Notes under the pieces: model-generated
The model's database searches: none
What the model was told of the DNA's origin: nothing
Seen by the model: the letters and a program-made list of their open reading frames with translations, nothing else
Shown: positions 1 through 39,140 of the stretch, piece after piece
Numbering within the stretch: the stretch's first letter is position 1
Layout of the letters: every line of letters begins with the position of its first letter
DNA from: a virus
Strand: one strand, 5' to 3'
Length of the DNA: 39,140 nt
Virus record (IMG/VR): IMGVR_UViG_3300046010_002080
Coordinates: 1 to 39,140 of that record
Position numbers and translations under genes: made by a program

Positions 1-127
1 TCATTCACTGACTAAGTTACCGACTAGTAACAAGCCCCGACGGGGGCATCTCATTTATAACATTTCTTTATAATGGAATTACGAAACACTATTGTGACTT
101 AATTAATGGAATTTGAGAGAGGACACT
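1..127. repeat. Terminal direct repeat (left copy): contig closure overlap
   Basis: Bases 1-127 are identical, base for base, to 39014-39140. A 127-base exact overlap equals a k-mer length commonly used in short-read assembly, so I read it as the join of a circular contig, not as a biological terminal repeat. The unique circle is then 39,013 bp. A real short terminal repeat of just this length cannot be excluded from sequence alone. Confidence 0.95.
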
Positions 128-212
128 ATCCCCTCCCTCCCCCTCCTTAATCCGACGGGGGGAAGTCATCCCTTAATTGTCGACATATCTACATTCTCAA
201 GGGTTGGAATGG

Positions 213-228
213 TGTGATGCATATCACA
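213..228 (+). promoter_or_regulatory. CRP/GlxR-like operator, site 1
   Basis: Perfect TGTGA-N6-TCACA palindrome, the consensus form of CRP/FNR-family sites (CRP, GlxR). It is followed by TCGGAAATGG, a block shared with sites 2 and 4. At the place where site 4 has TTGACA this site has only TAAGGA, and TAGAGT lies 17 bases further on. That would suit a promoter needing an activator. It lies 84 bases upstream of the SprT-like gene. Confidence 0.7.
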
Positions 229-311
229 TCGGAAATGGTAAGGAAATCCGATTTCATCCATTAGAGTTCTCTTATCGCTTAAGACATAAGCGCAAGGAAC
301 AGGAGAAAGAA

Positions 312-1001
312 ATGACAACAGCAACCAAGACCAAGAAGAAGACAACAACAGCAGCGGACATATTCGCCAAGGGTTCCAAGGTTGAGAATCTCTCAACAAT
401 CACCAAGGCGCTAGAAATGGCTCACGAGATTATCGCCAAGGAAACAGGCGCCCCCCGTGCAACAATCGTCACGGGACGTAGTTCAACAGTTCACGGGCAT
501 TTCACACCTTGGACGCCTTGGGCTAGTGGAGAAGAAACATTCCACGAGATTTTTATCACCATAGCCAAGCGCGAGGCTCGCGAGATTCTTGGAACATTAC
601 TACACGAGACAGCCCACAGCATCGACAATAAAGAGGGAGTAAAGGGCACAAGCGGGGACGGGTACCACAACAAGAACTTCAAGAATCGTGCAGAATCCTT
701 AGGGCTCACCATTACTCAAGCCCCGCGAATCGGATTCTCCGTGACCTCCGTGTCGGATGAGTGCGTGACAAGATGGCAAAAGGCTCACGACCTAATCGAG
801 GAGGCTCTACGCCTAACAGCCGATAGCGGACAAGGTACCGCCAAGCCTAAGGGACGTAATAAGAATCTCCTAGTTGCGGAGTGTGGATGTGGTGAGAAGA
901 TTCGCCTAAGCCAAAAGACACTAGACAAATGCTCTCCAACCTGTAACAACTGCGAAGAATACTTTGTGGTAAATGGTGAAGGGGCGGGGGTGAAGGCTTA
1001 A
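312..1001 (+). CDS. SprT-like zinc metalloprotease
   Basis: Predicted 229-aa SprT-family zinc metalloprotease. Visible are HETAH at residues 98-102 (HExxH, catalytic Glu99), a third possible zinc ligand His119 in GYHNKNF, and a C-terminal zinc ribbon with Cys191, Cys193, Cys207, Cys211 and Cys214. Residues 1-20 are Lys/Thr-rich. I chose the ATG at 312 because CAGGAG lies just before it; the longer frame from about 177 has no such signal. Relatives (SprT, Spartan) act on protein bound to DNA in some systems; the phage substrate is unknown. It is the first gene of the rightward arm, downstream of CRP-like site 1. Its stop codon lies in a tandem CTTAAGAC pair (997-1011). Confidence 0.85.
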   Translation: MTTATKTKKKTTTAADIFAKGSKVENLSTITKALEMAHEIIAKETGAPRATIVTGRSSTVHGHFTPWTPWASGEETFHEIFITIAKREAREILGTLLHETAHSIDNKEGVKGTSGDGYHNKNFKNRAESLGLTITQAPRIGFSVTSVSDECVTRWQKAHDLIEEALRLTADSGQGTAKPKGRNKNLLVAECGCGEKIRLSQKTLDKCSPTCNNCEEYFVVNGEGAGVKA

Positions 1002-1016
1002 GACTTAAGACAGAAA

Positions 1017-1060
1017 GCCCCCGCCCGATTAGTCGGCACAGGTTCACGACCTACGGGGGC
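1017..1060 (+). ncRNA. Structured element, tRNA-like fold without anticodon arm
   Basis: A 44-nt stretch closes with a perfect 7-bp stem, GCCCCCG (1017-1023) with CGGGGGC (1054-1060). Inside are two small hairpins: CCGA/TCGG with loop TTAG (1025-1036) and AGGT/ACCT with loop TCACG (1040-1052), the latter resembling a T-arm. No anticodon arm and no U-run follow. It may be a structured leader, attenuator or processing signal between the SprT gene and the next one. Only the pairing is seen; the function is unknown. Confidence 0.45.
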
Positions 1061-1091
1061 ACGAACTCTCAACCTAAGGTAGAGGGTTAGG

Positions 1092-1107
1092 TGTGATAGA
1101 CATCACA
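1092..1107 (+). promoter_or_regulatory. CRP/GlxR-like operator, site 2
   Basis: Perfect TGTGA-N6-TCACA followed by TCGAAAATGG, matching the flank of site 1 in nine of ten positions. Ten bases after the palindrome is TAAGCG (poor -35) and 17 bases later GATGAT (plausible -10). It lies about 100 bases upstream of the gene at 1208. Confidence 0.7.
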
Positions 1108-1207
1108 TCGAAAATGGTAAGCGATTACCCGATTCGATGGGATGATTACACCAAGCAAGAACATAAAGGGAATCGTTCCCCTTATGACTTAAGACAGGAG
1201 AAACAAA

Positions 1208-1522
1208 ATGGAACCAACAGAGAACACAGGACGTGAGCAGTTCATCGAGGACTACACCCTAGTAATCGACAACGACCAAGATTCTTACAATGAAATAATG
1301 GAAATGCCTGAGTTACTGGCGGGTAATATGTCGGGATTATCTGACAAGTTACGCGAACGCTTTGAGGAGTACATCGGGCAGGTAGTAGAACGCGAGAAGG
1401 AAAACGGACAAGAGGCAGGGGCTTTACTAATCTCTCAAATGCTGATGAACTGGGGAGCAGGAACCTTTGACAAGATAGCAAAACATTACATCGGACTTAA
1501 GACAGAAAGCGCGGTGGCATAA
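1208..1522 (+). CDS. Hypothetical acidic protein, 104 aa
   Basis: Not recognised. It is an acidic, mostly helical-looking soluble protein with no cysteines and no membrane segment. The start is well supported: AGGAG at 1196-1200 and a 7-base spacer before ATG, with the binding site formed by the tail of a CTTAAGAC copy (1188-1200). A second copy (1496-1504) lies in frame near the 3' end and is read Leu-Lys-Thr. It is probably the first gene of a small operon with the membrane protein that starts directly after its stop. Confidence 0.75.
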   Translation: MEPTENTGREQFIEDYTLVIDNDQDSYNEIMEMPELLAGNMSGLSDKLRERFEEYIGQVVEREKENGQEAGALLISQMLMNWGAGTFDKIAKHYIGLKTESAVA

Positions 1523-1684
1523 ATGATTAACACGGAGGAATTCTTCACATTCGGATTTAACAAGTGGGACGTTTGGGTTCAGTCATACTTCGGTGATGTC
1601 TATCTACCTTGGCGAACTCTCATCATCGTGGGAATTATATTCATCGGATTCAAAATCAAGTCACGTCTTAAGACAGGAAAATAA
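1523..1684 (+). CDS. Small single-pass membrane protein, 53 aa
   Basis: The ATG directly follows the TAA of the previous gene. The N-terminal half is aromatic-rich (FFTFGFNKWDVW); a hydrophobic segment of about 13 residues (roughly 33-45, LIIVGIIFIGF) is followed by a basic tail ending LKTGK. This suggests a single-pass inner-membrane peptide. The Leu-Lys-Thr near the C-terminus is encoded by a CTTAAGAC copy at 1667 whose AGG tail also serves the next gene. Function unknown. Confidence 0.6.
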   Translation: MINTEEFFTFGFNKWDVWVQSYFGDVYLPWRTLIIVGIIFIGFKIKSRLKTGK

Positions 1685-1685
1685 A

Positions 1686-1802
1686 ATGTGTGAACTATGC
1701 AACCGTAAAGGATTGGTGTTCACCGTCGAGGTTAACCAAGAAAAGAAGAAGGCGTGTTCAAGTTGCATCTTAACTAATCACCTAACAGGATGGAGTAAGT
1801 AA
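1686..1802 (+). CDS. Small zinc-ribbon protein, 38 aa
   Basis: Starts MCELCNRKG and has a second pair CSSC at residues 24-27, so it looks like a minimal four-cysteine zinc ribbon (C-x2-C then C-x2-C). It begins one base after the preceding gene's stop region, with AGGAAA just upstream. Such knuckles often bind nucleic acid or protein; no specific role can be named. A GTCTTAAGAC palindrome (1803-1812) starts at the base after its stop. Confidence 0.65.
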   Translation: MCELCNRKGLVFTVEVNQEKKKACSSCILTNHLTGWSK

Positions 1803-1817
1803 GTCTTAAGACATAAG

Positions 1818-1833
1818 TGTGACGAAAGTCACA
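1818..1833 (+). promoter_or_regulatory. CRP/GlxR-like operator, site 3
   Basis: Perfect TGTGA-N6-TCACA with a different centre (CGAAAG). The flank differs from sites 1, 2 and 4, though TTGGAG lies ten bases downstream, where a -35 element would fall by analogy. It sits between a GTCTTAAGAC palindrome and a structured leader, upstream of the gene at 1921. Confidence 0.6.
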
Positions 1834-1900
1834 GCCCTAAATCTTGGAGAAAGCGTAGTGGTCGTGCCACTATTAGGGCACTGGTAACAATCCCGTTACC
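1834..1900 (+). ncRNA. Structured 5' leader of the 187-aa gene
   Basis: An outer stem GCCCTAA (1834-1840) with TTAGGGC (1873-1879) encloses a 15-nt bulge and an inner hairpin TAGTGG (1856-1861) with CCACTA (1867-1872), which stacks directly on it. A second hairpin, GGTAAC (1883-1888) with GTTACC (1895-1900), follows, ending 11 bases before AGGAG. The fold could control translation of the gene at 1921. No known riboswitch class is recognised. Confidence 0.45.
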
Positions 1901-1920
1901 TACAAGCACAGGAGAATCAA

Positions 1921-2484
1921 GTGAAGAAAGCAGAACTCAAGGTAGGAGTTGCTTACTATGCAACCTCCCGCAATAATCATATGTACACATTCAGTTCATC
2001 AATACTTAAGACACATAAACAACACGAATCCAATCGCTACTATGTAATCTTTGAATCAGACGGGCAACCTAAGACAGGATACAGAAGCCCAAGCGTAATC
2101 TATATGACGAACTGCACAACCTACGGGCACGATTGCCCAACACATAGCAAACAGGATAGCAACCTAATCAACTGCTGGCGCACAGATTTCCGCTTGATGG
2201 ATATCCGAGGCGAATACTGGTCAATCATTAAAGATATGCACGAGACACGCAAGAATCAAAAGACCAAGGATATTAGAGCCGAACGCCTACGCCGTATCGC
2301 TCAGCGCAATCAAGCCAAGCAAGAAGAACCAATCAAGGCAGAGTTCTATTCTGTCTTAAGTCAGATTACTGGTGACCACTGCTCATCTTGGCACACACTA
2401 GGTGGATTCAGCGTCGAGGAAATGCAGAAGATTACTAACGCACTCAAGTCAACGATGCCAACAGTGCAAGCGGTGGCGTCTTGA
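1921..2484 (+). CDS. Hypothetical protein, 187 aa
   Basis: Not recognised. GTG start with AGGAG at 1910-1914. The N-terminal half looks like a small beta-rich fold (VGVAYYAT, RYYVIFESDG); residues about 105-135 are a strongly basic helix rich in Arg, Lys and Gln (RAERLRRIAQRNQAKQ), suggesting contact with nucleic acid. There are four cysteines without an obvious metal motif. It carries two CTTAAGAC copies, one in frame as Leu-Lys-Thr (2005) and one reversed (2351). It is preceded by CRP-like site 3 and a structured leader. Confidence 0.7.
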   Translation: MKKAELKVGVAYYATSRNNHMYTFSSSILKTHKQHESNRYYVIFESDGQPKTGYRSPSVIYMTNCTTYGHDCPTHSKQDSNLINCWRTDFRLMDIRGEYWSIIKDMHETRKNQKTKDIRAERLRRIAQRNQAKQEEPIKAEFYSVLSQITGDHCSSWHTLGGFSVEEMQKITNALKSTMPTVQAVAS

Positions 2485-2542
2485 TAATCTGCGGAGACTG
2501 CCTCATCCCCCTATCCCAATGCTCACACAGAAAGGATTACAA

Positions 2543-2695
2543 ATGAAACTAACACGAAGAGGTTGGATTGTGCTGGTCATAATCCCAACGCTACTAGCAA
2601 TCGCTGGAATGTATTGGTTATCAGGTCATCTCTGGTGGATGGGCGACCACTACTGTCTTAAGACATTAACAGAATGCTACTTCCCAACTAAGTGA
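2543..2695 (+). CDS. Small membrane protein, 50 aa
   Basis: Begins MKLTRRGWIVLVIIPTLLAI: a positively charged N-terminus followed by a hydrophobic segment of about 20 residues, so a membrane anchor or uncleaved signal. The rest is Trp- and Cys-containing and may lie outside the membrane; Cys37 and Cys43 could form a disulfide. The start follows AAAGGA. The in-frame CTTAAGAC at 2657, here part of a 12-bp palindrome TGTCTTAAGACA, encodes Leu-Lys-Thr. Its stop overlaps CRP-like site 4. Confidence 0.55.
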   Translation: MKLTRRGWIVLVIIPTLLAIAGMYWLSGHLWWMGDHYCLKTLTECYFPTK

Positions 2696-2706
2696 TGAAC
2701 ATCACA
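2691..2706 (+). promoter_or_regulatory. CRP/GlxR-like operator, site 4
   Basis: AGTGA-N6-TCACA, nine of ten positions of the CRP consensus, followed by CCGCAAATGC, the same flank as at sites 1 and 2. It overlaps the stop codon of the gene at 2543 and lies just upstream of the best sigma-70-like promoter in this arm. Confidence 0.65.
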
Positions 2707-2716
2707 CCGCAAATGC

Positions 2717-2745
2717 TTGACATCAATTAGCACAACCGATTAACT
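2717..2745 (+). promoter_or_regulatory. Candidate promoter downstream of CRP-like site 4
   Basis: TTGACA at 2717-2722, a 17-base spacer and TTAACT at 2740-2745. The -35 is perfect; the -10 is weak (3 of 6). Aligning sites 1, 2 and 4 by their palindromes puts comparable -35 and -10 positions at identical distances, which supports the reading. It would drive the gene run from 2777. Confidence 0.45.
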
Positions 2746-2776
2746 ACAACTACCAACTAACGACAGGAGAAACACA

Positions 2777-2935
2777 ATGACAAGAAAAGAAATAGTAATG
2801 GACGGCAAGTTTGCTATCTATCCGTTTGGCAAATGGTGGATTGCAAAAGATACAGAAACAAAACGAAACGTAACCAAGGGCACAAGTCGTAATGACTTAA
2901 TGGAAAAGTTATTACTTAAGACAGGAGATAACTAA
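2777..2935 (+). CDS. Hypothetical protein, 52 aa
   Basis: ATG with ACAGGAGAAACACA just before it, the same ribosome-binding context as other genes of this arm. It is a small, basic, Trp- and Lys-rich protein (GKWWIAKD, KRNVTKGTS) ending LKTGDN, the Leu-Lys-Thr coming from the CTTAAGACAGGAG copy at 2915, which also gives the next gene its binding site. Its stop overlaps the next start as TAATG. Function unknown. Confidence 0.6.
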   Translation: MTRKEIVMDGKFAIYPFGKWWIAKDTETKRNVTKGTSRNDLMEKLLLKTGDN

Positions 2936-3105
2936 TGACAGAGAAACTTATACCTAGTGACTGGCTAGAACACATAGTTAATTGCGAGGGTTGCGGAAAG
3001 ATGGCTACAAAAGATTGGGCAAAGCAAGGCGAGCAAGGAATTATGTGCCAGCGTTGCGCTATAAAGATTCCAAGTTACAAACAACTAAAGAGACTAGGAG
3101 AATAA
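2935..3105 (+). CDS. Zinc-ribbon protein, 56 aa
   Basis: Starts in a TAATG overlap. Four cysteines in two knuckles, CEGC (residues 17-20) and CQRC (38-41), spaced like a small treble-clef or zinc ribbon; the surroundings are basic (KIPSYKQLKR). Probably metal-bound and possibly nucleic-acid or protein binding. AGGAG at the 3' end (GGAGAATAAC) serves the next gene at 3110. Confidence 0.65.
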   Translation: MTEKLIPSDWLEHIVNCEGCGKMATKDWAKQGEQGIMCQRCAIKIPSYKQLKRLGE

Positions 3106-3109
3106 CAAA

Positions 3110-3388
3110 ATGTTACCAGAGCAAACACTAGAAGCATTAACCAATGGCGCAAACCATATGTCATTCAACGAAAGCGGAGAGATGACCAGTGCAAGCGGGT
3201 CAGGCGTGGACTTATACATCCTCGTATCCCTTATCAGTTGGATTGAGTTAGAACTTAAGACAGGAATGAAGATGACGGCACGAGGTAGTACCTTGAAGAA
3301 GGCTAACGAAATGCTAGGTACTAACTATAAGCGCAAGCAACAGGCACTTGACCACCTTAAGTCAGTAGTGTCGGTGCTTAAAGTATGA
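3110..3388 (+). CDS. Hypothetical protein, 92 aa
   Basis: Not recognised. It looks like a soluble alpha/beta protein; the central LYILVSLISWIEL segment is hydrophobic but probably buried, not transmembrane, since charged helices flank it. The C-terminal third is a basic helix pair (KRKQQALDHLKS). The in-frame CTTAAGACAGGAATG copy at 3254 encodes Leu-Lys-Thr-Gly-Met. Its stop overlaps the next start as ATGA. Confidence 0.65.
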   Translation: MLPEQTLEALTNGANHMSFNESGEMTSASGSGVDLYILVSLISWIELELKTGMKMTARGSTLKKANEMLGTNYKRKQQALDHLKSVVSVLKV

Positions 3389-3534
3389 ACGCAACCGAGA
3401 AGGAAGCACTAATTAAATACGCTAGACAAACACGCAAGTACCGCAACGCCAGTGTCACAGACCACACCTTTGATTACTGGCACGGAGTAATGATTCAATG
3501 TGAGTCCTTACTTAAGACAGAAGAAAAGAAATGA
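3385..3534 (+). CDS. Hypothetical protein, 49 aa
   Basis: ATGA overlaps join it to the genes on both sides, indicating translational coupling. It is a small basic helical protein (IKYARQTRKYRN) with one cysteine, ending LLKTEEKK; the Leu-Lys-Thr is from the CTTAAGAC copy at 3511. No family recognised. Confidence 0.55.
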   Translation: MNATEKEALIKYARQTRKYRNASVTDHTFDYWHGVMIQCESLLKTEEKK

Positions 3535-3626
3535 TTTACCTAGCACTTGCATTACTACCAATAGTTTTGCTATCGTTACTAGGAATCATAATCAACGACC
3601 AATCAACGACAGGAGAAAACAAATGA
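3531..3626 (+). CDS. Membrane mini-protein, 31 aa
   Basis: Almost entirely one hydrophobic segment (LALALLPIVLLSLLGIII, residues 4-21) followed by a short polar tail. ATGA overlaps on both sides place it firmly in the operon despite its length. It could be a membrane-anchored peptide modulating a host protein; no function can be named. Confidence 0.5.
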   Translation: MIYLALALLPIVLLSLLGIIINDQSTTGENK

Positions 3627-3727
3627 GTACACAAGAAGAGCAAGCCTTAGCACTTAAGACATTACACGAAGCGATACAAGCACTCAAAGATTGTGGCTTG
3701 ATGACAGAGGAGGAGGATAATGATTGA
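3623..3727 (+). CDS. Hypothetical acidic mini-protein, 34 aa
   Basis: ATG with ACAGGAGAAAACAA before it. A short amphipathic helix with an acidic tail (TEEEDND). In-frame CTTAAGAC at 3653 gives Leu-Lys-Thr. It overlaps the next gene by eight bases (ATGATTGA), the same overlap geometry as at two junctions of the leftward arm. Confidence 0.5.
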   Translation: MSTQEEQALALKTLHEAIQALKDCGLMTEEEDND

Positions 3728-3824
3728 TAAATATTATTACGAGTGTAAAGAATGCGAAAAAGTTTTTCTTAAACAAGAGGATAAAATAAACCATAAGTGT
3801 TATGGAAAATGGAAGGGCGAGTAA
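3720..3824 (+). CDS. C2HC zinc-finger mini-protein, 34 aa
   Basis: Starts within the previous gene (8-base overlap) after GGAGGA. Sequence around the metal site is YYYECKECEKVF with His25 and Cys27, a classic single C2HC or C2H2-like finger. The stop overlaps the next start as TAATG. A possible DNA- or RNA-binding finger. Confidence 0.55.
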   Translation: MIDKYYYECKECEKVFLKQEDKINHKCYGKWKGE

Positions 3825-4000
3825 TGGGATACGAACCACCACTAAATGACCCTTGGTTTTACGACGACTCAGACTTTATTAAATGTAACAGTTGTGATGA
3901 TACCTTCGACCACAATCTATACAACTCAAAGACCTGTCTTAAGTGTGAAGATAAGCAGGTAGAACAGGAGCGAGCAAGTGCAAATGCAAATCGTGTATGA
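3824..4000 (+). CDS. Zinc-ribbon protein, 58 aa
   Basis: I use the ATG at 3824 (TAATG overlap, GGGCGAG upstream) and not the in-frame upstream start at 3797, which lies inside the previous gene. The acidic N-terminus (PWFYDDSDF) precedes two knuckles, CNSC and CLKC, forming a four-cysteine ribbon at residues about 21-41. A reversed CTTAAGAC copy (3934-3943) lies in the second knuckle. Overlaps the next gene by 23 bases. Confidence 0.6.
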   Translation: MGYEPPLNDPWFYDDSDFIKCNSCDDTFDHNLYNSKTCLKCEDKQVEQERASANANRV

Positions 4001-4196
4001 AACAAAGGGCGTTAAGGTGGTCAACGTCTGGCTACCAGAGGGCACGCAACTACCCGCTGGCTGGAAGACTATGACATACCAAGCACAGGATGAGTGGCTC
4101 TATGAACATCAATCAGAATCCAAAACATTATGGAGTGATGAGCATCAAGGTCAACCAGTCAATGTGTTACCAGTCTTATGTCTTAAGGCAGTATGA
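3978..4196 (+). CDS. Hypothetical protein, 72 aa
   Basis: GTG at 3978 has AGGAG eight bases upstream (3966-3970); the ATG at 3984 is the alternative start. Small soluble protein with a beta-rich N-terminus (KVVNVWLPEGTQLPAGW) and an acidic middle. No known family recognised. A reversed CTTAAGAC (4179-4187) lies at the 3' end. The stop overlaps the next start (ATGA). Confidence 0.55.
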   Translation: MQMQIVYETKGVKVVNVWLPEGTQLPAGWKTMTYQAQDEWLYEHQSESKTLWSDEHQGQPVNVLPVLCLKAV

Positions 4197-4315
4197 AACT
4201 GCTAGGACATAGCCTTGCAATCTATGCAATCTTTTTCTTCGGAGGTGCTGGCGCACTATGGATACCCATACTAGGGTTAATAACATTTCTTTATTTTACG
4301 GGGGTAATCGGATGA
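4193..4315 (+). CDS. Membrane mini-protein, 40 aa
   Basis: Hydrophobic over most of its length, probably two short membrane segments (about 8-20 and 23-38) separated by GAGALW. ATGA overlaps at both ends place it in the operon directly before the WhiB-like gene. Function unknown. Confidence 0.5.
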   Translation: MKLLGHSLAIYAIFFFGGAGALWIPILGLITFLYFTGVIG

Positions 4316-4665
4316 CACTAAAGGATAGAAGTTGGCACGAGAAAGGCTTATGTTCGGGTCATCCCACACCTGACATCTGGCACTACGACAACTCAATCTT
4401 CCACGATGAACAACAGTTACAGGTATTGAATAGCGCAGAGGCTATACAGATATGCAACATATGTCCAGTCAAAGCACAGTGCCTAGCCCAAGGGTTAGAG
4501 CCTGAGAATATGCAGTACACAGGGGGCAGTGGTTCTATATGGGGTGGATTACTAATGAGCGAGAGGCATATGCTCAACACTAAGAAGCCAGTCAATAGAA
4601 AACTTATCTCAGAGGTGCGTCATCGTCGGGATGTGAGGCGTGCTATTGGTAAGATTGCACAATGA
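4312..4665 (+). CDS. whiB: WhiB-family iron-sulfur transcription factor
   Basis: A 117-aa WhiB-like (Wbl) protein. The four cluster ligands are Cys14, Cys48, Cys51 and Cys57 (C, then C-x2-C-x5-C in CNICPVKAQC), followed by the family's Gly-Trp turn GSIWGG (74-79) and a basic C-terminus (RHRRDVRRAIGK) for DNA contact. Wbl proteins carry a [4Fe-4S] cluster and usually work bound to the host primary sigma factor; some phage members interfere with host whiB control. I use ATG 4312 (ATGA overlap); a longer in-frame start at 4258 lies in the previous gene. It marks the host as an actinobacterium. ATGA overlap with the transglycosylase downstream. Confidence 0.93.
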   Translation: MTLKDRSWHEKGLCSGHPTPDIWHYDNSIFHDEQQLQVLNSAEAIQICNICPVKAQCLAQGLEPENMQYTGGSGSIWGGLLMSERHMLNTKKPVNRKLISEVRHRRDVRRAIGKIAQ

Positions 4666-5081
4666 AAAGACACATAGTAGCAGTGACTATCTTGGTAGTA
4701 GCAATCATCTTTGCCCCAGTTGGCAATGATGTATCAGTTAATGTTGGGGTTACATTTAATCCTAATCATAAACCGCCAACCAAGGCGACAATGGAACAGA
4801 AGAGAGCCAACAAAGTTATGGCAATGAAGTTTGCTAAGGCAGGTTATGATTGGGACTTAAGACAGAGGCAGTGCATCTATAAGTTGTTCACCAAGGAGTC
4901 ACGCTTCGACCACCTAGCCAAGAACCAACAGGGTAGTAGTGCTTACGGCATAGGACAGATGCTTAAAGAAACTAGCAATGACCCAGCCATACAGATACTA
5001 AAGGCATACAAATATATCAAGCATCGTTACGATACACCGTGCCGTGCTTGGAACCACAGTGTCACCAGGAATTGGTATTAA
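4662..5081 (+). CDS. Secreted lytic transglycosylase-like protein
   Basis: 139 aa. A basic start plus hydrophobic segment (residues 5-19) looks like a signal peptide or anchor. The catalytic region resembles goose-type/SLT transglycosylases common in actinobacteria and their phages: Glu79 in TKESRFD, GIGQM (96-100), and a C-terminal RYDTPCRAWNH then NWY. It would cut peptidoglycan glycan strands outside the membrane. Its place is odd: it is in the rightward arm with WhiB, not with the CHAP endolysin of the late operon, so it may act at another time. TAATG overlap with the next gene. Confidence 0.8.
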   Translation: MKRHIVAVTILVVAIIFAPVGNDVSVNVGVTFNPNHKPPTKATMEQKRANKVMAMKFAKAGYDWDLRQRQCIYKLFTKESRFDHLAKNQQGSSAYGIGQMLKETSNDPAIQILKAYKYIKHRYDTPCRAWNHSVTRNWY

Positions 5082-5260
5082 TGTTAGACCTAAGAGGTAA
5101 GCCAATACTTACCTGTATCTGTGGTTGCAAGATGTTTGTTATCACCGTGATGTGGGATGACGAGACAAGAGAAGTAAGTTGGTATGACTTAAGACAGGAA
5201 TGCAAGGAGTGCAAGGCAATCAGCACTGCACCTACACCAATGGATTGGAAGGATGAGTAA
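5081..5260 (+). CDS. Zinc-ribbon protein, 59 aa
   Basis: Start chosen in the TAATG overlap at 5081; the longer frame from 5039 would begin inside the transglycosylase. Cysteines Cys12, Cys14, Cys16 and then CKEC (41-44) suggest a zinc ribbon. A CTTAAGACAGG copy (5188) lies in frame as Asp-Leu-Arg-Gln, a different reading from the usual Leu-Lys-Thr. Stop overlaps the next start (TAATG). Function unknown. Confidence 0.6.
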   Translation: MLDLRGKPILTCICGCKMFVITVMWDDETREVSWYDLRQECKECKAISTAPTPMDWKDE

Positions 5261-5433
5261 TGCCAACGTATGAGTATCGTTGCAATAAATGTATGGCACA
5301 CACAGTGCTAAGTCGTAAGGTAGAAGAACGCGATGAAGAAGTTACTTGCGTTTGTGGTCATACATCAAGTAGAATATACAACACACCAGCAATCCGCTTC
5401 AATGGTAGCGGGTTCTATTCAACAGGAGGTTAG
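5260..5433 (+). CDS. FmdB-like zinc-ribbon protein, 57 aa
   Basis: Starts MPTYEYRCNKC, the hallmark opening of FmdB-type regulatory zinc ribbons, with a second pair CVC (30-32) and the family-like ending RFNGSGFYSTGG. These small proteins are frequent next to phage genes and are thought to bind metal and partner proteins; the exact role is unknown. Its 3' end supplies AGGAGG for the next gene. Confidence 0.75.
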   Translation: MPTYEYRCNKCMAHTVLSRKVEERDEEVTCVCGHTSSRIYNTPAIRFNGSGFYSTGG

Positions 5434-5436
5434 ACA

Positions 5437-5595
5437 ATGTGTGATATATGTGAAGGTGGCGGATGCTCTGTATGTTTTAAGACAGAGGGCGAAGGCTTAC
5501 AGTTTGCTAGTGGTAAAGAGATAGAAGAGTTCTTCGATTCTTATTCAGAAGTTATGCACGTAGACCCAGCAGAATCTACTCCTGAGGTGGAGTAA
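5437..5595 (+). CDS. Zinc-knuckle protein, 52 aa
   Basis: ATG with AGGAGG at 5424-5429. Starts MCDICEGGGCSVC, a compact C-x2-C-x4-5-C-x2-C arrangement like a DnaJ-type cysteine-rich knuckle, followed by an acidic helix and tail. A near copy of the repeat word (TTTTAAGACAG) follows the knuckle. It is the last gene of the rightward arm and overlaps the 3' end of the oppositely transcribed sigma-like gene by 20 bases. Confidence 0.6.
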   Translation: MCDICEGGGCSVCFKTEGEGLQFASGKEIEEFFDSYSEVMHVDPAESTPEVE

Positions 5596-5602
5596 CCTCT
5601 GC
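5569..5602. terminator. Hairpin over the convergent gene ends
   Basis: GCAGA (5569-5573) pairs with TCTGC (5598-5602) outside, and TACTCC (5577-5582) with GGAGTA (5589-5594) inside, loop TGAGGT. It covers both stop codons of the convergent operons. There is no U-run on either side, so intrinsic termination is uncertain; it could also be an RNA-stability element or act by transcriptional collision. Confidence 0.4.
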
Positions 5603-6223
5603 GATATCTTCATCACGATAAGGTCTGAAGCCACCAATCTTATTGATTAACTTACGTATGCCACGCTTGTGACGCATACGAGCAGTGTCTTCACTACCTA
5701 ACTCCATCTCTTTTGCTATGTCAGGAAAGTCCATTGCTTCAGCGTGACGCAGGAACAATAACTTCCTATCATCTTTAGTTAGTTTCCAGTATGCAAAGTC
5801 AATCTCAATCATCATCGCCATCATATTGCCACCCTCACTAGGTGCAGAGGGGCGACCAGGGCGACCTAAGTCCACTTTGTTTAACTGATTCCATTCACTT
5901 CTTAAGACAGGAGTGAGCAAGGCTTCAACCATATCTGCTTCGTAATAGAACAGGTCGCTTGTCTCATAGCCACCAGACTTAGCCTTCCAATGCTGACAGT
6001 AATCTAATGCTTGGTTACGTAGGCTACGATAGATTAAGTTCTTTGCATCCTTAACTCCGATTGCTTCCCACGTATCTAACTTATTGGGATGCTCAAGGAA
6101 CCACTGATAGAGTGATTGTCGGATGTCTTCTAAATCTATATCACTAAACTTGCGGTGGTACTCAGATGCAACAGCATCAACAACGTACTGCCAAGGTTCA
6201 ATGCGTGCCCATTCAAGTGTCAC
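5576..6223 (-). CDS. Sigma-70-like (ECF-type) RNA polymerase sigma factor
   Basis: 215 aa with a two-domain sigma layout. Residues about 10-82 resemble region 2 (helical; LEDIRQSLYQWFLEH, then AKNLIYRSLRNQALDYCQ), joined by a Gly/Pro linker (120-133) to a region 4-like helix-turn-helix (about 147-196; KLTKDDRKLLFLRHAE, DFPDIAKEMELGSEDTARMR, HKRGIRKLINK). It probably directs host RNA polymerase to phage promoters; being last in the replication operon, it is the natural candidate for switching on the late operon. GTG start in a GTGA overlap. A plain helix-turn-helix regulator is the alternative. Confidence 0.7.
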   Translation of the reverse strand: MTLEWARIEPWQYVVDAVASEYHRKFSDIDLEDIRQSLYQWFLEHPNKLDTWEAIGVKDAKNLIYRSLRNQALDYCQHWKAKSGGYETSDLFYYEADMVEALLTPVLRSEWNQLNKVDLGRPGRPSAPSEGGNMMAMMIEIDFAYWKLTKDDRKLLFLRHAEAMDFPDIAKEMELGSEDTARMRHKRGIRKLINKIGGFRPYRDEDIAEVTPPQE

Positions 6224-6606
6224 TTTATTCTTACCCCGTTATCTAAATGGAGGAAGCCAACCAGTTTCATCTTGTTATTCTTATTAGCAAACTCTGTCGT
6301 ACTAGGTAACCACTTCTCGTTCCATTCAATGTCTATCATTAAGTGAAGAGGAAAAGCCCAGACACCTTCAGGTGTTGAGTTGATATACCAAGGAGTTAAC
6401 CCCAACCTATGTGCCTCTTCAAGTAAGAAGTCATACTTCATCTTCTCAATCAACAGGTCAGGGTAGTGTGTCTTTCGTGACTTAAGTTCGATAAACATTT
6501 TATATCTGTCAGTAGTGCAATCGAATCCATCGTACTCTTCGGGTGAGTGGATAAGGTCGGGTAAGTAAGTTGCCCTTAACCAATCAAAGAGTTCTTTTTC
6601 TTTCAC
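6220..6606 (-). CDS. PD-(D/E)XK nuclease-like protein, 128 aa
   Basis: Compact restriction-endonuclease-like core: Asp29 in YDGFDC, then FIELKSR with Glu40 and Lys42, the D...ExK arrangement, followed by a helix (LLIEKMKYDFLLEEAHR). Similar small nucleases occur in actinophage replication modules. It may process DNA during recombination or protect the nucleotide pool by degrading host DNA; the substrate is not determinable here. GTG start, GTGA overlap at both ends. Confidence 0.6.
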   Translation of the reverse strand: MKEKELFDWLRATYLPDLIHSPEEYDGFDCTTDRYKMFIELKSRKTHYPDLLIEKMKYDFLLEEAHRLGLTPWYINSTPEGVWAFPLHLMIDIEWNEKWLPSTTEFANKNNKMKLVGFLHLDNGVRIK

Positions 6607-6989
6607 TCATTATCCCACTTACCTCTTAAGACAAGAAGCCCGATGATTGCGTAGTTAGCCATATCCTTAAATGAATCTTCAAGTGACTCGTGTTCAGGTG
6701 TTGCACCACTATCAACTAAGTTGTTGATGCGTGCTAACTTATCGTGCATACGTACACGCAACCCATTGATGGCACCGCCAGGGGCTTGCGATATATTCTT
6801 TGGACCGTAGTCCTTATGCTTACTGAGCAGTAGGTTAGAAAGTTCCTGACTTAAGTTAGAAAGATTTACTTCGAGGTGGAGTTCGCGTGCAATAGAGGAA
6901 TCTTTAGGTTGACTATCAGGAAGGAACCTTCCTTGGAGTATGTTGATACCTTCAGACCTTGATTCACTAGATGATTTATAATCTGCCAT
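6603..6989 (-). CDS. Nmad1/DUF1599-like protein, 128 aa
   Basis: Residues about 55-127 carry the pattern of the nucleotide-modification-associated domain 1 (DUF1599) family: LSKHKDYGPKN, NGLRVRMHDKLARINNL, then HESLEDSFKDMANYAIIGLL. In phages this family is found with base-modification or nucleotide-metabolism genes and has a MazG-like helical fold by prediction. The first 45 residues are Ser-rich and probably disordered. No hydroxymethylase or other modifying enzyme is visible in this genome, so its role is unclear. Confidence 0.75.
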   Translation of the reverse strand: MADYKSSSESRSEGINILQGRFLPDSQPKDSSIARELHLEVNLSNLSQELSNLLLSKHKDYGPKNISQAPGGAINGLRVRMHDKLARINNLVDSGATPEHESLEDSFKDMANYAIIGLLVLRGKWDNE

Positions 6990-6995
6990 ATCTCT

Positions 6996-7367
6996 TCACG
7001 CTCCGCCTTCGTCGTCATTGGTATCCGTTTCTAATAGTCGTGCTAAGTTTTGGTCGAAGTCTACGAGTGCTGACTTGACTACCATATCCTCAACAAGTTC
7101 ATCTACTAGGTCGTAACCATTCTCACTAGCGAACAGTGTAACATAGGTGGACTGTGTTATAAGTCTTATCTGGTTAGGGTCATCAGCGTGGTTAAACATA
7201 AACCTTAGTAGTGACCCTAGCAGAAGTTTGTATCCGTTGGGTAGTATGTAGTACGGGTCGAACTCTTCACCCTCTTCAAAGTAATGGTCCACTAATTGAA
7301 ATGAATCCTCAAATTGTAGATGACAATCGTGGCAATAATTGTGTGGGTCTTCGGGTTCCTGGCTCAC
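6996..7367 (-). CDS. Zinc-finger-like acidic protein, 123 aa
   Basis: The N-terminus has YCHDCHLQFEDSFQLVDHYF (residues about 11-30), a C-x2-C plus downstream His pattern like a C2H2-type finger; the rest is acidic and helical, ending DTNDDEGGA. Found between primase and Nmad1-like genes; possibly a DNA- or protein-binding accessory to replication. GTG start in a GTGA overlap with the Toprim gene. Confidence 0.6.
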   Translation of the reverse strand: MSQEPEDPHNYCHDCHLQFEDSFQLVDHYFEEGEEFDPYYILPNGYKLLLGSLLRFMFNHADDPNQIRLITQSTYVTLFASENGYDLVDELVEDMVVKSALVDFDQNLARLLETDTNDDEGGA

Positions 7368-7984
7368 TGAATCCCTATCTTTTCCAGTATGAAGTCTTTA
7401 CCGTGGGACACGAACACTGAATTAACATCTGCTCCGTCTCCGAACCCGACGACAGTAACTGGCAATTCGCGGGCAAGACTATTGGCGAACTCACGTCCTG
7501 GCGCATCGCCGTCAGCAAAGACGAACACTCTTTCAAAGTCAGCGAGCAATCGTGTGTAGTGTTTCTTCCAACTGTTCGCACCTGGTACTCCAACACAAGG
7601 AAAGCCAACACACCTAGACATAGTAAGGGTATCCAGTTCACCTTCACACACTCCAATCCAATCACCTGCACGTTGCACATCAAGCACGTTATACATACGA
7701 GTCTCTGCTCCTACCATACCCATATACTTAGGTTCAACTGCAGGGTTAAGACTTCTAAATCTTAGGTCAACAACACCAGTCTTAGTGATGTAAGGGATTG
7801 ATAAGCGTCCAGTGTATTGCTCGTGACCTGTATCAGGTTCCGCGACTACGCCTAATTGAGCCAACCGTGCTACCTCCAGAGGTATTCCTCTGCTTGCTAG
7901 GTAATCTTCTGCCAGATGAATACTTTCCGCGTACTTGTGTACTGACTTCCCCAGTAATTCCTTCTGCAAAACGCTGTGCCTCAT
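7364..7984 (-). CDS. DNA primase, Toprim (catalytic) part
   Basis: 206 aa with a Toprim domain: CEGELD (113-118, Glu114 or Glu116 as catalytic acid and Asp118) and FADGDAPG (156-163, Asp158 and Asp160 for metal), then DGADVN. This is the RNA-primer-synthesis half of a DnaG-type primase. The zinc-binding half is a separate gene upstream (7833-8213) and the two share 152 bases in different frames. The ATG at 7984 has GAAGG about 12 bases upstream. Primer synthesis would work together with the helicase encoded at 8739. Confidence 0.85.
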   Translation of the reverse strand: MRHSVLQKELLGKSVHKYAESIHLAEDYLASRGIPLEVARLAQLGVVAEPDTGHEQYTGRLSIPYITKTGVVDLRFRSLNPAVEPKYMGMVGAETRMYNVLDVQRAGDWIGVCEGELDTLTMSRCVGFPCVGVPGANSWKKHYTRLLADFERVFVFADGDAPGREFANSLARELPVTVVGFGDGADVNSVFVSHGKDFILEKIGIQ

Positions 7985-8213
7985 AGAAACTTAGCCCTTC
8001 TTGACGGACGATGATTTGAATACTATTTCCTTGCACACCACAAGCGAAGCAGATGAAGATGTTCTTATCGAGATTCGCTGTACCACTTTGGTGTGTGTCA
8101 CCGTGAAAGGGGCACTTAAGATTGACTTGTCCGTGAGTACTACGTATGGATGCCCCGTAGTGTTCAAGGATTGCTTTGATGGAGGGCAAGTCGTTGTCAA
8201 TTTTTATCACCAT
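7833..8213 (-). CDS. DNA primase, CHC2 zinc-finger part
   Basis: 126 aa. Residues 34-58 form a CHC2-type zinc site: CPFH (Cys34, His37) and CFAC (Cys55, Cys58), the template-binding N-terminal domain of DnaG primases. After residue about 88 the protein continues as a basic Arg/Ser/Gly-rich tail that is encoded in one frame while the Toprim gene is read in another. It has a 17-base overlap with the nuclease gene upstream. Split primases are known in other actinophages. Confidence 0.85.
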   Translation of the reverse strand: MVIKIDNDLPSIKAILEHYGASIRSTHGQVNLKCPFHGDTHQSGTANLDKNIFICFACGVQGNSIQIIVRQEGLSFYEAQRFAEGITGEVSTQVRGKYSSGRRLPSKQRNTSGGSTVGSIRRSRGT

Positions 8214-8541
8214 ACCCTGCTTCCCGTAGTAGCCATACTAAATCTTCTGTTCTCATTAACGAAACCCAATCACCTATTGACTTCTCACCCTGTCCATTTA
8301 GTCTTAAGACAACAACACCGAGGTCACCTTTGGCTCTATCTTTTAACTGTGCTATTGCAGCAGCAGGATTAAATCCAGTGCGTGCCTTGACTTCAAAATC
8401 TATACCAACACAACCAGTGATATCGCTACCACTACGACCAGCACCTGTAGATTCCGCAAATGGGAATCCGTTGTCAGCAAGGTAGTTAGCCAAGACTTTT
8501 TGACTTCTGTACCCTCGATGCTTTCTGCTCTGCGATGCCAC
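8197..8541 (-). CDS. Holliday-junction-resolvase-like PD-(D/E)XK nuclease
   Basis: 114 aa. SGSDITG then GIDFEVKAR gives Asp40, Glu50 and Lys52, the D...ExK core of archaeal-type Hjc/VRR-NUC-like nucleases; the basic N-terminus (SRKHRGYRSQK) would contact DNA. It probably resolves branched DNA during replication or before packaging. GTG start directly after the preceding stop. Contains a GTCTTAAGAC palindrome at 8301-8310. Confidence 0.7.
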   Translation of the reverse strand: MASQSRKHRGYRSQKVLANYLADNGFPFAESTGAGRSGSDITGCVGIDFEVKARTGFNPAAAIAQLKDRAKGDLGVVVLRLNGQGEKSIGDWVSLMRTEDLVWLLREAGYGDKN

Positions 8542-8739
8542 TTACGTAGCACTCTTATCCCCACGAAGGATACGGATAGCCCACTCCATACCAACATTCA
8601 ATCCATCAGTCCACTCATCCTTGATTGGAACTTTAGACTCTTCAATCTTTTGTATTACTTTATCAATGCGTGCTTGTGTTTCCACCATCACAGCCTGACG
8701 TATGACCTGAGTCATATCGTCTTCTTCTTCTCTAATCAT
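8542..8739 (-). CDS. Hypothetical helical protein, 65 aa
   Basis: Starts in a TAATG overlap with the helicase stop. Acidic N-terminus (MIREEEDD) followed by two probable helices, the second ending WAIRILRGD. No recognisable motif. Sits between helicase and resolvase genes, so a small replication accessory is possible but unproven. Confidence 0.6.
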   Translation of the reverse strand: MIREEEDDMTQVIRQAVMVETQARIDKVIQKIEESKVPIKDEWTDGLNVGMEWAIRILRGDKSAT

Positions 8740-9524
8740 TATCCACCGTTTTCTGGTATGTCATCAATGAACATATACTCTGGATTAAATGCCAGCCAAC
8801 ACATAAGGTTAGCGTTAGCATCAGCCCTTCCGTATCTATTCTTCACAGGTGAGACAGCCATTGACGTTCCCACTACTCCTAGTGTACATATAAGTGCGGG
8901 AATTTGTGCGACCTTGCCCTGTAATGCAGAGCGTGGCTGTGTCGGATTACCTTGTACTGCTTCCGATGTATGGTGCAAGACAATGACTGCTGCATTAGTA
9001 AGACGGGCTAAGTACTTTAACTCTTTCATTACTGCACGCATAGATGCAAACTCTTCACCACCATCAGTGGCTATGTCCATTAGGTTATCAATGAAGATTG
9101 CCTGAGGCGGGCAACCCCATAGTTCTTCAAAGGCTTCGACCTCTTCGTTGATATCCAACAGAGTGGGACTGGATTCAAATGACCACACAATATGGGCTGA
9201 CTTCTGGAGTACTGCCTTAGCCCAGTTGGTATCCTTGTCCATTAGGTACTCAACATCAGTCTGGTTCTTGCCACTAATCATTGACGCAAGACGCATAGCC
9301 ATAGTGTGTGAGTTGGTATCTGCTGATACATACAAGGTAGGAACTTGCATCTTGAGGGCTAGACCAAGGGCTAACGTGGACTTACCCACACCAGGGACAC
9401 CAGCAAACATTGATACTTCTGAGCGTCGACAAACAATTTTGTTGGTGTTAAATGTTTTGAATACTGCGGGTAAAGGTTCACCGCCTATGTCGGAACGTCC
9501 GACACTTCTTACTAATGTTCTCAT
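8739..9524 (-). CDS. DnaB/RecA-like replicative helicase ATPase
   Basis: 261 aa, RecA-fold ATPase: Walker A GVPGVGKST (42-50), Walker B AIFIDN (142-147), sensor-like VLHHTSE (182-188). Similar to the C-terminal ATPase domain of DnaB-type helicases but without the N-terminal primase-binding domain. Expected role: unwinding DNA at the fork with the split primase. The start is preceded by CTTAAGACAGGAG (9531-9543, minus strand), the same repeat-plus-ribosome-site unit as in the rightward arm. A RadA-like recombination ATPase is the alternative. Confidence 0.85.
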   Translation of the reverse strand: MRTLVRSVGRSDIGGEPLPAVFKTFNTNKIVCRRSEVSMFAGVPGVGKSTLALGLALKMQVPTLYVSADTNSHTMAMRLASMISGKNQTDVEYLMDKDTNWAKAVLQKSAHIVWSFESSPTLLDINEEVEAFEELWGCPPQAIFIDNLMDIATDGGEEFASMRAVMKELKYLARLTNAAVIVLHHTSEAVQGNPTQPRSALQGKVAQIPALICTLGVVGTSMAVSPVKNRYGRADANANLMCWLAFNPEYMFIDDIPENGG

Positions 9525-9617
9525 AGACTTCTCCTGTCTTAAGTTGGAAGAGAGGCAGTCACCTTCCCCTGAATAACTGCCCCTCCGCCAATTCTTATTC
9601 TAGCATTGACTGTTGTA
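9525..9617 (-). promoter_or_regulatory. Helicase gene leader with hairpin and repeat word
   Basis: 93-base gap in an otherwise overlapping operon. It holds an inverted repeat GGCAGT (9554-9559) with ACTGCC (9576-9581) and, next to the gene, the CTTAAGACAGGAG unit. No gene of useful length is visible. It may control helicase translation. Confidence 0.4.
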
Positions 9618-10013
9618 TTAGCCGTTGGTCGGAGCGCATTGTTCCGCGCCCTGAGGTTGTGGACATACCCACATTGAGTAAGGCTTGCCGTTCTTCTTCG
9701 AGATTCCCGATAGGAACTTGCGGTTGCCGTGAACGCAGGTCGGTGATGATAGACCCGTAGCGGACGGAGCCACTGTCGGGGCGGGTGCGGAGGTAGCCCA
9801 AGGAGGCGTGTCTACTGTTGAAGTAGTGGTCGCCAAAGGGGCTACGTTGTATGCACCAGCAATCATCTTGCTAGTTGCTGCAATCTGTGTTGAGTAATCA
9901 GAGATACCCTCTAGCAATACGCTGAGTTCATCTGCTGATGTCGCACGAATATTAATCAAGTCACCATTCGGAGACTTAACTGATACCTGTAACTTCCAGT
10001 TTTCTTCTGACAT
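9618..10013 (-). CDS. Hypothetical protein with C-terminal zinc-ribbon-like segment, 131 aa
   Basis: N-terminal about 55 residues form a small ordered domain (VSVKSPNGDLINIRATSADE); residues 58-90 are a Pro/Thr/Ala/Ser-rich linker; the C-terminal part CVHGNRKFLSG...MWVCPQ...QC has three cysteines and one His spaced like a zinc ribbon. The layout, a fold plus linker plus zinc ribbon, is seen in replication-associated actinophage proteins; a single-stranded-DNA-binding role is only a guess. TAATG overlap with the nuclease gene. Confidence 0.55.
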   Translation of the reverse strand: MSEENWKLQVSVKSPNGDLINIRATSADELSVLLEGISDYSTQIAATSKMIAGAYNVAPLATTTSTVDTPPWATSAPAPTVAPSATGLSSPTCVHGNRKFLSGISKKNGKPYSMWVCPQPQGAEQCAPTNG

Positions 10014-10612
10014 TATTTATCCTTTGTGAATTGGCAGTGTGCTGTGAGTCCACAGTAACTGCACGATTGTAGGTTCGGTAGAAATATACCAGCCTTTCGT
10101 GCTTTGTCAAAGCCATCAACAAAGTACTCAAGTGTGTCCTTGGTATATCTACTTAGGTCAATCATCTCTCCTGTCCCCGATTCACGAGACATCCAGTAGT
10201 TTCCTAGATTGACTTCAACACCTAACATCATCTCAACTCCTACTTTGTAGAAGCCAAGTTGTAAGTCAGATGCTGGTCGTCTTGCTGATGTCTTAAGGTC
10301 GACAATCACAAGTTGTCCGTTAACCTCAAAGATTCTATCGATGAACATCTTGACTGGTATACCAGCGATGTTCGGGTTTAACTCCAACTCGATGGCACGT
10401 ACACCTTGTGGAGTGGTCCAGATTTTCCAGTCAGGATTATTCTTGCGCCAAATGATGTAGTCATCTACCCACTTGGAACCTTGTTCATACCACCACTCCC
10501 CATTTTCCTTGCCAGGGTTGGCTTTCGTGGCTCGTCCTGCTACTCGTGCCTTAGCAAAATCAAGTCCATCAATCTCTTTAATCCACGCATCGTGCCAGTA
10601 TGGGTTAACCAT
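10013..10612 (-). CDS. Cas4/RecB-like PD-(D/E)XK exonuclease, C-terminal part
   Basis: 199 aa. Asp92 in KMFIDRIFE, VDLKTS with Asp105 and Lys107, and QLGFY with Gln118 are motifs II, III and QhxxY of the RecB/Cas4 nuclease family. CSYC...C (Cys184, Cys187, Cys193) are three of the four ligands of the family's Fe-S cluster. The fourth cysteine and motif I His lie in the separate upstream gene (10605-10793). Start at ATG 10612, inside an 8-base overlap ATGGTTAA. Expected role: DNA end resection for recombination, as in other actinophage Cas4-like exonucleases. Confidence 0.8.
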   Translation of the reverse strand: MVNPYWHDAWIKEIDGLDFAKARVAGRATKANPGKENGEWWYEQGSKWVDDYIIWRKNNPDWKIWTTPQGVRAIELELNPNIAGIPVKMFIDRIFEVNGQLVIVDLKTSARRPASDLQLGFYKVGVEMMLGVEVNLGNYWMSRESGTGEMIDLSRYTKDTLEYFVDGFDKARKAGIFLPNLQSCSYCGLTAHCQFTKDK

Positions 10613-10793
10613 TCTCAATGTCCCACATTTCTGCTGCTAGGTGAAATGCTCGCCCACCTGCTGACCATACGGATGGTTCTTCTTCTACCTTGAGCAGTCG
10701 ACCTAGGTAGTACTGATAACCACAGGTCAGGTATGTAGTAAAGGCTGAGTAACTGATGTGCTCTGGTAGTTCATATGAATCTAGTTTAATCAT
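10605..10793 (-). CDS. Cas4/RecB-like exonuclease, N-terminal part
   Basis: 62 aa. ISYSAFTTYLTCGYQYYLG contains Cys24, in the place of the first Fe-S ligand in Cas4/AddB-type nucleases, and GGRAFH (46-51) is the family's motif I with His51. The piece is too short to act alone and must combine with the 10013-10612 product or arise from one frameshifted protein. Start ATG 10793 lies in an 8-base overlap ATGATTAA with the previous gene; ATG 10799 is possible. Confidence 0.75.
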   Translation of the reverse strand: MIKLDSYELPEHISYSAFTTYLTCGYQYYLGRLLKVEEEPSVWSAGGRAFHLAAEMWDIENG

Positions 10794-10932
10794 TGTCATC
10801 AACTACTGACAAAACATAAACCATATCTTCTTGCAGTTCTTCTACTGCTTTTCTTAGTTCGTGAAATGCAATTGACAACTCGACAATCATATCGTCGCCA
10901 CTTATATATTCTTGCTTCTTAAAGAAGTGCAT
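10786..10932 (-). CDS. Hypothetical helical protein, 48 aa
   Basis: First gene after the leader hairpin. ATG with AGGGGATAGCA upstream. Mostly one long helix (MIVELSIAFHELRKAVEELQ) that could form a coiled coil, with an acidic end. No family recognised. Overlaps the nuclease N-terminal gene by 8 bases. Confidence 0.6.
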   Translation of the reverse strand: MHFFKKQEYISGDDMIVELSIAFHELRKAVEELQEDMVYVLSVVDDND

Positions 10933-10951
10933 TGCTATCCCCTGTCTCTAG

Positions 10952-11006
10952 TTAGATAGTCCTCCTTCAGAGGACAGGAGTGACTCAATGAAGGAGAACT
11001 ATCTAA
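10952..11006 (-). ncRNA. Long leader hairpin of the replication operon
   Basis: On the minus strand the segment 11006-10989 pairs with 10969-10952 over 18 bp, with one G-U pair, around a 19-nt loop (10970-10988). It begins at about the expected transcription start of the promoter at 11011-11039 and ends 20 bases before the first gene. There is no U-run, so a terminator is unlikely; protection of the 5' end or a regulated leader fits better. Confidence 0.6.
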
Positions 11007-11010
11007 GATT

Positions 11011-11039
11011 AGATTATCATATTGAATTGTTATTGTCAA
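11011..11039 (-). promoter_or_regulatory. Promoter of the leftward replication operon
   Basis: On the minus strand TTGACA (11039-11034), then 17 bases, then TAATCT (11016-11011); an alternative -10, GATAAT, has a 15-base spacer. The surroundings are AT-rich. It faces the genes 10932 to 5576 and lies just after an inverted repeat and the late terminator. A strong candidate for an early promoter read by host sigma factor. Confidence 0.7.
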
Positions 11040-11044
11040 GTATT

Positions 11045-11073
11045 AAATCAGATTACCCTCGGCAATCTGATTT
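11045..11073. promoter_or_regulatory. Inverted repeat upstream of the replication promoter
   Basis: AAATCAGATT (11045-11054) and AATCTGATTT (11064-11073) form a perfect 10-bp inverted repeat around ACCCTCGGC. It lies six bases upstream of the -35 element. It could be an operator for a dimeric regulator or a backup terminator for late transcripts; no U-run on the minus strand favours the operator. Confidence 0.5.
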
Positions 11074-11203
11074 TAGGAATACCCCCCTACCCCCCATAAA
11101 TAAAAATTTATAGTTGGTAGAGAAGTGGTTCCCTCGTGTAATCTTCATTTGAGGTAACCCCCCCACTCTTGCGAGTAGATAAACCATAGCATAATTGTGG
11201 CAC
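11074..11203. other. C-tract spacer between late terminator and replication promoter
   Basis: No convincing gene: the one open frame here reads through the terminator hairpin. It holds two C6 runs separated by TA (11083-11096) and a C7 run (11158-11164). Similar C runs are in the other two control regions. Confidence 0.5.
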
Positions 11204-11249
11204 AAAAAAAGAACCCCATCACCTCGGCGTGTTGCCAAGATGATGGGGT
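11204..11249 (-). terminator. Intrinsic terminator of the late operon
   Basis: In minus-strand RNA a 15-bp stem (11249-11235 with 11227-11213, two G-U pairs, loop 7 nt) is followed by UUC and seven U (11210-11204). Two of the pairs are G-U only in this direction and would be mismatches on the other strand, so the element is directional. It lies 14 bases after the last late gene. The repeat palindrome GTCTTAAGAC (11248-11257) touches its base. Confidence 0.92.
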
Positions 11250-11262
11250 CTTAAGACTTAGG

Positions 11263-11454
11263 TTACTTAGAACCCTTGCCGAACTCAGTTGCTTTTGGGT
11301 CTAATGCCTTGAGCACTGGACCTGCAACCGCTGCTACTGCTGCTGAGAGTAGAGCCTTTGGGCTTGTCTCACCTGCGAGATAGAGTGCAGTTACGGCAGC
11401 GAATGCTGCACGGAAGTACGTTGATGCGATTGCAATCAGTTTATCTTTGTTCAT
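11263..11454 (-). CDS. Holin-like membrane protein, 63 aa
   Basis: Two Ala-rich hydrophobic segments (about 13-27 and 35-49) separated by GETSPK, with charged ends: the shape of a small class II holin. ATG with AAGGAGAACCA upstream. It is the last gene of the late operon, next to the endolysin, where a holin is expected. Three other small membrane proteins nearby are rival candidates. Confidence 0.6.
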   Translation of the reverse strand: MNKDKLIAIASTYFRAAFAAVTALYLAGETSPKALLSAAVAAVAGPVLKALDPKATEFGKGSK

Positions 11455-11463
11455 TGGTTCTCC

Positions 11464-11973
11464 TTAGGATTTGAAGACTGGCTTACCGAACCCTACAACA
11501 AAAACAGGTAGGGACTTCTTCAGTGCTGAGCCATTCTTCTTCTTGTAAGCACGCTTCTTCAGGCAGACTTGCCCTCCGTTGCGTTGGTCACCCTTCTTAT
11601 CTGGGGCTGTGTTGCCCTCGATACAGGTAACTGTACCATCACCGTTATCACGGACGACGATTCCAACGTGGGAAATACGGTCAACTCCATCATTTGGGAA
11701 GTCGAAGAACACGATATCTCCTGGCAGTGGAGTGGCATCTTCTGCCTTCTCCCACTGGTCTTTCTTCATAAAGGCATTGGCACCTGCTGGGGTGTAGACG
11801 CAAGAAGGAATCTTCAAGCCCACCTCATTGGCACACCAGTTCACGAATGAACCACACCAAGGTTGAAAGTTAGCCTTGGTAAAGGCACCGTACTTGGTTT
11901 CATTGTCCTTAGGACCTTCGATAACTCCGAGTTGTTCTCGTGCTATCTTGATGAAGTCGTTACGTTGACCCAT
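11464..11973 (-). CDS. CHAP-domain endolysin, 169 aa
   Basis: CHAP amidase/endopeptidase: catalytic Cys40 in PWCGSFVNWC, His102 in ISHVGIV, Glu119 and Asn121 in CIEGN, with the typical PGDIVFF (84-90). The C-terminal 30 residues are basic (KKRAYKKKNGSALKK) and may bind the cell wall. It cuts peptidoglycan cross-links or the sugar-peptide bond for lysis. No signal peptide, so it needs a holin. TAATG overlap with the membrane protein upstream. Confidence 0.88.
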   Translation of the reverse strand: MGQRNDFIKIAREQLGVIEGPKDNETKYGAFTKANFQPWCGSFVNWCANEVGLKIPSCVYTPAGANAFMKKDQWEKAEDATPLPGDIVFFDFPNDGVDRISHVGIVVRDNGDGTVTCIEGNTAPDKKGDQRNGGQVCLKKRAYKKKNGSALKKSLPVFVVGFGKPVFKS

Positions 11974-12215
11974 TATTCACTCGCTTTCTTATCAACCTTA
12001 GCAAAGGCTTCATTGATTTCTTCTGCTGTCAGGCTTCCGTCTGCTAGGTAGAAGCGGGCAAGAGTCTCAAGTACGCGGGCTGCACCTAGTGCACCTGCTA
12101 ATACTCCTGCTTGCCATACTTCAATGCCTACTAGGGAACCAGCACCGATAACTCCGAGAGATTCTGCTGCGATAACAGCAAAGATTCTCATCATTACGCT
12201 TTTGAATGTATCCAT
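11973..12215 (-). CDS. Small membrane protein, 80 aa (holin candidate)
   Basis: Two Gly/Ala-rich hydrophobic segments (about 9-29 and 34-50), then a charged C-terminal helix (LTAEEINEAFAKVDKKASE). TAATG overlaps at both ends tie it to endolysin and the upstream 50-aa membrane protein. Could be a holin, an antiholin or a spanin-like partner; not separable by sequence alone. Confidence 0.55.
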   Translation of the reverse strand: MDTFKSVMMRIFAVIAAESLGVIGAGSLVGIEVWQAGVLAGALGAARVLETLARFYLADGSLTAEEINEAFAKVDKKASE

Positions 12216-12367
12216 TATTCTTCGTCCTTAGGGTTACGTAGAGGATAAGTAACTGCCCAAGCCACAAGGGTTCCAGCAATTGCATAACCGACTACTGTCT
12301 TTGCTGACCCATCAAGGACGACCCAGGCAATAAACATTCCTAGCAAGGTCCATAGTTGGTCAATCAT
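12215..12367 (-). CDS. Small membrane protein, 50 aa
   Basis: ATG at 12367 with AAGAGAT upstream; the TAA overlaps the next ATG. Two hydrophobic segments (about 5-18 and 24-41) and a charged tail RNPKDEE. This is the common size and shape of small holin-like proteins of actinophage lysis modules. Confidence 0.6.
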   Translation of the reverse strand: MIDQLWTLLGMFIAWVVLDGSAKTVVGYAIAGTLVAWAVTYPLRNPKDEE

Positions 12368-12381
12368 ATCTCTTAATATCT

Positions 12382-14277
12382 TCAAGGCTTACGTCTCCTT
12401 ACGGCTTTAGATTCACCAGCAGAGGCTCCGCCTCCGCCAGTTGTTCCTCCACCAGAGGGGGTTCTGGTAGTGGATGATGCAACTGATGCTGCCATACCTG
12501 CTGCATTAACTGCAGCCTGTGCAGCAATCACAGATGCGACAATAATTTTCTCTGATTCTTCACGTTCTTCTTCTGACATATCAGCACCGATACTTGCGAT
12601 AGCAAGCAGTGCTTCACCTGGGTCAGTGAAGATTGCGTTAAGTAATTCAGATGGGCTTTCAAGAACTACTAATGCAGCAGCCACTTCGGCTGTGATAACA
12701 ACCTCATTACCGTTCTCATCCTCACGGATTTCAACAGGTGTGTCAGGTGGTAAGTCTTGATAAGTAATACCAGCATCTTCAATAGCCTGTGCTGTAATCG
12801 GCGTGCCTTGAGATGCTTCAACAAGTTGCTCTGCTACGATTTGTCTCTCTTCTGCAGTTGCAGTAGGAGGTGCGACAGGGGGTTCAGGTTGAGGTTCTTC
12901 TGGGACGACTGGAGGCGCAGGAGGTTCGGGTTGCGCTGGCTCAGGTTCAGGTTCTGGCGTATCTGGTATTGGTTCAACAAGAGGGGGTTCTGATGGAGGT
13001 TCAGGAGCAGGTTCTTCCTCTACTGGAGCAGGAGGCTCTTCCATTGGAGGCTCACCGATTGAACCCTCAGGGTCAGGGATTGCCACAGGAGGTTCAGGTT
13101 CAACAGGAGGAGGTTCTTCTGCAGGGGCAGGAGGCTCTACTGGTACTGGAACAGGCTCAGGGACAGGTTCAACTGCTGGAGGCTCTGGTACGGGCACAGG
13201 CTGGGGTGCTGGCTCAGGTTGAGGCAGAGGTTCTGGAGTTGGCTCTGGCTGTGGGATTGGAACGGGTTGCGTTGGCACCACAGGCACGGGTTCAGGAAGA
13301 GGAGTAGGTTGTGGTACAGGAACTGGTACAGGTTGTGGGATTGGTTCTGGTTCCACTGTTGGTGGGACTACTGGTATGGGTGTTGGCTCAACAGGAACAG
13401 GAATAGGTAATGGCTCTGGGGTTGGCTGTGGCGTTGGCTGTACTGGCACTGGCGTATTGGTATCTACAGGGGTTGGAGTAGGCAATGGAGTGGGTTGTAC
13501 TGTTGGGGTTTCTGTCGGGGTGGGTTGTGGGCTGGATTCAGGCAACGGGGAAGGCGAACTTTCTACCCCTGTTGGTGAAGCAGAAGGAGAAGGAATAGGC
13601 GATGGAGTATTCTCAGAAGTATTTGTTGGAGAAGGTGAAGGGGTTGGAGTCACAGTTGGTGTTGGAGAAGGCTCGACAGTTGGTTCAGCAGTCGGACTTG
13701 GACTTGGCTCAACTGAGGGTACAGGACTCGGAGTTGGAGATGGTTCGGGTGAAACAGAAGGCTCACTTGAGGGAGTCGGAGTTGGAGATGGCGTTGGACT
13801 TGGCTCAGTCGAAGGCGATGGGGAGGGACTAGGAGATGGCTCAGGCGTTGTGGTTTCTGTTGGGGTTGGGCTTGGGCTTGGCGTTGGACTTTCTGTTGGT
13901 GAAGGTGATGCTTCGTTCGATTGAGGAGAGGGTGTCGGTGTTGGAGTCGGAGTAGGCGCTATGCCATTGTAATATCTTCCGATACCTGTGTAGTTATCAC
14001 TTATGTAAGTGGTCCACTCACCAATAAATCCACCTTCACAAAACAATCTAGCAATGTCACCCTTGCCATCAAAGAAAGGGTTATCAGCATTCCAACCTGT
14101 AGTTGCAGTGTGAGTTTCTCCAGCAGGATTAGCACAGATAATTGTTACACCTGAAACCATTAACTCTGGTGGTGTTGCTTGTGCAAGCATAGGAAAAAAT
14201 AAAGATGTTCCAATAACTAAAGAGAATGCTGCTAGTGCTCTACTCTTTCTCGCAAAGGAGTAAGTAAATTTGGTCAA
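12382..14277 (-). CDS. Secreted proline-rich protein, 631 aa
   Basis: TTG start with GGAAG upstream, overlapping the previous gene by 38 bases. Residues 1-35 are a typical signal peptide ending in AQA. Residues about 36-105 form a Cys- and aromatic-containing segment ([25 protein letters not shown]). Residues about 107-500 are almost wholly Pro with Thr/Ser/Glu/Val/Gln, first Pro-Thr/Pro-Ser, then Pro-Val/Pro-Glu. A helical domain of about 100 residues follows ([24 protein letters not shown]), then a Gly-rich end and RRRKP. It is in the late operon next to lysis genes. A cell-wall-spanning or envelope-exposed rod is plausible; function unknown. Confidence 0.75.
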
Positions 14278-14437
14278 CGCGTTCTTCCAATCGGTTCACT
14301 TGGTCTTTCACGGAACCGCCCCCGTTTGGTTTTAACTCGTATAGATAATGTTTAACAAGCCATCTAATAAGTCCAGCAAACCCTGCTGTTAATGTCATAA
14401 GGGCAACTGCTAAGCCAGCCCACTCTGTTGCTGTCAT
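14240..14437 (-). CDS. Membrane-anchored coiled-coil protein, 65 aa
   Basis: One membrane segment (about 7-27, [16 protein letters not shown]), then a basic stretch, then a short coiled coil ([19 protein letters not shown]). This is the layout of the small anchor proteins (DUF2746-like) found in many actinophage lysis modules and of some holins. Good ATG start four bases after the preceding gene's stop. Confidence 0.6.
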
Positions 14438-14440
14438 CGC

Positions 14441-16489
14441 TTATACCGTTCTGATTGTTATCTCAAGTACGCCACCGAAACCATCGAAACGCTTATCGGG
14501 TGGTGTCATACGGGTGAATGTGACTTGTTCAATTACTGCCTGACGAGATTCGCCAGTTGATAAATCTTGCCAGGTAATAACGTCACCTGTTTCTTCTACA
14601 TCTTCTAAAGATTGAATGCGGTCAAAGGCCCTGCCTTCGTAACCAACTATTGTGTTGTACTTGTCTGTCTCAATATCAAAGCAGTACACAGGAAAGCGCA
14701 TCACACGCTGACGTGGAGTAGCAATGGTTGCCTTGGCTTGGTATCCCTTGAAGGTGGGACCCTTAGTTGAATCTGTTGCATCACGGTAAAGAATAAACTT
14801 ATAAGCAACATACTCTTGAGCAGTTGCAGGACTAGATGTTCCAACCTCAATAGGTGGAATCGATGCATCATATGAGATGTGGTCATACTCAACGCCATCT
14901 TTGTCAACAGTTTCAAGTGTCATTGAACCGAAAGCAAAGTCACCACGTCCTAATAGACGCTTAAAGTTCTTAGGTTCAAGAGTTCCATATCGAATATTGC
15001 CTGTTGTAATAAAGCCAGTTGTGTTAAGTGTTGTTGCGTCTTCTACATAGACTGCTCCATCAGCAGATGATGCGTATGCAGTGGCAAACATAAGTCTATC
15101 GGTAACTGTTGGGTCAGTATTACCTGCAAAACAAACAGCAGTTGTTACGTGTCCAGTTGTACCGCCGTAATAGATATCGTTTGCCCAGGCAAAGCGTAAA
15201 GGTTCTAGTTCATTACTTAAGTCAATACGAATTAATCCTGGTTCACCATCAACGCTAGTAGCACACCACACGTAGTGGTCACGTGCTGCAAAGTCATAGC
15301 AAGGCTGTGTTGTTTCCACAATGAGTGGACCATAACTAATAGAACCATCATCTCGAACAGTGGCTGCACGAATACCTTTGTTAGTACCAATCATCATATA
15401 TCCAAGATAGTAATAAATCTTGTGAACTATCTCACCAACTGGGAATTCGGCAGCAACTATTGCCTGACTTAAGACAGGCATTGCACCAGTAGAAGTTACA
15501 AGCGTATATCTCTCAATGGTTGATTGTGCTCCATTGTATCCAGAGATGTAGATTGCAGTACCTGATGCAGTTATACTTGTGTATACGTGACCAGTTGATG
15601 GGTTTGTATATACCAATGTAGGTGTTGATGTTGCAGCAGCAGCGCACTCATATACCTTATTATCAGCACAGATAACTAAACGTGCCTTGACATAATCCAT
15701 AACACCATTAGTAATTATCTGGCTGTTATCAAATATCTTAAACTCATCTGCTGTGCTTGCTGATGAACCAGTTAAAGGCTTGCCAAAGGCAGTAAGTTTT
15801 GTTGTTCCGCCAGATAGTTTATTGGTAATCCAGTAGGCATTAGTTCCATCATCGCAGATTGCATAGACTGGATAGACACCAGCACCTGCGGTGTAATCAA
15901 TAAAGTGAACTGGGTTGGATGGGTCTGTTACTTTAATCTTGTCAACATCGTACTCATCTTGAAGTAGTGCACCAGTAAAGGTGCTCCACTTGATAGAGCG
16001 TAGGTGCTGATTAACTACTCCATTAGATGCAATAGCACCAGTAGTATTGTGACCAGCGGTTACATTCTTAAGAAGAGTTGCTTGTCCCTTAGTCCAGACA
16101 TCTACACCCTTGCTATCTGCAAAACGGTAGTGACCGTTTTCATCGGTAGTTGCAGGGTCATAGAACTTAATACCTGAGCCAGAGTGGAATGACATCTGAC
16201 TTCTAATCCACCAACCAGTCAGTGATTGCTCACCTGGCTCTTGACCATTATCAAACTGGTCTTTGCGAAAGGGTGCAGTCTGGCGGATATAAGGACGAGC
16301 ATCATTGATTGCATAGATGAATGGAAGTCCACCTAATGCCACATCGTAGGCTACATCTGTATTCTGCCAGGTGCTAGTAGATGAGACGATACCAATGTCG
16401 GCAACACCACGTGCAATAGTAGATATACCACTGCCGTCAAAGGAACTATAGACTCCACTATCACCTTCGGTTATGTCTCTACCAGCCAC
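14441..16489 (-). CDS. Tail nozzle/hub-like protein, 682 aa
   Basis: Beta-rich protein with repeated short strand patterns (for example GTNAYWITNKLSGGTTKLTA, AYASSADGAVYVED) suggesting a propeller-like body, without cysteine motifs or enzymes I recognise. Its size and its place after the fibre genes fit a short-tail nozzle (T7 gp12-like) or tail hub; the match is by context and length, not by a visible motif. GTG start with AAGGAGATACG. Contains CTTAAGACAGG at 15468 inside a near-perfect 20-bp palindrome. Confidence 0.5.
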   Translation of the reverse strand: MAGRDITEGDSGVYSSFDGSGISTIARGVADIGIVSSTSTWQNTDVAYDVALGGLPFIYAINDARPYIRQTAPFRKDQFDNGQEPGEQSLTGWWIRSQMSFHSGSGIKFYDPATTDENGHYRFADSKGVDVWTKGQATLLKNVTAGHNTTGAIASNGVVNQHLRSIKWSTFTGALLQDEYDVDKIKVTDPSNPVHFIDYTAGAGVYPVYAICDDGTNAYWITNKLSGGTTKLTAFGKPLTGSSASTADEFKIFDNSQIITNGVMDYVKARLVICADNKVYECAAAATSTPTLVYTNPSTGHVYTSITASGTAIYISGYNGAQSTIERYTLVTSTGAMPVLSQAIVAAEFPVGEIVHKIYYYLGYMMIGTNKGIRAATVRDDGSISYGPLIVETTQPCYDFAARDHYVWCATSVDGEPGLIRIDLSNELEPLRFAWANDIYYGGTTGHVTTAVCFAGNTDPTVTDRLMFATAYASSADGAVYVEDATTLNTTGFITTGNIRYGTLEPKNFKRLLGRGDFAFGSMTLETVDKDGVEYDHISYDASIPPIEVGTSSPATAQEYVAYKFILYRDATDSTKGPTFKGYQAKATIATPRQRVMRFPVYCFDIETDKYNTIVGYEGRAFDRIQSLEDVEETGDVITWQDLSTGESRQAVIEQVTFTRMTPPDKRFDGFGGVLEITIRTV

Positions 16490-16518
16490 CGTATCTCCTT
16501 AAGTCATAAAAAATTAGT

Positions 16519-16541
16519 TGAGCAGTTTGTATCCTTGCTCA
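16519..16541 (-). terminator. Weak terminator-like hairpin between fibre cassettes and nozzle gene
   Basis: On the minus strand TGAGCA (16541-16536) pairs with TGCTCA (16524-16519), followed after a few bases by six T. The stem is short, so partial attenuation at most. It lies in the 95-base gap between the last fibre cassette and the nozzle-like gene. Confidence 0.35.
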
Positions 16542-16584
16542 GGGATAATCTATTTACTTACACAATCGGTGTGAAGTGTTCCAC

Positions 16585-16830
16585 TTATAATCCAAGTGCT
16601 GCTTTAAGGTCTGCAACTGATAAGCCAACCTTTGCCAGTTTATCTGCCACAGTTGGTTCAGGCATTGGTAAAGGTTTATGCGCTGCTAGACCAGCCGTTG
16701 CTTCTTCTAAAGTTAAATCTCCAGTAATGAATAACTTATCGTCGCAAATATAAATACTATCGCAACCTAATTCTTCTTTTAATTGAAAATGGTTGATAAC
16801 TATTGAGGCATCAAACTCGTGTATGTTCAT
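16585..16830 (-). CDS. Small fibre-associated protein, 81 aa (paralogue 3)
   Basis: Clearly related to the 82-aa protein at 17544: both have an N-terminal beta segment (FDASIVINHFQLKEEL), GDLT-EEA-AGLAAH-PLP, and end with VADKLAKVGLSVADLKAALG. The last helix also resembles the 94-aa protein at 18432. Each copy directly follows a fibre gene, like a fibre-assembly chaperone or adaptor. Just after its stop is GTGGAACACTT, shared with the 94-aa gene. Confidence 0.65.
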   Translation of the reverse strand: MNIHEFDASIVINHFQLKEELGCDSIYICDDKLFITGDLTLEEATAGLAAHKPLPMPEPTVADKLAKVGLSVADLKAALGL

Positions 16831-16833
16831 ATT

Positions 16834-17544
16834 CTATGCTCCTAAATATGTTGCTTGAAAGTCGGTTACATATCTGTAAGTAGCACTTGTGCCACCTTGC
16901 TGAATATATAACTGAATATAATCATTAACTGCTAAATTCAAAACTAGACCTAATCCAAAGCCATCTGCTCTTGTATCTGTTCTTGCTAAAACTGAATTGT
17001 TCAAACTTATACCAGCCCCTTGAGCAAGATTTGCGCCGTTAAGCCATAATTGCAAAATAAAATAACCATTAAATGTTTCTGGGAAGCCGTAAGTAGTTAC
17101 CAAATACTTTCCCGCTTTACCTGCGGGAATAGTTATTCTTGTGTTGTTGGTAGTTGGGTCGTGATAAGCGTCAGTATCCCAAGAATCAGCACCAGCAAAA
17201 GGTACTGCAAAAGGTGTCGGTGTAGAGTTAATAGTCGAATAATAATTTGTTAATCCAACACCTGTGTAACTAGGCGTTGATGGTGTCGCCCATTTTAAGC
17301 CTGTCGCAGTGGAACTATCTGCTACGAGTGTCTCGCCGTTGTTGCCTACTGCTAGGCGTGCTGGTGTGTCAGCAGCCGTTGCTGTAATGATGTCACCCTT
17401 AGCATCAATGATAGTAGGGTTAACAGCAGTAGCCTGAGTAATGTAGTCAGGGTGTCCGTGTCCACCTACTCCGATTGGATACCAAACATTGTCGGTTGCA
17501 TCCCAAACATAGCCTGGTCTTGGTGTATTACTGATGGTTGCCAT
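16834..17544 (-). CDS. Tail fibre/receptor-binding protein, 236 aa
   Basis: N-terminal PGYVWDATDNVWYPIG is a typical short fibre head; residues about 46-90 (DAKGDIITATAADTPARLAVG, LVADSSTATGLKWATPS) match a segment of the 922-aa fibre. The C-terminal 135 residues (RITIPAGKAGKYLVTTYG, VNDYIQLYI, FQATYLGA) look like a C1q/TNF-type jelly roll that trimerises and could bind the receptor. It is followed by its own small partner gene. Confidence 0.7.
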   Translation of the reverse strand: MATISNTPRPGYVWDATDNVWYPIGVGGHGHPDYITQATAVNPTIIDAKGDIITATAADTPARLAVGNNGETLVADSSTATGLKWATPSTPSYTGVGLTNYYSTINSTPTPFAVPFAGADSWDTDAYHDPTTNNTRITIPAGKAGKYLVTTYGFPETFNGYFILQLWLNGANLAQGAGISLNNSVLARTDTRADGFGLGLVLNLAVNDYIQLYIQQGGTSATYRYVTDFQATYLGA

Positions 17545-17792
17545 TAGTTACTCCCTAGTGCTGCTTTGAGTTCTTCAAGTGATAGACCAACTGATGCTAA
17601 CTTCTCAGCAACTGTTGGTTGTGAAAATGGTAATGGGTTATGAGCAGCAAGTCCTGCTGCTGCTTGTTCTTGCGTTAAATCTCCACCAATAATTAACTTA
17701 TCTTCACGAACATAAACTTCATTGCAATTAAGTTCGTTTTTAAGTTGTGCGCCATTAATTGATTCTGGAATATCAAACTCATAAAAATTCAT
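17544..17792 (-). CDS. Small fibre-associated protein, 82 aa (paralogue 2)
   Basis: Paralogue of the 81-aa protein at 16585, with roughly half the residues identical, including GDLTQEQAAAGLAAHNPLP and a C-terminal helix VGLSLEELKAALG. It starts just after the 196-aa fibre gene and overlaps the next fibre gene's start at one base. Proposed fibre chaperone or adaptor. Confidence 0.65.
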   Translation of the reverse strand: MNFYEFDIPESINGAQLKNELNCNEVYVREDKLIIGGDLTQEQAAAGLAAHNPLPFSQPTVAEKLASVGLSLEELKAALGSN

Positions 17793-17794
17793 TA

Positions 17795-18385
17795 TTATGC
17801 TCCTAGAAATTGAATTGAAAAACGAGCGTTTTCTTTAGTTGGTGAACCATCGGCTCCGCCTAAAACTTCAAAGTAATCACCAGCAACTGCTGTTGCAACA
17901 ACTGAAGCGGTAGTACGGATATAACCAGTTCCAAGCGCCCATACTTGTCCACCTTCTATGCCATTTGAAATTGCTGAACCATTTTTATAGAAATAAATTT
18001 GAGTAAAACTAGACGCATTCCACAATCTTGCGTGTACGGTCAAAAGATATTTACCATCTTTGCCCGATGGAATTGTCATACGACCTGTATTACTGACCGT
18101 ACTATGAAAACTATCAGTATCTACTTCTTCGTTTCCAAAAGTTAAAACAGTTGCTACTCCAGAAGTTAATGCTTGCGAAGTATTACTCCAAGCAATTGCT
18201 CCCACAAATGCAGGAGTACCACTACTAGGCGTAGCCCAACTAGGCACACCACCAGCCACAGTCAAGACCTGACTAGTAGAACCGATACCTAGACGAGCAG
18301 GTGTACCTGCAGCAGAGGCATAGTAAGTGTCACCCGTAGTTGTTAAAAGACCATCGATGTTTGCTACATCTCTTGCTCTTGTCAT
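17795..18385 (-). CDS. Tail fibre/receptor-binding protein, 196 aa
   Basis: Short fibre: N-terminal MTRARDVANIDGLLTTTG is a common head segment in tail fibres, then AGTPARLGIGSTSQVL and WATPSSGTPA link it to the other two fibres, and the C-terminal 120 residues (MTIPSGKDGKYLLTVHA, YFYKNGSAIS, FSIQFLGA) form a C1q/TNF-like jelly roll related to that of the 236-aa fibre. Middle cassette of three. Confidence 0.7.
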   Translation of the reverse strand: MTRARDVANIDGLLTTTGDTYYASAAGTPARLGIGSTSQVLTVAGGVPSWATPSSGTPAFVGAIAWSNTSQALTSGVATVLTFGNEEVDTDSFHSTVSNTGRMTIPSGKDGKYLLTVHARLWNASSFTQIYFYKNGSAISNGIEGGQVWALGTGYIRTTASVVATAVAGDYFEVLGGADGSPTKENARFSIQFLGA

Positions 18386-18431
18386 TTGTTATCTCCTAGT
18401 TTGTCAGTAATTATCTTAGTCAAGTGTTCCA

Positions 18432-18716
18432 CTATGCAGGCTCTTCAGGCTTAGGCATTAAACCCATTGCAATCAAATCTGCTTCAGTTAAGCCAAGTGC
18501 AAGAAGTTTTGTTTTTGCTGCCGTTTTATCTGCTTGGGTTTTTGCTTCGGTTTCGGCTTTTGCTTCATCATCTAAACGGGCTTGCGCCCAATCTTTCACA
18601 ATAGCCTCATAATCAGTTGGGCTAACCTCGGTATAGCCAACTTCATCGCTACCTGTTCGCAAGCCATTTGGATTTTCTGCCTTAATAATTGCAATCATTT
18701 CATTTAGTGTTGTCAT
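18432..18716 (-). CDS. Small fibre-associated protein, 94 aa (paralogue 1)
   Basis: Start at ATG 18716, overlapping the fibre stop (TAATG); a longer frame to 18812 lies inside the fibre gene. A helical acidic protein with a Lys/Ala/Glu/Thr-rich middle and the ending LLALGLTEADLIAMGL, which resembles the last helix of the two ~81-aa partners. Its 3' flank GTGGAACACTT is also found after the 81-aa gene at 16585. Confidence 0.6.
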   Translation of the reverse strand: MTTLNEMIAIIKAENPNGLRTGSDEVGYTEVSPTDYEAIVKDWAQARLDDEAKAETEAKTQADKTAAKTKLLALGLTEADLIAMGLMPKPEEPA

Positions 18717-21484
18717 TATGCTGTCGCCAATCCATAGATAGCCACTGTTCCAGTGATGTTTGATGATGAAGATTTGAAAAGCAATCCTGTATAAGTATTT
18801 CCTGAAGAGCATTTAGCGTTAAACATTGTAAATTCATTAGTATCGCTATTAAATCCCATACCAGTTAAGTAAGGAGTTTGACTAGTGTTTCCCACACGAT
18901 TGACCCAAAATTCAGCAACTTCACCATCAGGACTGCCTCCAACACGGGCGGCAATAGTTGCCTGAGATGCGTTATTTGTTCCAGTATTTGCAACAGTTGC
19001 GCTACTGAAAGTCACATTTATTTGATTTCCATAATAACCAGTTGTTTGAGTAGTTGGACCTGCGTAACGGAATTGTACCTGTAAGGCATTAGAATAAGTG
19101 ACTGCGGTGCAATCTTCAACAACTACTAAATATGTTTTGTAAGTTGATGAAAAAATGCTATCAAAAGTAGTTCCAGTATCTGCAACGCCTGAAAAAGAAG
19201 CGCGTTTAATAAATGTCAATCCGCTAGATGACGCGCTCGGTGTAGCCCATTTCAAGCCTGTTGAAGCGGTACTATCCGCCACAAGTATTTGGTTATTGGT
19301 ACCAACAGCCAACCTTGCAGGGGTATTATCGGCAGTAGCGGTAAGGATGTCTCCCTTGGCATCTACCAATGTCTTAGGAACATAGGCTGCATCGGCAGCC
19401 GCTGTAGTGATTGCATCAGTGTATGCCACCTGTAGTGGACAGATAACTTCTACAATGTCTCCTGTTACTGTTGCTGCACTTAGGACAACACTTGTACCAG
19501 TGCTGGCTGTGTAGTCATTAACGCGAGATAGAAGCACACCATTGAGGAATACTTGCTCATATCCTGGTGTGTAGGCAAGAACCGTAGTTCCGTCATCTGT
19601 ACCAGTAAGAGTTGTAGTACCACCAGTAGGTGCTTTAGACCAGCGAGTTACTACTGTAGTTGGTGCAGTGCCATCTGTATCTACCCAGATAAGTCCATCT
19701 GTAGGAGATGTTGGTTCAGTTGGCTGAGCAAGGGAACCTGAGATAGCACCCCAAGAAGATGTTGTTCCATCTGTTGTAAGATACTTACCTGTATTGCCAG
19801 TCTGAGAAGGAACTACATAAGTAGTTGAGTCAGTAGCAACCAAAGTCTTTGACGTTGGGATTACTGTTGAGTTAATACTAGTAGCAGTTGCTACACCTAA
19901 GTCTGGAGTTACTAGTGTTGGGCTAGTGTTCATTACAAAGGTTGAACCAGTACCAGTCTGGGCAGCAACGCTAGTTGCTGGACCTACAGATGTAATTGGA
20001 CCAGTTAAGTTGCTAGGAGCAATAGATGCTGTATCAACATAGTTTTTAGTTGCAACATCTTGAGCCGATGTAGGGTCGCCTGCACCTGTAATCTTATTAG
20101 TTCCCATTGCAATAGCACCAGTCATAGTGCCACCAGCCAGAGGCAACTTAGTACCAAGGGCTGTGGTTACTGTGCTTGAGAAGTTAGCGTCATCACCAAG
20201 TGCTGCTGCCAACTCGTTAAGAGTATCTAGTGCACCAGGGGCTGCATCAATCAACTCTGCAATTTCATTCTGCACATAAGCAGTTGTAGCAATTTGAGTT
20301 GTGTTTGTATTAGATGCTGCAGTCGGAGCAGTAGGTACACCAGTTAGCGCTGGGTTAGCCAGTGGAGCGTAGGTGCTTGCTGCTGTGCTAGTTGCTAACT
20401 TAGAATCTAATTGAGTCTGGACTGCAGATGTAACACCGTCTAGGTATCCAAGTTCTGTTGCAGATACTGTTGATGATGGAGCAATCTTTGTCCAAGCAAT
20501 AGCAGCAGAAGCGTTGATGTCTGCATCTACGATGCTGTTTGTCTGGTTTAACTTGCTGTAAGCAATCTGAGCAGATGAGTTAACATCAGCGTTGACGATT
20601 GCCCCAGTACCAATTACGGTTGTAAGGCTTACATTGCCAGTGCCGTCAAAGGTAACTCCGCTTGCTTCTACATCTCCAGTCAACTGAAATGTACGACCAG
20701 TAGCAAGGGCTGTGGCTGTAGCAGCATTACCAGTAGTTGAACCAGAAGAACCAGTTACGTTACCAGTTACGTTACCTGTAAGGTTACCTGTAAAAGTACC
20801 AGCAATAGCGCCAGTACCTGTAATGGTTGGGCTAGAAAGTGTTGGGCTTGTAGCAAATACTGCAGAGCCTGTGCCTGTCTCATCTGTCAACGCATCACGA
20901 AGGTTTGTGCTGGATGGAGTAGCAAGGAATGTAGCAACTCCTGTACCTAGACCAGAGACACCAGTTGAGATTGGTAGACCAGTAGCATTGGTAAGAGTTC
21001 CAGATGCTGGAGTACCAAGTGCTGGAGTAACTAGAGTAGCGCTTGTGATAGTTGGAGATGTACCAAATACTAATGAGCCAGTGCCAGTCTCATCTGAGAT
21101 AACTCCACGAAGTTCTGCAGAAGTTGTTGCTGCGTGACCAGCAAGCGTTCCTTCAATATGGTCGTTAGCCTCTTGGTAGTCACGACCAATTGCCATATGT
21201 CGTACTACTGCACCTGCTGAGTGAGCAGAGCCAGTACCAGGAGTTGGACCATCTACACCACGAGTAATTGTTAATGTATTACCAGATGAGTAGAGGGTTA
21301 CATCTACAATCTCTTCGAGTGCTGTATCTGGGTCAATGACGACTGTATATGTCTGAGTTCCAGTTAATGTCTTTCCACCCATAATGGCTGCGCCATTGAC
21401 AACAGACATAGTAGTTGCTGTTGATGTGATTGGAGAACTCAGCGTAGTTTGCTGAGAACGTGATGAGTATTTTCTGACTGTCAT
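18716..21484 (-). CDS. Large tail fibre protein, 922 aa
   Basis: Starts MTVRKYSSRSQQTTLSSPIT; the first ~115 residues, ending HMAIGRDYQEANDH, form a virion-attachment head found in many short-tailed and marine phage fibres. Residues about 120-700 are a long Ala/Thr/Ser/Gly/Val shaft with repeats (DETGTGSxVFxTSPT, TLVTPxLG), then the shared DAKGDILTATADNTPARLAVG linker and a 170-residue beta-rich tip unlike the tips of the two short fibres. Host recognition is the expected role. RBS GGAACCTAA before ATG. Confidence 0.85.
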   Translation of the reverse strand: MTVRKYSSRSQQTTLSSPITSTATTMSVVNGAAIMGGKTLTGTQTYTVVIDPDTALEEIVDVTLYSSGNTLTITRGVDGPTPGTGSAHSAGAVVRHMAIGRDYQEANDHIEGTLAGHAATTSAELRGVISDETGTGSLVFGTSPTITSATLVTPALGTPASGTLTNATGLPISTGVSGLGTGVATFLATPSSTNLRDALTDETGTGSAVFATSPTLSSPTITGTGAIAGTFTGNLTGNVTGNVTGSSGSTTGNAATATALATGRTFQLTGDVEASGVTFDGTGNVSLTTVIGTGAIVNADVNSSAQIAYSKLNQTNSIVDADINASAAIAWTKIAPSSTVSATELGYLDGVTSAVQTQLDSKLATSTAASTYAPLANPALTGVPTAPTAASNTNTTQIATTAYVQNEIAELIDAAPGALDTLNELAAALGDDANFSSTVTTALGTKLPLAGGTMTGAIAMGTNKITGAGDPTSAQDVATKNYVDTASIAPSNLTGPITSVGPATSVAAQTGTGSTFVMNTSPTLVTPDLGVATATSINSTVIPTSKTLVATDSTTYVVPSQTGNTGKYLTTDGTTSSWGAISGSLAQPTEPTSPTDGLIWVDTDGTAPTTVVTRWSKAPTGGTTTLTGTDDGTTVLAYTPGYEQVFLNGVLLSRVNDYTASTGTSVVLSAATVTGDIVEVICPLQVAYTDAITTAAADAAYVPKTLVDAKGDILTATADNTPARLAVGTNNQILVADSTASTGLKWATPSASSSGLTFIKRASFSGVADTGTTFDSIFSSTYKTYLVVVEDCTAVTYSNALQVQFRYAGPTTQTTGYYGNQINVTFSSATVANTGTNNASQATIAARVGGSPDGEVAEFWVNRVGNTSQTPYLTGMGFNSDTNEFTMFNAKCSSGNTYTGLLFKSSSSNITGTVAIYGLATA

Positions 21485-21492
21485 TTAGGTTC

Positions 21493-22419
21493 CTATCGGC
21501 GGGAGAAGTGAACTCGTGGGGGATAATTCTGTTGTTGAGCCTTTGTCTCCTCTTGGAGACGTTGTGAGTACAAAGCGTAAAGTTGTTTAGTCGCACTCTG
21601 TGAAGCACCGTAAGGACGCTTGCTGTCTGTCTCATCAGCCTGTGGGCTAATCTGAGAAGCACGTGCTGGGTCAAGGAAGGACAGAAGTCTGTAAGCAGTT
21701 CCGAGGATTACTACATCTCGTGTTGATTCTGGAAGACCAGTTTGTGTTGCATAATCTTCACTGTTAGATGTAAAAGTTACTGGGTCAGTTGCATATACAA
21801 CTCGGACTGTACGTCCTGGCATTGGCATATCTGCTCCAATTGTTATTGTCTGTGCATAAGCACCAAAGGCTGTTGCATCTGCAGTAGAGTCAAAGTCCCA
21901 ACGTCGAACTGGTACCCATTCTTTAGATGGTCCAATTGACTCCCAAGAAATTGTCAATATGTTCTTGATGTTGAGGTTATTAAAAGCATACGTTGACTGA
22001 GCAGGGCTGAAGGTAAATGTTGTTGACTTTACCGCAAAGATGTTTGCTCCAAGAGAACGGATTGTGTCGTTGACTGCACGCTTAACTGAGAAACGGGGGA
22101 AGGTTGGAGAGATAGTTACCTTGGTATCTAGCGTGTGTGTTGCTGCTGTTGAGCCTAGGTAGCCACGTCCGTAAGGAGCAACCGTTGCAGTGTTAGAGAT
22201 GCGGTCATATGAATCAACCCACATTAACTCTTCATCAATTTCAATGACTCCCTTGCCGACGTTCTCAGTCGAACCCAGAGACAGGATTAGCGGTGAAGCA
22301 CTTGAAGATGTTGTAGTTGTAACTGCAGTCTTCAGGTAGGTTGCTCTGTCTTGCTGGAATGTATATCCAGCCAAGTTCAAGACAACCTCATCAATCATCT
22401 GACTCAGGGTGTACGCCAT
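21493..22419 (-). CDS. Head-to-tail connector-like protein, 308 aa
   Basis: Starts MAYTLSQMIDEVVLNLAGY, a helical N-terminus, then a beta-rich insert (IDEELMWVDSYDRISN, YGRGYLGSTAATH) and a helical C-terminus (DVVILGTAYRLLSFL, YALYSQRLQEETK). Helical ends around a beta insert are typical of neck/adaptor proteins; its position between capsid and fibre genes agrees. TAATG overlap with the glycosyltransferase gene. A minor virion protein is the alternative. Confidence 0.5.
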   Translation of the reverse strand: MAYTLSQMIDEVVLNLAGYTFQQDRATYLKTAVTTTTSSSASPLILSLGSTENVGKGVIEIDEELMWVDSYDRISNTATVAPYGRGYLGSTAATHTLDTKVTISPTFPRFSVKRAVNDTIRSLGANIFAVKSTTFTFSPAQSTYAFNNLNIKNILTISWESIGPSKEWVPVRRWDFDSTADATAFGAYAQTITIGADMPMPGRTVRVVYATDPVTFTSNSEDYATQTGLPESTRDVVILGTAYRLLSFLDPARASQISPQADETDSKRPYGASQSATKQLYALYSQRLQEETKAQQQNYPPRVHFSRR

Positions 22420-23099
22420 TATTTCCTCTTATTCCCTACGAATGCATCGTAGTAATTAACATCAAAGGAGAACCGCTTCATATGCGGAACTGTTGCTGCT
22501 GTGTGTGCCCAGACTGGAATGTCAGCCTTGTCACATAGAGCGAAGAAGTAGATATCCTCACCCATAAAATTCTTTCCGTGTCCTACATCTGAAAACAGCG
22601 GAGCCTTTGGAAGTACCTCACGGATGCGGTCAACCACGCTACGGTGCATCAGGACGAATCCCATACCCGCTGCTCCTACTTGCAATAACTTATCCTTAGG
22701 TAAAGGATGAACTCGCTTGACACCTATCTCATCACCATTGGCTACAAAGTTAAACAATGTTGGCATTGGTTCCATTAAAGGTTCTTCAGGCTGGTCAGTT
22801 GTAAAGTACACACCTGTAAGGATTGGGCGTTCTTTAACATCCTTGTTATCCCAAAGTAACTTGAAAGTATCTGGACTGATAACAACATCTGAATCTACCC
22901 ATAAGAGCCAGTCAGATTTATTGCCGTCATACCAATAGTTAATTACTTTGTCTCGCTGTCGTGCTATCTGGTTGCCTTGACTACGCAGGGTGGTTGCGAC
23001 TTCAACTCCTGAGTGGAGCATCACATCTGTAACGCCTTGCATAAACTTGCCATCGACCATACCATTGTCACACCAAGCAATTGCTAACTTGTCGTTCAT
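22419..23099 (-). CDS. GT-A fold glycosyltransferase, 226 aa
   Basis: Nucleotide-sugar transferase signature: LAIAWCDNG at the N-terminus, WLLWVDSDVVI with the D-x-D motif Asp69-Ser70-Asp71 for metal and nucleotide, then ILTGVYFTT and a C-terminal FMGEDIYFFALC resembling the second acidic motif. Start at ATG 23099 after AAGGTGGGG; a GTG at 23108 lies inside that ribosome site. Lying in the virion gene block, it may decorate capsid or fibre proteins with sugar or modify host surface glycans. Confidence 0.75.
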   Translation of the reverse strand: MNDKLAIAWCDNGMVDGKFMQGVTDVMLHSGVEVATTLRSQGNQIARQRDKVINYWYDGNKSDWLLWVDSDVVISPDTFKLLWDNKDVKERPILTGVYFTTDQPEEPLMEPMPTLFNFVANGDEIGVKRVHPLPKDKLLQVGAAGMGFVLMHRSVVDRIREVLPKAPLFSDVGHGKNFMGEDIYFFALCDKADIPVWAHTAATVPHMKRFSFDVNYYDAFVGNKRK

Positions 23100-23117
23100 T
23101 GTCCCCACCTTTGTTTG

Positions 23118-23378
23118 TTACCACTTAACCTTGTTAGCCCAATACGCTGCAGACATTTTGCCCTTGGCAATGTTTTTAGCGTGACGTGCCTTGAACGAAG
23201 CCTGACGCTTCGTAGGTTGTCTGTCCCCAGTAACACCCTGTTGACCAAAGCGAATAGTTTTAACCTTGTCGCCTTCCTTCGCCACAACAACGTGTGACTT
23301 AGTGGCGTGACTTGGTGTTCGCTTTGGCTTGTTAAAACCAGAAACTCCTGCTCGCTTTAGTCTAGGGTCTGATGCCAT
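23118..23378 (-). CDS. Small basic phage protein, 86 aa
   Basis: Very Lys/Arg-rich, with the pattern KTIRFGQQGVTG and SFKARHAKNIAKGKMSAAYW that I recognise from small proteins common in marine and freshwater phages. The strong charge and the conserved end suggest a DNA-binding or packaged protein, but its function is not established. It abuts the two Lys-rich mini-genes upstream. Confidence 0.7.
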   Translation of the reverse strand: MASDPRLKRAGVSGFNKPKRTPSHATKSHVVVAKEGDKVKTIRFGQQGVTGDRQPTKRQASFKARHAKNIAKGKMSAAYWANKVKW

Positions 23379-23504
23379 TTACTTTTTCTTTGCCTTCTTC
23401 TTGATAGCCTTCTTCATTGGCTTGCCAGTCTTCTTGGCTTCAGCCTTAGCCATAGCCATACCTTTTGCTGTGTAAGCGAATTCTTTCATTCCTACCTTTG
23501 GCAT
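23379..23504 (-). CDS. Lys-rich mini-protein, 41 aa (copy B)
   Basis: MPKVGMKEFAYTAKGMAMAK then Lys/Ala-rich to the end KKKAKKK. Exactly the length of its neighbour (41 aa) and also Met/Lys-rich. It starts in a TAATG overlap and ends next to the 86-aa gene. Probably binds DNA or RNA in the head by charge, like histone-tail or protamine-like peptides; that is inference. Confidence 0.65.
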   Translation of the reverse strand: MPKVGMKEFAYTAKGMAMAKAEAKKTGKPMKKAIKKKAKKK

Positions 23505-23629
23505 TACTTCTTCTTACCCATTTTCTTTACAGCCTTCTTGACCATCTTCTTCTTGCCCATCTTCATTTCCATCATCTTTTCTTTCTTAGATTCCATCTTC
23601 TCGCCCATCTTGTATGCCTTCTTCATCAT
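23504..23629 (-). CDS. Lys/Met-rich mini-protein, 41 aa (copy A)
   Basis: MMKKAYKMGEKMESKKEKMM then Met/Lys-rich to KKMGKKK: about 40% lysine and about a quarter methionine. ATG 23629 directly follows the TAA of the 103-aa gene; the stop overlaps the next start (TAATG). Its composition is unlike any other gene in the window apart from copy B. Probably nucleic-acid binding. Confidence 0.65.
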   Translation of the reverse strand: MMKKAYKMGEKMESKKEKMMEMKMGKKKMVKKAVKKMGKKK

Positions 23630-23941
23630 TTACTCCACCGCTTTCATTACTTCGGCTACGGATTTCGTAACCTTGTCTGCTCTAACTCCCATTGTGCCAG
23701 CGTCGTATGCCTTGCCCAATGTTTCACTTGCTTCGATTGCTGCCTCAACCTGACCACGATGGGTACCTGCTGGTTGAATACCTTGGTTCCTAGCATCCTT
23801 GTAGAACTTCAATCTACTTTGCCATTGCTTGTCAGCAATTGGTCTGCCAGCATCCCCAGTATTTAATTCAAGAGTTGATACTTTGCATCCGAAACAACCT
23901 TCAACATATTCAGGATGCTTTGTTCTTTGATGTAAACTCAT
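23630..23941 (-). CDS. Hypothetical protein, 103 aa, with Cys pair
   Basis: N-terminal SLHQRTKHPEYVEGCFGCK has His and C-x2-C (Cys16, Cys19), like part of a zinc site; the rest is helical and charged. It lies between capsid and small basic genes, so a minor head protein is possible. Not recognised. Confidence 0.6.
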   Translation of the reverse strand: MSLHQRTKHPEYVEGCFGCKVSTLELNTGDAGRPIADKQWQSRLKFYKDARNQGIQPAGTHRGQVEAAIEASETLGKAYDAGTMGVRADKVTKSVAEVMKAVE

Positions 23942-23947
23942 TTGTCC

Positions 23948-24220
23948 CTACTCTGCTACAAAGTTTGCTTCTGTAACGTCAATGTCTGCAGCAATCATTG
24001 CTGCCTTAGTTGCTTCGCTGATACCAGGATGTTCGTGTCCACCTAGCCAGTACTCGTCAACTGCTTCTAGTTCATCCTGTGAGTACCAACGTCCACTGGA
24101 GTATGTGCTACCAGTACGAACAATTGTTACTCCACGATTGAGTCGGAAGAAGTAGAACAAGCGATGTCCACCAGTAGGACCTTCTTCTACCACAGGTGTG
24201 GTAAATAAATAAGTTGTCAT
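23948..24220 (-). CDS. Hypothetical protein, 90 aa
   Basis: Compact aromatic-rich protein: GGHRLFYFFRLNRGVTIVRTGSTYSSGRWYSQDELEAVDEYWLGG. Next gene after the capsid, with GGAGAACAA before its ATG. Could be a head decoration or head-completion protein; no motif decides this. Confidence 0.55.
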   Translation of the reverse strand: MTTYLFTTPVVEEGPTGGHRLFYFFRLNRGVTIVRTGSTYSSGRWYSQDELEAVDEYWLGGHEHPGISEATKAAMIAADIDVTEANFVAE

Positions 24221-24248
24221 TTGTTCTCCTTAATGAACTTACTGATGA

Positions 24249-24266
24249 GGCTAGGTTTCCCTAGCC
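24249..24266 (-). terminator. GNRA-capped hairpin after the capsid gene
   Basis: On the minus strand GGCTAGG pairs with CCTAGCC around a GAAA tetraloop, 16 bases downstream of the capsid stop codon. No U-run follows. The shape suits a 3'-end stabiliser or partial attenuator giving capsid mRNA a higher level than its neighbours. Confidence 0.55.
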
Positions 24267-24281
24267 CCACCCGTCAATCAA

Positions 24282-25235
24282 TTAAGCGATTGATGAACCA
24301 GACTCAATGCGGTATAGTGCTTCTTCACGGAAACGTGCGAAACCTAGAACGCCGTACCATCCGATTGGACGGAAGCGGTTCAACTTATCGGTAACTGGAC
24401 CGATAACTGTGTGTGGCTCTTCTGCCACTGCCTCAGCAAGTGCTTGCTGTCCGCAAAGAATTGTGCGGTACACCTTTGCAGATGAAGCACCGTCTGTTGC
24501 TACGTATAGGCGTGGTGACTCTACGAAGTAGGCACCCTTGTAACGACCAACTTCTCCAGCCCAGATACGGTCTTGTGAAATTCCGTATGCGTTAGGTACT
24601 ACCCAACCTGCTGCAGATGATTCAAGCATTAGGTCGTGTGCGACATCTGGGTGGATTCCAGCCCAGAACTCATTGCCACGCTTGCCTGAAGCCTTGTTAG
24701 TACGCAACTTAGCAACTGCCTTAGCGATGTTCGCTGTTGACAATGTTGCTGCTGCTGTAACTGTTGCTGTTGTTGTTGCTGTTGAACCTGAGTAGATTAC
24801 GTTTGTTCCGCCGCGAAGTGCTGTCATAGCAAGTGCGTCGATTGAATCTGCCTGGTTGCGAGCCATCAAAGTTACGATGTCTGGGTCTACTGAGTTCAAA
24901 GAGAACAACTGTAGAGCACGTGTGTTTGTTGTTGCGTTACCGAACTCCTGCATTGTGATAGTCACAGATGTAGGTGTTCCGATTGTAACGCCATCAATGT
25001 CTGTTGATTCAGTCAATGCAGTTGTTGCGTTAGCAAGGTCTGCATAGCGTTGTAGGACAACAACGTTACCGTTGTTTGTTGTTGATACTGGGCGCTTGTC
25101 TGCTACGGCACGAATTAGGGGTTCGTCGCGAAGGGCAAATTCGATAAACTTATCGTATGCCTTCTGTACTAGACCTGCGCTACCTGCTGTACCGCCGAGA
25201 GACGCTGAGTCTGTCGATGTGTAGTTTGTAGCCAA
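24282..25235 (-). CDS. Major capsid protein (N4-gp56-like), 317 aa
   Basis: HK97-fold capsid of the N4-gp56-like family: AYDKFIEFALRDEPLIRAVADKRPVS near the N-terminus, ATTALTESTDIDG, EFGNATTNTRALQLFSLN, NQADSIDALAMTAL, and the C-terminal domain ending GWYGVLGFARFREEALYRIE. TTG start preceded by AGGAGGTGA, a full-length match to the 3' end of 16S rRNA, so the rare start codon is offset by a maximal ribosome site. Scaffold gene upstream, hairpin downstream. Confidence 0.85.
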   Translation of the reverse strand: MATNYTSTDSASLGGTAGSAGLVQKAYDKFIEFALRDEPLIRAVADKRPVSTTNNGNVVVLQRYADLANATTALTESTDIDGVTIGTPTSVTITMQEFGNATTNTRALQLFSLNSVDPDIVTLMARNQADSIDALAMTALRGGTNVIYSGSTATTTATVTAAATLSTANIAKAVAKLRTNKASGKRGNEFWAGIHPDVAHDLMLESSAAGWVVPNAYGISQDRIWAGEVGRYKGAYFVESPRLYVATDGASSAKVYRTILCGQQALAEAVAEEPHTVIGPVTDKLNRFRPIGWYGVLGFARFREEALYRIESGSSIA

Positions 25236-25270
25236 GTGTTCACCTCCTGGTGATTAGATACTATGAATGT

Positions 25271-25747
25271 TTAAGATTGTGAGTAGAGGATGCGGGTGAG
25301 TTCTTCGGCGGATTGTGCTCCGTCGATTTTCATTTCCAAATCTTCGCCTCGGTCAGGTGTGATAGCACCCTGTGTGACAGCATTCTGCTTACGTAATTCG
25401 GCACGATTGCCATCGACTTCAGGTGTTTCCTCTTGCTTGACAAACCCAAATAAGTCGCCGTTATCTTCAAGCCAGTTTGCAACTGTCTCTTCACTAACGT
25501 CTTCTAAGTCTTTGAGAATTAGTCTTGCAGCCTTAGGATTCACACCCTGTTTTTCTAGGACTTCTTTGACGGTGCGCTCACGCTGCCCCTTGGATAGTGT
25601 CTCAAGTTGCTCAGTGAGTTCCTTAATTCTTTTCTCGTCACTACGCTTTGCCTTCCGTAACTTCTTTAGTAAGTCAGTTCCGTCATTGCTTGTGTCGATA
25701 TCTGTATCGAGGTCATCGTCTTCTTCATCCCAGTAGTTGTTGCTCAT
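25271..25747 (-). CDS. Capsid scaffolding protein, 158 aa
   Basis: ATG 25747 with GGGTGG upstream; a longer frame to 25798 has no ribosome site. Very acidic N-terminus (WDEEDDDLDTDIDTSND), a central coiled coil (LLKKLRKAKRSDEKRIKELTEQLETL) and a helical end: the usual scaffold layout, and directly upstream of the capsid gene. It would guide procapsid assembly and be released or degraded, possibly by the HslV-like protease. Confidence 0.75.
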   Translation of the reverse strand: MSNNYWDEEDDDLDTDIDTSNDGTDLLKKLRKAKRSDEKRIKELTEQLETLSKGQRERTVKEVLEKQGVNPKAARLILKDLEDVSEETVANWLEDNGDLFGFVKQEETPEVDGNRAELRKQNAVTQGAITPDRGEDLEMKIDGAQSAEELTRILYSQS

Positions 25748-25875
25748 AGCAACTGTCCACCCTTCTATTCGTTGTAGTTCGCAAGCCTCAGGTTCCATTC
25801 GGGGAAACGGTCTGGCTCTTGCTACCAGTCTTATACGCTGACGGGGCTGGTAGGTCCGTTCAGGATTCTATTTAT
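25748..25875 (-). promoter_or_regulatory. Leader of scaffold-capsid genes with inverted repeat
   Basis: 128-base gap, the largest in the head module. CTACCAG (25822-25828) and CTGGTAG (25847-25853) form a 7-bp inverted repeat with an 18-base loop that contains TATAAG on the minus strand. An extra promoter or processing site for the scaffold and capsid genes is possible; no clear -35 is seen. Confidence 0.35.
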
Positions 25876-27264
25876 TTAGATTAAGCCAGCACCACGTTGC
25901 TGAGAAGCAAATGATTTACTTCCCATTGTGCCTGACTCAGCAGAGAAGCGACCAATTTCCTTAGCCTTAAGGATGTCTTCTTCTTGCTGTGCTTTAACAT
26001 TCTTCTTGAATGTAATCTCTTCTGCAGTCTCTTGCGTATAGTTGATGCCAGTCTCACCAGAAATCTGAGATAGGAACTTACCGCGAGGTAGAGCCTGTGC
26101 GATGTATCGAACACCAGCCTGTGCTCCAGCCTTAGTGACGCCATATGCAGCCAATGATTCAGCAGAAATCTTAGATGCTTCAAGTCCTTGCGCTAGGTAT
26201 GAGCCACCGATTTCAGCAGCAGCAGCCTTACGCTCAAGCATTGGTAACATCTCATCAGGGTTAAGCATTGCTGCAACAATGTCTCCAGTTCCAAGACTTG
26301 GATAAAACTTCCTGAATGCTTCTTCAATGTTCTTATCTGACTTAAGACGGTCATAACCAATCTTCAAGCGACTAGTAACATCTACTGCATCCATTGAGTT
26401 GCCAATCAATGTGGCATACATCTTGCGGTTAGCAAGAGAACCTACATCGTAAGCCTTAAAAATAGTCTCGTATTCTTTTTCTGCCTTAAGATAAAGGTCA
26501 TCAGTGAGGGTAGGTAAACCCTTCTTAATGAGGGCAGCGTTACCAGCAAAGCGTTCTAGGTATGGAGCGTTGTAGCGTGTATCAAACTTAAGTAATGCAA
26601 GGATGTCTGCACTTGCAATCTCTGGGTAGTCAGCACGAATCTTAGCGATTGAATCTGCTACACCCTTCATATCGTAGTTCTTTAGGATGCCTTCTACGAT
26701 AGAGAACGCTGGGTTAGACAAGTCTCCGCCTAGTGGAGAGTCAACTTTTTTAACAACTGGTGTACCAGAAGCATCAAGAGTGCTTACTGTTCCGTCACTA
26801 TAAGTGATAGTTGTTGTTCCATCAGCGTTCTTTACGCTTGATTGAACTGTCTTTGTTGTAGAAACAGTGCTTGCTGTTCCTGTCTTAAGACCTGAACCAG
26901 ATACAAGGTTGCCTTGCTTGTCATAGACGTTACCACTTGTAGTAGTACGTGTGGTAGGAATAGGTACACCGACAGGGAATACTTCCTTATAGGTTCCAAC
27001 TCCACCTGCACCTGTGCGAACAAACTCAATTGTTGCTCCAGCCTTAGCACCTTCTACAGTTAATTCAGGCTTTGCCTGGTCCTTATAACCCTGGGTAATA
27101 CGAGCATTCGCCTGGGCTGCTGTTTCATTACCAACACGTGCGGTGCGGTCTGTACTCTTGACGCCTGCTGCTACTTGCTGTTTTGTTACAGCATCAAGCA
27201 ATGCCTTAGCATCGAGTTCATTTCCTCCACCGTCTACCTGCATAACTCCTGGTATGAACGCCAT
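25876..27264 (-). CDS. Putative internal virion protein, 462 aa
   Basis: Starts MAFIPGVMQVDGGGNELDAK. The first third is Thr/Gly/Val-rich with repeats of a beta type (TTITYSDGTVSTLDASG); the rest is helical with Ala/Lys/Glu content (EYETIFKAYDVGSLANRKM). One of three consecutive large genes between scaffold and portal-side genes whose size and composition suit ejected internal proteins of short-tailed phages. No enzyme motif seen. Confidence 0.5.
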   Translation of the reverse strand: MAFIPGVMQVDGGGNELDAKALLDAVTKQQVAAGVKSTDRTARVGNETAAQANARITQGYKDQAKPELTVEGAKAGATIEFVRTGAGGVGTYKEVFPVGVPIPTTRTTTSGNVYDKQGNLVSGSGLKTGTASTVSTTKTVQSSVKNADGTTTITYSDGTVSTLDASGTPVVKKVDSPLGGDLSNPAFSIVEGILKNYDMKGVADSIAKIRADYPEIASADILALLKFDTRYNAPYLERFAGNAALIKKGLPTLTDDLYLKAEKEYETIFKAYDVGSLANRKMYATLIGNSMDAVDVTSRLKIGYDRLKSDKNIEEAFRKFYPSLGTGDIVAAMLNPDEMLPMLERKAAAAEIGGSYLAQGLEASKISAESLAAYGVTKAGAQAGVRYIAQALPRGKFLSQISGETGINYTQETAEEITFKKNVKAQQEEDILKAKEIGRFSAESGTMGSKSFASQQRGAGLI

Positions 27265-27295
27265 TATATCACCAATCCGAATGCTTTAATTGTCA

Positions 27296-28447
27296 TTACA
27301 TAATTCCAAAGTTGCGGAATACTGCCTGAGTATCATCAAGTACTGTCATCTTATAAGCGTCACTAGCAAGATATTCTTTACTTTTATACTCTTCTAACTT
27401 AAATTCTTTGTATGTCTTTACGTTTCCATCAGGCTTAAGGATGTCAGTCATATCGGCAACGTTGATATCATCTTCTGATATACCACGAATCTTTGCACGA
27501 GTAGTAATATATGGCTGTAACTTTGTACGAACAGTCTGTCCTGGTTTTAGGTCAAGACCTAACTTGCCCCACTGTGTCATAGCATTGTTGTTAATCTCTT
27601 CCAGTACATTCTGATAAGCATCTTCGTCACGTAGTGATAGACCTGCTTGCTTATAGATAGTTGTATCGCTGACTGGAATACCGTTGTCATAATATGCTGC
27701 CTTGATTTGACGGATACGCTTGCCGAGTAATCCGCTATCTAGTACATCAAGAGCCTTAGCATCGCCAGTAGCAGCGCCCTTAACAGCCCCAGAGATACGC
27801 TTATTTGCTACGCCAAGGATTACATCGTTAAGTTCTAGTGATGATATGCCACCTTTAGCAGCAGATTCTTTACCCTTGAGGATAGTTTGAAAGTCTTTTA
27901 GTTCAGCATCAGTTGGCTTCTCATTGAATAGAGATAGGAACTTATCAGTTAAGATAGCCTTAGATTCAGATGCATCAGTGTATCTAATCTTAGGTGCTAC
28001 TTCAGTATAGCCAGATGTCTGAAGGAAGGTTTGAACCTTCTTATCCTTCTTAGCCAGGTTGATAACATCTTGGATATTACCAAGACCTCTTTGCTCACCA
28101 ACTGCAACTAACTTAAGAAGAGCATTAAAGTCTTCAGCAGTAACAGTTCCATCACCTAGTGGATTAAAGTTCTTTGGATATAGATTCAAAGCCTTCAATT
28201 GCTTCTGTAAAGCAACGCGGTCCTTAGGTGGAAGGTTCTTTATGTATGATTCTTGGAAACCAGCAGGGTAGATAACAGTTGTAATCGGCTTGCCCGATGC
28301 ATCCTGACCTCTTGAAACACCAGAGATTACATCACTCTTCTTTGCTGCTGCAGCACCGCCTAATTTTGGAAACAGTAACTTGGCTGCTGCTGCTGCCTCG
28401 GCACTGACATTACCTGGGGTTGCTGTGTTTTTCTTTTCGTCAGCCAT
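27296..28447 (-). CDS. Putative internal virion protein, 383 aa
   Basis: Helical, Lys/Ala-rich protein with disordered start (MADEKKNTATPGNVSAEAAA). Repeated helical stretches such as KDFQTILKGKESAAKGG and DEDAYQNVLEEINNNAM. TAATG overlap with the 1825-aa gene upstream indicates coupled translation and probably a joint role in the virion. No known domain recognised. Confidence 0.5.
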   Translation of the reverse strand: MADEKKNTATPGNVSAEAAAAAKLLFPKLGGAAAAKKSDVISGVSRGQDASGKPITTVIYPAGFQESYIKNLPPKDRVALQKQLKALNLYPKNFNPLGDGTVTAEDFNALLKLVAVGEQRGLGNIQDVINLAKKDKKVQTFLQTSGYTEVAPKIRYTDASESKAILTDKFLSLFNEKPTDAELKDFQTILKGKESAAKGGISSLELNDVILGVANKRISGAVKGAATGDAKALDVLDSGLLGKRIRQIKAAYYDNGIPVSDTTIYKQAGLSLRDEDAYQNVLEEINNNAMTQWGKLGLDLKPGQTVRTKLQPYITTRAKIRGISEDDINVADMTDILKPDGNVKTYKEFKLEEYKSKEYLASDAYKMTVLDDTQAVFRNFGIM

Positions 28448-31400
28448 TAGTTACCTTCCAATTCATTAGCGAAGAATGCATAGAACATCTTCTGGAAATC
28501 AGGATTATCTCTGACAATCCATACTGCCTGTTCTGCTAGTAAGTCGCGTACTGTCTGCTCGTTAGCAGCACCAGTAAATTTCTTCTTGCCTAGGCTATCT
28601 AGTGCAGCCTGACGGATATACATATAGTCACGTAGTGCTACAACAGATGGAACATCTGCAAAGCGTTCATCTTGAATAAGAGTTTGTAGTTGAGCAACAA
28701 CTCGTCCACGCTTATTAGGGTCAAACTCAACTACTGGACCACCACCCATAGAATCCTTAAGATACTGGAGTGCTACTTTGTACTGGTCTTTATCAAGTTC
28801 TCCACCGTCAACCTTAGTCATCAGTGCATCACGGGCTGCGTAGTAGCGTTGTCCATTAACCTTCTCTAAGATTTCCTTAGGGGTTAACTTCTTCTTAGTG
28901 TTATTCACTAAGTTCCACTTGTACATTTCCTGTGACAATCCACCACCAGGCATTACATAACCCCATACATCTGTGTACTTAGATGCAACATCTGGGTTAT
29001 CTACTACGAATTGATATGAATCCCAGTTAGATGGACCATTGCCTGTGCTTGAACTAATGAGTGCAAATGCTTGTGATGGACCATATAGGTTAAGGAAGTC
29101 ATACCAAGCCTTATTCCAATCACCATCATTGTTATTTAGAATCTCTTGAAAGTCGTTATAGAGAGCCATATGTGTAGTGGCATCGCCATTCTCATCCTTT
29201 GCTAGACCCTTAGAGATAAGGGCAGCAGGAGATACAAGACCTACAACACCACGCATAATTGACTGCCAACGTGAGAACATATCGGTATCTTTGACCAATT
29301 TAGCCTGGTCATCTGCATCGTCAAGATTGTAGTTTCCACCACCTGCAAGGTATGACATAACTGGTTTGAAGTTAGAAGCATAGTTCTCTTCAATACCCAT
29401 AGTGCCACCTAGAACACGGTTCCAGTTAGCAGGAAGGATTGCTGATTGCAAACCTGAACTAAAGTCAACTCGACCAAATGGGAACAACCAGTTCTTTACA
29501 CCTTCAGGTAGGTTATCAACAAACCCTTGGTTAAATGTACCAATCAATGAGATAGGGATAGTCACACCTGGACCCACACCTGGAAGAATAGAACCTGCAC
29601 CAAGTGCAAAGTTAAATGACATAGGGTTAGCAGCAAATGCCATAGGTGCTCCACCTTGGCTTACACCAGGTGTTGCAATGTTAGCAAGTTTAGACATCAC
29701 TGTTCCAGCAAATGGCACCCAGAATAGACGCTGACCTGAATCAGGGTCATTAAAGAAGAAACCTTGCTTAGGGTCATAGATATCTCGTGCATCTGTTACC
29801 TGATAGATAGCAGATGACTCTGGCTTTTGTAACCATTCAAGTGTTTTAACACCCTTGTATAGTTGACCAGGGTTCTCAAGACCAATCTCTGACCACTTTC
29901 TAATGGTGTCTTCCCAAGCATTAGCAAATGGTGCAACGAGTCGCAACTGATGGAAGATAAGACGCTTCTCTTGTGCGTTGTAGAACAAACCCTTAACCTT
30001 ATTACGGGCATAAGTGTCTGCATACTCGTGTGCTTCTTTTAATGTCATTGAACCAGTACCGTCTGAAGCCTTGAATGCGCTCCATACTGGATGCTTTGAA
30101 CCAATGTTCTTACCTTGGAAGACTAGAGGCTTTAGTGAGTCTTGAGCAACACGTTCAAGTTGCTTTACAGCGTCAGCATCTAGGGCTTTAGCCACCATAT
30201 TGATAGCCTCCCAGTATGACTGGCGAAACTCTGGACCAAAGGTTGAGTTCTTTTCAAACTCTGTAGCCTTCTCAAAGAACATATCTACAAAACTGCGTTT
30301 TTCTTGTGCACCTTCGATGTAAGCCTGGTTACGTGTTGGGACATTCATCTCTACATTGTCCCAGTTTCCAGCCTTGCCAAATGTGTCGCGGAGAGTTTTA
30401 GCGAACTCTTCTTGCTTTGCTAATAGTGCCTTCTTGCCAGAACGCATTGCTTTAGCATTTTGAATAGAATTTGTAGCCTCATCGCCAGCACGTGGGATTC
30501 TGTATACAACTCCAGCAACTGTTGTCTTACCAGTTGCAATCATTTCTAGCAAAGACCTATTTCCACCTGCTGCTTCGTTAACGCGAGCAAGAATTGAAAT
30601 GTCTTTACCATCTTTGGCAGACTTTCCTGTGTACAAATATTGACGTAATCCGTCAGGTGAGCGTAAGAACGCTGCAACTTCATCAGATTGTGCTGATGCA
30701 AAGTTATCTAGTGACTTTCTACCAGCGCCAGTCAAGAAATAATCAACGACTGCATCCTCACGCTTTGCTCCATTAGCAATTGCCTCAGCAACTGTAGAAG
30801 GATTATATCCAGCCACGACACGTGATACCTCATCTGAGTTAAGGATACGTAATGAATTGGCTAAGCCATCAAAGAAACGCTTATGCCCGAATGGAACTTT
30901 ACCGACACCCTTGAACTGAAGGACCTTGATAGCACGGTCATCAAATGCGCCTGTGCGATTAGCGGTCATTAGGTCAACGTATGAGTTTTTCATATTCTGA
31001 CCAAGGGTTTCATCAAGAACGTCAGCGATATCATCTCCAGTAGAGAATGACTCATTGAATACTGTATGACGATATGTATCAAACTTATTAAGTGTGCGTC
31101 TTAAGGCACCACCCTCTTCACGTCCAAGCCACATAGCAACTGCCATACCTGGATTGTTGAAGAATGAAATATGACCAGTACCGAACACGCGAATCTGCTC
31201 TTCGGCAATGTTACGAATAATATAGGCAGGGCGTACCAACTGTAGGTTCTTCCAGAAATCAGTGATAGCAATATCTGCGTACTCTGTTGACTTGCCAAGA
31301 ATCTTTGACTTAGATAACTTAGAAGTTAAACTTAAAATTTCTTTAGTTGGTGGCAAATAGATAGTTGAGTTAAGAAGTTCAGAGCCAAGGTGTGGACCTT

Positions 31401-33924
31401 GTAAAGTTATCTGCTCACCTTTGAGTGTTAGGTACTTAAGTTCAGCACCAGCAGCGTGACGAGTTGCCCAATAATTGGACATCAGTTCATTGCTATCCTT
31501 GAATGCTGTTGTAGCCTTGCGAAATGCTGGCTGTAGGTACTCAGGAATCTTCGCTGCACTCTGTTGAAATACTGCTTCTAGCAATTTAACAGATGCAGCA
31601 TAGCCAGCAACTGATGCAGATGGAGCAGTAGCAATTTCATCAATAATATTATCTAAGACAGCCTTGTCTAGTTTGGCTGCAACACCAAAGTCCTCTGCTG
31701 CACGGAGCATTTCTTCTCTATCGTGGATGTTGATGATAGAGCCAGACTTAACTTTAGTCTTGTACTCACGTGATACAAAATCTTTAACCTTTGTAGAGCC
31801 AGAAAGTGCTGCTTCAAATAGTGCAGCAGTTCTTTTATGCTCATTAATGCGTGATTCAACACGTGCTCCAACACCAACAAGGTACTTTCCTAGTGGTGCT
31901 GCAAATTGTGTACGGTCAGAAATGCGAGCACCTGTGCGCTCAAGTATTCCTGGGCGCAATGCGCCTTCCATAACATCGCCCTTTTTAATATAAGGAGCAA
32001 GGATGTCAACAACTTCTTCTTTGCTAGTTGCCTTAGCAAGGGCTTGAGCAGTATCTGAATCAATACGTCCGTTTGATTTACGCCAGATTGCTTTCCAGTC
32101 AGTCATATCGACTAGACGGTCAACTGCAATAGTTCCATATCCGCCTGTGAGGAATTCAGCAATTGCCTTGTAGTCAAGTCCGCTGCGCTCAAATGAGTTA
32201 GCAACTCCTGTGCGCTCACGTACTGCGCTCTCCCAAGCATTTAACTTTTCGTCAAGAGTTGATGTGGCATCATCAAGTACGCGAGATAGGTTTTTCTGTG
32301 CTGCAGTTTTCTTAGCAGCATCGCGGGAAGCAATTTCACGAGCACGAGCAGTAATCTTTGCATTACGTGAACGCTCTGCTACCTGCTTGACTGAGTAAGC
32401 CTTGGCATCTTTAGCCTCTGCAAGGCGACGTTTAGCAGCAGCAACTGATTGCTTAGCAGCATCAAGAATGTCATCTGTAGGAATTTCATTTTTAGTAAGT
32501 GCTTGGGCTTCAGCAAGTCGTGTCTTAAGTGTGTCAATTGTATTAGCCAACTGAGCAAGTTCTTCATCAGTTGTCATAGCAATACGACCAGCGGCTAGGG
32601 CTTCTGCCTTGTCAGCCTGTAGTTGGTCAAGAATCTTTGTCTGCTTTGCAATCGCATTTTCTGTACGAGCAATAGTAACAGGAGCCTTAGCAGTAGCAGT
32701 AAGTTCTTTAAGTGCAGCAGTAGCATCAGCAATTTCTTGTTGTGACTTTGCTTCGATAGCAGCAATTTCATCTAGTCGACCTTGTGCAGCACGGACAGAT
32801 GTGTTTGCTTTGATTGCTTCTTCTGCTTTTCCAGACCACGCAGCACGAGCATCTACCGCCTGTTGCTTATAGTCATCAAGTTTAGAATTCTTAATTGCAT
32901 CTGCTTGCTTTACTGCAGCCTTGCGAGCAACATTTTCTTTTGTCAAAGCCTCTTCAAGAACTGCTGCTTCTTGCTCATACTTTGCAGCAACACCCATAGC
33001 ACCAGCCACACGCTCTTGCTGTGCAAGTTTGCGTAGTTGTTTTACTCTTTGTGCCTTAGCGATACCTGGGTCAGTTAAGAATGAACCTGCAATATCTGAA
33101 GCAAGGTAAATTACTGCGCCCCATTTTGTTTCTGGGCTTCCAACTGGAGACACAGCAAAGACTGCATCACCAAAAAATGAACGTGGCTGATAGCCAATTA
33201 CTTTACCTTTTGAATTACGGACAGCAACCTTAGCAACATCGAGTGATGCCTGACGAACAGCGTGTCCAACGCCTGTTTCTTCAGATACAAAGAATCCTTT
33301 ACCAGTCTCAATATTGATAAGTGGGTTTTGCTTTGCTTTAATCTTCTCAACGCTGTCATTAAATATTTTACCAACAACAACTTGGTTAGTAATATTTGTA
33401 GCAACCTTTGCTTTTTCTTCACCACTCATAAATGGGTTCATATTCAACCCAGTAGCAACACCGCTAATTACTCCTCGGTCCTGGACTTCATTAACAACGT
33501 TTCTATATGTTGCATTGATAGTCTGAAATGGTGTTGCAATTATTGTAAATGTACCCTTGACGGCACCCTTGACTCCACGCCAAAAAATACCACGCTTAGT
33601 TGCATCAAATTCTTCTTGCTTGCGCTTTTGAGCGACAACCTTTTGGTCAGCCATACGTGCTTCACGAGTATCTGCATCAATCTGAGCAATGCTTTTTGCA
33701 ACGCCACTTTGTGCGTCGACGTTAAGATTAGACAATGAAGCAAGAACGCCAGGAGACATAAGGTTTCCTTGTGCATTCTTGATAATCGCTGCAGCCTGGG
33801 CTGGATTAACGGCAGAAGCCTGAGCAAAAGCAGCCTGTGCTTTGTAATCTTCTTCAGTCAATACTTCGCTTACGCGGTTACTGAACTCTAGTCTGCCATT
33901 ATTAAAAGTGTACTTTCCCGCCAC
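28447..33924 (-). CDS. Giant virion (internal/ejection) protein, 1825 aa
   Basis: One gene takes 14% of the genome. Residues about 1-120 are helical; about 290-560 form a long Ala/Lys/Glu-rich coiled coil (for example LDEIAAIEAKSQQEIADATA); the middle is mixed; the C-terminal part is Trp/Tyr-rich (LVAPFANAWEDTIRKWSEIG, DGDWNKAWYDFLNLYG) and has Gly/Pro-rich stretches that could pass a membrane (VPFAGTVMSKLANIATPG). No lytic or polymerase motif found. Its size and place near portal and capsid genes fit a DNA-ejection protein (compare T7 gp16 in role, not in sequence). Confidence 0.6.
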   Translation of the reverse strand: MAGKYTFNNGRLEFSNRVSEVLTEEDYKAQAAFAQASAVNPAQAAAIIKNAQGNLMSPGVLASLSNLNVDAQSGVAKSIAQIDADTREARMADQKVVAQKRKQEEFDATKRGIFWRGVKGAVKGTFTIIATPFQTINATYRNVVNEVQDRGVISGVATGLNMNPFMSGEEKAKVATNITNQVVVGKIFNDSVEKIKAKQNPLINIETGKGFFVSEETGVGHAVRQASLDVAKVAVRNSKGKVIGYQPRSFFGDAVFAVSPVGSPETKWGAVIYLASDIAGSFLTDPGIAKAQRVKQLRKLAQQERVAGAMGVAAKYEQEAAVLEEALTKENVARKAAVKQADAIKNSKLDDYKQQAVDARAAWSGKAEEAIKANTSVRAAQGRLDEIAAIEAKSQQEIADATAALKELTATAKAPVTIARTENAIAKQTKILDQLQADKAEALAAGRIAMTTDEELAQLANTIDTLKTRLAEAQALTKNEIPTDDILDAAKQSVAAAKRRLAEAKDAKAYSVKQVAERSRNAKITARAREIASRDAAKKTAAQKNLSRVLDDATSTLDEKLNAWESAVRERTGVANSFERSGLDYKAIAEFLTGGYGTIAVDRLVDMTDWKAIWRKSNGRIDSDTAQALAKATSKEEVVDILAPYIKKGDVMEGALRPGILERTGARISDRTQFAAPLGKYLVGVGARVESRINEHKRTAALFEAALSGSTKVKDFVSREYKTKVKSGSIINIHDREEMLRAAEDFGVAAKLDKAVLDNIIDEIATAPSASVAGYAASVKLLEAVFQQSAAKIPEYLQPAFRKATTAFKDSNELMSNYWATRHAAGAELKYLTLKGEQITLQGPHLGSELLNSTIYLPPTKEILSLTSKLSKSKILGKSTEYADIAITDFWKNLQLVRPAYIIRNIAEEQIRVFGTGHISFFNNPGMAVAMWLGREEGGALRRTLNKFDTYRHTVFNESFSTGDDIADVLDETLGQNMKNSYVDLMTANRTGAFDDRAIKVLQFKGVGKVPFGHKRFFDGLANSLRILNSDEVSRVVAGYNPSTVAEAIANGAKREDAVVDYFLTGAGRKSLDNFASAQSDEVAAFLRSPDGLRQYLYTGKSAKDGKDISILARVNEAAGGNRSLLEMIATGKTTVAGVVYRIPRAGDEATNSIQNAKAMRSGKKALLAKQEEFAKTLRDTFGKAGNWDNVEMNVPTRNQAYIEGAQEKRSFVDMFFEKATEFEKNSTFGPEFRQSYWEAINMVAKALDADAVKQLERVAQDSLKPLVFQGKNIGSKHPVWSAFKASDGTGSMTLKEAHEYADTYARNKVKGLFYNAQEKRLIFHQLRLVAPFANAWEDTIRKWSEIGLENPGQLYKGVKTLEWLQKPESSAIYQVTDARDIYDPKQGFFFNDPDSGQRLFWVPFAGTVMSKLANIATPGVSQGGAPMAFAANPMSFNFALGAGSILPGVGPGVTIPISLIGTFNQGFVDNLPEGVKNWLFPFGRVDFSSGLQSAILPANWNRVLGGTMGIEENYASNFKPVMSYLAGGGNYNLDDADDQAKLVKDTDMFSRWQSIMRGVVGLVSPAALISKGLAKDENGDATTHMALYNDFQEILNNNDGDWNKAWYDFLNLYGPSQAFALISSSTGNGPSNWDSYQFVVDNPDVASKYTDVWGYVMPGGGLSQEMYKWNLVNNTKKKLTPKEILEKVNGQRYYAARDALMTKVDGGELDKDQYKVALQYLKDSMGGGPVVEFDPNKRGRVVAQLQTLIQDERFADVPSVVALRDYMYIRQAALDSLGKKKFTGAANEQTVRDLLAEQAVWIVRDNPDFQKMFYAFFANELEGN

Positions 33925-34373
33925 TAGGCACCTGCTTGCTGTCGGGCATCAATAGTTTCTACTATGTAGCGCAAGTCTTCATTGCGCGGGTTCTGTGCGT
34001 ATAGGGCACGAATAACATCAACTGATGGGTCGCCCTCGTAAGGAATCTTAACTGGCAAAGGATTAACTTCGCGTCCCGCGTCGTCGCCAAATGGCATACC
34101 GTAAGTAATTGAGCGTTCAGGAGTTTCAGATGGGTCAGTGATTCTTTTTATCTCTGGCAAAGTAGGAAAGTTTTCAGCAGTATTTGTTTTCTTAACTGCA
34201 GCATTACCTGTAACGCGACTCTGATTAACTTCTTGATTCTGTCCATAAGGAAGACCTGTGTAATTAAGGTCAGCAACTCCGCTTTGACCTGCTCCACCTA
34301 CGCCTGAAACATTTGCAGGGTTGTACTGTGCGCCACCATTGGGACCACCACGATTTTCTGGTGCTGTTGTCAT
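33924..34373 (-). CDS. Hypothetical protein, 149 aa
   Basis: Gly/Asn/Pro-rich first half (ENRGGPNGGAQYNPANVSG), probably disordered, followed by a short ordered part ending in a helix (VDVIRALYAQNPRNEDLRYIVETIDA). Coupled to the giant gene by overlap. Possibly a minor virion or scaffold-linked protein; not recognised. Confidence 0.55.
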   Translation of the reverse strand: MTTAPENRGGPNGGAQYNPANVSGVGGAGQSGVADLNYTGLPYGQNQEVNQSRVTGNAAVKKTNTAENFPTLPEIKRITDPSETPERSITYGMPFGDDAGREVNPLPVKIPYEGDPSVDVIRALYAQNPRNEDLRYIVETIDARQQAGA

Positions 34374-34381
34374 TGCGCCTC

Positions 34382-34927
34382 CTACTTAGTTTCTTGTTCA
34401 AGAATATGAAATGGAGCAGATGTTCCATTGTTGTTGATTGCTGCAATTCTCATTGCATCTAATATTGATACTCCAGCGTGGAGCGCACCTAGTGCGTAAT
34501 CTCCGCCAGAGCCAACTGCATAAAATCCTGTATCGTTCATAGCAACTGCAAAATCGCTATCAATTTCAAATATGGTTCCATTGATTGCAATAAGTAGTTG
34601 TAGTTCAAACTTATTGTCATCATCACTTGAGCCTTTATTGAACTCAATACCAGCATCAACTAATGTTGTCTTAAGTGATGGTGCTACTTTGTTAATTACA
34701 AACTCATAAAGATTTTGTTTTGCTTTTGCTGTAACCGTTGGTGGGTTCCACCCGTGTAGAGCAACTTGTAAAGCGCGATAGTCACCAGCACCGCCGATAA
34801 TATAATTACCACGCTCTACTGCTTTAACCATCTCAGGGTGTGTATAAACTTTTCCACCCTCTGCTACACGTGAATCACTTGCTATGACGCAACCATCTGG
34901 GTTCTGTACGCCTACGATTGTTGTCAT
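34382..34927 (-). CDS. HslV/proteasome-like Ntn-hydrolase, 181 aa
   Basis: MTTIVGVQ gives an N-terminal Thr after Met removal (mature Thr1), aligned with HslV TTIVSV. Asp18 in IASDSRV corresponds to the conserved Asp17, and Lys35 to Lys33 with a one-residue shift; IIGGAGDYRA and the late GSGGDYALGALHAG match further family blocks (HslV AGFAG and GSGGNYA). All catalytic residues are present, so it should be an active threonine protease. No HslU or proteasomal ATPase gene is in the window. Located between portal and internal proteins, where many phages have the maturation protease. Confidence 0.8.
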   Translation of the reverse strand: MTTIVGVQNPDGCVIASDSRVAEGGKVYTHPEMVKAVERGNYIIGGAGDYRALQVALHGWNPPTVTAKAKQNLYEFVINKVAPSLKTTLVDAGIEFNKGSSDDDNKFELQLLIAINGTIFEIDSDFAVAMNDTGFYAVGSGGDYALGALHAGVSILDAMRIAAINNNGTSAPFHILEQETK

Positions 34928-34941
34928 TGTCCCCGCCTTGA

Positions 34942-36744
34942 TTATCTACGCGTAGTTGTGGTTGCTACTCTTGCCGAACCTTTACCACTTGATGTAAGTG
35001 ATGAGATTAATGTTTGAATATCTGGACGTTGCTGAGGTTGAATGTCTTCTCCTGTTGGCTGCTGTGCTGCCATTTCTGGGGAAGGAGCGCCTCCTGCTGG
35101 AGAAGCGGTGGGAGCAGGGGACGGTTGCTCAACCATAGGTGCTGCCCCAGCAGGAGGAACCTGTTGCTGCGGAGCGAATGTGGCTTCAATAGCGTCTTCG
35201 AGAGCAGTGCCCTTTTGACGAGCCTTGATAACCGCAGCAATTTTATTCACGAGTTCTGATGGGTCCCCACCTGATGCAGCCATCTGTGGAATCGCTTGAG
35301 TCATAGCAGTAAGTGAACCGAGAAGTGCTTGACGCATATCTTCGATTTCAATCTTTTCTAATTCTTGTGTCACATTGACTGTGAATGGAAGTTCTCTCAT
35401 AGCCATATCTCGGCTGATGAGTTTTCCTCCAAGTGCTTGAAGCATAAAGATAAGACCTTGCGCTGGATTAAGACCAGCAAGCATACCGTAACGAACGTCA
35501 GCAGAAAAGTCCTGCTTGATATCCTTACTTGGCTTGTATGTAATTTCATAAGGTGAACCTGAATCTACTCCACGAATTGTTTTTTCCTGAGGGAATAGAA
35601 CTTCATCTGTTTCAAAACAAATTTGAATAACATCACGAAGTGCTGCAGCAAAGATTGCTTGTGCAGACTTAACTTGTGTATCGAAGGCACCCATAAGCGC
35701 CTGTACACCTTGTCCCGTAACTACTGATGCACTGATGTTTCCTGTTCGTCCTTCAGGATAACGAGCACCAACACGAAGTTCAGAGTTGAGAAGTTGAGAT
35801 TCTGTAAATGCGCCTTGAGGAATGTTTAGTTCTACACGGCGTACACCTGCTGGATTGTTTGTACGGATAACCGCATCTCCACCAAGTTGCAACTCTTGTA
35901 CATCCGAAGGAAGTACGATAGGTGCCTGTACAGATTTCTCTGCTGCTTCCATTGCAAGCAATGCGAAGCGGTTGCGAAGCAATTGAATACCAAGGATGTC
36001 GTCAAATTGTCCACGTAGTTCGCCATCAATAGATGGTTTACGTGCAACAACAATCATCATCTTTCCAAGGGGATTTGATGCGTGAGACAGAATTAAATCT
36101 GCCTTGCTTGGAATGTAGATGACTGACTGGTCTTTGTCGTAATAGCGAATCATCTCAACCTGAGCAGTCAAATCCTGGTCGTAGCCTCGTCGTCCGAGTA
36201 ACTGGGATTCGTAATCAGGGAACTGAGATACGAGTTCGCCTAGCGTCATTGCATATCGCTTTGCAAATGCCACACAACGTCCATAGCGGTCAAACTCTGG
36301 GTAAGCACCCACTGGGTTTTCTATGCGGATTCGTGGCAGTTTTGCGTCTTCATCCAATTCAATTACGAACGGGAGGAAACCATATGTGATGTACCAGTCA
36401 GCACCTTGGTACATCTGTACAGCAAGGTCTGAGTGCTGGAAGTAGTTCGATGCGATACGTGTGCGCTTGTCAGCGAAAGAACGTGCACGGTCATTGACCG
36501 CGTTTGCTGCAGAGCAGTTAACTGCAGGAAGTGGAGCCATAACCTCAGAAAGGTCACGGGCTACAATGTCGATAAAGTTAGCAACTACGTTGGCAGATAC
36601 GCCCTCTGGGAAAAAGTCAGGATAGACATCAGCAATTTTTCCACGGCGGACTGCGAGTACGTCAAGGTTACGCTGGTCGCGTTCTCCGTTGAGGTGGCGT
36701 AGAGATTCAACTCTCGCAAACACCTGCTTCATTGATAATGCCAT
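34942..36744 (-). CDS. Portal protein, 600 aa
   Basis: Start ATG 36744 with AGGATAACA upstream, eight bases after the terminase stop; an upstream start at 36792 would overlap terminase. Portal-like order: helical N-terminus, FIDIVARDLSEVMAPLP, DWYITYGFLPFVIELDED, ENPVGAYPEFDRYGRCVAF, and a Pro/Gln/Ala-rich C-terminal tail (QQQVPPAGAAPMVEQP). It forms the dodecameric ring for DNA entry and the connector. Context next to terminase is decisive. Confidence 0.8.
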   Translation of the reverse strand: MALSMKQVFARVESLRHLNGERDQRNLDVLAVRRGKIADVYPDFFPEGVSANVVANFIDIVARDLSEVMAPLPAVNCSAANAVNDRARSFADKRTRIASNYFQHSDLAVQMYQGADWYITYGFLPFVIELDEDAKLPRIRIENPVGAYPEFDRYGRCVAFAKRYAMTLGELVSQFPDYESQLLGRRGYDQDLTAQVEMIRYYDKDQSVIYIPSKADLILSHASNPLGKMMIVVARKPSIDGELRGQFDDILGIQLLRNRFALLAMEAAEKSVQAPIVLPSDVQELQLGGDAVIRTNNPAGVRRVELNIPQGAFTESQLLNSELRVGARYPEGRTGNISASVVTGQGVQALMGAFDTQVKSAQAIFAAALRDVIQICFETDEVLFPQEKTIRGVDSGSPYEITYKPSKDIKQDFSADVRYGMLAGLNPAQGLIFMLQALGGKLISRDMAMRELPFTVNVTQELEKIEIEDMRQALLGSLTAMTQAIPQMAASGGDPSELVNKIAAVIKARQKGTALEDAIEATFAPQQQVPPAGAAPMVEQPSPAPTASPAGGAPSPEMAAQQPTGEDIQPQQRPDIQTLISSLTSSGKGSARVATTTTRR

Positions 36745-36751
36745 TGTTATC

Positions 36752-38629
36752 CTATCCGTATTGTTGCGACCACTGGTCAGCGATTGCTTCATCTAAATTG
36801 ATAGAGCCTCTTTGTGCCCTCTGTGCTCGTGTTGCCCAGCGATTATTAGTGTAAGAACCAATCCGTGTGGACTGTTGCATCAGTTCGCGGATGCGAATGA
36901 CTGCAAACCACAGTGCCATTACGCAGTCTGTAGGGTTTCGTGTGTCAGGTTTCCAGGTAATCAACTCTTGAACTAATGTCTTAAGACCTTCAGAGCCTTC
37001 ATTACTTGGTAGTTCAATCAGGTTGTTATCTTGGAATCGTCCATCTCGTGTATTGCCAAATAGCATTGCCATTGACGCTACACCGAAAGAGGTGTCCCAC
37101 TTGTTCTTGCCTGTAAAGTGTGAGTTCAGTTGACAACCGTGAGAAGCAAGATAGTTTCTCAAGTTGTCATCTAGTGCATAAGCCTTCTGGTGTGCGTTGA
37201 TTTCAATACGCAGTTCTTGTGGCTTGTACTTAACGACCCATTCTTCAATCAGGTCTTGAATCTTTTGTGGTGATGGTTCGGTCATATTGACACAATCCAG
37301 CACGTAAATCTTTCCATCAGCCTTGTTGTAGGTACAAACAACTGCACCTGTAGCACCTGCCATAGCAGGGTCAAGTCCAATGATGGTGTAGGCACCTTCA
37401 AGATAAGTAGGATGTCCTGGAACTCCAGCCTTTAGCGGACCTCGTTTTCGCATTCCGTTGACGGAACCTGCGATACAGGAGGGAGAAAAGATTGAGTCTT
37501 CTGTGACATCTTCTTGCTGGTAGACCATAGCCCATACTGCTGGGGATACCTGAGAGCGTCTCTTAAAGAGAGAAGGTCCGTCCCACTTGGGAAAATTTCC
37601 ATTGGCTAGTGCGTCGTCTTTCTCGTTTTCCTGGCGGTCAGTTTCTGCCCATAGGGTTTTCCAGGCTTCAGGCTTTTCATCAAATTCTAAAACGGCTGGC
37701 ATAGCGCAGTAGGTAAAGGGAGAAACTCCACCTGACCACTGCCCAGCATCTCGTAGCATCTTGTACAAGTCAACTGGTGCCACTCTGGTTCCAACGATAA
37801 TTAACTTACCGTGTCGACCAAGACGGGTGATAACTTCCTTCTGAAGCCATTCCATCTGCTTTTCCCACTCGTGGGCATTTGTACCCATCACAGCATCGTC
37901 GACGATAATTAAGTCAGCACGAGCACCGTAAATCTGAGAACCGATACCTAAGGCTTGAACCGTAGGGTCCTTCTCGCCAGAGTCGCGTCCTGTTCCCAGG
38001 TAAATCATATCTGCCGCCCACTGGGTAGCATCCTTCTGGTAACCCCCATTAGGACCAAAAGCGGTCTGGAGTTTCATATAGGCTGGGTGGCTTAATCTTG
38101 TTTTAATTGCGCCAAGGAACTTACGAGCCATACCCTGAGTCTTTGAGACAATGATGACTCGAATATTAGGGTTAGTGACGATTCGATAGGTCACATAGTT
38201 AGTCGTGATAGTCGTCGACTTGGCGTGCTCAGGCGGTACGTTGATAAGTACACGGTCAGGGTCGCTAGGTTCATACGTCATACCTGCGGGTTGCCATCGG
38301 GGTGGTACACCATCGATAAGGTCTAGCCAGTTCAACTGGTGAGGAAACATCTTAGAGTCGAGGAACTGCTCACAGAAGTCGGGGAAGGATATATCCTTGA
38401 GTTCTTTCAGGTCAGCCTTGACCCCTTTGCCAGCAAGTCTGGCTTTATCAGCCCGTTCCTTGAAGTCAGCATCCTGCATTGACCATTGTCTAAAGGTAAC
38501 ATCGTTACGACCTACGGCTGCCATAGCAGCGGTAATAGTCGCACCTTGTTCCAGAAGTTGGAGCATTCGCTCCTGGGCTTCCTTCTTGGATATGTTCTGT
38601 ATCCCTGGCTTGCGCCCTCTGTTTGCCAT
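36752..38629 (-). CDS. Terminase large subunit with N-terminal small-subunit-like HTH
   Basis: 625 aa. Residues 15-65 look like a helix-turn-helix (ERMLQLLEQGATITAAMAAV, VTFRQWSM) of the kind in small terminase subunits. The ATPase has a variant Walker A PPEHAKST (132-139) and Walker B LIIVDD (240-245), then a coupling motif region near IIVGTRVAP (277-285). The RNase H-like nuclease starts at TIIGLDPAMAG (415-425; Asp420). It cuts and pumps DNA into the head. No separate small terminase gene was found, so the two functions may be fused here. Confidence 0.9.
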   Translation of the reverse strand: MANRGRKPGIQNISKKEAQERMLQLLEQGATITAAMAAVGRNDVTFRQWSMQDADFKERADKARLAGKGVKADLKELKDISFPDFCEQFLDSKMFPHQLNWLDLIDGVPPRWQPAGMTYEPSDPDRVLINVPPEHAKSTTITTNYVTYRIVTNPNIRVIIVSKTQGMARKFLGAIKTRLSHPAYMKLQTAFGPNGGYQKDATQWAADMIYLGTGRDSGEKDPTVQALGIGSQIYGARADLIIVDDAVMGTNAHEWEKQMEWLQKEVITRLGRHGKLIIVGTRVAPVDLYKMLRDAGQWSGGVSPFTYCAMPAVLEFDEKPEAWKTLWAETDRQENEKDDALANGNFPKWDGPSLFKRRSQVSPAVWAMVYQQEDVTEDSIFSPSCIAGSVNGMRKRGPLKAGVPGHPTYLEGAYTIIGLDPAMAGATGAVVCTYNKADGKIYVLDCVNMTEPSPQKIQDLIEEWVVKYKPQELRIEINAHQKAYALDDNLRNYLASHGCQLNSHFTGKNKWDTSFGVASMAMLFGNTRDGRFQDNNLIELPSNEGSEGLKTLVQELITWKPDTRNPTDCVMALWFAVIRIRELMQQSTRIGSYTNNRWATRAQRAQRGSINLDEAIADQWSQQYG

Positions 38630-39013
38630 TGTCAGTGTCCCTAATATCGGTCTAATAACGCTATTCGCCGAACGGCATAACTCTGGCGTTTACTCAACAT
38701 TAGTTCAGTTAGTTATTTATATATTATAACTAACGAACGAGCGTAGTCCCAAACGAAGCGAGTTCGTTTAGAACTATAAAGATAAATCTTTACATATAAG
38801 ATAACCTGTTGGAAGTGCCTAAACCGAACACTAGGTTCGGATATATTTTAAGAAAGTGCCCCTCTGGGGCTAAAAGTGCTGGTCAGAGTATATATTACCC
38901 CCCTGAATATAACAGAAAATTATGATGGAAGACATATATATACACCTGACTACGTTTCACAACACCCTGGGTCATAACTAAACACTGACATCCTTTTGTC
39001 TATTTGTCGACAA
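38630..39013. other. Hairpin-rich, AT-rich intergenic region beside terminase
   Basis: 384 bases without a gene. It contains a run of inverted repeats: GTTAGTTAT/ATAACTAAC (38708-38734), AAACGAA/TTCGTTT (38751-38769), TAAAGAT/ATCTTTA (38777-38792), CCGAAC/GTTCGG (38824-38840), GCCCC/GGGGC (38858-38870), and a TTGTCGACAA palindrome (39004-39013), plus C6 and TATATA tracts. It joins 1-311 in the circle. Late promoter, packaging site or replication origin are all possible; no consensus settles which. Confidence 0.6.
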
Positions 39014-39140
39014 TCATTCACTGACTAAGTTACCGACTAGTAACAAGCCCCGACGGGGGCATCTCATTTATAACATTTCTTTATAATGGAATTACGAAAC
39101 ACTATTGTGACTTAATTAATGGAATTTGAGAGAGGACACT
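39014..39140. repeat. Terminal direct repeat (right copy)
   Basis: Exact second copy of 1-127. The sequence left of it (38630-39013) therefore runs directly into 128-311 in the closed genome, giving a divergent intergenic region of about 695 bp between the terminase gene (leftward) and the SprT-like gene (rightward). Confidence 0.95.

Follow-up and report, generated by a model that had tools for sequence, protein, structure and literature searches.

The over-represented word CTTAAGAC of this phage genome forms the core of an 18-bp dyad-symmetric site, and the presence of the sites depends on one gene, the SprT-like gene. Since the sites are present only with this gene opening the rightward arm, they point to an unrecognised phage gene-control system. 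On balance we consider it probable that they are operators for a phage-encoded factor that arrives with the right arm, with the SprT-like protein as the best candidate and a stoperator-like action.

Abundance and distribution of the repeat

The window, i.e., the whole stretch of 39,140 nucleotides that was analysed, closes into a circle: its terminal repeat spans 127 bp, which leaves 39,013 bp of unique sequence. The source is a lake-water phage of actinobacteria, and its relatives include isolates on 'Ca. Planktophila'. Among lake viruses, the phages that infect acI actinobacteria rank with the commonest, and no account of gene control in these phages was found in the literature examined.

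In the window, CTTAAGAC gave 38 strand hits, corresponding to 31 distinct loci (seven of them full GTCTTAAGAC palindromes), of which 18 lie in 278-5195. Shuffled genomes contained 1.58 +/- 1.30 hits, and 0 of 100 shuffles reached 38. The word was the top over-represented 8-mer of the genome when counted against a second-order background (38 versus 2.25 expected). The first-pass annotation had proposed such a count and had estimated about 31 loci against about 1 expected, with 18 in the first 5.2 kb; these figures held, with an expectation of about 1.6. Exact copies of CTTAAGACAGGAG numbered four. A PWM scan detected 35 sites at a score of at least 12, versus about 0.7 per shuffled genome (Table 1).

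The site density was about one per 300 bp in the rightward early arm. The repeat had been described as a property of this arm, and most sites are indeed in early genes, but they continue at a lower density in the leftward replication arm (5901-11250), and a thin scatter is present in the structural genes. The description of one copy per gene is roughly right, as 19 sites (18 exact and a variant at 5476) accompany about 20 small genes. The spacing in the right arm was more even than chance (mean 306 bp, CV 0.53 versus 0.89, P 0.006), and an even spacing was observed in 10 of 10 arms examined. The right-arm sites were also nearer to gene boundaries than chance (mean 47 versus 78 bp, P 0.011).

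Table 1. The SprT-like gene and the 18-bp sites in the window
Position	Strand	Feature	Score or basis
272..289	+	site TTATCGCTTAAGACATAA, leader of SprT-like gene	PWM 17.8
312..1001	+	SprT-like zinc-metalloprotease-like protein, 229 aa	first gene of rightward arm
991..1015	+	two overlapping sites (cores 997, 1004), stop codon of SprT-like gene	PWM 16.5, 22.4
1182..1199	+	site TTATGACTTAAGACAGGA, fused to RBS of gene 1208	PWM 23.1
1490..1507	+	site, 3' end of gene 1208-1522	PWM 18.4
1661..1678	+	site, full palindrome core, end of gene 1523-1684	PWM 23.0
1799..1816	+	site, full palindrome core, stop of gene 1686-1802	PWM 21.4
1999..2016	+	site within gene 1921-2484	PWM 14.3
2349..2366	-	site within gene 1921-2484	PWM 20.5
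2651..2668	+	site, full palindrome core, near end of gene 2543-2695	PWM 21.3
2909..2926	+	site and RBS, junction of genes 2777-2935 and 2935-3105	PWM 19.9
3248..3265	+	site within gene 3110-3388	PWM 17.1
3505..3522	+	site, end of gene 3385-3534	PWM 19.8
3647..3664	+	site within gene 3623-3727, reads GCA CTT AAG ACA	PWM scan and orthologue comparison
3932..3949	-	site within gene 3824-4000	PWM 15.8
4176..4193	-	site, end of gene 3978-4196	PWM scan and orthologue comparison
4850..4867	+	site within SLT-like gene 4662-5081	PWM 17.0
5182..5199	+	site within gene 5081-5260	PWM scan and orthologue comparison
5470..5487	+	variant site GTATGTTTTAAGACAGAG in gene 5437-5595	PWM 12.8
5895..5912	+	leftward-arm site in sigma-factor gene 5576-6223(-)	PWM 19.8
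6619..6636	+	leftward-arm site in DUF1599 gene	PWM 18.0
6844..6861	+	leftward-arm site in DUF1599 gene	PWM 17.9
8297..8314	.	leftward-arm site, full palindrome core, in RusA-like gene	PWM 16.5
9532..9549	-	leftward-arm site fused to RBS of DnaB-like helicase gene	PWM 18.3
11244..11261	.	leftward-arm site, full palindrome core, intergenic	PWM 14.8
26878..26895	.	strongest structural-region site, full palindrome core	PWM 21.7
cores 15216, 15468, 16498, 26341, 26485, 31100, 32524, 34670, 36980		weaker structural-region sites	PWM scan; low regional density

Structure of the site

A motif was built from 146 non-redundant sites of the relatives. Its edges are sharp at -6 and +11, and the flanks carry near zero information. 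The unit is an 18-bp dyad-symmetric quasi-palindrome, TYMTGWCTTAAGACAKRA, with mirror-image preferences at T-6/A+11 (0.71/0.72), A,C-4/T,G+9 and G-2/C+7. The repeat recognised earlier is real, but the conserved unit is this dyad-symmetric 18-bp sequence and not an 8-mer.

The extended form had been read as polar and as carrying the ribosome site. About 36% of the non-redundant right-arm sites do run into a Shine-Dalgarno sequence and start codon, and the polar CTTAAGACAGGAG form exists because a third of the sites merge with Shine-Dalgarno sequences; the other 64% are away from starts. Likewise, copies had been placed at gene ends or starts, or in frame as Leu-Lys-Thr, and the sites do approach boundaries, but many are mid-gene and in various frames. 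In the rightward arms, the orientation was 67:12 co-directional with transcription, and the RBS fusion accounts for part of this strong bias. These properties would suit an RNA-level element present once per gene, either an extended Shine-Dalgarno or start-associated signal or a hairpin for mRNA processing or stability, and GACAGGAG is a general RBS of the phage family, found also without the palindrome. However, this explanation is improbable in view of the many sites far from starts, the lack of strand bias in the leftward arms (12:8), the symmetry reaching -6, where no Shine-Dalgarno sequence lies, and the use of the same RBS by site-free phages without the SprT-like gene. Positions -1/+6 are pairable in just 27% of the right-arm sites, and the hairpin form was rejected from the mismatch in the other 73%.

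Association of the sites with the SprT-like gene

The repeat is a conserved feature of a freshwater actinophage family. Every ORF of the window of at least 25 aa was scored against motif-rich and motif-poor records, and the SprT-like gene (with its antisense shadows) was the sole ORF found in 10 of 10 other motif-rich and 0 of 12 motif-poor relatives. Each of the ten other SprT-positive records had 18-34 sites. An independent sample of loci was drawn by the unrelated gene 5081-5260. The 16 SprT-positive arms in this sample carried 2.56-3.89 sites/kb, while the 27 intact SprT-negative arms carried 0-1.08 sites/kb (median 0.18; P 5.7e-8). Sites were present in 42 of 42 further SprT-positive loci down to 55% identity, most at 2-3.6/kb, and the lowest densities belonged to truncated loci or a variant lineage. 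On the terL (terminase) tree, the SprT status changed seven times, at least four of them forced, and four of four independent pairs were concordant. The PWM was trained on SprT-positive phages; unbiased word and dyad counts revealed no comparable word in the nearest SprT-negative arms either.

Two SprT-negative relatives with a different first gene contained 8-10 copies of another dispersed palindrome, TGTCGGGYTAGCCCGACAG. For the first gene of G007, a fold search with the model (pLDDT 73.4) gave nothing significant, and a search for more first genes of this type matched only itself. The sigma factor, WhiB and the left-arm proteins were rejected as the binder: they are present in G021 and G001, which lack right-arm sites, with left-arm proteins mostly 82-100% identical, the sigma factor 92-99% and WhiB 83 and 54%.

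The core, CTTAAG, is a perfectly palindromic hexamer of the kind cut by restriction enzymes, and evenly spread copies would fit a mark, as expected if the sites served DNA modification, self-recognition or protection from nucleases rather than gene control. This is very unlikely, because the specificity extends over 18 bp, the sites are concentrated in the early arms and switch together with one non-methylase gene, and a methylase was not recognised among the proteins scanned. The related suggestion of a modification site or replication origin found no evidence in its favour; the sites go with the early arms and with a gene of the right arm.

Gain and loss of sites within orthologous genes

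Orthologous right-arm genes of SprT-positive phages contained 66 sites in 26.8 kb. The same genes of SprT-negative kin contained none in 7.2 kb (near kin; Poisson P 2e-8) and none in 5.5 kb (far kin). The changes at the sites were largely synonymous, so that sites were kept or lost by codon choice. The site in gene 3623-3727 was kept in 7 of 7 SprT-positive orthologues and absent from 3 of 3 SprT-negative ones, which use other Leu-Lys-Thr codons (e.g., CTA for CTT in GCA CTT AAG ACA). The site in gene 3978-4196 occurred in 0 of 4 SprT-negative orthologues, and that in gene 5081-5260 was kept in 7 of 9 other SprT-positive arms and absent from 4 of 4 SprT-negative arms with the same WYDLxQE stretch. 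These results show that selection acts on the site independently of the protein sequence.

A codon, mutational or host-word bias could be imagined from the in-frame copies, which often encode Leu-Lys-Thr, but it is refuted by the synonymous loss in SprT-negative orthologues, which encode the same peptides without the word, and by the absence of host enrichment; we give it practically no chance. Sites also lie in several frames and between genes. A word equally common in the host had been named as the observation that would speak against a special role, and a search of 11 host-clade genomes revealed no enrichment and no host regulon with the site, and in most of these genomes the word was no more frequent than its reversed control.

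The first-pass annotation also offered the word as a boundary at which recombination reshuffles small genes. Breakpoints were about twofold nearer to sites than random (23% versus 11% within 20 bp). However, breakpoints between SprT-positive arms were as dense at gene starts lacking a site as at those that carry one (3.69 versus 3.97 per kb), and window junctions with sites had fewer breakpoints (2.6 versus 6.35 per 100 bp). Breakpoints follow gene starts and not the word, while synonymous point changes create and remove sites within intact orthologous genes, so that a shuffling boundary is extremely unlikely.

The SprT-like gene and its product

The SprT-like protein has a HETAH motif, a basic KPKGRNKN linker and a C-terminal CxC/CxxC zinc-ribbon-like end. 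In 18 relatives, HExAH and C191, C193, C211 and C214 were invariant, i.e., an HExxH motif together with a cysteine zinc ribbon. The Pfam SprT-like match (PF10263) had an E value of 0.0064 and 16.8 bits, below the gathering cut-off of 25.6, and relatives scored 19.6 and 15.7 bits. A fold search with the model (pLDDT 75.8) gave nothing significant, the best hit being CapP (7t5t, E 0.08, TM 0.22), and a solved-structure sequence search using the SprT alignment gave chance hits only. No recognised DNA-binding domain was found by Pfam and the fold search. SprT relatives were not found in genome contigs and 151 host-family genomes, in a search without a positive control. The gene is bracketed by sites in its leader and at its stop codon; a site lies at most 120 bp upstream of the gene in 19 of 24 relatives and at its stop in 14 of 24.

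The zinc-protease motif, the first fold hit to the CapH-cleaving protease, although far from significant, and the lack of a recognised DNA-binding domain would fit an antirepressor protease of the ImmA/ImmR, IrrE/DdrO or CapP/CapH kind, acting on another DNA-binding protein from the host or from an unrecognised right-arm gene. We regard this as rather unlikely, since no second gene tracks the sites across relatives. As for a host binder, the host-clade genomes yielded two long-form hits in 14 Mb and have no site regulon, and therefore such a protein would not need the site for any other purpose.

Dispersed operators as the most probable explanation

Under the operator explanation, the likeliest regulator is the SprT-like protein or something under its control; a different product of the right arm, or a protein of the host, might also fill this role. 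We infer binding by a protein dimer at the sites, the SprT-like identity of the binder and an outcome at transcription. The SprT-like protein, or a DNA-bound factor that it controls, would occupy the dispersed sites as a dimer, repress its own leader and form directional roadblocks within the early operon; such roadblocks would lower or time early transcription in the fashion of stoperators. Weighing against this explanation, a DNA-binding domain is not recognised in the SprT-like protein, a pure palindrome would not need the right-arm orientation bias, and SprT-negative phages run the same early genes without sites. An integrase or repressor was not found among the proteins scanned (Pfam, PHROGs), although small ORFs may escape, and a stoperator role in lysogeny is therefore unsupported.

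More tentatively, and with rather more doubt than belief, we propose that the SprT-like metalloprotease itself may be a sequence-specific DNA-binding regulator of 20-35 dispersed 18-bp operators, and that freshwater actinophages may exchange a regulator and all its operators as one set along with the rightward arm. In such exchanges GACTTAAGAC would go with SprT and TGTCGGGYTAGCCCGACA with an unrelated first gene, and the sites in conserved genes would be rewritten synonymously. A dispersed-operator system tracking one gene through many phages offers a concrete, testable regulator-operator pair. If true, it would carry the stoperator concept past the temperate mycobacteriophages, provide a first function for SprT-like genes common in actinophages and show that operators can be built and erased inside coding sequence via synonymous change.

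Comparison with known systems

In ImmA/ImmR, IrrE/DdrO and CapP/CapH, a zinc protease is paired with palindromic operators, and a separate repressor binds the operators. Here, no separate repressor partner was found: the fold match was not significant, and no repressor gene, adjacent or otherwise co-occurring, was found across the relatives. The SprT-like proteases of Arthrobacter, Streptomyces and Actinoplanes phages are alike in being HExxH zinc-protease-like proteins of the early/middle region, and the actinophage hits are about 27-31% identical to the protein of the window. A SprT-like gene and repeated words were seen together in these phages, among which SprT-bearing ones only were considered.

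The SAS/ESAS of Cluster K mycobacteriophages occurs in 11-19 copies in the non-structural arm and is polar with an internal Shine-Dalgarno sequence; a second element is an inverted repeat, and SprT-like genes occur in the cluster (PMC3203893). The SAS, GGGATAGGAGCCC, is almost always at start codons, whereas the consensus here is different, about a third of the sites are at starts and the palindrome is the constant part.

The stoperators of Cluster A mycobacteriophages (L5, Bxb1) and Cluster CA Rhodococcus phages occur in 20-30 dispersed copies, mostly off promoters, are transcription-oriented in the main arm, and may differ in word and regulator between relatives (PMC6550527, PMC5721134, PMC13313380). 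They are asymmetric sequences of 13-14 bp that lie between genes or at the end of one, and in these temperate phages a known repressor binds them. The present sites differ in that they are 18-bp quasi-palindromes without the asymmetric consensus, many conserved ones are mid-gene, and a SprT-like gene occupies the regulator position, with no recognised repressor or integrase. The dispersed copy number is alike in the window and in the other SprT-positive records. Thus, the first-pass reading as a start-associated or stoperator-like site does not hold for the mycobacteriophage elements proper, in sequence, symmetry or placement, but it is supported as to the kind of system: 20-35 dispersed copies in the early region, oriented in the right arm and all-or-none with a gene in the regulator position.

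Genome organization

The phage genome in the window is circular and complete, comprising 39,013 bp of unique sequence and a 127-bp terminal repeat; the table summarizes its arrangement from our own gene calls. By gene content its kin are the Planktophila phages LanE43-AprE7 (E7) and LanE43-AprF5 (F5), whose isolation host was 'Ca. Planktophila', a member of Nanopelagicales, an order abundant in fresh water (PMC10202952), and a presumptive host was assigned to the window phage via its phage family. The rightward small genes also include WhiB, a transglycosylase-like protein and a zinc ribbon. The replication-arm genes 9618-10013 and 10013-10618 have Pfam matches to the mycobacteriophage L5/D29 gp49 family and the Cas4/PD-(D/E)XK exonuclease family. 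Four CRP/GlxR-like palindromes, GTGAN6TCAC (mostly TGTGAN6TCACA), precede right-arm transcription units at 214, 1093, 1819 and 2692; after each of the first two comes a shared TCGNAAATGGTAAG stretch. Similar palindromes are found in the arms of E7, F5 and six relatives (G001, G014-G017 and G021). Such palindromes could serve a host regulator at early promoters.

Features of the window and of two relative loci
Feature	Record	Position	Direction or extent
About 20 small genes, SprT-like zinc-metalloprotease-like gene first	window	0.3-5.6 kb	rightward
Replication genes and sigma factor	window	5.6-11.5 kb	leftward
Terminase, portal, capsid and tail genes	window	12-38.6 kb	leftward
Unrelated first right-arm gene, TGTCGGGYTAGCCCGACAG-type locus	L144	16691-17287	with downstream arm
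Unrelated first right-arm gene, TGTCGGGYTAGCCCGACAG-type locus	L142	18628-19236	with downstream arm

A dispersed 18-bp site

The most enriched 8-mer of the window is CTTAAGAC, with 38 copies on both strands against 1.58 in shuffled sequences. As the first-pass annotation had reported, the repeat occupies 31 distinct loci, 18 of them within 278-5195. Alignment of the window sites and of 146 non-redundant sites of relatives defined a conserved unit of 18 bp, TYMTGWCTTAAGACAKRA, with dyad symmetry centred on CTTAAG; its information ends at -6 and +11, with none outside. A weight matrix, trained on sites of phages carrying the SprT-like gene (SprT+) and in agreement with unbiased word and dyad counts, found 35 window sites, against about 0.7 in shuffled genomes at the same score; the rightward arm has 19 of them, the leftward early arm 6 and the structural genes (27 kb) 10. 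All ten rightward arms tested had more regular spacing than random (CV 0.45-0.78 vs about 0.87), seven of them significantly (P < 0.05). Sites flank the SprT-like gene, in the leader in 19 and at the stop in 14 of 24 relatives. By eye, many SprT-like leaders (L098, L107, L109-L122) have an apparent hairpin immediately preceding the RBS; the 18-bp site lies on the hairpin's 3' side.

Two other origins had been raised for the repeat. A word common in the host is not what we found, since 11 Nanopelagicales-type genomes, including LanE-43, on which E7 and F5 were isolated, were without enrichment: CTTAAGAC had 8-39 copies per 0.6-1.6 Mb, in most no more than the reversed control, and the long form occurred twice in 14 Mb. 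The word does not belong to the host. If the sites were boundaries through which genes recombine, breakpoints should gather at them, and these do lie twofold closer to sites than random; however, the excess largely disappears when gene starts are taken into account (3.97 vs 3.69 breakpoints per kb at gene starts with and without a site), and within the window the site-bearing junctions have fewer breakpoints.

Sites accompany the SprT-like gene

Almost all records retrieved via the SprT-like gene had CTTAAGAC among their top words, and in close relatives retrieved via the capsid gene it was often not a top word. When all window ORFs of at least 25 aa were tested, the SprT-like gene alone was present in 10/10 other motif-rich and 0/12 motif-poor records. 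Because most motif-rich records had come via this gene, the association was retested on 80 loci fetched with the neutral gene 5081-5260. Site densities did not overlap (P 5.7e-8), being 2.56-3.89 per kb in 16 SprT+ arms and 0-1.08 (median 0.18) in 27 arms lacking the gene (SprT-) with an intact start. A wider search added 42 SprT-like loci, with identity down to 55%, and all had sites, mostly at 2-3.6 per kb. The lowest densities were in truncated loci and in lineage L314/L316, whose core has G, A or C in place of the T following C; a shift of the operator along with its regulator is possible. Downstream of the gene in L314 and L316 (SprT-like protein 57% identical), the core becomes GTCGTAAGAC and GACATAAGAC.

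Mapped onto the terminase tree, the SprT label shows seven changes, at least four of them on well supported branches, and clusters no more than shuffled labels. Sites accompany the gene in 4/4 independent pairs, a number that alone cannot give significance. G021, nearest to the window in other parts of the genome (terminase and DnaB 95-99%), does not carry the SprT-like gene, and the right-arm genes common to both are free of sites in it.

Right-arm genes common to both phage kinds hold 66 sites in 26.8 kb in SprT+ phages, against none in 7.2 kb of near SprT- kin (Poisson P 2e-8) and none in 5.5 kb of far ones. At 3653, 7/7 SprT+ orthologues have GCA CTT AAG AC(A/G), and the same Ala-Leu-Lys-Thr is encoded by GCA CTA AAG ACA in G021 and E7 and by GCA CTC AAG ACT in F5. 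Likewise, most SprT+ arms keep GACTTAAG at 5188 within WYDLxQE, a stretch for which SprT- arms use other codons. These counts and codon comparisons show that the site itself is under selection. The site that most SprT+ relatives have in gene 5260-5433 has been lost from the window, whose local DNA matches that of G021 (SprT-), a pattern that recent gene exchange would produce.

Two other SprT- relatives, G007 and G009, start their rightward arms with a protein of another kind, 200 aa long (35% identity between the two). Their arms carry 8-10 copies of another dispersed palindrome, TGTCGGGYTAGCCCGACAG, with one or more copies ahead of the first gene and several located at RBSs. The occurrence of two gene-word pairs in one phage family suggests that the word is read by the first gene's product or by a factor under its control.

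A probable operator system

Recognition as DNA is favoured over recognition as RNA, because sites occur mid-gene and in several frames, the leftward arm has no strand bias (12:8), and the -1/+6 position is mostly unable to pair (73% of right-arm sites). Orientation in the rightward arm is strongly polar (67:12), which is partly explained by fusion of sites with the usual RBS of the family, GACAGGAG, as 36% continue into an SD and start codon; directional roadblocks could add to this polarity. The evidence best supports a dispersed operator system, on which a phage factor would dim or time early transcription. The SprT-like protein is the likeliest candidate for this factor. That it binds the sites directly we rate as somewhat less likely than not. 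Next most likely, the factor at the sites would be a DNA-bound protein cleaved by the putative SprT-like protease; fold and domain searches gave no result separating the two roles.

Comparison with known systems

In phages of two other host genera with a SprT-like gene in common, CGTGTAAACG/GTGTAAAC is scattered on both strands (20 copies in Arthrobacter phage Yang, L261; 28 in Reedo, L262; 37 in 49 kb of Streptomyces phage Crosby, L263), with less than 0.3 expected where computed. Actinoplanes phage phiAsp2 (L260) has about 6-7 copies of an 18-bp quasi-palindrome, TTGACACTTCACAGTCAA, around its SprT-like gene pas43. The literature examined on this phage group does not describe the repeat. Neither a Rep-type repressor nor an integrase was recognised in the set of proteins scanned. 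The repeat is not the start-associated sequence of Cluster K phages (PMC3203893). The first-pass annotation had suggested, as one of several readings, a stoperator-like site. The sites differ from the dispersed repressor sites of mycobacteriophages (stoperators; PMC6550527) in sequence, symmetry and placement, but in their probable working it is these that they most resemble.
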